Of a stretch of 64,000 nt of DNA, positions 1 to 64,000 are shown piece by piece. The position numbers were made by a program, and so were the translations under genes. A model generated the notes under the pieces. That model did no database searches. It was not told the DNA's origin and saw only the letters and a list, made by a program, of their open reading frames with translations. The DNA is taken from contig CM049312.1 in assembly GCA_026874595.1 (NCBI GenBank), positions 54,191,429 to 54,255,428 on the forward strand, written 5' to 3'. The number at the start of each line of letters is the position of its first letter. Within the stretch, counting starts at the first letter, position 1. This DNA is from Sipunculus nudus. Its lineage: Eukaryota > Annelida > Sipuncula > Golfingiida > Sipunculidae.

Positions 1-1371
1 GGGGGGGGGGGGGGGAGGAGGGGGGGGACAGTGTTTGGTCTGACTGTTGTCCTTTGGCCTCTGTGTCATATCTTGTGAACATTATAACTTTTAAACCAAT
101 TGGTATATTTTCATGAAGTTTAAAAAATAAATTGTTTCTACCAATATCTTTGACGAGTTCGAAAACCAGTGACCTTGACCTTCATGATATAGGTCAATGG
201 GCCAAAAACATTTTTTTGTGAACCCCATAACTTTTGAAGTATCACATATTTTTTCATCAAATTGTTTCAACCAAGTTCTTTGAAGAGTTTGAAAATTTGT
301 AACCTTGATCTGGATCTTCAAGGTCAAATCAAATGGTAACAGCTCTATTCTAGTAATTCCCCCCCCCCCCTCGGGTCCAGAAGGTGAGGTGATAAGCAGT
401 TTAAGTTTGTAATGTATAATGAGTAGAAGACAAACAACTGACAAAGTTTTATGAAAATGTCTGTGCTTTATTACATATGTACAGGATAAAACATGGGTGC
501 ACACATTTTAAATTGATGTATTTATATTATTGCACATGAAAGGTCAAATGATAGCTAGAAGTGATCCAACATTTGAAAACAAGGCTGTGAACAGTCACAT
601 TGTACCTGTATCAGTTTAAACAGGCAGCACACACATCTGGGACTGAATGCTCACATTCACTCCTCCAGTCCATACTTGGTTACTGTACAGAGCAATTCAA
701 TCCAGTCTCAACAGTTATACAATATATTAGTGTGCCAGAACCACACTGATAATTAATTGGATTTAAATAAAATCATAAATCCTGCTTTACATTGAAGCAG
801 GGATAAATGCCTATCCATTCATCCAATATTTAAGTAATATACAAAACTGGTTTGTCCACCAGTCCTTGAAAACTCTTTTTAACTTCTAGACTTGTGACAA
901 TTTTTCATGCGCTTATTTTTCATTGGGGAAACTTAACCAGGTAATATACAGTAATATCCTGATAAAAACATGGGTGTAACTCAGTTTCTAAGAGTGAATA
1001 AAACCAGGCCAGCAGTGAAGCTGTCCCCCAGTGGCCCTCTAAAAAAGCTGCAACTCTTCCTCCCTCCAGTATGTGAAACGAGGCAATATTGCCATCCATA
1101 TGAAGCCAATGGCTGAAAATCTGATTATAATGTCCTCCTAACATTATATTTAGTTCAGGGAAGTAATGTTATCACCTGAGTCTGTCAATAGGATGGCACA
1201 GAAACTACTGAACTGATTTTCATTACAATTTCTGAGGGGATCAGACTTGAACCAGCGAAATGCCCCATCAAATTTTAGTGGGGATATAGATAAAGGGTTA
1301 CATGCAGTTTGAATGTTGTGCCTTGGTGCAGGCATGCCCTCCACTGAATGCCATCTAAGATTACCAATATA

Positions 1372-1456
1372 CAGTGGAACCTGTCTCAAAGACCACCCGT
1401 CTATAAAGACCTTTCTGACCTGTCTCATGGGTGGTCTCCTAACACAGGTTTCACTG
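1372..1456. mobile_element. Short TA-flanked inverted-repeat element (MITE-like), 85 bp
   Basis: Ends CAGTGGAACCTGT and ACAGGTTTCACTG are inverted copies, flanked by TA on both sides. It has internal complementary GACCACCC/GGGTGGTC. Same terminal sequence as 30290-30476 and 39156. Mariner-type TA target duplication is inferred. Confidence 0.65.
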
Positions 1457-1941
1457 TATAGATGAAACGAGGCTTATGTCATATTACACACCGGAAGAAT
1501 TCATGGCTAGTGTTGAAGGGTTCACTACGAATCCTATCTGATCAACTGCTAGCTTACAAGTTAACAGGCACACCCTGAAGATCACATTTAAAAAGTATAG
1601 GGTACAACATCTCAGAAATGTCCAGGAGCATCTACAAACATGGTTTCATGTTTTTTTCTTAATATTTTACTGTCTAACTGCTTTGGATCCATTGACATGT
1701 AAATATTCCAAAAGCCGAGAAGGGTTCTTAAGGTATTTTTGATACAGATTGATTTTATTTAGATTTTTAAAATATTTTAATACTTCATCTCTTATCTAGT
1801 TATTATTTATTCCACCATATCTTTACCAGCTACAGAATATTTCATACCATTATGCTAGGTTAGAGTCCAAAGACATTTTTTTAATTTGGGATGTTGATGC
1901 TCAAAATTATGTTTTTTAATTATAGAAAACATATTTATAGC

Positions 1942-2265
1942 ACAGTTTAGCTGATATTAAGGAAACATGAAACAATGAGTAGAGACTCTTATGATAGTTC
2001 TGAGACCTTAATAGTGCAGAGCGGTATAGAGATATAGTGATAATGTATAAAACTAGTAATTTTTTTTTTGCTAAAAAAATAAAAAAAAATTTGGAAATCG
2101 CAAAGTTATACATATATAATAAAGTAGAGAATATTTTAAGCTTACAGAACATGTACATGTCATGTGGTCACAGAGCAACAGTTTAGCTGATATTTAGGAA
2201 ACATGAAACAATGAGTAGAGACTCTTATGATAGTTCTGAGACCTTAATAATGCAGAGAGGTATTT
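1942..2265. repeat. Local ~88-bp direct duplication with 236-bp offset
   Basis: 1942-2029 and 2178-2265 are near-identical (both contain GAAACATGAAACAATGAGTA and ATGATAGTTCTGAGACC). No coding content was seen. Confidence 0.8.
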
Positions 2266-5146
2266 CTAAACCCAAACCCAAGGGAACAGTAGCTACATTC
2301 AGGGACTGCCTGAGAATGATACAATAACTCCAGCATATTTCCCATGACTGACTATTGCCCCAAAGGTACAAATATATAAAATCATAAACCTGAAACCATG
2401 TGTGTTAGCTACACTGGTCTGTACACTTGGATATATTACCAGTCACATAAACTGATATTTTGATACGCTAAGGTGATGTCACATTACCCCAGTGCTCATG
2501 TAGTTCAAACAATACACAACAAACTTCATCAGAACTAATTTAACAGCCTTCTGTATTGCTGAAAACTGTATGTTACACTCAAATGAACCCCTGTATTTTC
2601 AGACAGCTATACAATATATTACAACTTGGTCCCTTCTGTATACCTTTTCATATACTCTCTCTATGCTCCTAGCTTCAAGTAAAACTGTCACCATGTGGTC
2701 ACATTTTACATACATCTACAGTACATCCATGATAGTAGAACGTCAGGCTGATCAGCCGTATGTATAACCCTACCCTACCCCCAACTGAGTTGCTCATCCA
2801 TGTATAGATGCCAGGGTACACAATCACAAAAAAACCCTTATTTGCTGTTGCTGACAGAATGCTCTTGGAGATTTTATGCAATCTTGTCAATCAGTTTTAT
2901 GTCCAGGAAAAATACAACACAGAGTTAAATATAAAAGATAGAGGCAATCATATTAAACTTCCTTTATTTGCTGCAGCTTACAGAATGCTCCTTGAAATCT
3001 GAATGTCTTGGAGACATGCTCTTTGAGATTTTGTCAGTCAGTCTAGAGTCCAGGGAAATTGCAACACAAGATGTAAATATGAAAGATAGATATATCTTTC
3101 ATAGCTAGTCAGTCTTGAATTTGAACTTTCTAACATCATTCACTAAGAACCAACCACCCGATTCTCTTTAAGACAAAACAGAGTGAGATTAGAATTTCAG
3201 TTATGTTAAAGCTTGCTGACACACACACACACACAGGATAATAACCAGGTGATTCTGGCTACAGATTCTTTATATCAACCACTGGCCATAAATTCAACTG
3301 TGGTGATTACATGAGACAAAAAAGTCTCTTGCCTTTCTTCTTCAGGTCAATGACCTGGATTCAGGCAAGATAAAGAGAAGTCTAGCCAGTTGCAAAATTG
3401 TAAATCTGTAGCTTCAGAGGTGTTAAAATATACCCTGCTCTCCAGGAATCCAGCCAGAGAGACCTGGGGTCATCACTAAAGCCCAGTTAATCTTAAGTCA
3501 GCTGAGCAAAAATAAACTGTCCATGAGACCAAGGCTTGTGTATTTCTGATATACATGTACAATGGAATTCCACAATTTCTGCATTTTTTTCTGCTCATCC
3601 TGACACCTTACAGTGGAACTTGTCAATTACGAAGCATAAGGATTTGAGTTTCCCTATTTGTGTGAATTCAAAGAGCTACAACACTACCACAGTGTCTATA
3701 TATGTATATGGTATATGGGTCTACTGTATATTGTGTGTTACTGTGTTTGTGTTGATCAGTACATCAGACTGGTGTAAATACATCATTTTTAGTACAATCC
3801 TACTACACAACTGAAGTAGGAGGGGTTCAGTTTCAAACAAACTAGAAATATACTACACAGAGCCTGTTTTCACATACACTGTGGTGAGATTATGCCACCG
3901 CTGAATCAGCAGAAATGATCTTTTTTTTTAAATAAGTGTACTACACTCAAGTACACAGGTAAATGAAACACACCCTGGACCTTGGGGGACCAACCCCCCC
4001 ACCCCACCCCCTGCCACTGATAGTTATAATTTACAAAGTTAAAAGTAACACAATATGCTTTGGGTCCCAAAATGCATGCTAACATACATTCATATCCTGA
4101 CATTCTTGTGACCTCATTTTAATGGGTCAAGGTCAAAAAGGTGAAAGCCAAGACTATCCCACATCCTGGTGGGGTTTTGTTGTTATTTGATAAAATAAGA
4201 CTCTTATCAACCTAGTCCACATAAAAATACCTGGCCGCATCCTTAACACCTTCTGGGCTTGTGTATGATAAATAAATTACTTGTATTGGCTTGCACAATG
4301 TATATGGCTTTCTCAGCATATATTACTGTACACACTCTAAGATATTATCTGTTGTGGAAAACAGGTAGACAGCAGTGACCCCTGGTGATTGTTCTTATAA
4401 TTATCCATCATATCTGGATTATTAAACTATAGGTCTGCGACCACTGTGTTTGTTCTTCAATTCTTGCCTACTTGTGCTGTATTAAAATAGTAAAATTATT
4501 TACACATAAAATGATATTCTAAAAGCAGAGACATAAAAACAAGTAAAACAATGAATTGATACAATCACAGTCCAACAAGTTTAGGTCACAAAGATAAAAT
4601 ATCACGTGACCACCCCTTCCCCTATCCCCAACCCCCTTCAATACCATATTTGGAGGTGTCATGTGATTTGGAGGTGTCATGTGACATAATGACCCTGGTG
4701 TCATGTGACATGGCGATAATACACCTGATGCTGCCTGTTACAGTCTGTACATACCATATTCAGAAGGTTATATATAGTATACTTAACAGTTGTCCTGCAT
4801 CATGACAACTTAAAAGTGTCATTATCATTTGTCCTTCACGAAGCTAAATCTGAATTGGGTGAAATACTGCTGGACTTGGATCATATTAAATTTATATCAC
4901 ATTATTTCAATATTGACCCAAGAAATATATACATGAATAAATATATGTAGATGAATTTAAGTCATGTTTGGGGCTACACCATTATTGATGGTTTGATATT
5001 TAACTTTGCTCCACAGCATTCATGTGACCTAATCTACAGTGTATCAATGTAAATTTAAACCAAATATGTAGAAGTAAATTCTGGACTGGATTTATAACTG
5101 TGCTTATAGCTGTCCCAAATGAGCTGCTTAAGGTAAGGAAAAAGGC

Positions 5147-5730
5147 CAAAACAGACTAACCCGCACGTCAAGCGTGCGCCACGCTACAAATTCAAAACAC
5201 ACTAACGCAGCTACAACGCGCACGACACGCGTCAGATTAGAAGGTATTAACAAGCACCGATTGCATTTTTTTTGTTTATCTTCGTAAAAATAGTAATTTC
5301 GATAATCAGCGTTGGATTACATGTATACAAATATATATCTTTTGTGACCTGTTCTAAATATGACAGAACTCAGTCACTATTCTGAACGATATCTATATAT
5401 CTGTGTTGCTTTGTTTCATGTTTTCTATCCAGACACAAATGAATAATTATAGTTCAATGAATTATAACAAACTTTTCACCCGGAGTTTTATATAGAATTT
5501 GAGTGCTGGGGAGGGAAACCCTCTATTTAGTTATGTCATTATCAGGAATCCCCACGCGGCTAGCGCGCGTCAAGCGTAAAAAAATCGCTCTAGGAGTGAT
5601 AGCTGGCGCTTGAAGCTTGACGCGCGCGTTAGTCTGTTTTGTTATTGACAAACAGAGTGGAGCGATTTTTCCAGATTTGACGCTTGACGCGTGACGCTTG
5701 TTGCACGCGTTGGTGTGTTTTGGGCTTAAA
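5147..5730. mobile_element. CpG-rich inverted-repeat element
   Basis: CpG-dense block in AT-rich surroundings. The left edge (CCAAAACAGACTAAC, CAAAACACACTAACGC) is repeated in inverted form on the right (GTTAGTCTGTTTTG, GCGTTGGTGTGTTTTG), and CGTCAAGCGT/CGCTTGACG motifs recur at both ends. No ORF. It is probably a non-autonomous DNA element with complex inverted termini; family not recognised. Confidence 0.5.
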
Positions 5731-6139
5731 AAGAAAACTCAAAGCATTTCTGTATGAGGTTTGAAAATAATAAAATGAGGATTGAGAAGACACATTGTTT
5801 AGATATAAACCCTGCTGAACACAAACATGTCTGAAATCTCTGCTTTAAATTATTTCCTGCCAATCTGCTGATCTCATGGAAAGCTTAACTTTTTCAAACT
5901 TGACTGAATTGTTGGAAATGGCATAGAGCTGAGACAGAATGAATATGCTTGTATGTGTTAGTCCATATATCACTACCAAAACTCATCCACAAATGCCTGT
6001 CCACAATACAATATATCAACACTGTTTATCACAGATACCTTTACCAAGTACCTAATTTACAACATACAGTCCTTACACTCACAGCTGGAAACAGTAAATA
6101 AGTCACAAATTGTAAATATAATTATTCCATGGTGAATAC

Positions 6140-6395
6140 AGATACAGCCACATGCAGTGTAAACTGCACAGTGTATATCAAGATACAGCCACACTGCAGC
6201 CATATGCAGTGTAAACTGCAGTGTATATCAAGATACAGCCACATGTAGTGTAAACTGCACATAGTATATCAAGATACAGCCACATGCAGTGTAAACTGCA
6301 CGAAGTATGTCAAGGTACAGCCACATGCAGTGTAAACTGGACAGAAAATATCAAGATACAGCCACATATGCAGTGTTAACTGCACAGAGCACATT
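6140..6395. repeat. Tandem repeat, ~41-bp unit, about six copies
   Basis: The core AGATACAGCCACATGCAGTG recurs at about 6142, 6181, 6231, 6272, 6314 and 6354, followed by TAAACTGCAC. The spacing varies slightly. Confidence 0.8.
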
Positions 6396-8519
6396 GCAAC
6401 ATACTGTGAACAGATAGTCACATACCATTATAACTTTAAAAACTCAGCAATCTGCTGCGTGTTATTTCAGCACTGACAAACAATAATTAAGAATATTTCT
6501 TGTTACCATGGACAAGGAAGCACAGAGCTCAGGAAAAACTGAAATTATCAAAATAAGAAGAATTTCCACCAAGGAGGGTGTGTTTTCACCTGTGTTTGCT
6601 GGTTTTCTGTCAGCCCTTTTACTTGAAGTACTCGCAACATATCTTTATAAAACTTAATACACTGGTCTTAACACAAGGGAGATCAAATGTAATTTGGGTG
6701 GTGATTGTTATCTGAAATGGATTATGTTATCCCCCTGTAGATTTTTTTCTTTCACTATTATCACCCACGTACTACCATGGTACACAACATATCGAAAGAT
6801 CCACTGCTGGCTGGATTAGCAGCAGGACATGTATTCAATCTAGAATCAACCTAAAATCTTGGTTGAAACTGCCTGTTTCTGATAATCATTGTTTTACTTT
6901 ATCTGACCAGGCTTTGAATATCAGCCTGGCAGTGTTGGGTCTGCTCCACTGAAGGTTGTTAGTTGATAAACTGCACACATAATGCAGAAAAACCTATGGG
7001 ATAAATCCAGAAAATGTTGAATTACAAATCACAGACCTTGAGTACAATTTTGATCCTGTAAGCAAGCTACTGATAATGATAACTGACAACACAAAGTGTG
7101 AGAGTTAAATGCACAAAAAATTGCAGCTCTGATGTGCGGGAGAAGCTCTCTGTTTAGTAACCATTTTCAAGTGCTTCATACATCACTTACACTGTATACT
7201 TAAGTAAAAAGCATATGTCCACTGCCCCTTGCCATCTCCTCTATTTGTCTAATACTTCACTATATAAGAAATTGGTGCATATGTTTTCTGTGACTCAATG
7301 CATGGGGAACATTTTGTAACTTGTAATTCTGTAAATAACCTATAATCATCAAATGAAGTTGGCAAACTGCAGAATAAACAGATATAATTATAAATACAGT
7401 AACTCCTGGACTGATAAGATTAAATGTCATTTTACTGGGTTTCACTAAGTACTATTACCATAAATTCTCATCAACTAAGTATAATAGCTGACACAATAGC
7501 TTACTTCATATGACTTAACAGACACCTGACTTGCATCAGACCCATCTAATACACATCTGGAGTTGCTTTTGTCAAAATATCAGTATACATCAGTATCAAT
7601 GAAAATACACTCTACATGAACCAGAAACTGAGAGACTTGGGCGCCTTATGACCTGCAAATGAATCAAAAACTTCAGCTGGCCTATTTTATATTTTTATAG
7701 AGTTTGAAGAGCCACATAATAACACTCGTGCCGTTGAAACTGGTTCCTCTACACAAGTGTATTGCTTTGTCAGTCGCTCAATCCCTCTTGGTAACCGGTA
7801 TGAATATTCATTATACGTTTCAGAGAAAACTGTCCCTATCACATAAGAAAAGCAAGAGCCGAGATGACTGACATTCAGAGAACCAGGCCAGGAGGTTGTG
7901 TAAGGTTCTACATAGCATTATACCCAAAGGACCAAACAAACAACATTATCGCTCAATTTTACATCACCTAATTGAGGACTGCCATTAAACAGACCCTACT
8001 GTTACTCAATATTTCATTATATTATTCAGGACTTACTGTAACTCAGTATATATCCTCGGACATTTGATGACTGTGAACTGTTATTAAACAGACCTTATTC
8101 AATATTGTTACTCAAATTTATCTGAGCAAACTGAGAATTGACCTAAACCTGCTGAACTGTCACATGATGACAACATCATGACGTAATTACGCCATCAGAA
8201 TATCTGACAATAACTGCCTTATCTGATTATCAGAACATGATATTTTTATATGATAGTCCCCAGAAACATTCTCGAGTTTTTGGGTAACTGTGATAAAGTA
8301 CCAAAAAATACCCAATAAACTTACAGTTTAAAGCTGAAAACCTGTAATTAGAATATTTCAATGCCATACCAGGCATACTCATGTAAAATGTATTAAAATG
8401 TTTTGGCATCTCTTACAAGTTCTAAGTGTGATAGTGACTGGAGCCACAAGGTGGCAGTGTCGTAGCCTTCATAAATGGCTGTAGTGATTGATTGTGAACC
8501 AGACTGCCACGTGGAACAC

Positions 8520-8525
8520 TTTATT
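8520..8525 (-). promoter_or_regulatory. Candidate KSR poly(A) signal
   Basis: TTTATT on +, AATAAA on -, about 450 nt downstream of the KSR stop codon. It is the nearest clear hexamer found by eye. In AT-rich DNA such hexamers are common, so the true 3' end may be elsewhere. Confidence 0.25.
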
Positions 8526-8973
8526 AATCTATAATCTATCATATTTGTGATATTTTGTCACAGATACCCAGTAAACCAGTGTTAACTGTTTAGGTATTTT
8601 TTCATGACCGATCGACTGTGACCAACTTTTTTAATGTTCTCAAACTTTTAAGTGTCAATGCCTAAGGTTACCCAAAGGGTTTCACATAAACTTAGTCCTT
8701 AACATGCAGACCTTAAAATATGGAAACTAAATGGTCTTGTAAAAAAACCCTACTGACATGATTGTATATTTAAGTTCTGCCTGCATTTCTGTTGAACTTA
8801 CATCAAACTATACTGGTGTAATATGGCATGAAGCTGCATCAGTACACAGGATATTCTGTATAACAGACTGTCTGACAGGCTGCGTTCCCTGTATAACAGG
8901 ACTTCATCCCATGCTGTCTGAGCTGCTGGTGTTTCCCGTTTGGCATGGTGGGTACATGTTCCCGGTGGCGTGG

Positions 8974-9126
8974 TTAGAAGACAGATTCCGCACTACGAGA
9001 GATCTGTACAGGATGTGAAGGGCTCCTGGCTAATCGTTTCTTGGGGAGTTTTTCAAGTGTTTTCAGTAAACGACTAAAATCTGGCCGGTTACTAGGTTTG
9101 AAGGCCCAGCAAGACATCAAGAGATC
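8974..9126 (-). CDS. KSR: KSR terminal coding exon 19
   Basis: 153 nt including the TAA at 8974-8976. It encodes [32 protein letters not shown], then [18 protein letters not shown]...RP.F..L...LEKLPK and the short SHP...SAE tail are the standard KSR C-terminus. Acceptor TTTCAG. Confidence 0.98.
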   Translation of the reverse strand, partial: DLLMSCWAFKPSNRPDFSRLLKTLEKLPKKRLARSPSHPVQISRSAESVF

Positions 9127-12100
9127 CTGAAATGAAAAATCAAGTTTATTGTAAACAAAGCTGAACAAATCATAAATGAGAAGATACCTGTTCCAATGTA
9201 TATGATGTAAGCTATGATACCACTACTGGACACAGACACTGTACTCAAGTCTGACAATTCTCTCATGAAATAAGAGTGACCTAGTAAGCACTTATCATAT
9301 AAGACCTTAAGTAAAAGTAATATCAAGTTAAATTGGCAAGAACTGATCACTGGGATATTCACTTATGGGTTTTTATATCAAAAATATGTTTCAGGTTCAC
9401 AAAATATCGAAATAAGTTGAGAGACCCAAGCAAGTAACTACTGGTGCCAAAGATTCATAAATGCGGATTACAATAATGGTTATGAATGTTCCCAGTTAAC
9501 AGACCTACAGGCCACAGGCAAACCACCCTGCAAGTAAACATCCTTTTGATTACCTTCTTATGACAGTTTGACTGAAAAGGCAATATTTCTGATATTTAAC
9601 CATATTTCATATAACCAGAAATGACTTAGACCCTGACCTTGACATCTTTAGAAGAATGGATGTTACTAAGGCTCTGCTTAATGCCTCGTCCAACCTGCCA
9701 AATGATCACTTCCGGCTGCGTCGCACGAAAAGGCCATTCACCAGTCAGAAGCTCATACCAAACCGTTCTGAAACAGAAACATCAACAGTAAAACATCATC
9801 CAAATTATACCCTGTACAACCTCCTAATTATGGACAACAGCCGTAAGGTTTCATCCATAACAGGTGTCCACACCACAGGTTTCAGACCGCCAAATCTTCA
9901 TCCACGGGACTGCCTGCAGTGTCTGTAATTGAGAGGGGTCCAGAATAGAAGAGTGCCTGCAAGGAGGGGATCGTCTGTATCTACTGCAAATATTCAGCTA
10001 GACACTGTATACACATACATCATATATCATTTAAAATATTCAATTTCTAACAGAAAAATTATAGGCATAAATTTTGCCAATTGACAAATGAAGAATTTAT
10101 TATAAATGATTATTAATTATGAAAAAATAAGGTTTTATGATAAATAACAAGGCTTAGTTACAGACACATTAGCAATGCAAAAAAATCAGCACACAAGATG
10201 TAGGATAACAAGGTCGTTATTAAATACAAGCCCATTCTGAGAGTGCAAAGCTCACACTGGTTCTGCAGGCATTTGTATTGATATTTAACAAAGGATGAAG
10301 CTTACCCAAAGGCATAAACATCTGTAGCTTCTGAGAACGGTAAGTCCATGTCTCGCATGTAGTTGCCCCACGGCTGTAATCTCCTCGTGATCTCAGGAGC
10401 CAGGTAACACAACCAACCTTTAGGAATTGACAAGCCTTCACGCTGCCTGTAGTAAAAAGGAAGTGGTGTTGTTAGCTCTTCATTAAGGAATACACCACTT
10501 GGGGGGGGGGGGGGGAGCGATTATGGAAAATATATTAAGTCTGTGTGCAAAGTACTGAAAAATGTACCTATAAATCTCTGATTTAAGTAATTTAAATTAT
10601 TTTCTTGCTGACTGATGTTATTACCTCCACTAAAAGAAGTTTGGGGATGGGGGTACATAAATTTTTAAGGGTGGACCTGGATACATATTAAATAATATAC
10701 TCCCACTTACTCTAGCTGGTTGTTGGTTTTACTGTTTAACATATACAACACGCCCAGCCTGTGTGCAGTGTACATACCTTAGTCCATGGCACATTTTGGT
10801 GACATTACATAGTCCAAAATCTGTGATGACAACACCACCTCGTTCTAAGAAGACATTTTTCGTCTTCAGATCCTTGTGGATTATCCCTTTGGCATGTAGG
10901 TAGCCCATACCCTGAAATGGTCAACAAGTCTGAACTAACATTCTTGGCACATATAAAGTACAGGTAGATTAAAGACGTCAGGGCTGGCTGGTAGGGGTAA
11001 AGTTAATACAGATTAACAGTAATGGATCACACAAAATATTGATATTTTCTTGACTTAAAGAGTTTGTCAAGTTTATTTGAATAAAACCACCAAGCAGCAA
11101 TGTAGATGCAGTTGAGAAAGAGAAATAAAACTGCATTTTCTTGTGGAGGCCAATAAAAGCCCTATTCTAACACTGTCACTTAAACCATTTATATTATGTT
11201 TTTTTGTGATACTTTTCTACAAATCTGATTCTTTTCTTCAGTTTGTGATAAAAGTTGACAGAAGTTTTTCTTTATTATTTATATAATTACTTGTCAGAGC
11301 AATCAGTAAATGAACTGACAGACCAAAGAATAACTGGAATGACAAGATTTTGTCAGAGTCACCAGATCCTCTTACACCAGTCTATGTATCATCATATATT
11401 GTGAACTACTGTTATAACATACCTGTGCAATTTGGGATCCTACTATCACCATTTTGTTGAACTGGAATTTTTCGCCTCTAAGGTGAATATGTTTGTACAA
11501 AGTTTCTCCTTTACATAAACTGTTAAAAGAAAAGTGACACATGAATGAGATTATAAAGCAATAATGAGATAATTGAGGACTTCACATTAAAATGCCATGC
11601 TTGGCTATGATGAACAAACAGTCATAGTAATTGTGAATGTTAAAATAAACTAGACATGTCTGTCATCGTTGATGCTATGGTTTCCCCAAATCCTAGGCAT
11701 CCTAATTAAAAGGACTAAAAAGGTAAAAGGCCCCACAAAACACAACAACCATCAAACAATCCATGGAGCTAAGCCACACTAATCTGGAAATATAATTTTC
11801 AATAAAATAAAAAGATGTGAGGCATTGCCACAAGTATTTTTCAACAATAAAAATATTAAAATCTGACTTGCTTTATTTCAAAACCATCCATTACATAAAA
11901 GAGCATAAATTGTCATGAATCCTCAGCACCCCTGATCTTCTGGCCTGGGGATACATTAATTTAAAATTATTATAATAATAATGATGAAATTAATAAACTA
12001 CAAACAAATGTTTACAGGAATTATGCCATTCCTGAAATTCATAGCAACAGGTGTAAATTTATCAACAAGAGATGTAGTTTTGTTTACTTTCTGAAGAAAC

Positions 12101-15100
12101 AACAAGATAAAGAACAGGAGAAATTCATAAAAGCCAGCTATTCACGTCCTTGTCTGTAAATCCATATGATTTCTGCCTTACTCTGTATATATTTTAATGA
12201 ACTATAGATAATGCCTGCTAAGATAGGTCTGTATTGCCTTCTGAAACTACCTGTTGATTGTAAATACAGTACATGCTCCCATGTTGACAAGTTTACTGGA
12301 AAAACCACATAACTTAAGATGGCTGGTTGCATATGTGCAGAAGCTCAAAGGTCACTGGTTACAAAATGCCATTTGCAAACCTCCCGTTTGTCGGAGTTGC
12401 CCCCAGATGTCCTTGTTGAATGTGCTTGGTTTATTTTTTTGGCAGCCCCCCCCCCCCAATGTTAAAAACATATAGATATGAACAAACACAAAGAATAAAA
12501 ATGAACAGCTTGTGTATTGCAGGGGACAGTGTTTCCTGGCCTATATTTATGAAATGTTCAAGGGATTTTCTTTAGTTTATAGGTGTCAGATATCCAGATA
12601 AATGTCATCTATTTGCAGGAGACCATATACCTATGGGACTGTTGGGAGTGTGATGATAGTTTACCTTGTGACAATAGCTAGATGAGGAGGCTTCATACAA
12701 GCCCCCATAAATAGCACCAGGTTTTCATGTCGCGTTTTCTTTAGTGTGGCCACCTGAAATAAAAAGAGATTCATTTAAGATCCCCTGCACTAGCAAAGAA
12801 GTAATACAAGTTACCTGATAATATACAGCATAACTGTACCAGATATATACTGATTGTGGCCTATGACTGGTATCTTCCATGAGGTTATATCAATTCCTCA
12901 AGATGCAAAGATTCCAAATCTTGTAACTCAACAAGAAGCATTTGAAATGTAAATTTTTTATAAAAAAAAGGAAAGGCTGATAATAAAGCTGATAATTGTC
13001 CTAGTATTACAACAGAACTGTAGAACCCCTATGTCAAGATCTCAGTAACATCTATAAACAACAGGACAAGTTTTGCTTCAGAGACAAAGTGTGCAAGACA
13101 CTGAGAATGGGCGTTTGGTTGCATGTACGTGCTTATACACAAACATACCTCTTGTTTGAAGGCAAAGAGCTGTGCCTGGTTATCTTTTTCTGCATCACAT
13201 TGATCCTGATTTGAATCCATCTTTAACATTTTTATTGCCACATCACCATGCCAGTTTCCTCTGCAAACAAATATATCATAATCATTACTACAATCCCTTA
13301 CCTAACTGATCATTAAAATTAATCTTCAACTAGAATGAGTTTTTTTGCAATGCAAAAACAGATATGTCTCCCCTCCTTATGGGCCTCCCATCCCAAAATC
13401 TGAAGACAAAAATACAGACTACTTTAAAAGCATTCAGCAAACAGTGTTCACAAATAATTTCTATTCCGGCTGATTTGACCTTTAATATGGAGGCCAAGGT
13501 CACCAGTTTCTGGGTACTTCCAAGATTGTTCCAGAAACATTCCACATATTTAGTTTCATGAAAATATAGTGGTTCAGAAGTTATTGTGTTAACAAAATAT
13601 TTATATTTCTAATTTAAACTTGAAGATGAAGGTCAAGGTCACCTTTTTTTATAATTTGTCTGAGATATTTGCAGAAATATTTCACGAGTCCAATTTCATG
13701 ATAATAAATTGAGTGGTCCAAAAGTTATCCCATTCACAAGAAATGACTTAGATTTTGCTGATGAAGATGACAGACCAAACACTATATGTCTCCCCCAATC
13801 CAAACTTTATGGATGGTAATGGAACACTCTAGTCAAAACTACTGTCATTCCTGCTTGATTGTATATCGTATAAATGAACATCCTGTTTAATTGTATAAAT
13901 AATGAAAACAAAAATCTTTATTTCTGTTCTTTTAATTAAATTGTTTTCATGAATATCTGATAAATGTATATATTGATTAACTGTGTAGTATAATAAATAA
14001 CAAAAGCAAAGAAGTAAACATACAGTATTTTTTAGTGTTGAGTGCAAAAATTATACCGGGTAAATATATCTTTGTAAACTAATGAAGTTAAACATCACTA
14101 AACGAAAAATTCCTAAACAGATAATTTAGAACACTCTGAATAACATGTAAAACACATGCAATCCATCTGATAACAATTCTCAGAATCACAATGATGGCTA
14201 CAACCTTGAAGATTAACACCCTGTTTATTTGAGTAGCATGCTTAAATGAATACTGTCTGTTGACAAATATAGTATTTAATCAAACGGGAAAGACAATATG
14301 AAAGACCTTGGAAAGAAGCATCTATACACCTAATTATAAGTATTCAGACCAGATTAAGATACAGATTCGAAATAGCCGGATGTATAGGTAAGCTTTCAAC
14401 AATAAATTAGCTATTTTTGAGATGGCATGGTAGATAATAACAATCCTTCTAGTCCACCTACAAGTACTGAGACATCACAATAACACTTACTTATATACAG
14501 TGCCAAAGCGGCCGCCCCCTATGAGGTCCCCCACACAAAGCTCTTCATAAGGAATGTCCCACTCCTTCAGAGTTTGTGATATCTGAAACATAACATGATT
14601 TTAATTAAATAACAGTATGTGATGCCTGAAATGCAAAAAGCTTGCTCAAATAACAGTGTGATATATAAAATACAAAATTACTCTGTTCAAATAACAGTGT
14701 TATATCTAAAGTAAAAAACACTCTGCTAAAATAACAGTGTAATATCTAAAATACAAAATAATTCTGCTCAAATAAAACAGTGGTGATTTAAATACAAATT
14801 ATTCTGCTAAAATAACCGTGTGATTTCTTAAATACAAAATGCTACTGTGCATTTCAGACTTTTTTCAGAAAACCATTTTTGTCCACTTGGTGCAGTAGAT
14901 GGGGACATACATGTTCACATAGCTGTTTTGAACAGCTTATTGAACTTACACTATTTTGTATACAGGTATATCAGTTTATTAATGCTCACTGTACTCACAC
15001 TATTTCTCCTGTGTGAGCAGCTGTGTTATGGCTTACTGTATTTACATTATTTCTCCTGTGTGACCAGCTGTGTTATGGCTTACTGTATTTACACTATTTC

Positions 15101-18100
15101 TCCTGTGTGACCAGCTGTGTGTTAAAGCTTCCTCTGCTTATATTGCTTTGCCTGTGTTACAGCTTACTGTACTTTTACTATTTTGCCTGTGTGAGTACCT
15201 GAGTGTTATGTCTTACTGTACTTTCACTATTTTGCCTGTGTGAGTACCTGAGTGTTACAGCTTACTGTACTTTTACTATTTTGCCTGTGTGTACCTGAGT
15301 GTTACGTCTTACTGTACTTTCACTATTTTGCCTGTGTGAGTACCTGAGTGTTACAGCTTACTGTACTTTTACTATTTTGTCTGTGTGTACCTGAGTGTTA
15401 TGTCTTACTGTACTTTCACTATTTTGCCTGTGTGAGTACCTGAGTGTTACAGTTTACTGTACTTTCACTATTTTGCCTGTGTGAGTACCTGAGTGTTACA
15501 GCTGACTGTACTTATACTATTTTGCCTGTGTGTGTACTTGAGTTTTACAGCTTACTGTACTTATACTATTTTGCCTATGTGTGTACCTGAGTGTTAAAGC
15601 ATACTATACTTACACTATTTTGCCTGTATGTGTACCTGAGTGTTACAGCTTACTGAACTTTCACTATTTGGCCTGTGTGAGTACCTGAGTGTTACAGTTT
15701 ACTGTACTTTCACTATTTTGCCTGTGTTTGTACCCGAATGTTACAGCATACCATACTTACACTATTTTGCCTGTGTGAGTACCTTAATGTTACAGCTTAC
15801 TGTACCAGATTTTGCCAGTGTGAGTACCTGAGTGTTACAGCATACCATACTTACATTATTTTGCCTGTGGCTGTACCTGAGTGTTACAGCATACCATACT
15901 TACACTATTTTGCCTGTGTGAGTACCTTAATGTTACAGCTTACTGTACAAGATTTTGCCAGTGTGAGTACCTGAGTGTTACAGCATACGGTACTTTACAT
16001 TATTTTGCCTGTGTGAGTACCTGAGTGTTACAGCATATCATACTTACACTATTTGCCTGTGTGAGTACCTTAATGTTACAGCTTATTGTACAAGATTTGC
16101 CAGTGCGAGTACCTGAGTGTTACAGCATACCGTACTTACAAGTTTTTGCCTGTGTGAGTACCTGAGTGTTACAGCTTACTGAACTTACCCTTCTTTTCCT
16201 GTGGGTGTACCTGAATGTTACAGCATTCCATACTTACACTTTATTGCCTGTGTGAGTACCTGAGTGTTACAGCTTACTGTACTAACAATTTTGCATGTGC
16301 TTATACTTGAGTGTTAAAGCATACCATAATTACATTATTTTGCCTGTGGGTGTACCTAAGTGTTACAGCATACTGTACTTACATGATTTTGCCTGTGTGA
16401 GTCCCTGAATGTTACAGCTAACTGAACTTACACTATTTTGCCTGTGTAAGTACCTGAGTGTTACAGCATACTGTAATAACACTATTTTGCCTGTGTGAGT
16501 ACCTGAGTGTTACAGCTGACTGTACTTATACTATTTTCCCTGTGGGTGTTTTCCCTGAGTGTTAAAGCATACTATACTTACACTATTTTGCCTGTGGGTG
16601 TACCTTAGTGTTACAGCATACTGTACTTACATGATTTTGCCTGTGTGAGTACCTGAATGTTACAGCTACCTGAAATTACACTATTTTGCCTGTGTGAGTA
16701 TCTGAGTGTTACAGCTTACTGTACTTACAGTATTTTGCCTGTGTGAGTACCTGAGTGTTACAGCTTACTGTACTTACATTATTTTGCCTGTGGGTGTTTT
16801 CCCTGAGTGTTAAAGCATACCATAATTACATTATTTTGCCTGTGGGTGAACCTTAGTGTTACAGCATACTGTACTTACATGATTTTGCCTGTGTGAGTCC
16901 CTGAATGTTACAGCTAACTGAACTTACACTATTTTGCCTGTGTAAGTACCTGAGTGTTACAGCATACTGTAATAACACTATTTTGCCTTTGTGAGTACCT
17001 GAGTGTTACAGCTGACTGTACTTATACTATTTTCCCTGTGGGTGTTTTCCCTGAGTGTTAAAGCATACTATACTTACACTATTTTGCCTGTGGGTGTACC
17101 TTAGTGTTACAGCATACTGTACTTACATGATTTTGCCATTGTGAGTACCTGAATGTTACAGCTACCTGAACTTACACTATTTTGCCTGTGTGAGTATCTG
17201 AGTGTTACAGCTTACTGTACTTACAGTATTTTGCCTGTGTGAGTACCTGAGTGTTACAGCTTACTGTACTTACACTATTTTGCCTGTGCCAGCTTTGACT
17301 AAGGCCGTCCTCTGCATCCTGGGAGTCTGTTCTTTCTAAAACTGTAGAACCCCCTGACTGGTTACTCTGAAAGAAACAAAACAAAAATCAGTCTTCCATG
17401 CATGTTTATTGACAGTCTGCTTGTATGCATGGCATTATTTTTTACTTAAACAGCAATCACCTCATGAAATTCAAAAATTAGCTCTTATGCAGATAGAATG
17501 AATTTCCCTTTTATGTATAAGTGGAAACCATAAAATCTTGCAATATTATTATCAGTTATTCACTAATAAAGATCAAATTTATATAAATGAAAATAATGAC
17601 ATCATTTAGAAATCATAAAATGCTCTGTACAAAGCTGTGTGCATACACAGTTAAGTTAATGTTACATATCATTTACACTGGCACCAGAATGATTACAAGA
17701 ACATATACAAACAAATATGTTTGGCAAGGCTCTAATTCATTATGAAAAATAAAATCAGATAGGTAGGTACCCAAACAATTCAAATATGAACGTACAGCTT
17801 TTGTTTTTAAAATGAGCTGGTAATAACTACAACAATAATAATCCAGTTACTCACATCCACCAGGGTTTTGTCACTTTTATCACTGTCATTTGAGGTGTTT
17901 GTATTCACAACATCACTGAAATATAAATGAAACCATGGCATGAGAATTTTTTTTCATTGAGAATGACAGGAACTAGACTGACTACCACAAAAGTCACACC
18001 ATTCAAAAAAAATTTCTATTCTTACTGATTTGACTTTGAAGATAAAAACCAAGGTCACCCGTTTTTTAACACTTCAGAGATTTTGGTGGAAACATTTCAT

Positions 18101-21100
18101 GAGTCATTTTCATGTAAATATACTGAGTGGTTCTAAAGTCACAGTGTTCACAAATAATTTCCAATATGGGCAATTTAACCTTGAAGATCTAGGTCAAGGT
18201 CACCAGTTTTCCATCTGGTCTGAGATATAGGTAGAATTAATTTAAATTTGAAATTGCATGAAAAAATGTTCAGTCATTCAAAAGGTACCTTGTTCACATG
18301 AAATGACACAAGCACCGCCTTTGACAACAGACAAAAACTGTCTCCCCCATAAACATATTAACTATTTTACATAATTTTACTTTTTCAAGGAAGACTGAGT
18401 TCCAAAAATAACATGAATATAAACCCATGTATATACACAAACAAACATGCACTCACACACATACAGCTATCAATTTTGTTGAATATTTGTGATTTACATT
18501 TTCTGTGGCTTTAACATTCTTACCAGGTCATATATAATGTAACTCTGATACATTCACTCATGTCGATCAAATATACAGATTTGCTTGTTCTTTTGTGGAT
18601 TATCCTGATATTAAGTACCAAAATGTCCTGATGTGGGGAAAACTAATTCAGTTGACTGTTTTCCTACCTGGTTGTAACCAGAATGAGTTATAAGTCACTC
18701 CGGTGAATTCTGGTCTACAATATATAATTTTACAGTAAAACACTCGGTATTACCATGTGCAAATTATGCAGTTTTTGTGTTTGAATATATTTTTGAATAT
18801 TTGAATTTGAATGGTTCAACACAATTTTTTAGTGTGGCATAGAAGACAATCTGCCACAAAAAAGGGAATTACTAATTTTGTGCCCTACATATGCAGGATA
18901 GTCATTTTAATAATCGTTTGGTAAGCTACAACAAGATAAATAGATGCTAAACAATACTTACTACACACATGAGGAGGGCTTAATTACGACTCGTGGAGAG
19001 CCTAGATTTTCCACAGAGCTTATTGTGCCAACTGTGCTAATGGAACTTGCTGTTCCAATGGTTCCAACTGAACTCGTCAACGACGTGACATCTGAAATAA
19101 CAAGCAAACTCATTAGAACAAAGCACAAACACGCAACTAATTACTTAGCGAAATTGGTCAATGTCATGTTGCAGATATCATTCTAGGAACTGTCGTTCAG
19201 CTGGGAATGAGCGTTTAAAATTTTCTAAACCGGGGCAATCATTAAAGGTAAATGTCCCTGTCCTGAAATGGTATTAACAGAGTTTCTGCACCAGAAGGAG
19301 TATGTCAACTAGGGAAACATGGGTCTCAACACTCACCTGAATGCCTTTTAAAAGGATATTTTTATGAGCTTTTACAACAAGTAAATCTTGACCTTGTGAC
19401 CTAAAAATCACAAGGGATCTTTCCCTACTGGTAGGTGAGACAAATGTGAAAGATAGAGTGGATATCTGGAGACAGCTATCCATTTGTATGCACGTAACAT
19501 TATTTCTAGAGTGTTCAAGCAGGCCCATTATCTTGCAGAATAAAGGTCACAATAGCCTCAATTCAATTCCCATGGAGTTTTTTTTAGAATCTCTGATAAT
19601 GCATGGTTTCATGAGCCTAGCACTTTCACTTACAATTTGTGCAACAACTGGTTGGACAACGGACAAAGTGCCATCATTATACCCCAGTTGACTTTCAGTC
19701 AGCTAAACTAAAAACTTGAAATGTTACTACAAGAACCATTTATTGTGTTTATTTGGAGTTTTCTACTTTAGGAGTAAAAAGCAATTTACTTCAGATTCTA
19801 GCTATACCTTAAGCTGTAGAGGAGTTGCACATCTGATCAATAAAAATATATCTGTGCAGGTTAATTGAGAGGGTCTGGCTGAAATGAAAGCTCAGCAAAT
19901 ATAATTACAGAGGTTACACATCATATTGATAACAAAACAATGTACATGTTCATGATAATGTGGCAAATTGGTTAATATTAATAATGGTACATCAAGTAAT
20001 CTTCAAACATCTAGGTAAACCAAGACTTTGTGAAAACTGGTTTCTCTGATCCCTCAGGGCTTGCCAATGATGTAATACAGTATTTCCTACATGATAATTT
20101 GACCTTACCATTTCTGTGAAATGTGGTTAAGGTAGACGAGAGCATAGGTCTCTGCTGCACCACTCTAACAACACTTATTTTGAGTAGTGCCACTAGGGGT
20201 CTCCTCCTGTGGCCCTTTCTAGGGGTGCCATAGCAACTCAAGTTGGTGACAGAGCAAGGCCTTACCACATCAAAAGGAGAAAGGGATCAGTGATTATGAA
20301 GCAGAAGCCTCCACTACCAAAAGTACATTTCATGATAAAATTGTTATTTTCATTTCATGGATGTGTTTACTCTTGCTGAACACGGATTAAACTGTATTTG
20401 CTCTGGCAGCCCTACAAGGTGCCATGGGAAGAGACCCCTGGTGGAACTGTTCAAAATTACTTGTTTGTGAAAGTCAGTGGATCAAAGTTATAGCACAGTT
20501 GAGCAGAGACCTTAATAAAACCCATGGCCATGTAGTGAAACTTATTTGAATCTTCTGTCACAATAAAAATTCTTCATGCAAATCCTCATACACAGACACA
20601 CGCATACAGACAGCTGAGACTGACCTGGGAACTGGAACTGCGTGTCTGGCGTGATCTGTATTTGGGGAGAAGGCTGACTGGGTGAGATTGGATGAAGGCC
20701 GTGTGGGATTATCAGCGCCGGTGATGAAGGTGTCGAGGAATTACATGACGATGTGTTAGAACTGGAATCAGGAGCTTGGAATGCAGGAACAGAATTGGCA
20801 GGTCGGATACCAGTGCCGTCTCCGTAGTCTGGTAAAGACATGCTGCCGTCGGTAGGGTGACGCATCACGCTCGGGGACCCTGCAAAGCAGGCACATCAAA
20901 TGTCACATTTATCCAATCAATACAACAGTCTGAAATTACTGTTAATTAAAAGCTTTATTATGTTTGTAATGTTTAACTGTATTAAAAAATATATAGATTT
21001 AGTAAAGCAGGCACATCAAATGTCACATTTATCCAATCAATAAAACAGTCTGAAATTACTGTTTTAATTAAAAGCTTTATTATGTTTGTAATGTTCAACT

Positions 21101-24100
21101 GTCCTAAAATATATATAAAATATTAATGTTAATATACAGAGCCATATCATTTAAGAGTAGGACAATAATTCCTTAGTTCATATCTGCCACATTGCTTATG
21201 CTTTTGTTTCTTTGTCTTCACACATTACACACATGATTATTCACCCTCTTATATAAAACTTTATCATCTTGCATTAAGTCTATACAGAAAACAGAATGTC
21301 TTAATTACTCTACTGCTTACCCTCACGCATGGTCTCTATATAGAAATCTATATATTCTGTGGGCAGACCGCATGCAGGGGCTGCTTTTGTTGCACAGTCC
21401 TTATGGAACTTATACCTGAAAGATGCAGAATAAAGAAACAATTATGATAAATCAGTGATAACAATAAATTTACTTCATTATGTTAAGGGAGCTAATATGT
21501 GCATTATGATCTAAGACACAATGACCAAATAATAAACAGCTTAAACCACAGATGAGAATTTTCAAATTGTTAGTGCCATCTTTCAAGAAAATACACCAAC
21601 TTATTAAATGCTGATGTTCTTTAAATTTTTCTTGATGACATTTATATGCTTTAGCAAGATTAAGTCAAGCTAACAGATGTTAGGCCAGATGGATGAGTTA
21701 TGAACAGAGAGATATTGCTATCGCTTAGCACAACTGATTATAGTCCATCCCACCATGAGGCGCCAATCTTTTTTTGGTGTTGAAAGTCTATTTTTGTCAG
21801 GACATATTGACTGGTGACAAGGTCAAGGACACTTTTTGACTTTGACTGGATGGCTGGAATATCGGGTACCATAAATATGATCAAATAAATCATCAGCAAA
21901 AATACGACATCCTGCATTGTCACTTCACATGGATATATCTGGAAAGTTGTCAAGTATTTATTTAATAAGTTTGACTAAAACTTTCTTTCTATACTGCTCT
22001 AGTGCACATAATTTTCTGTCACTGTAACATACTGGGTGCCCCATGCAGGGACAGACTATAGTCAGCTAATCCAAACAAAGAATGCATGATAAGTGCTGCT
22101 GAAGCTAGTGTTTGTAAAAAAAAATCTACACACATGAAACAAACTTGTCCGAAACTGGATCAGAATTATACTTATAATTAAGCAATGGAAATATGTTTAT
22201 ACTTACATACATTTCATAAATTACAAATTTACTTTTCATATCATTAGTTGCAAAAAAACTGTCCATACCTTCACAGTTTAACTAATATAATGATCAAAGA
22301 ATGATTTGTTTATTTAGAAAATAATCATTTTATCATTTAAGATATTTTAATGATCTGACACATTTTAAGCAAATTACTGGTTTGTAAAAATCACAACAAA
22401 GCATGCAAACATGTAAATAGCACAGTTAAAGAAGAGAAATGGTAATATAACCATGGCTCACTTGCAGTCTTTGCATACTTTGCCTATGATGACATATTTT
22501 CGGCAATGGTCACATGACCCAAATACTGGCTTGGCTTGGAACCTAATCAATAACCACAAAAAATTCAACAACATAAAACAGACAACAACAAAAGCAATGA
22601 ATCAAATACAAACAAAGAACCTAGAAGTACATACAGTCAACACGGAATCTGAAATAAATATTTGATAAAGTAAATTCCTTCCACAAACATTTCCATACAC
22701 TTAAGTGATTACATGAAATATTTAGCACTGGGTAAAACCTGGAATTCTGCAGAAATTTTAGGAAAACTTTGCTCTATCTGGAGCACTGAAAATATTTTTC
22801 TAAGGAAATGAAACTGATGTCAATTTTCCAATTTTGATGCATGGAAATTATCTACTGCGAATGAAAATCAAGATATAATCACTTTAAATATAAACCATAT
22901 AAGGAATCAGGCTAACACATAAAATGTTCCATCTTTATTGAAGGGGTGATGTGAAATTGTCTGCAAGGGCAGAACACTAAATTTATAATCTCAAAACTAG
23001 TCTATTTCAAGATCTCCAGTTACTTGACATTAATTAATTTCATTGAAAACTTTCTGTATATAAGCAGAATTTTTTACTACTCAGCCCCTGAAAGAGGATA
23101 ATAATCTTTTGTACTGACATAACAATTGCCAAAAATGATCAGTCAGAAATTTCTGAGGAAATTCACGTTTACAGTGTGCTGAAATATTCCCTTTTTACTA
23201 TCACATAAAGAGGTAACCTTTTTTCCAGTGCTCTGTCTCTCTCAGGTATAAACTGAAAGCTGATGCATTGTCCATATACTATGGGTGGCTTTATATTTTC
23301 GGGGTTACATTTTTGTGATTTCACAATTTTCATTGTTTCGTGTGGGTTTCATTTTACAATTTTTACTACATTTTCAAAAATTTACTAAACAATAACCTAC
23401 ACAAAGTATACACTATATTGTGCAAAATATTTACTTGGTGCACTAAATCTTAACAGTCCCACAAGGATCCCAGTGTATGCTAACTTGGTGCAATTAATTG
23501 TGATATTTAATGGCTGTAATTTTAATAAAAAATTTAAACTCCATGTTGATCATGATGGAGTGCTGCTTACAGACACTAGATGTACCAGATATGCTTCATC
23601 AGTATTTGGTAATATGTTTGTTAAATTTGAAAAGGTCCCAAGGACAAGGGGCTCTGGTTGCATCAGTACAAGACAATCCTTGCAGCCATTGTCAAGGAAA
23701 CCAAAATCAATTAATAAATTTTCAGGCAATATACTCTGCCATACATGTGGTGACACCTACCATGATTACCAGTACACTGGTGCACTATACTTGCAACAAT
23801 ATATAACATCCATGCTTGTTCTACATGTCACAGAATACATCGAATAATACCAAGCTACAACATTTATAACAGAACTGACAATACCACGTTTATAACACTG
23901 TGATACCAGTAATGAAAGAGAAAACATGGACACCAAACTACTGGCACAACATGACCAGCTTACTTGCACTCTTTACACTTGTAGCCTATTATCATTTGCT
24001 TTTGACAGTAGTCACAGGTTGTTAACTTAAGCGTGTTGGTGAACCTTCAGGAAAGATGAGATAATTCCAATTAGACTCGGTGAATGTCAAGTTTCTTTTA

Positions 24101-27100
24101 ACATCACAAAAGCATATGACTTTATATAACCTGCTATGCCCAAATCATACAATAGGTTGAGGAACTGGTACAAAAATAATGTCTGATGATTGTAAGAATG
24201 ATGATCGATTATGAATCTGTTTTTACATGTATACCCTTTCTCTATTATTTTCCAACACCATTCTGACAGCTCTAGGATGCTTCCCTTATCTGTAATTTTA
24301 AGGCATGCAACTTTCAAAGCTCATTAGCAAAGTCCAGTTATCCTGTAAGGATATGATAAATCATGCTATTCAATGCATACTGTGGAATGCATACTGTGTT
24401 CTTATTTCTCAATATGTCACTCAAGTTCTCATCACAACAACTGCCCACTGGTGGCCAATCTTGAAACTAACACAGAGTACATAATGTACATGTCATGGTT
24501 GAAATTCAAATCCAGGGGAATTTGAAATTCCCCCAGGGGAAGTTAAAATTGGAAGTTCTCCCGGGGCAACTTACAATTTGAAGTTTTCCTGGGTGAATTT
24601 CAAATTCTACCAGGGGAAATGCCAATTGTAAGTTGCCCCAAGAGAATTTTTAATTCCCCCCAGGTGGGAAAGTCAATTATTTGAAAGCAAATTCCTTATT
24701 TTCATTAATATGTACAATATTTATTAACAAATAATTGTTATCTTTGAAACAGGAAGAGGGATATTGCACTTCAAAATTCCTTATTATTGTATTATTGCAT
24801 ATAATAGTGCTACTAATAATATGAGTTTTTAATATTATTGGGATATAGGTTTTTAATATTATTAGTATGACAGAATTTTGTTTGTCTGCCAGTATTACTG
24901 CTAGTTCTAATATGATCTTAATTAATAGTCACGGGTGACTGAACCTCCTGTGTTTGTTGTGAAAAAGTGTGAAGAACTGGATTACTGAGAGATTAGATCT
25001 ACAGTTGTCTGTGCATAACATATTGCTTCAGTTTGCAACAGATTCAACTGCAGGCATAATCAAATCCTCATTCGCCTGTGAAGACCTTGTTGACATGAGG
25101 AATGTGCATTTCCCGTCTCTTGAGAAAGCTGATCCATTAAACCTTGAGGAAATCACCCTGGTCCACGCAGCAAGAGCAAATACTGGATGGAAAGCTTCTG
25201 TTTCAATCATTTGTTCATGCAAAGGTAGCTGCATTTCTAATAAGTGCAGATGTAAGAAAAACGGCATCGCTTGTGGTACCAAGTGTCACCCAAGAAGTAA
25301 TACCTGCCAGAATCGTATTTAAACAGTTGGACTTGGACTGAACTAATTTTTGTGTAAAGAGTGTGATAAATGGTCTTTTCCCATGTACATAAGCCCAGTG
25401 TCTGACGGAATGCTGTACATAAACAATGATTTTTTTCAACAACTGCAGCTGCATGATAGCATTTCATCCCAAAGTGATACCTACCTGAAACATTAAATAG
25501 CTAGACTGTAATTTTAGATATGCGATTCGTTTTGCTTTTTGCCTTGGACATAAGCCTTACCGGAATGTGTGTGCTATACTATGTCATGATACAAATGTTT
25601 AATTGTGCATGAATACTCTTTTTACAATTAATAATTCAAGCTGTTAATTATGTACTTGTAAGAGCACATGTAAAATTTCACTTGACTGTACATGAATAAA
25701 ACATTTGAAAAATTGTGAGTATTGTCTTAATTTAATATCTCCCATGTAACTGATTATATTGGAGTATAATGAATACTTTACCAGCAATGTATACTGGTGC
25801 AAGGTGCGTTTTATGCATTTGTCTAGGGATGATACAATTTATGTTCCTTGACTGTACCTGATAAACTTTTTTATCGGAGTGTTGTCTTATCTCTTTACTG
25901 AATATATGAGAGAAGAAACTATTGTACAATTTTAACTAGATAACCTCTAATTGAATAAATTTGTTAAACTATTACACCTGGGGAATTTAAAATTCTCCTG
26001 GGGCAACTTACAACTGGCGTTTCCCCTTGTAAAATTTGAAATTCCCCTAGGGGAACTTCAAATTGTAAGCTGCTCCAGGAGAACTTCTAATTTTAACTTC
26101 CCCTGGGGGAATTTTAAATTCCCCTGGATTTGAATTTCAACCATGACATATACATTATTTGGTCACAATAAAGGTCATGGTCACAGACAGGGTTGTTGAC
26201 TCTTTTCTTATGTGTCCCTACCTCCTTATGTTTCTGATTGAATTAAAAGATTTTTTCTAATGATATGACTTCTTTGCATGTACATACAGAATTGTCGGTG
26301 GTTAATCACATGAAAATTTAACCATTAGAATGTTTAACATATGTATGATTTACTGAATCCCATGTAAATCAATACTTGTAAATTTATATGAATTTTCTTC
26401 AGAACAAAAGTATATTTCTATTGAAGGCTCTGCTGAGATTTGTTAGGCAGTTTATTACTCCCATTACATCATTAAAAAGTGTATGGTGTTGAGTAAAACC
26501 TCACCTAAGGACCATCTCTCTTTGGCAACCAACTTAAAATAATGACCACTTGTTCATGGTCCAGAATCTTTTTGGCTCTTTATATAAGACCTCGCTTAGA
26601 CGACTACATCAAAAATGCGACCACTTAATGAAGGTCCCATTAGTGGTTGTAATTTGGAAGTTTAAGTTTAGTTTCATTCAAATCGTACTGAGTTCTCCAA
26701 TTGGACAGCTGTTGACCACTTGACATACCTGTGGCTAATGGCGTGCATCATACTACGAGAACCCAGGGTAGGTCGCGGTGACATCGGTGGGACACTCAAC
26801 TGGTTGTCTGTCACGTTGAACCTCTCTGAAAAAGAATTTAAATATTAATCAACATATCCACATTGTTTAAATCCCATACTAAATATATCATCAGTCAACT
26901 TGAAGTTACATTATTACTAAACTTGAAATTTTAGTTATTTTAAAGAGGAATATCACAGTACAGATTTAAATTCCATATTTTATAATATATGACAGTGTGA
27001 CAGTGCAAAATATTATCATTTTATCATAGTATGTGAATTTTCATGAAATATTCAATAAACAGTAAAATAAATCAAATTTCAATATTTTTTCAAGACTTTT

Positions 27101-30100
27101 CATTTATATCATAATTTCTTTCCTTTTCAAGCACTTCATATTTGAAATTCATCACGTTTTCAGGATTTCTAAGGATGCTTGTATTATGATACCAACTTTT
27201 AGTAGGTAAAGTTAATTTTTTTTCATAAGAATGCCTCTCAGGAAATTGAAGCTACGTGTGCCAACAGTACATCCATAATTAATTTTGCTCTCACTTTCAC
27301 CATATCAAATCACTATTTTGACTGACTGAGTTAATAGTCCAGGAGAAGAAGTGTAATATAACTTTTTAGTTTAGGAGATAACAAAACTTTGTAGCTAAAA
27401 TCACAAATCAGACCTCAAGCTGAATGGCCAAATGTACACAGCTGCTGTAGGAGTGACGGCAGTTGTTTTGCTGTTGTGCTTAAAATGTGGGAAAATACAG
27501 ATGACAACAAGGAAAGTGCTGATAGGATCTGACTTCTCACAATCTGTGACAGGTAGACATGGCTAATATATATGTACACTTTCTGGAGAATATGCCAAGA
27601 ATTTTCATGTACTGATGCATCAAACTGCAACAAAATTTATAAATAAGTGTTTGTAACTCCAAAGAATCAGTCCAGTATATAGCTGGAACTTGACATGGTC
27701 AGCAGATCACTATGGGAACTACAGAGTGACAGACATACTTCAAGAAAATTGAAATTATCCATGAATACACTATAACCAAACTAAGAAGATATTATTAATA
27801 AGTCATTTGATCTGAACTGATGACTAACTTTGTTTAGAGATGCCAGTCATGATGAAAACTGTACTGCAATGGTCATCCATATGATTACAATAATATCACT
27901 GAACAAAGCAAGTAATCTTAGCATTAAGCTCTAGATGAGGAATTACCCCCAAAGAAAACACGTAAATGAACCTTTATCAATACTGTAGATTCAGATAATA
28001 TCGTGGGCTAAAAATTTCGTGGTTTTTGTACAAAACGCATATCGTGGGGTATTTGAATTCGTGGAAAGACAAAGAAAACTTTAGAAAATTATGGTTATTA
28101 ATACCTCCATATGCGCAAGGAAGACGAGCCCTATGTACACAGGTGGTTTGGCTCAGATGCTTATCGCACGGTGCGCCTGTACCGCGGTCAATCAGGTCAG
28201 TGTTGAACAAACATGCTCCGCCCGACGCGAGCCTAACAAAGAATTAATCAGCCGTGACCGACACGTGCTGGGCGATAGTTAGTTGTAACACCCGATACAT
28301 CGGCTATCAGTTATAACACCCGATCACACCACGTTAACAGAAAACGTAAATCATCACTTGACCGGAGGAAAAAAATAAACGGGACCGTCCACATGAAGGT
28401 TTTTAACTTTTTTTTATCTAGGCGGTAGTCACATGTGGCGCCTGTAAATCCCTGACGGGGCGGTGAGACGAGACACGGTTCGTTCGTCATTCATCATGTC
28501 AGCTATATTTGGAGATTATAAAGAAATAATTTGCCTAATAGTATTCGGTGACGCTTACTTACGCTAACATATATATGTACCACTATCGGCAATATTCGGA
28601 AAAACTACCGCCTTATTCGGAATAAGTGCTCTTTCGCGTCCCGCGGTTATCGCGGTAATGCAAATGAGTTTACACGGCCCTTGTCTTTTGGACCAATATA
28701 TAGCGTAAGTCTCGTTTAATATCTATTGAAAGAAGGTTGAAAAGGCCGATTCCGAAAAAGCCGTGCCTCGGTAGATATATGGTTACGAACATTGGAACTT
28801 GTGTACCGTTCTTGGCGTGTCAGAACTACCGCTTTGCTCGACAGAAATGTGGTATTGTTCTTGAATTTTTCATCCGAAACGCTGATAAGAGGAAAATACG
28901 TTTTCAGTTTAAATTATACTTTGATATTGTTTTATTGTAAAGATATCAGGGGGCCGTGTTCGTACGATATTAGGGGAAATAACTTAATTGAAAAAAGAAT
29001 ATTTATAAATCCCGTATTTTTATAGTAATTTACGAAAAGCAATTCAGTGCATTTAATAATTGTATCAAAAACAATCATAAAAAAGTAATAAACAATTTTT
29101 GTATCTTTATTGAAAATTCAGCCAGCGGTAACAATTATAAATATAAAGTCGACCACCAGCTGCCGTTGAGATACCGTATATCCTCTGACCGTGTGATTTT
29201 TTGATCGTTGGAATCATGAATTCGTGGATTATCTTGATCCACGAAAACCACGAAAATAAAATCCCAACTAATATTTCTGAATCTACAGTATGTGAATCCT
29301 GTCTGTATGGCTTCTTTTAAAGTTTCCATCATTAAATTTTAACTGCTTCATATTTAACCAAGGAAGGTTATGCCTTTTGTTGAAATGAGTCCAATCCCTG
29401 CTGATAAAACTGCTAAACAGGAAAGACATTAGATCAGTGACAGATGAAGTGAATAGGCTGTCATATGCACTGACCCCTTCATAGATAAGGATTATCAGTC
29501 CAGTCGCTGGATGCAATGTTTGTGTTATGTGGACAGTCCAGCAGTCACCAGTCCAACTACCAGTGTGCAAAACACGAGTGACCTGATATATTCTGTACTT
29601 CAACATACCACAGGCTGAACTGACAAAGTGTGAAAGACAGCGAACAAGTGTGCAAAAATATTCAGAATTGACAGTTCTTCTGTGCAAGAAGACCTTTGTT
29701 TTTTATTATATTGTTGGTCATGATGACTAAACCTTAGATATCCACATACCAGCTATTCTGACTGATCTGTGTTCATTAGTGGAATATGAACAATTTATGT
29801 GCTGGAGTGATTTTTAATTGTTGAATAGACTTCTGTAAACTGTGCAAGTATCTGTACCAATGCAAAAACAGTTTTGATAGATCAAATTAGATGGGTATAC
29901 ATTTCACAACAAGCAATTAGTTTTGTCCAAAATTCTTCAACTGAATGGACTAAATATATTTTTATCTGCAACATTTATGATCCATGAAGATGTCCTTGTG
30001 AAAATACATCATCAAGACTCATTTAATAACTCTTGTAAGAATGGACCATTTGGCAAAATGTGAAGGCTGGAGAGTTCATATTTAATTTCTTTTCTTGACA

Positions 30101-33100
30101 AAACTGAAAAATACAATTTGCTTGCAGAAAATGGATCAACAGAGGTAGCCTCATAAAAGCTTAGTTTTGTTTTATTATTTCTTATACAATCAATATGTCC
30201 ACAAACTTATGACAGCAGCATTGGTTTCAGAGATAATGATATCAGCATCGTTGGCACAAGGTCATAAGAGTGAATTAAATATGTATATACAGTGGAGCCT
30301 CTGTATTATGGACACTGGTATGATCTGGTAATTTGCCTGACACCTCAATGATGTGGATGTCCTTTATCATGGACACCTGAGACAGCACTGCGTTTTGTAA
30401 CCTTCCTAATACAGGCACCTCCTTTAATGACAAGATCCCAAGTCTTGTCAGTGTCTGTAATACAGAGGTTCCACTGTATATGAACAAACAATTTATTCTG
30501 AACAGTTCCATGTACCCCAAAATAAATTCTGATCTACACACAAGATGCATCCCAACACCAAGCGAGGCTGTCTGCACAAAATGCCTGCTGGCTGAAAGCA
30601 TGAAGGCTATAGGAGGTCAAATTCAAAGTAGTCTTAGGTACAAAACATAAAATATATATATATATATATTTAAAACAAGATTAATATGGCACACATAGCA
30701 GGAGTCCATTAACGAGGAATGCAAAATAACTGCAAATCTCTCAGGAATGAATGCGGTAATTGTGCTTCTTGTTTGGCTGAAGTTGTAACAAAATAATGAT
30801 CTGACAGAAACTGCCCTTTTTGACTATTGAATGAATCAATTCTTGTTTGTGTTTGTGTGTGTATGTTCACAACATAACTCGCGCAATCCTGAACAGAAAA
30901 TCAAGACATTTTCAGGGCATTTCTGGTGTAGGCCAATGAATAATCAATTAGATTTTGGATACGGCTCATGATCCGGATTCAGGAACATTGTCAAAGGAAT
31001 ATTCACAAATGTACAGTCAAATATGCCTGGATGAGCCTGGGAATATAGGCTGAATAAGTGAATGCTAATGTAAACACTCTTGGTTTCATCCAACAATAGG
31101 AGAGGCTTGCATTCCTTAGAATGTAGAATTATAGTATAATCAAATTTCTATCAGAACTTGGACTCATTTCAGCAATCCAGAACTCCAGTTTGGACACTAT
31201 GACTATTGCAAGAAACAAGTGATGACAAACTGATGATGATTGGAAACTGTAAGATGGCGTTGTTATTCTGTGCCCTCTGACATGAACTGTGTATACTGAC
31301 ACTTCTGAGTAGGGCAAATTACAAAGTAGAATCTCTGAGGCAATCCATGGTGCAACTATGGCCAGGACATGATTATAAACATGCTTATATAATGTATATT
31401 GGTCTAGAGACTCATGTGTAACTATCTGTATTTAATGTCAGTGTGAAGCTGAAATTGACTGGAGAACAAAATTTCCAAAAGAAAAATGTTGTGTTAGCCA
31501 ATGAAGTATGGTCTGATTATATATAAATGAGAAAATATACAAAACCAAACAAAAATCTATACTAAAATTATATTAATTTATCAGCACTTATTCCGTAAAT
31601 GTTTCAATACAACAGATCAGCAATCTGACTAGATCAGAGTATATCCCGTAATACATGAAGCTATTTCATCTGAATAAAATTAATATTTAAAGATATATGT
31701 CAAAGGTGTAAAGCAGTAATAAATGACCTGCATTCCTAACACAGTGGTCATGTTGTATTTGTTCTAACTCATTTCATTTAACCACTGCTTGAAAAAGCAT
31801 GTTTAATTTTTGGAGCTGGATACAAAATGGATGAATACCAACCTCTAACTGGTCTAATAACAAGTCTTTGCTCTGTGCCAGCCCTGGTGGAACTCAGAGA
31901 ATCTTGCTATACAAAGATGTGGTTAAAACAAAGGATATCTGGGATGACTGCAATGCATAATCACCGCATGAGTAGCCCAGAGAGACTAAGACCGTGTACT
32001 ATTTGCTGAATCAAGGTTCCTTACATGATTATGCAGAACATGTTGTCCTTCACCACTGAGAATATAACCTGATGTCCAAAATGAAGACCATTCTTTAGAT
32101 GTAACAGAACAAACTGTGCAGGTACTGTAAAATAGTGTCAATATATAATTAAAAAGCAAATCCACCTCAGAGAAAAAAATCAGAGATGGTTTATGCAGGT
32201 TATCCAACTAAAAGCATCAGCAAAAGCTAGTACATAAGGACCCTTTTACATTTTCCGGGAAATTTTGCAGGGGATCAAATGAAATCAACATACTGTAGAT
32301 TCAGAAATATTAGTTGAGCTTTTATTTTTGTGGTTTTCGTGGAACAAGATAATCCACGAATTCATGATTCCAACGATCAAAAAATCACACGGTCAGAGAA
32401 TATATGGTATCTTAACAGCAGCTGGTGATCGACTTTATATATATAACTTTTTACCGCTGGCTGAATTTTCAATAAAGATGCAAAAATTGTTCATACTATT
32501 TTATGATTGTTTTTTAACACATTTATTTAATGCACTGAATCGCTTTTCGTAAATTACTAAAACACGCCCCCCCCCCCCCCCCCCCCCCCCCCCGATACCT
32601 TTACAATAAAGCAATACCAAAGTATAATTTAAACTGAAAACGTATCGCCACATTTCCTCTTATCAACATTTCAGGTGAAAAATTTAAGAACAATACCACA
32701 TTTCTGTCGCGCAAAGCGGTAGTTCTGACACGCCAAGAACAGTACACAAGTTCCAATGTTCGTCACCACAGCTACTGAGGCACGGCTTTTTCGGAACCGT
32801 CCTTTTCAACCTTCTTTCAATAAAGATTAAACGAGACTTAGCTACTCTATTGGCCTAAAAGACAAGGGCCGTGTAAACGCATTTGCATTACCTCGATTAC
32901 CGCGGGACGCGAAAGAGCACTCATTCCGAATATTGCGACAACAGTTGCGTGCATAACAGTGAGCCATTAATAATACATACAGGCGGTACTTCTTCCGAAT
33001 ATTGCCGATAGTTGTACATATATGTTAGCGTAAGTAAGCGCCACATAATACTATTAGGCAAATTATTTCTTTATAATCTCCAAATACAGCTGACATGATT

Positions 33101-36100
33101 AATGACGAACGAACCGTGTCTCGTCTCACCGCCCCGTGAGAGATTTACAGGAGCCACATGTGACTACCGCCTATAGATAAAAAAAAATTAAAAACCTTCA
33201 TGTGGACGGCCGGTCCCATTTCATTTTTCCTCCGGTCAAGTGATGGTTTACGTTTTCTGTGAACGTGGTGTGATCGGGTGTTATAACTGATAGCCGATGT
33301 ATCGGCTGTTACAACTAACAGCCGATGTATCGCCCGGCACGTGTCGGTCACGGCTGATTAATTCTTTGTTAGGCTCAGGTCGGGCGGAGCATGTTTGTTC
33401 AACACTGACCCGATTGACCGCGGTACAGGCGCACCGTGTGATAAGCATCAAAGCCGAACCACCTGTGTACATCGGGCTCGTCTTCCTTGCGCACATGGAG
33501 GTATTAATAAACATAATTTCCTAAAGTTTTCTTTGTCTTTCCACGAATTCAAATACCCCACGATATGCGTTTTGTACATAAACCACGAAATTTTAAGCCC
33601 ACGATATTATCTGAATCTACAGTATCTAGCTTTTAACATTTTCATTCTTTTTTTAAATACAAAATGTTTTGATGAAACTTATAGATATTTCCTTTAAAGG
33701 ACAGTTTTCTTATCTGTGCATGGATGTACTGCTGTAAATTTTTCAAAGGGATGTTTGTAAAACCATTACCTTGGAATCAGGAATCTGTTCACTCTTCCAT
33801 ATTAAAGGTGTGGGAGAATTCTATTACACTATTTATATAAACACCTCTGGTGCATCATGTCATGAAGTGTACTGTAACTGTCAATCATGTACAAGGTGAC
33901 ATGAAACATTTGTAGGTGTCAAACTAAGAAATATATAAAATAACTGAAATTAATTGACATTTACAGGATCTGAATATTTTATATTCAATCAAGAAAAATT
34001 GAGTCTTCAATTTTTCCCTAATGAAACACGTTTTGTACATCTGTTCCCCCCAGGGTCCTTGTCATTTTCATGTGTGATGGGGAGTGCTGCGCGAAGGTGA
34101 TCCAGGCCCTGTTTATGGTACAAAGCTGAAATCAGACATGTGCCTAGTGTTGAAATCACAACACGGATTGTGATTGACAACAAACAAACTGTGCTAAGCA
34201 GAAGCTGGCAAGAGATGCAGGGGACACAGGCTTGCCAGGAGAGAGACACAGCAGTGACCGACGTACTTTTTTGGTGTATGTCATACAGGTCTGGCAGGCT
34301 GTTTTGGTCCATGTGTTTGTAGGGCGGGGACCGTTTAGGTGAGGTCCCCACTTTGGGAGAAGTCTGACCTGTCTGTGTTCGAGATGCTCGTTCTTCTGCT
34401 GAATCAGCGGATTTCCTCCGTTTATAAATATGGTCATAGCTGCCCGCTTGCTGCATATTTGGCTTTTTCTTCATAAACCTGGTTTAAAAAGACATTAACA
34501 ACAATACAATCAGCATGTTTTCTTCATACATTTAGTGAAATGTGTCTTAAAATGCTTTTATATATAAAAGAACACAGGAAACACATTTTATGTGTCTAAA
34601 CTGCATCAATACTGATTTGATATCGTCATTATCAATAGTAGATTATTTTAAATGATTGTATATCTTTTTGTAGTATTTTATGTTCTAAGTAGGTTCATTT
34701 TATGTATTGTACAGAATACCAAAAGGGACCTTTAGGCCAGACTTTTTTAATATTTCGGTTTACGAACCCGCCGACCTCCGATTTCCTCATTTCAGAAAAA
34801 AAATAAAATTGGCATTTTGACTTTTTTCCTTTTATATTGCGTCGCCGTATCCAACACGGTTGTTGGCAAATGAAATGTTTATTGACCGTGTGTATTAGAT
34901 CACCTCAAACGTTAGAACTCTTATGATTGGCTTATAAGGTCACATTCGTAATGACAGATGGCGAGTTTAAGCCAATCACAACAGGGTATCCTTGGGCCAT
35001 AAATGCAATTGATTGGCCATCAAGTAGTCAAAAGATTCAGCAGGGAAATTGAGAATTCTTGGAGAGTTTTCAAAGTTCGTTTTCTGCACTACAGTTGCAT
35101 ATTCAAAGCAGCGTTTATGTCATATTTACCTCGTTAAACATATTTGTTTTAGATAGATGTGAATAAGAAAAGAAAATTATTTTGGTTGCATAGCGGCTTT
35201 ACCAGCTTGCCACCGTTAATAACTTACTGGATATACAAACAAATTTACTTCTTAAGACTAATTATTGCATTCAAAGTCAGACGCTATTTACTACTGCAAA
35301 TTGGCTAAGTTTCACAAGTGTACTCTTAAAAAATATTATAACTTGTCAAAACTTTAAACTTAACGCTGAAAAGAAAATTACTGAACAGATGAAATTATAT
35401 GTACTGCAGGAGGTTGTCATGTATTTTTTGAAAACTCCAGGAATTCTCAGGGTTTCTGCAGGATTTCCAACTACCTGTAGTCTTAGTGGCGCGGGTTGAA
35501 GCGTCGGCTTTGCGGGTATTTTTTATGGTCAAAACAAAAGCAAGCTAAAATCAAAGCCATTTAAAATTCAGAAACTTTGAAAGGATTCATTTAATTGTTC
35601 CAAGCTGGAAGCTTTAATGTGTATGGATGCCGAAAAGCAGTACCTGACTGAGTGGCCAAGTGACGGCATATTAAACGGAGTACGGTACGTACTGTCACGG
35701 CCGTGGTAAGAAATGCAGATCTTTATTAATAAATAAAGATTATTAATACTTTTTTAAACTTTTAAAATAGTTGAATTATTCAATGTGATCTCCAATGGAA
35801 ACCTCACTTTATTAGCAGTTGTTGTATAATCATTCAATGTGATCTCCAATGGAAACCTCACTTTATTAGCAGTTGTTGTTTAATCAAAGGACTATCAAAC
35901 ATGCGCAACACCAAAAAGGAAGGTCATGGTTATGAATCAAACAACTCGAGTTCCATGTTGTTGACATTTGATAAACAATAGGCGAATAGCTGCAAGTCGC
36001 TCATTGATATTGTCATCTACGACTGAAAAATAAAACTTCAGTCTATCATGCTAGCAGTGAATATTTAGTTTTCTCCTTGCATATCTGACAAAAATATATT

Positions 36101-39100
36101 ATTTTGTATTTGTATAAGTATTTGACTGGTCTTTAATTTGTAAAACTTTATAAAATAGGCAGTTCACTTGGCAGGGACAGTGACTAAAGTTTTATTTCAG
36201 GTGTGTATGAAATCATATATATAAGTTATACTGTTTAAACTTTTATTTGTCATTATTTTACCTTCGATGACATTTGAATGGCTTGAAATAACATGGCACA
36301 TGCATGATTAATGTGGAAAACTCAAGAGGATGATGATAATATTTTAATTTTTATATATTATTTTATATTTTATATAGGTTTATAAAGTGCCTTTTTAAAA
36401 ATGAATTTTATAACCCAACTGTACAATACAGGATTCACGAACACCAGTATCCAGGTTTGTTCCAATTTTTTTTTTTTTTACCTCCTACCTATCACTTTTG
36501 TCAAACATGTTCGTAAACCAAAGAATTAAAAAAGTCTGGCCTTAGGAATGCTGTATATTATTATTTATTCATCAAGTTTCCAAGGGAGGTGAGGAAAGCT
36601 CCAAGAATTATAAACATCCCTTGCCAGGAAGTCGGAGAAGAGTAAAGTTTGATTGGACATCCTTTGACAGGCCCGCAGCATCAACATTTTTTTCTTTGCA
36701 AGGGTTTAAAATTTGTGATACTCGAGAAAGGTAACTTATCTGAAAAAAAACCTTCCTGAATAATAGGACTACACAAAAGGCAAAATTGAAAAATAAAATG
36801 TTAACATTATGAATAAAATAGATTGTATATGTTCAAAGATTAATAATTTGAACTATATCACATCTTTCCGATTGTCTGCCATTAACAATCAATGATTTTT
36901 GCTCATGAATAAGATTTTGTGCACATAATATTTTATATAATTAATTCACATAATAAGGGATATACTCTGTGTATAGGTCTTTGATATTGTCAGATCTCAA
37001 AAATGGACTCATTACAAAACAATTAAAATGTAAAAATCACGATATATATGTCAACAAATGTATTATAAAAGCCCTTACTTGGAGAGATCATCCACATCTA
37101 TAATCCGATTGGCAAGCTGGGATTCATGTGACCTGCTCTTGGTGAGTGGATACAAAGGTTCGGGCCGCAGAATGTTTCTCTTGTGAGGAGGTGGGGTTGT
37201 TGGGAACTTGCCCTTGACTTTGTTGACTAGAGATGGGGTAGGGGGTGGTGTGTACTGTTTCCTCTGTTCTCCAGGGGACGGGTGAGGCACCGGCGAGCTG
37301 GGAGTGCTGTGAACCCCCGGGGACTGCTCCGCGTACAGTAATGCCTCAGGAGGAAGTGATGACACAGAGGGTCGCAGCGGGAGTTTGGGAGAGTTGCCGC
37401 CATAAGGACTGTTACTCGCTGATTTGTATGACGACCAGTGCAGCTCCATCAGCTCAAGGTCTGTTTTCTGTAACATGTCTGAAGACAGCTGCAGCGCTGT
37501 AAATACAATACACACGTTACCATGTATGCTTTCTGTACCATGTCTGAAGACAGCTGCAGCCTTGTTAATACAACCATACACAACGTTATCATGTTTGCTT
37601 TCTGTATCATTTCTGAAGACAGCTGCAGCGCTGTAAATACAACAATACACAAGATATCATGTCTGCTTTCTGTACCATGTCTGAAGACAGCTGCAGCACT
37701 GTAAATACAACAATACACACGTTACCATGCATGCTTTCTGTACCATGTCTGAAGACAGCTGCAGCCCTGTTAATACAACAATACACAACGTTATCATGTT
37801 TGCTTTCTGTACCATGTCTGAAAACAGCTGCAGCGCTGTAAATAGAACAATACACAAGATATCATGTTTGCTTTCTGTACCATGTCTGAAAACAGCTGCA
37901 GCGCTGTCAATACAACAATACACAAGATATCATGTCTGCTTTCTGTACCATGTCTGAAGACAGCTGCAGCACTGTAAATACAACAATACACAACGTTATC
38001 ATGTCTGCTTTCTGTACCATGTCTGAAGACAGCTGCAGCGCTGTAAATACAACAATACACACGTTACCATGTCTGCTTTTTGTACCATGTCTGAAGACAG
38101 CTGCAGTGCTGTAAATAAAACAATACACACTTTACCATGTCTGCTTTCTGTACCATGTCTGAAGACAGCTGCAGCACTGTAAATACAACAATACACAAGA
38201 TATCATGTCTGCTTTCTGTACCATGTCTGAAGACAGCTGCAGCACTATAAATAAAACAATACACATGTTACCATGTCTGCTTTCTGTACCATGTCTGAAG
38301 ACCGCTGCAGCGCTGTAAATACAACAATACACACATTACCATGTCTGCTTTCTGTACCATGTCTGAAGACAGCTGCAGAATGAGAATACCCAGAGTTTTG
38401 GGAGAACACAACGCCATCAGTTTGTCAAACACTGTCATACTGAACATATATAAACTACCCATATATTTTTTTGATATTATAATGATAACTTCTATATGTA
38501 GAATTTCACTTGATTCTGTAAAATAACGAATATCCTTGAAAATTAACGATTTTAAAAAAACTAAGACGCAAAAAGGGCATGTTTGTGTTCCAAAATTGTG
38601 GAAAAAAATACATATCATGCAGTCTCGATAACAGGCAAGTTAGTGATATGGTTATTGCAGCTCTGTCAGATTTTGTGATAATCCAAGATATTGGTTATCA
38701 TTCCATCCCTAAAATTGGCTGTACCAAGTGTAGTTTATTCTATGGTTAGATTGTCAAAATTATACACACAATGTTACTTTTTTCACAAAAAGTGAAAATC
38801 CACAAAAATTGTATCTCCATGAATACAATATATGGTTACACTTTCACAGAAATTAACAAAGTAAATTAAGGAACAATTAAGAGACACAATAAAATCACAA
38901 CATTTCTGATTTTTTTTTATCATTAACTGATACCAACATTACACAGCACTGACACGAAAAGTACAACGTCTTCACCTGTCCATGCTTTGAGATTCTTCAA
39001 GGCGGTGCAGAGCCGTGTGGTTTCATCTTCGCGGGCACCGTAACGATTCATTAGACCTCCTATTTCCTGCTCAGTCATTTCCAGCAAGGCGTCTAAAGTC

Positions 39101-42100
39101 AGACCGCGCATGATGATGCCCTTCAAAGATAAAACTTCATGGTCATTTACAAATACAGTGGAACCTGACTGAAAGACCACCTATCTAATAAGACTACCTC
39201 TGTCTAATAAGACCCCCCCCCCCCTGGAGTGAAATAAAAGCATTCACATTTTGTTTATAACTGACATGTCTAATAAGCCCACATGTGAAATAAGACACTT
39301 TTTACCAGCCAAAAGGGTGGTCTTATTTAACAGGTGGTTTAATTGTTAAATTCAGCTGAGTAGTATGCAAGCATTTTGACCAGTGAGACTGACCTTACAT
39401 AAACAAACAGAAATACTCACTACAAATCTATCTCATAATCTGTGGTAAAGGAAACAGAACTGATGATCACAAAAGCAAAACAGGCAGTTTAAGGCACCAC
39501 ACCTTCTAAAATGCCACAGATTTTATAAGTTAATGAATTTCATTCATCATTTTTGAATCAATAATAATTATCGGAAGTGATCTGTGTTCTTTTTTCTATG
39601 TTTTCTCTTTATTTTTTGCAGGACTCAAATTGTGATTCAACTGTTCACATTTATGAAAATGTAAAGATATAGAAGTGTCACATGTCTTAAGTTAATACTT
39701 TAGAAAAATATCTCTGATTATTAGGAATGGCAGGCATGGCCAAATTTCAAATTTATGTAGCCCATTTTAAGGTTACCCAATTTTGTTCGCCCAATTTTGC
39801 CATGCCTGAACAGCAAAGTTCAGGTAACTTCATTTTGCAAATTTATGAGAAACTGGACAAACTGCAGAATCTTACTTCAAATGGAATGCTTATACCGAAT
39901 GCCAAATAAATTTGTGATTTTTAAGGCCAGATTTCAAATTTCCCTGGACAATAATCTGAAACAGTTGGCAGTCTGCCAAAGCTATAAATAGATTCAGATT
40001 GACCTTTGGCTTGTTGCAAAATCTGTAACAGTTGGCAGTCTGCCAAGCTATTTATAGATAAAGACTCAATCTTGGCCTGTATGTAAATCTGTTAACACAT
40101 ACTGAAAGACTTTGGCTATAATGCTTTTATCAAGCTGACATATTAATCAAAATGTTTAAATAATAAAAGATGTAGTACTTTCATTGATAAAGGTCCAATA
40201 ATTCTGCCAACAATCATTTTAGTAAACTGGAACAAAGGCCTCCTAGGAATCATTTTTGTGCAATGTTACAAAAGTTGCAACAACAGTTTTGCAGCAGAAG
40301 ACTATTGCAGTCCTTAGTCTGAAATAGGTTTACTAATGGCCCCAAGACCAAATTCAGCTTTTTATGACTCTACCAAAAATATACAAACCCAATCTATTCT
40401 TGTACAATTGAAAGAACCCTACCCTAGGATAGTACTTGTGAAAAATTAAACAATTCAGCTTGACAGTTTCATCATAAAACATTTTTAAACTGCAATTTTA
40501 AACTGAAAGAGGCTAAAATCATGAGGCTTTTGTAAAAAAAAACCAGGTCAATGTAGGTGGCACCACATAAAACTGCAATTTAAATATGAGTCATGTGACC
40601 AAAATTTGTACAAAACTTGGTGATGCTAGCTCCTGTTGTTTCTAAGATTATTATGTCAATGTGCTTACTTGGCCGAAAGACTACCGGTAAGTTCAAATTC
40701 CTGTAACTCAACCAAGTTCATCAAACCCAAACCATTTGAACAAACTTATCTCTGGGATTATTTCTGTGAAATACTGAACAATTTGGTTGAATGATTTCAG
40801 AGAAAAAGATTTTCAAAGGTTTTTTAGATCCCCCCCCCCCCCCTGCAGGTGGCACCACAAAATGCTCAATCCCACAATATTTGATATGTGACAGATTTTA
40901 ACATAAAACTTGGGGATGCTAGCTCCCACTATTCCTGAGAAATTAAGGATTAATGTACTAATGAACGATGACCCTCGTACAGAAAAGGTTGATACAGGTG
41001 GTGCCACAAATACCTCAAGTTCATATATGAACCATCTTACCAACATTGCATAACATTTGGTGAAGATGGCCATTTCTGATATTGTAATTTTAGTATCCTT
41101 TTTTCATCTTTATGATTAAGTTTAGCTTCCTGCAAGTCGGCCAAGACTCACCAAACTTGAACCATTTGAATAAACTTGAAAAAGATTGTTCCTGGGATTA
41201 TCTCTGTAAAACATTGAACAATTTGGCTGGACAGTTTTGTAAAACAAGATATTTAAAGGTTTGTTTAGCTTTTTCCCTATAAAATCTACGTAAATGCAGA
41301 TAGCAACAAAATTGTCAAAATCCCATAGTTTTTTAGATGTCTGATTTTTTGCATAAAATTTGGTGGTTATAGCACCTGCGGTTTTTGAGATAGTATGGGT
41401 TAACCTACAGACATTGGCTGAGGACACACCATTGCATGAGCTAACAGGTTCTCTAAAAAAATAATTAAAATAAGATTATTTAGAGGTTAATAATCAAATA
41501 CAATTCAATCGAGGGCATGCAATTTGATGCATTTATTCTTTGATGCATTGTTACATAACTATATTTCATACAGGGAACTTCTTTAAATTTAAAAGTTCAT
41601 TTCAACTTCCAAACATTCAGAGAATTCTTAAAGAATGTAGGAACTTCTGGCATGCATTCCCAACAATATTAAACTGTTTGCATTTTCGACATGCCTGCTA
41701 TCAGGAATAAATCTCCTGTATATTTTAACAGTTTGCAATTTATGCTTCTATGAGATTTTAAAAATATGCCTGTGAAAGAAAAACGTGCTGGACTCTCATA
41801 AAAAATTTGCATGATCTCAGAGATATTGGCAAATACACGATGAACACTTTTTTTACTTCTTTATGATATGCACAATGCTGGTACTGGTACACAAGCTGAA
41901 CACACTTTAATGTCTGCTATGAGCTGAAAATCAACAAGATCCCTCATCATATCTTATTTGATGCAGTTTTCCCAAAAAATTGATCATGTAATCTACTTTA
42001 CCAAGAAATGAATATATATGTGGGCGAAAGTAGGTGACAATGAAACTGAAAGCCTAAATTATACAAGTGACACATGGGCCATGACACTCAGCAGACTAAC

Positions 42101-45100
42101 ATGGCATTGTAGGCTATATTATCAACAGGAATTTTATCAATTGAAAACCAAACTGATTTTAACTTGAGATGAGTTCTTGACCTTTGTCCTTCTGACACCA
42201 AAGTCAACATGGTTCTGCCTTAAATTAAATGATGTGTCACACAAGCACAGGTCACATATGAAGATTGAATCCAATCATGACTGGTATATGCATGTTGTCC
42301 AAGAGAAGAATTAGATCAAGGTAATGGTCATCAGTTTTCAAACTCCTTTGAGAACTTAGTGAAAAAAAATGTGTGTCATTTTAAGGACACATACTCAATA
42401 CATGTACTTCCAAAGTTATAACATCACAAAGATGCTTAAGACGAAGTTAAATTTGGCTGAATTGACCCTGAAGAGTCTTCTGAGAACCTGGTTGGAACAT
42501 TGTCAGAAAACTGAACAAAACCCCTTAGAAATAGTCAAAAATGGAGCTTATAATCAACTAGAAAACTGACAGGTCAGGAAGGGCCCCGCAAAAGATCCAG
42601 TCATTATAAATTGAAGTACTGTGAATTTGGTGTACTTTGGTAGCATGGGCTGATAGAGTGATATTTGAAAATTAAAGAACCTGTAAAGAACAGCTGACAT
42701 GTATAAACTGGAAGAAAAGATATGGTAAAGTGAAAATGTTCAAAGCTATCAAAATAATGATATAAAAGAACTGCATGCATTTTTAGTTTCTGTATTTGTG
42801 TATTACCTGTGCCAATTATTCTTGGTTGAAGTCTTGGCTGGGCTGTGTCAAATATTTTTCCAGTATTTGTATGTTGAATTGGCCTTATTATATGTGAGGC
42901 TCAAGTCTGTACATGAACCTTGTAGTATTAGAGAGAGTCAGCTGCTGGTTAGTAGTGATAAATTGGTCATTCTCTTGAACTGAGATTCAGCTGTTCTTGG
43001 GCTTGGGTCTACAGATGCGCTATGTTGTGTAGAATGGCTACATATGAAAATCAATGTAAATTTGTTGATGGTCACTATAATAGGTCCTAATTCCTTGAGA
43101 TGTTGGAAGTGGAGATAGATTTGTCCAAACATGGTCTAAATGAGAGCCACTGTGGTGGGTTGGGCCAGTGTATCCTTTTCTGGGGAATCTTAAAATTGTC
43201 TGTACAAAATATGCTGTGAAAATGTAATGCCACTGTACATGAGTGACTCGAAAAAGATTCATCCATTTCTAGCCTGCTGAAGGAGAAACCAGCAACTGAA
43301 CACCAAACTGTGTATTACTTTTTTTTTCCCTTCTGACCCAAATATCAACTAGATATTTCTTGGCATCGCAGGTGCCAGAGTATCCCCAGACGTAGTAGGC
43401 CCCCCCCCCCCTTTAAGAAATGGCCCCCATTTTTAGCAGCATATACTGGCACTTGGCAAGCAATTATTGTTTCTTCCATCTATCAATCTACAATCTTTTT
43501 GAAGATGTTGGTCCTGTGACCTTGACCTTTGAACTCATGACCCCAAAATCAATTCAGGTCTTGCTTTTTCAATGGGACATATATAAGTCAAGTTTGAAAT
43601 CTATACATCAATAAAAGCAGGAATTACATCCAGAAACAAATTTTTTGACAGATGGCTCCTGTGGCCTTGACCTTTGACCTTGTGACCCCAAAATTGATAT
43701 TGATCATCCACTTTTATACATAAATCAATAGAGGTCTAGATTTATTGATGGGCCATATAAAAGTCAGGTTTGAAATCTATATATTAATCAAAGCTTGAAT
43801 TATCATCTCAGGGACTAATTTTTGGACTGATGGCTCCTGTGACCTTCACCTTATGACCTTGTGACCTCAAAATTGATAGGGTTCTTCCTCTCTTGGCAGG
43901 TGAACTATATGTGCAAGATGAAAGATCTGAGATGAAATGTTTGGCTGAAAATGCATTCACATCTTTTTAAAGATGTGGCCTGTGACCTTGACCTTTGACC
44001 TCATGACCCCAAAATCAATTCGGGTCTTGCTTTTCCAATGGGACATATACAAGTCAAGTTTGAAATCCATAAATCAATAAAAGCAGGAATTATCATCCAG
44101 AAACTAATTTTTGGACAGATGGCTTCTGTGACCTTCACCTTTGACCTTGTGACCTCAAAACTGATAGGGGTCTTCCACTCTTGGCAGGTGAACTATATGT
44201 GCAAGATGAAAGATCTGAGATGAATTGTTTGGCTGGAAATGCATCCATAATCTTTTTAAAGATGTGTTCTGTGACCTTGACCTTTGACCTCATGACCCCA
44301 AAATCAATTCGGGTCTTGCTTTTCCAATGGGTCATTCACAAGTCAAGTTTTATATGCATACATCAATAAAAGCAGAAATTATCATCCAGAAACTAATTTT
44401 TGGACAGATGGCTCCTGTAACCTTCACCTTTGACCTCAAAATTGATAGGGGTTTTCCTCTATTGGCAGATGAACTATATGTGCAAGATGAAAGGTCTGAG
44501 ATGAAATGTTTGGCTGAAAATGCATCCATAATCTTTTTAAAGATGTGTCCTGTGACCTTGACCTTTGACCTCATGACCCCAAAATCAATTGGAGTCTTGC
44601 TTTTTCAATGGGACATATATAAGTCAAGTTTGAAATCAATACATCAATAAAAGCAGGAATTATCATCCAGAAACAAATTTTTTGACAGATAGCTCCTGTG
44701 GCCTTGACCTTTGACCTTGTGACCACAAAATTGAAATGGATCATCCACTATTGGCAAGTGAGCTATATATTCAAGATGGAAGACCTGGGATAAAAGTTTG
44801 GCTTAAAATGCATCCACATTATCTTTTAAGATGCGAGTCCAGTGACCTTGACCTTTGACCTTGTGACCCTAGAACCTATAGGGTTATTACTTTAGTGGTG
44901 GGCCATACATAAGTCACGTTTGAAATCAATATGGCTATCAACGCTGGAGATACCATAAGAGGTGTGTGATTTTCACCAAATATGGACACATTAAAGGTCA
45001 AGGCCACTCTCATGGTAAAGGTCATGACCCAAATGTTAATAGACCTCATCCCATAACATATCTCTCTACATGTGCATAATATGAAAGAAATCTGTCCATC

Positions 45101-48100
45101 AGTTTTTGACTTATAATGCTTACAGTACTGTCAAGTGGCAATTATGGGGGTATTAAAAGGCGTAAAAACAAGTAAAGGATAATAGGTGGTGCCACCAGTT
45201 TCCGGTATATCACAAGGCTATCCAAGATCTTCAGTCAACTTGATTTTTGGACCAGTCCATGCAAGCTTACTTGAGATATTTAAGAATTTGTGTGATTTTC
45301 AGCAAAAATGGACCTATTTAAGGTCAAGGCCACTCTCCTAGCATAGGTCATGACCACATTTTAAATAGGCTTCATCCCCTTACCTATATCTATACAATTG
45401 TAAAGTTTGAAAAAGATCAGTGAAATATTTTTTGAGTTTCCACTCACAAGGTTTTTCTGCGGCGGCGGCGGCGGCGGGACCGTCGTGAAACCATAGTATC
45501 CCGACTTTGTCTGGGGATACAATAAGCTTCTCCCTTAGGCCATGGGTGATACATATTATGTTTGAATCCTATCCATCATATGTTAGGGGAGTTATTATGC
45601 AGAAACGAATTTGATTGTTCATCAAATTCTTTGTGAGTTATTGCATTAACATCATTTGAGAATTATCGCCTCTGTCAAGGTCATCCATCTTTGAACTTGA
45701 CCTGGCCCTTCATAACAAACATTACTGCTGCAAGTTCAGTGAGTGTTAGTCAAATGGTTTTACAAGCTATTTGGTTAACATCATTTTAGCATTATCACGT
45801 CTGTGAACTTGAAAATCCTTCAAGGTCACCCATCTTCAAACATGATGTAGCCCATCAAAAGGTCCATCATTGCTGTGAGTCTGGGGACCTTATATGAAAT
45901 ACTTTTTACGAGTTATTGTGTAAACAATGTGTGTCCTTTTGCATGCATATTTGCTAAGAGAGCGCATCCTTTCTAGGTGTTCAGTAATGGTTTTTACCGC
46001 ATAACTTACAGAACAAGGGACCCATGGGTCACGAGGCTCAGCTAAAGTTTGAAATTTTTACAAATGCAAAATATTCTATTGTAATGTTTTTCATTTCTAC
46101 ATGCATATGAAAAGCTAAGAGGAAAGGGGCCCTCCTACTTGGTTATAGCAAAGTTTTAAATATATGATTGCAAAACTAATACTCTGACTAGACTGTCATG
46201 AAGAAAAAGAGTAAATATTTTGAGATACTGTTATGCATATGAAAAATTTACAGATGGACAGGAAAGTGGACAGAATGGACTAATACCTTTATTTCACTTT
46301 CAAGGGAATAATGCATTTAAGTTTATATTTAAGCCTATTTTTTTTAGCATATCCACTTTTCAATTAACAGTTTTTATCAGATTCATTTTTTATTTATTTA
46401 CAAGTTTTTTAAATTTGTAATAAACAAATCTGAAAATATAAGTTAAAATATTAGAATTCTAAGTTGCAATCATTATTTATTTATGCAGAGTGTAGCTCAT
46501 ATAGGGTCATATTATGCATAAACATATATTTTATTATTTTTAAATCACAAATGTTTAAAGTGAATTTAAAAGAAAATAATGCCACAACATGGCATCTTCA
46601 AGATTATTCCTTGAATCACTATTGATAAGTTTTGTACATCTGAGCTTTCAGTACATGCTTAATTTTATTCACCGAAATAAAAGATTCAGTACATCTGATC
46701 AAATAAAACCATCTTTTCAAATAAAGTATACACACTGTTAGTTCAATGAGGGACAAGCAACATCATTTAGCTAATTACTATCTCAGTTATAATTTTTTAC
46801 TGGAATTAATAGTCAATTTCACTCCCTGGTGAAGTTTTTACTCTTCTGAAGTAAAGAATTACTTATCTGATGAACATCCACACTTTCACATAGCAATAAA
46901 CCACTTTGTGGACACAATTAAATGTGCACTTTAATCATTGTAACCTTGGTGGTACAAGACAAAATCTAAAATGTAGCACAGCCTAGAATAAGAATGAATC
47001 AAATACAGAAAATTATAACATTCATCTAGTTTATGCACCAGCTGGGGTGGGGGGGGGGGGGGAGGGGGGAGTGCAGGGCAGAGGGGAAGCCTGCTAGTAG
47101 TGGCCAAGCTGAGCCAAGACAAGCTGCATGGAGAGGGTTACATAATACAAGTGAAGGCTGTCCTACTAGGTGGGCCTGATGTAAACAACACTTGACATGG
47201 TGTATGGAAACTTGAATAAAAGCTTCTCTTTTCAATCAATTCCTTTGTAATTTCAGATTTGAAAAGATTAAATCCTTATGTATATATGCTGTGAAAATTC
47301 AATCAACAGTGCTTACAGGGGAAAAACCTGCCATAGCCAAAGTTGGTCAAAATTTAAGGAATTGGTTTTTTTTTATGCTAATAACTTAAAAAAAAAATGC
47401 AAAATTCAGATCTAATTTTGGGTTAACAGCTGAATCTTGATTTAATAAAGTTACATCCCTGAAAAAAAGTCTCCAGCTTCAGCAATTCTCATGTAAAGTG
47501 AGTAAATATATTTCCTGATTTTTAAAATATTGCATTATATTTAGACCTATAACTTCAAAACAATATTCAATACTGACCTAATTTTTTTAATGTCAATAGA
47601 AAATGTATGGAAGAATATGAATACTAAATATAATCAAAAACAGACCAGTGGTTTCGATATTACGCAGCCTTGAAGTGTAACAATGGCTTTTTATGAACTA
47701 GATGTGTCAGAACGACACGAATGACACGAATGCCCCCACCTTGGGCAAATTAGAAACATTTGTAAAATTTGGAAAATTTTTTAAGTTCAGGAGGTGTCGT
47801 ATGGTCAAAAGTAGGTCAACAAGGGCAAAATGCAAACTCGATTTGTAACGGGTCATTATCAAGCAACACACCAAAAATCATGCCAGTATATGCAGGCATT
47901 GTGAAAAAAAGTCCATACATGTGCATTTTCCATAAAAATTTCTGTCTTTCATGAAATTTTCTATGTTTAGGATCCGTAAAACAATCAAAAGTAGGTCAAC
48001 CAGGATGAAACGCAAACTCGATCTGTAACTGTCATTATCTGCCCACACAAAAAAAATCAGGGTGGTATCTGCAGGCATTGAGAAAAAAAAGTCAGTACAT

Positions 48101-51100
48101 ATGCATTTGTTATGAAAATTTATATTTTTCATGAAACTTTCTATGTTCAGGAGCAGTCAAATGGTCAAAAGTAGGTCAACTGAGACAAAACAAGAACTCG
48201 ATCTGTAACTGGTCATTATCTGCCTACACACCAAAAATCAGGCCCATATCAGCAGGCACTGCGAAAAAAAGTCCATACATGTGCACCTTTTTTATGAAAT
48301 TTTCTATGTTAGAGCACCGTCAAACGGTCAAAAATAGGTCAACTGGGACAAAACGTGAACTCGATCTGTAACTGGTCAATATCTGCCGACACACCAAAAT
48401 TCAGGCCAATATCTGCAGGCATTGCGAAAAAACGTCTGTACATGTATATTTGTCATGAAATTTCATATTTTTCATGAAATTTTCTATGTTCAGGAGCCAT
48501 AAAACAGTCAAAAGTAAGTCAACCGAAACCAAACGCGAACTCGATCTGTAACTGGTCTATATCTGCCCACACACCAAAAATTAGGCCAATATCTGCAGGC
48601 ATTGCGAAAAAAAGTCCTTACATGTGTATCTGTCATGAATATTTCTATTTTTCATGAAAATTTTTTAAGTTTAGGAGCCGTAAAACGGTCAAAAGTAGGT
48701 CAACCAGGACGAAACGCGAACTCGATCTGTAACTGGTCTATATTTGTCCACACACCAAAAATCAGGCCAATATCTGCAGGCACTGAGAAAAAAAAAACGT
48801 ACATGTGTATTTGTCATGAAATTTCATATTTTTCATGAAATTTTCTAAGTTTAGGAGCCGTAAAACGGTCAAAAGTAGGTCAACCAGGACGAAACGTGGA
48901 CTCAATCTGTAACTGGTCTATATCTGCTCACACACCAAAAATCAGGCCAATATCTGCAGGCATTGCGAAAAAAAAGTCCGTACATGTAATTTTCTAAGTT
49001 TAGGAGCCGTAAAACGGTCAAAAGTAAGTCAACCGGGACGAAACGCGAACTCGATCTGTAACTGGTCTATATCTGCTCACACACCAAAAATCAGGCCAAT
49101 ATCTGAAGGCATTGCGAAAAAAAGTCTGTACATGTGTATCTGTCATGAATATTTCTATTTTTCATGAAATTTTCTAAGTTTAGGAGCTGTAAAACGGTCA
49201 AAAGAAGGTCAATCGGGACGAAACGCGAACTCAAACTGTCACTGGTCTATATCTGCTCACACACCAAAAATCAGGCCAATATCTGCAGGCATTGGGAAAA
49301 AAAGTCCGTACAACTGTTTCATTTCAGAATGACGGAAGGACGGAATGACGGACATGGGTAAAACTATATGCCCCTGCCACTTTGTGGCGGGGTTGTGGCG
49401 GGGGGCATAAAAATGGAGGATTTCCCTTAATATTTCGAAGAAATGAAGTCCTAGTGACTCAATTTTCGGTATGGTACGAGATTTTGGGAACATCTAACTG
49501 TATGTAAAATTTTTGATTCATAGGTCCAACGGTTTCAAAACATGCCCTGTTAACAGACGGCCGGACGGACGACGGACAAAGGACCATGACTATAGCTCAG
49601 ATGACTTATAGTCAGCTGAGCTAAAAATGGCTGACTATGACCATATATCATGCCTCACTGCTGTTGACATGAGGACCTGCCCTACTGTTAAGGTCAAACA
49701 AACAATTATGGTTACAATTATGATTTCTGCCCTGCTGAAAGAGGGACCTAAAATTTAACACCAAACTGTGAATAACTTTTTTGACCTCCGGACCCAAAAA
49801 TCAAGAGGGATCTTCCATAATGGATGGTTAATACATATTTCAGGTTTGAACTCAATCCGTCAATCCTAACTGGAGTTATCATCCGGAAAAGAATTTGTGG
49901 ACGGACGGATGGACAGACAGACGGACAGGTCGATTACTATAGGGCACCCGCTTTTCAAGCGGGGCCCTAATAATAATTGAATAAGTGACAAGCTTTCACT
50001 AAAATCAATATATGTGCAAAATGTAGAGGATTCATACAGGCTATGTTGAAAATCTATCGGTTGTGTCTGAATTTAAAGAAATAAGCAAATTTGTGGCATT
50101 TATGTCCTCTGCTTCTCCTCTTGTTATTTAAGCTTGCCTTTTTTTAGTTTTTATTGTCCCCTGAAGATTTCTCCACATGTCATAATTTGATGTGAATTGG
50201 GAACCAATGGATATTGTTTGTTTGTTTTGGAGCTGGTGATAATAAATTTTCAGACAGACACTCCAACCAATCCCAACCAAGGTATCACTGACAATCACTG
50301 ACCCAAATCTGAATGAAAACAGATAATATTTAGGAAAATTATCAGCCGGAAACGAAAACCTGATGGCTAGACAGACAGATGGACAGACAAATCTAAATCA
50401 ATGTCCCCCGTTCTGCAGAAGCAGGGGACAAAAAGGCACAAACCAGGGCCAAAGTGCCAATGTGACATGGTACTAAAAAAATTGTATGGGCTAATTTTCT
50501 TCAAAATTTGCATGATGACAGGTATATATGCCTGCTTGATGCACATTAATTACACCACGACTGCATAATAGGCACAAAAAGAGTGCTCAATACAGTGAAA
50601 TTTGCAGAGGATTTAGGGGCCCACAACATACAAAGACATACAGAGAATCACCAAAAATTTACGGGGAACCACAAATTTTGAAATGTGGTAGACTTGGTCC
50701 ATTTTACATCTATAAAAAAAATTTTGAGTATCTGTCCTGCCATTCCTGAGAGAGCTGCTAGTGTTACCAGACAGACAACAAACATCAAATGACAGACCCT
50801 AAGCTGCACCACTGGTATAGCTCATAGGTGCGCTTTTTAAAGTATCAGATCTTTTATTTTCAAATATCAATATGTGACCCTGTGTATGCTTTTTTGGCTC
50901 AAGCTCCCCAAGTATTATGTACAGTATTCTGATTCTGGCCATCCTACAATAATGTTATACAAAGCTACTGAAACATACACCAACCCTTAAATGATAATGG
51001 GAATATTAATGAATTTTGTCTCATAGGGTAAAATAATTCATACAGCAAAGTATTGTCACTTTATCAACCACTCCACAAATCTGCTACCTACAGACAACTG

Positions 51101-54100
51101 TTTTACTTGACAAATCATGATATGTCAACAACAATGGTAACAACAATCCAATGCTTAAATAAACAAATACCACTGATTTTGAAATTAAACTGCATAACCC
51201 CCCCCCCCCAAAAAAAAAAAAAAAATTATCATTTTTTATATGATGCAGCACCTCATTATGTTAACTGCATGATGGTTATTCACATTATTAACCAAACACT
51301 CTTTGTCTGTGCTTCAACAGTTTCAATATATAAAATATTAAACAAAGAATTGCACCTATTAGTACCCTTTCCATGCTTTAGATTTTTTTGCCTCCTGTGC
51401 AGATTCTGTGCCAATTAGGTAAAAAAAATTATGGTTCTCAGGCACTGCCCGCATCAATTTTAACCCCTGGCATCTAAAAAATTTTAATTTAATCTTTCAA
51501 GAAGATAAAATAAAACAATTTTGATAAGATTTTCTTTGTTAAGTTGTGCTTTTACCTGTTTAGCAAAAAATGTATGTTATTATCATGCTTTTCCCCGATC
51601 ATATGACATTTTTGTCAAAACATACAAAAAAGGTGAAAAAATAAATATCACTTGCCCGAATTCCTGAAAAAAAGTGCCTGAGAACCATACCTGTTTTTTG
51701 CCTTAGTTTAACCTTCTGAGTTAAGATGCAAAGCACATCCAACATATAAGTAACATGGCCTCATTCGATACTACCAATTCTGTAGAGAAATTAATGTTTG
51801 AATAATTTTACAACAAAGAGCAATAAAGTTAATTTTATAATGATAGTAATTTATTCCTGGTGTGAGAATATTTATTTCACTTTGCCTGATCAATATTCAC
51901 TAATCAAAATGTAATAAAACTCATCATGCCAATCAAAAATAGGAATTACTCAAAAGTATAATGAAACAGGAACTTGACAACCTGCTCATATTCTGACTAG
52001 CCTTTGTTGTTACCATTATAGTACCAGGGACCTTAATGGTCCAGCTGGCTTGCAGCCAACACTGTACCAAAATATTTACAGAATCTTATCACAGTGGGTC
52101 AAGCTACCAGTCTGGTATGCACACCTCCAGGCACATAAAGCAAGGCCTGCTACCACACTAAACAAATATTTAACACTACAATAAGGTCTACACCTTCCCA
52201 GGGTCCCCTCATCACCGTGATAACAAAAGTTGTCAACAAGGATAACTTTATCACACTTACTTCAAAGTCATCATTCTAGAATAATTAGTCCAGCTTTGCA
52301 AATTGTTCAATTTCTAGGGTTGTTCAGATTACTTAGACTGATTGTTACTAATTTTGCAAAAAAGTAAATGTTGCACATTTGTGTGACTATTAAAGTCCAT
52401 CTACAACAGGGAATAATAAATAAAAAATGCATAACTTTAAAATATGAACAATTGTCTAAATGTTAGTCTATGGATAGAAGGGGGAGTCTGTGGCCGTCTT
52501 AGTTGTCATGGATTTAAATACTCAAAGGAATTATAATATATAATTTTTCTGACAGGAGGAGTTTTTAGAACTGACACAAATGATTCACTGTTAATGAATG
52601 CTCATTTATCAATGAAAACAAATACAGAATTTGATTCCCAATTTCCCTACACCAATATGAATATTCAGATTCCCAGGGGAGTTGTAAATATTCACTTTCC
52701 CAGGACACAGGAGAATGTTCACTCCCCCAGGATGGAGATAAATATCCCCTTTCCCAAAACAAATGTCAACAATCACTTTCCCTGGACAGATATGAGATCT
52801 CACTTTATCAGCAAGTATGTAAATGACAGATGTGAACCATCACTTTCACAGGACACATACATGTACATGTTCACATTCCAAGGAGAGGTCACTGTTTACA
52901 TACCCAGGAGAGAGTCACTGTTTACATTCCCAAGAGAGAGTCACTGTTCAAATAACCAGGTGAGAGGTCACTGTTTACATTCCCAGGAGAGAGGTCACTG
53001 TTAACATTCCCAGGAGAGAGGTCACTGTTAACATTCCCAGGAGAGAGGTCACTGTTTACATTCCCAGAAGAGAGGTCACTACTTACATTCCGAGGAGAGG
53101 TCACTGTTTACATTCCCAGGAGAGAGGTCACTGTTAACATTCCCAGGAGAGAGGTCACTGTTAACATTCCCAGGAGAGAGGTTACTGTTTACATTCCCGG
53201 GAGAGAGGTCACTGTTCAGATTCCCAGGAGAGAGGTCACTGATTACATTCCCAGGAGAGAGGTCACTGTTAATATTCCCAGGAGAGAGGTCACTGTTAAC
53301 ATTTCCAGGAGAGAGGTCACTGTTCAAATTCCCAGGAGAGAGGTCACTGTTACATTCCCAGGAGAGAGGTCACTGTTAATATTCCCAGGAGAGAGGTCAC
53401 TGTTAATATTCCCAGGAGAGAGGTCACTGTTAATATTCCCAGGAGAGAGGTCACTGTTAATATTCCCAGGAGAGAGGTCACTGTTAACATTCCCAGGAGA
53501 GAGGTCACTGTTCAAATTCCCAGGAGAGAGGTCACTGTTAACATTCCCAGGAGAGAGGTCACTGTTAATATTCCCAGGAGAGAGGTCACTGTTAATATTC
53601 CCAGGAGAGAGGTCACTGTTAACATTCCCAGGAGAGAGGTCACTGTTTACATTCCCAGGAGAGAGGTCACTGTTAACATTTCCAGGAGAGAGGTCACTGT
53701 TCAAATTCCCAGGAGAGAGGTCACTGTTAACATTCCCAGGAGAGAGGTCACTGTTAATATTCCCAGGAGAGAGGTCACTGTTAACATTCCCAGGAGAGAG
53801 GTCACTGTTTACATTCCCAGGAGAGAGGTCACTGTTAACATTTCCAGGAGAGAGGTCACTGTTCAAATTCCCAGGAGAGAGGTCACTGTTAACATTCCCA
53901 GGAGAGAGGTCACTGTTTACATTCCCAGGAGAGAGGTCACTGTTAACATTTCCAGGAGAGAGGTCACTGTTAACATTCCCAGGAGAGAGGTCACTGTTAA
54001 TATTCCCAGGAGAGAGGTCACTGTTCAAATTCCCAGGAGAGAGGTCACTGTTAACATTCCCAGGAGAGAGGTCACTGTTTACATTTCCAGGAGAGAGGTC

Positions 54101-57100
54101 ACTGTTCAAATTCCCAGGAGAGAGGTCACTGTTAACATTCCCAGGAGAGAGGTCACTGTTTACATTCCCAGGAGAGAGGTCACTGTTAACATTCCCAGGA
54201 GAGAGGTCACTGTTAACATTCCCAGGAGAGAGGTCACTGTTAATATTCCCAGGAGAGAGGTCACTGTTAACATTTCCAGGAGAGAGGTCACTGTTCAAAT
54301 TCCCAGGAGAGAGGTCACTGTTACATTCCCAGGAGAGAGGTCACTGTTAATATTCCCAGGAGAGAGGTCACTGTTAATATTCCCAGGAGAGAGGTCACTG
54401 TTAACATTCCCAGGAGAGAGGTCACTGTTTACATTCCCAGGAGAGAGGTCACTGTTAACATTTCCAGGAGAGAGGTCACTGTTTACATTCCCAGGAGAGA
54501 GGTCACTGTTAACATTTCCAGGAGAGAGGTCACTGTTCAAATTCCCAGGAGAGAGGTCACTGTTAACATTCCCAGGAGAGAGGTCACTGTTTACATTCCC
54601 AGGAGAGAGGTCACTGTTAACATTTCCAGGAGAGAGGTCACTGTTCAAATTCCCAGGAGAGAGGTCACTGTTAACATTCCCAGGAGAGAGGTCACTGTTC
54701 AAATTCCCAGGAGAGAGGTCACTGTTAACATTTCCAGGAGAGAGGTCACTGTTCAAATTCCCAGGAGAGAGGTCACTGTTAACATTCCCAGGAGAGAGGT
54801 CACTACTTACATTCCCAGGAGAGAGGTCACTGTTAACATTTCCAGGAGAGAGGTCACTGTTCAAATTCCCAGGAGAGAGGTCACTGTTAACATTCCCAGG
54901 AGAGAGGTCACTGTTTACATTCCCAGGAGAGAGGTCACTGTTAACATTTCCAGGAGAGAGGTCACTGTTCAAATTCCCAGGAGAGAGGTCACTGTTCACA
55001 TTCCCAGGAGAGAGGTCACTGTTTACATTCCCAGGAGAGAGGTCACTGTTAACATTTCCAGGAGAGAGGTCACTGTTCAAATTCCCAGGAGAGAGGTCAC
55101 TGTTTACATTCCCAGGAGAGAGGTCACTGTTAACATCCCCAGGAGAGAGGTTACTGTTTACATTCCCGGGAGAGAGGTCACTGATTACATTCCCAGGAGA
55201 GAGGTCACTGTTTACATTCCCAGGAGAGAGGTCACTGTTAACATTTCCAGGAGAGAGGTCACTGTTAACATTCCCAGGAGAGAGGTCACTGTTTACATTC
55301 CCAGGAGAGAGGTCACTGATTACATTCCCAGGAGAGAGGTCACTGATTACATTCCCAGGAGAGAGGTCACTGTTAACATCCCCAGGAGAGAGGTCACTGT
55401 TAACATTCCCAGGAGAGAGGTCACTGTTTACATTCCCAGGAGAGAGGTCACTGTTAACATTTCCAGGAGAGAGGTCACTGTTCAAATTCCCAGGAGAGAG
55501 GTCACTGTTAACATTCCCAGGAGAGGGGTCACTGTTTACATTCCCAGGAGAGAGGTCACTGTTAACATTTCCAGGAGAGAGGTCACTGTTCAAATTCCCA
55601 GGAGAGAGGTCACTGTTAACATTCCCAGGAGAGAGGTCACTACTTACATACCCAGGAGAGAGGTCACTGTTAACATTTCCAGGAGAGAGGTCACTGTTCA
55701 AATTCCCAGGAGAGAGGTCACTGTTAACATTCCCAGGAGAGAGGTCACTACTTACATTCCCAGGAGAGAGGTCACTGTTAACATTTCCAGGAGAGAGGTC
55801 ACTGTTCAAATTCCCAGGAGAGAGGTCACTGTTAACATTCCCAGGAGAGAGGTCACTGTTTACATTCCCAGGAGAGAGGTCACTGTTAACATTTCCAGGA
55901 GAGAGGTCACTGTTCAAATTCCCAGGAGAGAGGTCACTGTTAACATTCCCAGGAGAGAGGTCACTACTTACATACCCAGGAGAGAGGTCACTGTTAACAT
56001 TTCCAGGAGAGAGGTCACTGTTCAAATTCCCAGGAGAGAGGTCACTGTTAACATTCCCAGGAGAGAGGTCACAACTTACATTCCCAGGAGAGAGGTCACT
56101 GTTAACATTTCCAGGAGAGAGGTCACTGTTCAAATTCCCAGGAGAGAGGTCACTGTTAACATTCCCAGGAGAGAGGTCACTGTTTACATTCCCAGGAGAG
56201 AGGTCACTGTTAACATTTCCAGGAGAGAGGTCACTGTTCAAATTCCCAGGAGAGAGGTCACTGTTAACATTCCCAGGAGAGAGGTCACTGTTTACATTCC
56301 CAGGAGAGAGGTCACTGTTAACATTTCCAGGAGAGAGGTCACTGTTCAAATTCCCAGGAGAGAGGTCACTGTTTACATTCCCAGGAGAGAGGTCACTGTT
56401 AACATCCCCAGGAGAGAGGTTACTGTTTACATTCCCGGGAGAGAGGTCACTGTTAACATTCCCAGGAGAGAGGTCACTGTTAATATTCCCAGGAGAGAGG
56501 TCACTGTTTACATTCCCAGGAGAGAGGTCACTGTTAACATTCCCAGGAGAGAGGTCACTGTTTACATTCCCAGGAGAGAGGTCACTGTTAACATTCCGAG
56601 GAGAGAGGTCACTGTTAACATTCCCAGGAGAGAGGTCACTGTTTACATTCCCAGGAGAGAGGTCACTGTTAACATTCCCAGGAGAGAGGTCACTGTTAAC
56701 ATTCCCAGGAGAGAGGTCACTGTTTACATTCCCAGGAGAGAGGTCACTGTTAACATTCCCAGGAGAGAGGTCACTGTTTACATTCCCTGGAGAGAGGTCA
56801 CTGTTAACATTCCCAGGAGAGAGGTCACTGTTAACATTCCCAGGAGAGAGGTCACTGTTAACATTCCCAGGAGAGAGGTCACTGTTTACATTCCCTGGAG
56901 AGAGGTCACTGTTAACATTCCCAGGAGAGAGGTCACTGTTAACATTCCCAGGAGAGAGGTCACTGTTAACATTCCCAGGAGAGAGGTCACTGTTTACATT
57001 CCCAGGAGAGAGGTCACTGTTAACATTCCCAGGAGAGAGGTCACTGTTAACATTCCCAGGAGAGAGGTCACTGTTAACATTCCCAGGAGAGAGGTCACTG

Positions 57101-57796
57101 TTAATATTCCCAGGAGAGAGGTCACTGTTTACATTCCCAGGAGAGAGGTCACTGTTAACATTCCCAGGAGAGAGGTCACTGTTTACATTCCCTGGAGAGA
57201 CATCCCAAAATATGACCCTGATTAAGTTCTGAAGTTTTAAAAGATGGGCATATAAAAACTGAGAGGACACTGGATATATTAACTATATGTCAGAGGTCAG
57301 ATACTCTCCTCCCACAGTGGTAACACACTGCACCGGGACAGAGGCTCTCATTTGGTCTGATTCTTGGTCCTATGCCAGAACCGATGTTATCAGACCAATG
57401 AGAGTGGGTGTTGTGTTTAAAATTTGGAATGGATGCACCATGCAATATCACAACTTCAGTGGTCTGATAACAATTCTGTGCTGTGCACCCTGGTGTTCCA
57501 GCCCAGAGAACCTGGCCACAAAAAGCAGCGGCTACAAGAAAGGATGTCTGGGATGACTGCAGTTTATAACCACAGTGGGAGGAGCAATGAAGTCAGAAAG
57601 CTTAGCACTCTTATTTCAGAATATACAGAAAACTAGAATCAGAAAATATACTCACGTTTTTGGCATCAGCATTGATTCCGACAATCTTCAACCACTGTTC
57701 AGTGCGAGGATACTGTTGAAGCTTCTCTGGTACTTTATCTAAAGACAACTTGGCCCTGGCTACCAACTGCTTACTGAAAAGCTTGATGATCTTGCT
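8974..57796 (-). CDS. KSR: Kinase suppressor of Ras (KSR) homologue, 19 visible coding exons, 5' end missing
   Basis: Joining 57656-57796, 38976-39120, 37079-37496, 34267-34478, 26729-26825, 23964-24044 (or 22462-22542), 21321-21415, 20625-20879, 18962-19091, 17855-17915, 17274-17366, 14491-14582, 13149-13260, 12665-12753, 11423-11519, 10778-10911, 10306-10446, 9638-9767 and 8974-9126 gives 2676 nt (891 residues plus stop). All introns are GT-AG and all phases agree. Domain order by visible residue: CA1 1-95, Pro/Ser-rich linker with SHES motif 95-335, C1 zinc finger about 337-381, Ser/Thr-rich CA4 with FQFP 396-545, protein kinase domain about 585-850, C-terminal tail. This order is diagnostic of KSR rather than RAF, since there is no Ras-binding domain. 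KSR is a cytosolic/membrane scaffold that binds MEK constitutively and RAF and ERK on Ras activation. The length fits KSR once a missing N-terminal exon is added. The order and motifs are seen; the scaffold role is family knowledge. Confidence 0.97.
9127..9637 (-). other. KSR intron 18
   Basis: 511 bp of AT-rich intron; nothing recognised. Confidence 0.85.
9638..9767 (-). CDS. KSR: KSR coding exon 18: kinase C-lobe
   Basis: 130 nt. It encodes [46 protein letters not shown]....WP and IWQ.G.G are conserved in KSR and RAF. Acceptor TTTCAG, donor CAAG|GTCAGG. The + strand ORF over this exon is only its shadow. Confidence 0.97.
9768..10305 (-). other. KSR intron 17
   Basis: 538 bp; AT-rich, nothing recognised. 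Confidence 0.85.
10306..10446 (-). CDS. KSR: KSR coding exon 17: activation segment and APE motif
   Basis: 141 nt. It encodes [20 protein letters not shown] and [25 protein letters not shown] and LPFS.A.DVYAFG are KSR signatures. The insert between them ([13 protein letters not shown]) is family-specific in length. Acceptor CTACAG, donor TTTGG|GTAAGC. Confidence 0.98.
10447..10777 (-). other. KSR intron 16
   Basis: 331 bp; contains a G15 run at about 10501-10515, otherwise plain. Confidence 0.85.
10778..10911 (-). CDS. KSR: KSR coding exon 16: catalytic loop and DFG motif
   Basis: 134 nt. It encodes [19 protein letters not shown] and [26 protein letters not shown] (rather than HRD) is typical of KSR; the loop Asp, the Asn and the DFG Asp are all intact. 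Acceptor TTTCAG, donor CTAAG|GTATGT. Confidence 0.98.
10912..11422 (-). other. KSR intron 15
   Basis: 511 bp; nothing recognised. Confidence 0.85.
11423..11519 (-). CDS. KSR: KSR coding exon 15: kinase alpha-D/alpha-E region
   Basis: 97 nt. It encodes [20 protein letters not shown] then [17 protein letters not shown] matches the family, and QIAQ leads into GMGYLHAKG in the next exon. Acceptor AACAG, donor CACAG|GTATGT. Confidence 0.96.
11520..12664 (-). other. KSR intron 14
   Basis: 1145 bp, AT-rich, with a C run at about 12447. No exon-like sequence was seen. Confidence 0.85.
12665..12753 (-). CDS. KSR: KSR coding exon 14: kinase N-lobe and hinge
   Basis: 89 nt. It encodes [20 protein letters not shown] followed by [28 protein letters not shown] is nearly invariant in KSR and RAF. 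Acceptor TTTCAG, donor ACAAG|GTAAAC. Confidence 0.97.
12754..13148 (-). other. KSR intron 13
   Basis: 395 bp; nothing recognised. Confidence 0.85.
13149..13260 (-). CDS. KSR: KSR coding exon 13: kinase subdomain II with catalytic-type lysine
   Basis: 112 nt. It encodes [20 protein letters not shown] and ends AFKQE. The VAIK lysine is present; vertebrate KSR1/2 have Arg here, while fly and worm KSR keep Lys. The terminal Glu is the expected alpha-C glutamate. The loop [16 protein letters not shown] is longer than in mammals. Acceptor TTGCAG, donor GAG|GTATGT. Confidence 0.97.
13340..13800. repeat. Dispersed repeat copy in KSR intron 12
   Basis: Shares segments with 18000-18355 and 120-350: CACAAATAATTTC followed by a GACCTTTAATATGGAGGCCAAGG-type stretch, AAGGTCACC, TTTCATGA.AATA, and a CAGAC..ACTATATGTCTCCCCC end. 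Non-coding; the intron runs 13261-14490. Confidence 0.6.
14491..14582 (-). CDS. KSR: KSR coding exon 12: start of kinase domain, glycine-rich loop
   Basis: 92 nt. It encodes [20 protein letters not shown] then [16 protein letters not shown] is a KSR signature, and GGGRFG is a normal GxGxFG nucleotide-binding loop. Acceptor TTTCAG, donor TATAA|GTAAGT. Confidence 0.97.
14940..17288. repeat. ~50-bp minisatellite carrying copies of the KSR exon 11 splice donor
   Basis: About 46 tandem units with + strand core TACACTATTTTGCCTGTGTG. On the minus strand each unit reads CACAGGCAAAATAGTGTAAG, identical to the last 15 nt of KSR exon 11 plus the start of its donor. About twenty units keep a full GTAAGT; others have lost it (GAAAGT, AAAAGT, ATAAGT). 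A longer ~497-bp period (ten units) is visible: 16318-16808 resembles 16815-17290. Units at the far end (14985-15150) are the most diverged. The array occupies most of KSR intron 11 (14583-17273). Confidence 0.92.
17274..17366 (-). CDS. KSR: KSR coding exon 11: linker before the kinase domain; 3' end lies in a minisatellite
   Basis: 93 nt, 31 codons, phase 0 at both ends. It encodes [31 protein letters not shown]. The final WHRQNS leads into [11 protein letters not shown], resembling the W-R...SRKASQ...LQEWDIP of other KSRs. Acceptor TTTCAG, donor AATAGT|GTAAGT. The last 15 nt of the exon plus the donor are one unit of the ~50-bp tandem repeat that occupies the following intron. Confidence 0.88.
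17367..17854 (-). other. KSR intron 10
   Basis: 488 bp, AT-rich; nothing recognised. Confidence 0.85.
17855..17915 (-). CDS. KSR: KSR coding exon 10: acidic Ser-rich linker
   Basis: 61 nt. It encodes [20 protein letters not shown]; acceptor ATTTCAG, donor GAT|GTGAGT. This short, low-complexity exon is supported by phase, splice sites and position rather than by strong homology. Confidence 0.85.
18000..18355. repeat. Dispersed repeat copy in KSR intron 9
   Basis: Same family as 13340-13800: AAGGTCACC, GTGTTCACAAATAATTTCCA, GACCTTGAAGATC-like stretch, ending GACAACAGACAAAAACTGTC TCCCCC. The rest of the intron (17916-18961) is AT-rich with no other features seen. Confidence 0.6.
18962..19091 (-). 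CDS. KSR: KSR coding exon 9: Ser/Thr-rich linker
   Basis: 130 nt. It follows FQFP with [20 protein letters not shown], then [16 protein letters not shown]. The donor GTGTA|GTAAGT is chosen because it is a perfect consensus and avoids the in-frame TAG one codon later; the split codon becomes Tyr. Acceptor TTTCAG. The other two frames contain stops. Confidence 0.88.
19092..20624 (-). other. KSR intron 8 with dispersed repeat debris
   Basis: 1533 bp. 19330-19700 ends in ACAACGGACAAAGTGCC...CAGTCAGCTAAACTAAA, resembling 49540-49625. A weak inverted pair (20176-20203 and 20408-20440, both with GGGGTCTC or its complement) may be a decayed short element. Confidence 0.5.
20625..20879 (-). CDS. KSR: KSR coding exon 8: Ser/Thr/Pro-rich segment with FxFP ERK-docking motif
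   Basis: 255 nt. It contains [19 protein letters not shown], the family's DSSSNPSSTTSSTPSSP-type tract, then [18 protein letters not shown] followed by FQFP at the donor. FxFP is the DEF docking site through which active ERK binds KSR1 in other animals and triggers feedback phosphorylation; the many S/T-P sites here would be substrates. Acceptor CTTTGCAG, donor CCCAG|GTCAGT. The last ~120 nt of the upstream intron are duplicated (see 20884-21125). Confidence 0.95.
20884..21125. repeat. 120-bp tandem duplication of the end of KSR intron 7
   Basis: 20884-21003 and 21004-21125 are near-identical, both starting AAAGCAGGCACATCAAATGT. The copy next to exon 8 retains the acceptor TTTGCAG; the distal copy reads TTTAC at that point and so lacks it. 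The branch-point and pyrimidine region is therefore doubled. Confidence 0.9.
21321..21415 (-). CDS. KSR: KSR coding exon 7: end of C1 domain
   Basis: 95 nt. It encodes [18 protein letters not shown], supplying the last His and Cys zinc ligands (H-x2-C-x7-C), then [13 protein letters not shown]. Acceptor TTTCAG, donor GAGG|GTAAGC. It is compatible in phase with both versions of exon 6 (AA|G makes Lys). Confidence 0.95.
21416..22461 (-). other. Intron between exon 6A and exon 7
   Basis: 1046 bp, AT-rich; nothing recognised. Confidence 0.8.
22462..22542 (-). CDS. KSR: KSR exon 6, version A: alternative C1 zinc-finger cassette
   Basis: 81 nt, same length and same entry and exit phases as version B, 1.42 kb away. 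It reads [15 protein letters not shown] then [11 protein letters not shown]. All four Cys ligands are kept, but only about 12 of 27 positions match version B; most changes fall in the loop before the first CxxC. The acceptor GATTAG|G follows a T-rich tract, and the donor is GCAA|GTGAGC. The pairing suggests alternative use. Because 81 is divisible by three, inclusion of both or neither would still keep frame. Confidence 0.9.
22543..23963 (-). other. Spacer between the two C1 exon versions
   Basis: 1421 bp, AT-rich. No further copy of the C1 exon was seen. Short ORFs at 23473-23969 on both strands have no recognisable motifs. Confidence 0.75.
23964..24044 (-). CDS. KSR: KSR exon 6, version B: C1 zinc-finger cassette
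   Basis: 81 nt; acceptor CTGAAG, donor GCAA|GTAAGC. With its neighbours it reads [15 protein letters not shown] then [10 protein letters not shown], giving the C-x2-C and C-x2-C pairs of an atypical C1 finger; exon 5 supplies the His and exon 7 the final HxxC. The N-terminal loop (TNTLKLTT) is closer to the STKSWLSQ-type loop of vertebrate KSR than version A is. It enters with one nt and leaves with two, exactly as version A does. Confidence 0.92.
24491..26148 (+). mobile_element. DNA-transposon remnant with ~180-bp terminal inverted repeats
   Basis: The left end begins TGTCATGGTTGAAATTCAAA; the right end is its inverse, finishing TTCAACCATGACA. The inverted repeats run about 24491-24675 and 25972-26148 and are themselves built of small palindromes (GGGGAATTTGAAATTCCCCC type). 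Flanking tetramers are TACA and TATA, a possible 4-bp target duplication with one change. The interior carries a Cys-rich ORF fragment. Long TIRs, a TGT terminus and a 4-bp duplication would fit Ginger-type elements; this is inferred, as no integrase domain survives. Confidence 0.7.
24963..25322 (+). pseudogene. Transposon ORF fragment with C-terminal CXC-type Cys cluster
   Basis: Open frame of about 119 codons with no ATG, following a TGA at 24960-24962. Its end reads [20 protein letters not shown] then [14 protein letters not shown], a cysteine-rich tail of the kind found at the C-terminus of integrase-bearing transposon proteins (KRBA2/Ginger-like) in invertebrates. The upstream catalytic part is missing within the element, so this is read as a truncated copy. 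A possible AATAAA follows at 25694. Confidence 0.55.
26481..26660. repeat. Decayed short dispersed repeat
   Basis: GTAAAACCTCACCTAAGGAC followed by alternating GACCAC and AAGACC motifs, resembling the interior of the CAGTGGAACCT family (39156). The ends are not clear. Confidence 0.35.
26729..26825 (-). CDS. KSR: KSR coding exon 5: linker ending at the first C1 zinc-ligand His
   Basis: 97 nt with split codons at both ends. It encodes [20 protein letters not shown] then H-R across the donor CACAG|GTATGT. The His immediately before the donor is the first zinc ligand of the C1 domain, so everything from the second residue of the finger onward is supplied by whichever exon 6 is chosen. Acceptor TTTTTCAG. 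Confidence 0.92.
27983..29288 (+). mobile_element. 1.3-kb TA-flanked non-autonomous DNA element, copy 1
   Basis: Ends CTGTAGATTCAGA and TCTGAATCTACAG, with TA on both outer sides. The interior is CpG-richer than its surroundings and has no transposase frame. It is closely related to 32293-33622 in opposite orientation. Tc1/mariner-type mobilisation is inferred from the TA flanks only. Confidence 0.85.
30290..30476. mobile_element. 187-bp MITE with 22-bp terminal inverted repeats
   Basis: CAGTGGAGCCTCTGTATTA at the left and TAATACAGAGGTTCCACTG at the right, flanked by TA. The interior contains further GGACACC and GGTGTCC-like complementary motifs. Same family as 1372-1456. Confidence 0.85.
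31830..31985. repeat. Dispersed repeat, related to 57445-57595
   Basis: Shares GGTCTAATAACAAGTCTTTG-type start, GTGCCAGCCCTGGTG, and GGATATCTGGGATGACTGCA with 57445-57595. Non-coding. Confidence 0.6.
32293..33622 (-). mobile_element. 1.3-kb TA-flanked non-autonomous DNA element, copy 2 (inverted)
   Basis: Same termini as copy 1 (CTGTAGATTCAGA...TCTGAATCTACAG) with TA on both sides, but in reverse orientation. A C run of about 26 bases (32567-32593) has been inserted or expanded. The two copies are 3.0 kb apart inside KSR intron 4 (26826-34266); the rest of that intron is AT-rich with no other gene seen. Confidence 0.85.
34267..34478 (-). CDS. KSR: KSR coding exon 4: basic Ser/Pro linker
   Basis: 212 nt, enters at phase 2 and leaves at phase 1. 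It begins [20 protein letters not shown] and carries SP sites ([16 protein letters not shown]) and [12 protein letters not shown]. The sequence is not strongly conserved. Its place in the gene rests on phase, splice sites (CCAG acceptor, AAAAAA|GTACGT donor) and the continuous join to exon 5. Reading through the donor meets no recognisable KSR sequence. Confidence 0.8.
34735..36541. mobile_element. 1.8-kb element with ~35-bp TIRs and TTA flanks (Harbinger-like)
   Basis: The left end GGCCAGACTTTTTTAAT leads to GGTTTACGAAC; the right end is the inverse, GTTCGTAAACC to GTCTGGCC. TTA lies directly outside both ends (34732-34734, 36542-36544), the target duplication typical of PIF/Harbinger. No transposase frame, so non-autonomous. 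A 53-bp tandem duplication sits inside (35779-35884). Located in KSR intron 3 (34479-37078). Confidence 0.75.
35779..35884. repeat. 53-bp tandem duplication
   Basis: CAATGTGATCTCCAATGGAA through AGCAGTTGTTGT occurs twice in direct succession (offset 53). Confidence 0.85.
37079..37496 (-). CDS. KSR: KSR coding exon 3: Pro/Ser-rich linker with conserved SHES motif
   Basis: 418 nt (138 codons plus split codons). It is rich in SP/TP sites ([19 protein letters not shown]) and contains [14 protein letters not shown], closely matching the segment of mammalian KSR1 around Ser297, a C-TAK1 phosphorylation and 14-3-3 binding site. Donor TCCAA|GTAAGG. The acceptor is taken as TTTACAG|CG because it keeps phase with exon 2. 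Two further in-phase acceptors lie 18 and 36 nt downstream (after TCTTCAG and AAAACAG), so the first 12 residues could be optional. The acceptor and the first ~38 nt of the exon form one unit of the 68-bp minisatellite that fills the adjacent intron. Confidence 0.88.
37452..38378. repeat. 68-bp minisatellite carrying copies of the KSR exon 3 splice acceptor
   Basis: Fourteen units; GAAGACAGCTGCAG (or GAAAAC) falls at 37481, 37546, 37615, 37683, 37751, 37820, 37888, 37956, 38025, 38093, 38161, 38229, 38297 and 38365. On the minus strand most units read TGTATTTACAG then CGCTGCAGCTGTCTTCAG, i.e. the real acceptor plus the first codons of exon 3. The first unit is the functional exon edge. The array fills most of intron 2 next to exon 3; the remainder (38379-38975) is plain AT-rich sequence. 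Confidence 0.93.
38976..39120 (-). CDS. KSR: KSR coding exon 2: CA1 domain, SAM-like second part
   Basis: 145 nt, enters at phase 0 and leaves at phase 1. It encodes [19 protein letters not shown] then [13 protein letters not shown], ending KAWTG across the junction. LTLDALLEM is one of the best conserved KSR CA1 signatures. Acceptor TTTGAAG, donor CAG|GTGAAG. A TA-flanked short repeat begins only 36 bp upstream of the acceptor (39156). Confidence 0.95.
39156..39347. mobile_element. Short CAGTGGAACCT-type element, partly decayed
   Basis: The left end CAGTGGAACCTGACTGAAAG is preceded by TA. The right end has GGTGGTCTTATTTAACAGGT, an imperfect inverse. It contains a C run (39213-39225). Lies 36 bp upstream of KSR exon 2. 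Confidence 0.5.
39348..43379 (-). other. KSR intron 1, left part
   Basis: AT-rich intron. 40500-41460 contains three blocks with related wording (GGTGCCACA followed by AAATGCTCAATCCCA, then ATTTGAACAAACTT), a diverged dispersed repeat of about 400-500 bp. C run at 40830-40843. No coding signal. Confidence 0.5.
43380..45530. repeat. Dispersed element with ~285-bp internal repeats rich in nuclear-receptor half-sites
   Basis: The interval starts at GTATCCCCAGACG and ends near TGTCTGGGGATAC (inverted). Inside are at least five diverged ~285-bp units. TGACCTTGACCTTTGACCT occurs unchanged at 43983, 44272, 44553 and 44843. A (CGG)n tract lies at 45462-45478. Short ORFs in this block are repeat artefacts. 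Confidence 0.75.
47049..47074. repeat. G-rich tract
   Basis: A run of about 15 G followed by AGGGGGG. Similar G or C runs occur throughout the window. Confidence 0.9.
47700..49410. repeat. Tandem repeat, ~180-bp unit, about nine copies
   Basis: GGTCAAAAGTAGGTCAAC recurs near 47801, 47985, 48160, 48327, 48507, 48689, 48868, 49016 and 49197, each followed by GAACTCGATCTGTAACTGGT, CACACACCAAAAATCAGGCC and ATCTGCAGGCATTGCGAAAA. It ends in GACGGAAGGACGGAATGACGG then GCCCCTGCCACTTTGTGGCG, a tail typical of dispersed repeats. Non-coding. Confidence 0.88.
49500..49985. repeat. Two dispersed-repeat tails
   Basis: 49545-49625 has GACGGCCGGACGGACGACGG and ends AGTCAGCTGAGCTAAAA. 49790-49972 ends in GGACGGACGGATGGACAGAC and CTTTTCAAGCGGGGCCC. 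These are the ends of separate repeat families. Confidence 0.6.
50150..50430. repeat. Dispersed repeat, related to 59290-59765
   Basis: GATAATATTTAGGAAAATTATCA, GAAACGAAAACCTGATGG, CAGACAGATGGACAGAC and a CCCCCGTTCTGCAGAAGCAGG end match the wording at 59290-59765. Confidence 0.6.
50431..52640 (-). other. KSR intron 1, middle part
   Basis: AT-rich, with a C9-A15 run at 51200. No coding signal or recognised element. Confidence 0.6.
52640..57197. repeat. 27-bp minisatellite, roughly 155 units, with higher-order structure
   Basis: The + strand unit contains CCCAGGAGAGAGGTCACTGT followed by a variable TTAACATT, TTTACATT, TTCAAATT or TTAATATT. Units are nearly uniform from about 52945 to 57197; diverged units with the same CCCAGG spacing reach back to about 52640. 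Between 54.45 and 56.35 kb the variants alternate in blocks of four (108 bp). A ~973-bp block with a diagnostic 26-bp unit is duplicated (53346 and 54319). On the minus strand two frames are largely open because 27 is a multiple of three. Lies in KSR intron 1. Confidence 0.95.
57445..57595. repeat. Dispersed repeat, related to 31830-31985
   Basis: GGTCTGATAACAATTCTGTG, then CCAGCCCAGAGAACCTGG and GGATGTCTGGGATGACTGCA. Lies 60 bp from KSR exon 1 (visible). Confidence 0.6.
57656..57796 (-). CDS. KSR: KSR coding exon 1 (visible): CA1 domain, first part
   Basis: 47 codons, phase 0 at both ends, acceptor TTTCAG and donor GTGAGT. It starts [17 protein letters not shown] and contains [13 protein letters not shown], matching the KSR CA1 segment that follows the conserved TQQEIRTLE helix in family members. 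That helix is not found upstream in this window, so at least one 5' coding exon must lie beyond base 64000 or be replaced by an alternative start. CA1 (a coiled coil plus SAM-like fold) mediates B-RAF binding. The next exon is 18.5 kb away. Confidence 0.93.
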
Positions 57797-59289
57797 CTGA
57801 AATAAACATACATCATTTGAGTCTCAGCATACATCGATAATCTTAACAGAAAGGTTCTGAAAGGTCATCCTCAGCTGATTTTGAATTTTAACCCAAGTAA
57901 TACCAGGGCCTGAAAGTGCCTGCCCAGTTAGGCAAGTCACATCTATTTTTAACTTGCCCTACATGAATTTTTAATTGCCCCATAAAAATCACAATCAGTC
58001 ACAAACACAAAGTGTGTTCAAGAGGAGTGTGTGTTGCCTGTTTTATTGCATGCTGGACTAAAAACATGTTCAAATATTTTTTTGTAAAATATATAATTTC
58101 TATTTAATATTTGTACACATAAACGTTCAGGTCATTTAAAATAAAGAGGTATTGTAAATATGATTTCATTCTCCTGAGGTAAAAATGGCTAACTGATGAT
58201 TAGATAAACTTCAGGCTTTTTGGCTTAAAGTTTTTTTTGGACCAACTTCCAGTTGCTGTACCACAATTATCTTGAACTTTTACTTGCCTTGCGCAAATGC
58301 TTAACCATGAGTGTCAATCCCTGCATATATATGGGTTACGGCCGTGGGTATAACAGTGCAGCAGCCAGAACCTGCTAAACTTGCTTTCAAAAAGTAATGT
58401 GTGAATAACTTTCATTCAGTATTCCTTGAAAATCAAATACTAACAAATGTAACCATGTACACTCGTAGCAACAGTTAACATCACCAATGACCCACTGATG
58501 ATGATACTCAGCTGACAGGCCTACCACAGCCTGTGACATTATGGGCTAACATTCACACATCTAGTGATAGTATTGAAGAACTGGTTGGTCTTTTTTGTTC
58601 TAACTTTGCAAGATTGCATTAAAGAATATGGAATTCTGTTCAAGAACATTGCTTGATGGTCCAAGGTCCAATGACAAGGATAGCCTGATTCAAAATATCA
58701 GATATCTGAGCTTATTAAAAAGCTGGGTATGATGTCACATGAACCCCAGTTGGCATTCTCAAAATAACCATAAAATTGCTAAAATAGGCAACAAAAAAGA
58801 CTTCTAAAGATGGGATAACTTGCATTGCCATTCAACAATGGATAAAACTATCTGAGATCAAATGGATAAAATCAAGGCAACCCATGCATGAATTATTGAG
58901 ATATTGCTACTTTTGTTGGATTTTTATTCACACTGGACCAACAAGTAGGTTTATAATTCACAAGGTTAAAAATTTTTACTTTTTCATTGTTTAGGGAGGG
59001 TTAAGTTTCCTCAATCTTCCCCTTACCTACAAAGAATGTATACATTATCATTTTATGTAATATGTGCAAAAAATCTTAACAATCAGACATGGACCCAATG
59101 TATGTAGAAAGGGTGGAAATTCTTTTTTTTGTTACTGCCAGATAAAAGATCTGATATTATAATATATATCAATATCTAACAAGCAAATTCAAGGAATTTA
59201 CGTCCCCAGCTTCCACCTTTTGTGAGAATCGAGACATTGCATAAAATAACTGAATGGAAAATGTACAGAGAGGTGAACAGACAGATGGA
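57797..59289 (-). other. Sequence upstream of KSR exon 1 (visible), no gene seen
   Basis: AT-rich, intron-like. I looked here for the conserved TQQEIR helix of CA1 on the minus strand and did not find it. Confidence 0.6.
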
Positions 59290-59765
59290 CAATATCATAG
59301 TAAGTTCAAGTTATCGCACAGAAACGAAAACCTGACGGATGGACAGACAGACAGTGACAGACAGACAGCCCAAATCCTATCCCAAGCAAGGTTAGCATGA
59401 GAGCAATCAGTGACCCTAATTTGAATGAAATTGGATAATATTTAGGAATGTGATTGCTCAGTACTTGAAAAACCTGACAGAGAGAAAGACAGAATGACAG
59501 CGAGAGCAATCAGTGACCCAAATTGGAATAAAATCGGATAATATTTAGGAAAGTTATAACTCGGAAAAAAACCTGACAGACAGACAGAGTGACAGACAGC
59601 AGACTCTCCCAAAACCAATCAGAACCAGTGATGCAAATTTGCATAAAATCAGATAATAATTAGGAAAGTTATCACGCAGAAACAAAAACATGATGGACAG
59701 ACAGACAGGGTGACAGACAGTCCAACCCAAGTAAATGTCCCCTTTTCCAGGAAGCGGGGGAACAA
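59290..59765. repeat. ~120-bp repeat, about four diverged units
   Basis: AAACGAAAACCTGACGGATGG and its variants recur at about 59318, 59466, 59566 and 59680, each followed by GACAGACAGACAG and later GATAATATTTAGGAA. It ends at CCAGGAAGCGGGGGAAC. Confidence 0.75.
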
Positions 59766-59999
59766 TCAATTAATTACATGAAACACAAAATCTATGTTAT
59801 TATTATTATAATATATAATATTTATTGTATCCGCCAAAACAGAGTTTTCAGCCCAATGCTGCCGCTGAGTAGGTGTATGGAGAACTCCTCCGTAACCGTT
59901 GGGCGGAATTTTACGAAACCCGGGATTATGTTTAGGTCACATGTGAACTGCTGCGCCCTGATTTTGTTTTGACCTCTGACCTTTCCTCTCTCCAGTGCG

Positions 60000-60719
60000 T
60001 CCATCTGTGCATCTGTTTTGACACATTAACCCATATATCTCTGGAACTGTTTGACCGATCCGGAAAAAATTTTGCACAAATGTAGCCCTTGGAATAAAAT
60101 CACTCATATCTCTGCATTGGTTAGACTTATCCACCTGAAATGTTGCATGTGTATACATCCTGGACAGCTTTCTTGATTTTATGACAGGTTGCACCACCTA
60201 CATTCAATTTTATGCTGCAGACATCCAAGCTCATATCTTGGGAACCGTTTGACCGATTGGGCCAAAATTTTGCATGTGTATAGATCCCACATAGCTCTTC
60301 ATCATACGCAAAACTGGTGGTGCCACCTGAAACCACTTCTGCACAGCGTCCGTCTGTTTGTCTGCAGTGGGATAAAATCACTCATATATATCTGCACTGG
60401 TTTGACTTGTCTACCTAAAATTTTGCAGGTTTATACATCTTGGATAGCTTTCTGGATTTTGTGGCAGGTGGCACCACCTACATTTATGTTCACGCTGCAG
60501 ACATCCAGGCTTATATCTCCAATACCGTTTCGGCCAAAGTTTTGCATGTGTATAGATCACACATTGCTCTTTATCATACGCAAAACTGGTGGCGCCACCT
60601 GGAACCATTTTTGCACAGCGTCCGTCTGTTTGTCTGCCATGGGATAAAATCACTCATATCTCGGCAGTGGTTTGACTTATCTGCCTAAAATGTTGCATGT
60701 TTATACATCTTGGATAGCG
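60000..60719. repeat. ~275-bp tandem repeat, 2.5 copies
   Basis: ATAAAATCACTCATAT recurs at about 60091, 60372 and 60645. Each unit contains TTGCATGTGTATA, GGCACCACCTACATT, GCAGACATCCA and GCACAGCGTCCGTCTGTTTG. Minus-strand ORFs with wording such as IYTHAKFWP are translations of the repeat. A further copy lies at 63412-63740. Confidence 0.85.
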
Positions 60720-60731
60720 ACAGCTTGTCAC

Positions 60732-60876
60732 CCCAAACGTCGATTTTAGATGAACTGAAGACGATGGGGTGACAGTACAAGCTATTGGGTTCGCATCAAT
60801 TCTAGTATGTGCAGATGTGCACGCCATTTCTGACACTACTTTTTCATTTTCATCCACTTCTCGAACTGTCATTTTC
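60732..60876 (-). CDS. Unrecognised open exon-like segment, possible alternative KSR 5' exon
   Basis: Begins after CTTAACTCAG; the ATG at 60872-60870 has A at -3. The frame reads MTVREVDENEKVVSEMACTS and continues to KSTFG before a possible donor GGG|GTGACA, which leaves phase 0 and so could join KSR exon 1 (also phase 0). No domain is recognised. The dispersed repeat begins just beyond the donor, so the ORF's further extension is repeat sequence. It could equally be a chance frame. Confidence 0.3.
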
Positions 60877-60947
60877 CTGAGTTAAGACAAAAAGTGACGT
60901 TATTCTGTTGGGGAAAATAATAATTATTACATCCACGGTTGACTTAC

Positions 60948-61045
60948 GTGTAAACGTGCAGCAGTTTTTAATTCCGAGGCTGGTTTTTCTCGAAAAACTC
61001 GTCTCCACGTCTGTCAGCGGGAGAATCATAACTTCCGGTAGGGGA
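60948..61045 (-). promoter_or_regulatory. Candidate promoter and 5' UTR exon with ETS site
   Basis: CpG-richer than its surroundings. It has a perfect ETS motif CCGGAAGT on the minus strand (61031-61038) and a donor CAC|GTAAGT at 60947, 70 nt before the acceptor of the 60732-60876 segment. Together these would make a minus-strand transcription start with a short first intron. This is inference from motifs only. Confidence 0.3.
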
Positions 61046-61049
61046 TTTC

Positions 61050-62649
61050 CAAACGGCTATGTGTAAAACTTGGAAGTCCGAAGTCGGAAGCAAGGACTTT
61101 TTTTAAAGCAATGATCGAAGCATAATTAAAATGCTACTACATCAATGGAAAGTACCTTTTTATTTTTATTGATAGAATAAGGTCTTTTTTTTTATCATCA
61201 TTTAAAATAATCAAAGTTATCCTCCCGAAGTTAATGACCATTTTTTGCTCGGAAATGCCCGGTTATGGTCAAAATGTGTAAAACTCGGAAGCCAGTAATG
61301 GCAAATGCACTGGTCATCATATTGTCAGCAAACGTGTCAAGCATTTTCAATTTCTTCAGTATCATGTATTTTTCATAAATTCAATCTGTTTTGTAACATT
61401 CATGATGCTGTTTTTTTAATAATATATTATATTGATATTTTATTTCATTTTGTAAAACAAGATTATTTTAACTCATCAATATTTTACGCTGTTACCGCAT
61501 TTTATGTTGATGGAAACATGAAAAAAATAAAGGTTTTGATAATATTTTATAAATGTGCCCCTATAAAAATCACCCTGATAATATCATAGAGACTTAAACA
61601 GAAAATTTGACAGAACCAAAAAAGCGTCCAGTTAATGTTTTTACAAGTTGTTTCGAACAAAATATTTTATTTTTAATGTATAAATTGAAAAACATTTTCC
61701 TCTTCCATTGACCAAAAAAAAAATTCATCAGTATTATGAATCTCTTAGACTCTTATCTATTATGTAAAACTTTTTATGCCAAATTATATTTTACATTTCA
61801 TGGTCTGGTTGCATTTATATATATATTATATAAACAAAATTGTAATTTCTTATCGAGATCCTTGTAATCGTACAGTAATATGAAGTTGAAGGGTGCACAT
61901 TCTGGTTATATGCCCTTATCATGCAATCATTTGCAAACATACTTTAATATATTAATAAATATCCATATATTTGAAGTTGAAATGTGATGTTGAAACATCA
62001 GGAGTGAAATTAATATAATATAAATATCGAGATTGATAAAGTTTGAAAAAAGAGTCAAAAACTTGAAAAAGAATTAATTTTAGTTTTAAAAAAATATTTG
62101 CTTAAATTCGTAAATCGATCAGATTATATAATAATACATGTATTAGTATGTTATATATTATCTGGACTTTTGTATCCCTTTTCTAAGATATAAATGTAAC
62201 AATTTTTTTAAATATTGTTGAACTCTAACATATTGAAAGACATTTCGTTTTTGCATATGATACATGTATGTTTGTTCCAGCGATGACCTTCTGGGATATA
62301 TTGAATTTTCATATTTGTTCAACGTATGGAAAATATATTACTATATTTTATTTTGAATGACATCGAAATTTATAACTGTATTTTAATGCCGTACAAGGGT
62401 TAATTATACCATATTAATTATGCAGTGGTGCATCCATAGAGGGCGCAAGCCCGTTCAGACGTATATCTCTTAATTTTCATTTCTTTTCCAGATTACTTTT
62501 TTTATTCCCTAGCAATTTCATTATTATATTTATTACTTTCCAATTCATAAATTGGCTATTTACTCCACTGAGAGAGCATACAAATATGTACTAGTATAAT
62601 GAGATAGGAAGTATTTCCGTTATCACACTTTACTCGATAATAACACCGA

Positions 62650-62702
<53 letters not shown>

Positions 62703-63411
62703 TATATATTAAATTTACAAATAAAAAAATAAGAACTTATAGTTTTCCGATTATGTGTCATGTATTGCATCATACACTCATTATAAGCAGAATCATGCAT
62801 AAGCAATTTTAATATATGCATGCAACTATAACTATAATGATACTGTATTTTGGGCACAGTGCGTCTCTGTGACTTCCAAGTTATACACATTGGATAACAT
62901 CCAAGCACTTCTGACTGACTTCCGAGATGGCTTCCGAGCACAAAATCTTCTATAACGTTCAGATTAAACAATGGATAACTATTATTCTTCACAGAATGAT
63001 AAAAAAAGATCTTATTCTATCGGGGAAAAAACCAAAACGGTATTGAAGCGTTAGCATTTGTATATGCTTTAAACTGCTTTCATTGGTTTCCGGCTTCCGG
63101 CTTCCGACTTCCAATTTTACATACACGACCGCGCCATGACACATTTAGTTTTGAATGAGAAGTACCGCTTCACATGAATCGGTGCCACAGTGATGAAAGG
63201 AGGTAATAATTGAAATTATTTTTGTGTAACAACATTTTTTCTTCGATATTTAGCACATATAATACGACTATATAAGCCTGTGATGCCAAATAATACCAGA
63301 CAGCAAATATTTTGATCCGACCCTTAGAATGGGCGTTCTGTTGTGACTGCCATCATGACTCCAGGCCCTATCAGTTTTTTTTTCCGAAGGCCTGAGTGTC
63401 ATGTTGTCATG
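61050..63411. other. AT-rich stretch with scattered GGAAGTC/GACTTCC inverted motifs and an AT microsatellite
   Basis: TGTGTAAAACTTGGAAGTC at 61061 is inverted as GACTTCCAAGTTATACACA near 62870. Further CTTCCGGCTTCCGACTTCC lies at 63090-63112. (AT)n covers about 62653-62712. No gene recognised. Confidence 0.4.
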
Positions 63412-63740
63412 GCTACATCTTGGATAGCTTTCTTGATTTTATGACAGGTAGCGCCACCTACATTCACATGTACCATTCACAGGAACCGTTTGTCCGATTG
63501 GGACAAAATTTTTCACGTGTATAGATCTCACATAGCTCCTTATCATATGCAAAACTGCTGGCACTACCTGCAACCATTTTTGCACAGCGCCCGTCTGTTT
63601 GTCTGCCATGTGATAAAATCACTCATACCTCGGCAGTGGTTTGACTTTTTGCATTTGTATACAACTTTGATAGCTTTCTGGATTTTGTGGTAGGTGGTAC
63701 AACCTACATACACATTTCGGCTGCAGACATCCATGCTAAT
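63412..63740. repeat. Further copy of the ~275-bp repeat of 60000-60719
   Basis: Starts CTACATCTTGGATAGCTTTC and contains GGTAGCGCCACCTACATTCA, GCACAGCGCCCGTCTGTTTG and TGATAAAATCACTCATACCT. Same strand as the earlier copies. Confidence 0.8.
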
Positions 63741-64000
63741 ATGCAACACATCTCACTCTATTTCCCCTTGTTACTCAATCCATGCCTCACTTTTCTGTCC
63801 CACTCTGATTTCGGCGGATACACGTAGTTGATTTTCCACTACCCGTATTCCAGCTTTATCAAGCTGATTGTCTTTTCAGGTTTTTACTTAACATGCAGGC
63901 ATAAATGAGTATAAATGACTGCTTACCTGTGTATGGATCAGAAATCTTAATTCACGGTTTTATTCAGTAGATAACTTCCCTTTTGTATATACATATCCAA
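63741..64000. other. Window end; isolated strong minus-strand donor-like site
   Basis: CACAG|GTAAGC on the minus strand at 63927-63928. The sequence before it has no ATG in frame, so if it is real it would be a non-coding 5' exon edge. Confidence 0.2.

Follow-up and report, generated by a model that had tools for sequence, protein, structure and literature searches.

The window analysed here, a stretch of 64,000 nucleotides of the Sipunculus nudus genome (G000:C7:54191429-54255428), carries on its minus strand a gene whose domain content indicates that it is a KSR, the family that governs where and when RAF, MEK and ERK meet. The SAM_KSR1 profile scores 31.1 bits at positions 38986-39129 of the minus strand, against a cut-off of 22.5, and this match, which we assign to the same KSR gene, is the sole one above the cut-off among the two listed genome-wide in searches that covered 1.43 Gb. 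Also assigned to this gene are the kinase-like exons at 8977-13259 on the minus strand (peptides 13259-13149, 10911-10783, 10442-10305, 9766-9638 and 9126-8977), two of which, out of five, were taken into a PDB search. For the first, six KSR, KSR1 and KSR2 chains lead with E values from 1.9e-14 to 4.8e-14 and the first RAF chain follows at 1e-8 (best 60 of 420 matches); for the second, KSR chains make up the top five of 7, the best (E=3.1e-18) being the KSR chain of 8bw9, which we take to be the Drosophila protein. A KSR-type SAM, a C1 and a kinase-like domain, by which the KSR family is recognised, are all found in the gene, and the C1 part alone is slightly nearer to RAF-1 than to KSR1 in the PDB search. 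A reading made earlier from the letters of the window (the sequence-only reading) had already named the gene as a KSR, and both the SAM_KSR1 match and the closeness of the two kinase exons to KSR chains in the PDB bear it out. The available text of PMC10322840 reports KSR3 in non-chordates, including molluscs, and describes sea urchin KSR3 as being without a CC-SAM domain. Because a SAM match is present in the window gene, whereas sea urchin KSR3 is without CC-SAM, we take the gene to be of the KSR1/2 type on the strength of its domains, and a divergent KSR3 may lie elsewhere in the genome. Searched genome-wide, the exon 7 peptide found one further weak match, at a locus (L006) that is presumably RacGAP-like, and the kinase peptide gave 57 listed matches, the best beyond its own scoring 32.9 bits. 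The split KSR exons were not among the 14 matches listed in a genome profile search with Pfam C1_1.

The C1 domain of this gene is assembled from several exons, and its core is present in two versions. In transcript order on the minus strand these are the constant exon 5 (26729-26825, placed by its sequence and AG/GT borders, and numbered as in the sequence-only reading), version B (23964-24044, 81 nt, nearer to the canonical KSR1/RAF finger), version A (22462-22542, 81 nt, the more derived copy) and the constant exon 7 (21321-21415), which holds the HxxC and the last C1 Cys. Exon 5 closes with the codon of the first zinc-ligand His followed by the AG of the next codon; A and B both enter with a codon third base (G) and exit with two bases (AA). 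The borders of A consist of the acceptor TTGATTAG and the donor GTGAGC and those of B of the acceptor CCTGAAG and the donor GTAAGC, both versions are open frames with the same four Cys, and 1421 nt separate them. They agree in 11/26 whole codons, or 12/27 residues when the split Lys codon is counted, and in 47/81 nt. The sequence-only reading had described two C1 exons of equal length with the same phases, splice sites and four Cys, had put their agreement at about 12 of 27 residues and had drawn the first His from exon 5 and the final HxxC from exon 7. On the minus strand this description proved correct, with the addition that the last Cys also comes from exon 7; both exons turned out to be real, and in the transcript B precedes A.

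When exons 5 and 7 are placed around it in silico, either version is predicted to complete the finger, as had been claimed. The 5-B-7 form reaches 43.5 bits and the 5-A-7 form 35.6 bits with Pfam C1_1 (cut-off 26.5), and the full C1 ligand set is present in both. The RAF-1 C1 (1faq) is the best PDB match of A and of B, and the KSR1 C1 chain 1kbe comes second for B (E=3.8e-9) and third for A (E=3.1e-6). The ligand pattern is that of the KSR1 CA3/C1 (1kbe/1kbf), with a first loop of H-x10-C in both versions that is one residue shorter than the x11 of KSR1 and two shorter than the x12 of RAF1. The differences between A and B had been said to concentrate in this loop before the first CxxC; indeed, 0/8 of its residues are identical as against 11/18 elsewhere (exact p = 0.004, for a loop picked after the sequences had been seen), and loop 2 differs too. 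At the 15 positions where the versions differ, the residue of the outgroup (KSR1, RAF1 and the genome's own RAF) is found at 5 in B and at 1 in A, and B agrees with KSR1 in 13 of 26 columns, A in 10; by these counts A is the more derived copy, if by a modest margin. W341 and V345 of KSR1 are kept in neither version, and A is also without the Gln after the CxxC and the K/R before the third Cys (the K358 equivalent), both kept in KSR1 and RAF. The loss of these residues from A could reflect a weakened function or a new one. The genome's RAF-like C1 (L001, G000:C1:382899-383027) is 67% identical to RAF1, and all of it from loop 1 through the last Cys reads as a single open frame; since the frame is uninterrupted there, the second C1 intron of KSR, which makes the 81-nt cassette, is absent from it.

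A and B share only 11/26 residues and 47/81 nt, and their intron flanks are unalike (24/60 and 19/60 nt identical), which argues that the duplication is old. By codon position the differences number 10, 8 and 16 of 26. The NG86 method returns dN 0.50 and dS 2.97, the dS carrying a wide error with 26 codons, and a maximum-likelihood estimator returns the extreme values 2.5 and 17.2; as the estimators disagree and reach such extremes, we limit our statement on age to 'old'. The divergence at third positions (16/26) corresponds to a Jukes-Cantor distance of about 1.3 between the copies, or 0.65 per branch. We simulated drift from B in 40,000 runs with substitutions only and no indels, and the copy retained its four Cys, an open frame and AG/GT in 0.9% of cases at 0.3 substitutions per site, in 7.25e-4 at 0.5, in 2.25e-4 at 0.65 and in none at 1.0 or 1.5. 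Because a drifted copy is so rarely intact at 0.65 substitutions per site, selection has probably maintained A for much or most of its life, and because 0.9% of the runs remained intact at 0.3, a recent loss of its function may have occurred.

We believe that A and B are tandem-duplicated KSR C1 exons, probably mutually exclusive, of which B is ancestral-like and A derived, a reading that we hold with reasonable though far from complete confidence. According to this model, a single internal exon of KSR would have been duplicated in tandem long ago, giving two intact, in-phase versions of the C1 core, each with the two CxxC pairs and the two loops that face the membrane. A transcript would take B or A, not both, and the two resulting KSR isoforms would have the SAM, the kinase part and the constant face of the C1 domain in common but differ in their membrane-contact loops. 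We infer from the features above that both exons are spliced, with B as the ancestral-like and A as a modified membrane module. An alternative is that A is a fading relic, once used in alternation but no longer spliced, with only B making KSR protein, to which its lower score as a C1 domain and its match to the outgroup at 1/15 differing positions (5/15 for B) would be suited. We consider this unlikely, given that A has neither stop nor indel and has kept four Cys and both splice sites despite third-position changes in 16/26 codons, an outcome that drifting copies seldom reach at 0.5 or 0.65 substitutions per site.

How a choice between the two exons might be enforced also bears on whether they exclude each other at all. 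The reading frame is kept when B and A are both included, without a stop and as had been noted before, and when both are skipped, so that exclusion through the frame is rejected, both lengths being divisible by three. Steric exclusion through branch-point distance was discarded given the 1421 nt between the exons, as was U12/U2 incompatibility, all borders being ordinary GT-AG. The pairing of introns was tested with the inserted element at 24481-26158 left out. In six intron pairs, whole-intron duplex energies, an insensitive measure, were no lower than those of 20 shuffles each beyond their spread, and between 6 and 53 of 60 shuffles equalled the best gapless intron-intron stems. These observations leave room for a reading in which B is included constitutively and A optionally, or both are optional cassettes, yielding the forms 5-B-7 and 5-B-A-7, the latter with a longer, remodelled cysteine-rich region. 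The double form is in frame and still exceeds the Pfam C1_1 cut-off, but its 47.6 bits are the sum of two stretches, the best of which spans model positions 13-51 of 53 only, and its ligands run H-C2-C2-C2-C2-H-C-C. Moreover, A retains exactly the C1 ligand pattern and the phases needed to replace B, and we regard the cassette arrangement as quite unlikely. We infer instead that A and B exclude each other, because double inclusion would yield that extended ligand series and not a single C1 domain.

If the exons are mutually exclusive, a trans-acting splicing regulator is to be expected, since frame, branch-point distance and U12 incompatibility are unable to enforce the choice. Such a regulator would pick the exon, possibly aided by RNA pairing of the B-A intron with the exon 7 acceptor. 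This candidate regulatory stem involves the minus-strand segment 23232-23251 of the B-A intron, which pairs at 17/20 positions with the exon 7 3' splice site (21410-21429), and the duplex of -29.4 kcal/mol is the best of 45 minus-strand tiles. It was matched in 0/300 shuffles and, on refinement, in 21/15,000 (p = 0.0014, about 0.03 after the 24 splice-site complementarity tests); the next lowest test, which paired the B acceptor with the A-7 intron, gave 6/300. The tests were run after a repeat search had already brought up this acceptor pair, and as the pair was noticed before testing, we regard the stem as a marginal candidate for a regulatory element. By hiding the exon 7 acceptor for as long as the B-A intron remains, it could favour early use of A. 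The sequence-only reading had proposed a search for complementary intron segments, which thus gave no excess in the six intron pairs and, at the exon 7 acceptor, this single marginal stem. Two short motifs were also considered and set aside. A CU octamer, TTTCTCTT, which closely follows both donors, has 3 copies on the minus strand of the window, and 239/5000 random 50-nt pairs share as much; TGCATG near A occurs 29 times on the same strand and was given no weight.

The relationship between A and B was assessed by an exon-pair scan from exon 5 to exon 7, with criteria adapted from Pillmann et al. 2011 (PMC3228551, as far as its available text describes them) and restricted to AG...GT or GC borders. 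A and B came out as mutual partners with a relative BLOSUM62 score of 0.41-0.42 (published cut-off 0.15), and the remaining candidates were truncated forms of B only. With either query the opposite strand gave zero candidates, and the scan found no third copy between exon 5 and exon 7. When the 22 non-Cys residues of B were shuffled, 2/200,000 shuffles attained the A-B score. When the peptides of 13 exons presumed to belong to the gene were searched against the window, only A and B matched each other below E=0.1; at a looser setting a kinase peptide additionally hit the satellite at 53-57 kb (best E 0.015), a match that we take to be spurious. In whole-genome searches A and B each matched only itself at E<=10, and since neither found the other, these searches exclude close copies only. 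An assembly or haplotype artefact, to which the use of one assembly would lend itself, or a chance resemblance within an intron strikes us as highly improbable, because the copies differ at 34/81 nt between unalike flanks, which argues against a duplicated haplotype, and because the shuffles, the scan score and the empty opposite strand argue against chance.

The swapped segment holds the positions to which published work on RAF1 and KSR1 assigns membrane or lipid contact. For KSR1, the available text of PMC10932182 proposes a C1 ceramide pocket formed by L342, V345, M353, I354 and F355 and states that membrane localization of isolated C1 probes needs C359/C362; it adds that some studies, notably of the truncated domain, saw no direct ceramide binding, so that lipid binding by this domain is disputed. 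With H334 matched to the first ligand in a numbering of our own, all seven residues, the five of the pocket and C359/C362, fall inside the swapped exon, and the pocket positions are occupied by L, T, M, I, I in version B and by F, S, V, I, I in version A, the placement of the gap in loop 1 being uncertain. The RAF1 cysteine-rich domain is comparable, in that the columns of R143, K144, K148, K157 and L160, given as its phosphatidylserine and membrane-insertion residues in the accessible part of PMC7895934, are all within the swapped part; a Lys stands at the K144 column in A and, in the phmmer alignment, at the K148 column in B. Of the RAF1 residues that the paper names as RAS contacts, the stretch from E174 to T182 corresponds to exon 7 and the pair T138 and H139 to exon 5, and F141, R143 and F163 fall in the swapped part. 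The earlier suggestion that the variable loop contacts membrane or ligand is in line with the placing of this loop in both papers. As the membrane residues lie in the swapped part and the main RAS-contact stretch in the constant exon 7, exchange of the exons would be expected to change mainly the membrane face, presuming that KSR C1 acts like RAF C1. Sea urchin KSR3 activates ERK less strongly when two cysteines of its C1 domain are mutated (PMC10322840, available text). One could go further and propose that KSR in this animal group has a spliced lipid-recognition switch, in which exon choice swaps the entire membrane-contact C1 face and leaves the constant face as it is, the scaffold is sent to different membranes or lipids according to cell type, and the stem sets the timing by masking the exon 7 acceptor up to the removal of the B-A intron; this would be a speculative extension, and the odds are heavily against it.

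Tandem-duplicated mutually exclusive exons are a class discussed in PMC9013439 and PMC9741552, within the text available. The KSR pair shares with that class similar length, phase, splice sites, homology and adjacency in one gene (PMC3228551, in its accessible sections), with the difference that it is known here from genomic sequence alone. Among the matches listed from the open-licence literature, in the text available, no duplicated or alternative C1 exon is described in KSR, which agrees with the statement in the sequence-only reading that no C1 exon swap was known there. The available main text of PMC9741552 and PMC5740500 names neither KSR1 nor KSR2, worm ksr-1 and ksr-2 are entered without exon detail in a table of PMC3771449, and in a table of PMC1431701 one row sets a mouse Ksr transcript beside the C1 domain, as far as the accessible parts of these papers go. 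The arrangement is thus of a known kind, and its KSR C1 case is without a report among those same matches, though gene models with two such isoforms may have been published for other species. A scan of viral contigs with the B-form peptide gave 14 pattern matches, none of them confirmed, and is uninformative on animals. KSR is a scaffold of the Ras-ERK growth pathway, and the two intact C1-core exons suggest that it is made in two spliced versions. If so, Ras-ERK control would gain a level of regulation by splicing that may be missing from vertebrates and model insects, and nature would have supplied, in a swap confined to the loops that face the membrane, an experiment on what the C1 domain senses.

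Several other elements were seen in the window. The intron between exon 5 and B contains a 1.68-kb element (24481-26158) with 179-nt inverted ends that are 91% complementary and each rich in internal palindromes, and it looks like a DNA transposon remnant. Near 25180-25310 the plus strand encodes, by eye, a Cys-rich stretch that presumably resembles a CXC motif. An intronic tandem duplication of about 120 nt (20884-21117, blocks 98% and 93% identical) lies just before the exon presumed to follow exon 7 and adjoins its 3' splice site. Finally, a long tandem satellite on the minus strand (52925-57282), with repeats of about nine residues (NSDLSPGNV), stays open for 995 codons in one frame and for 338 in another.
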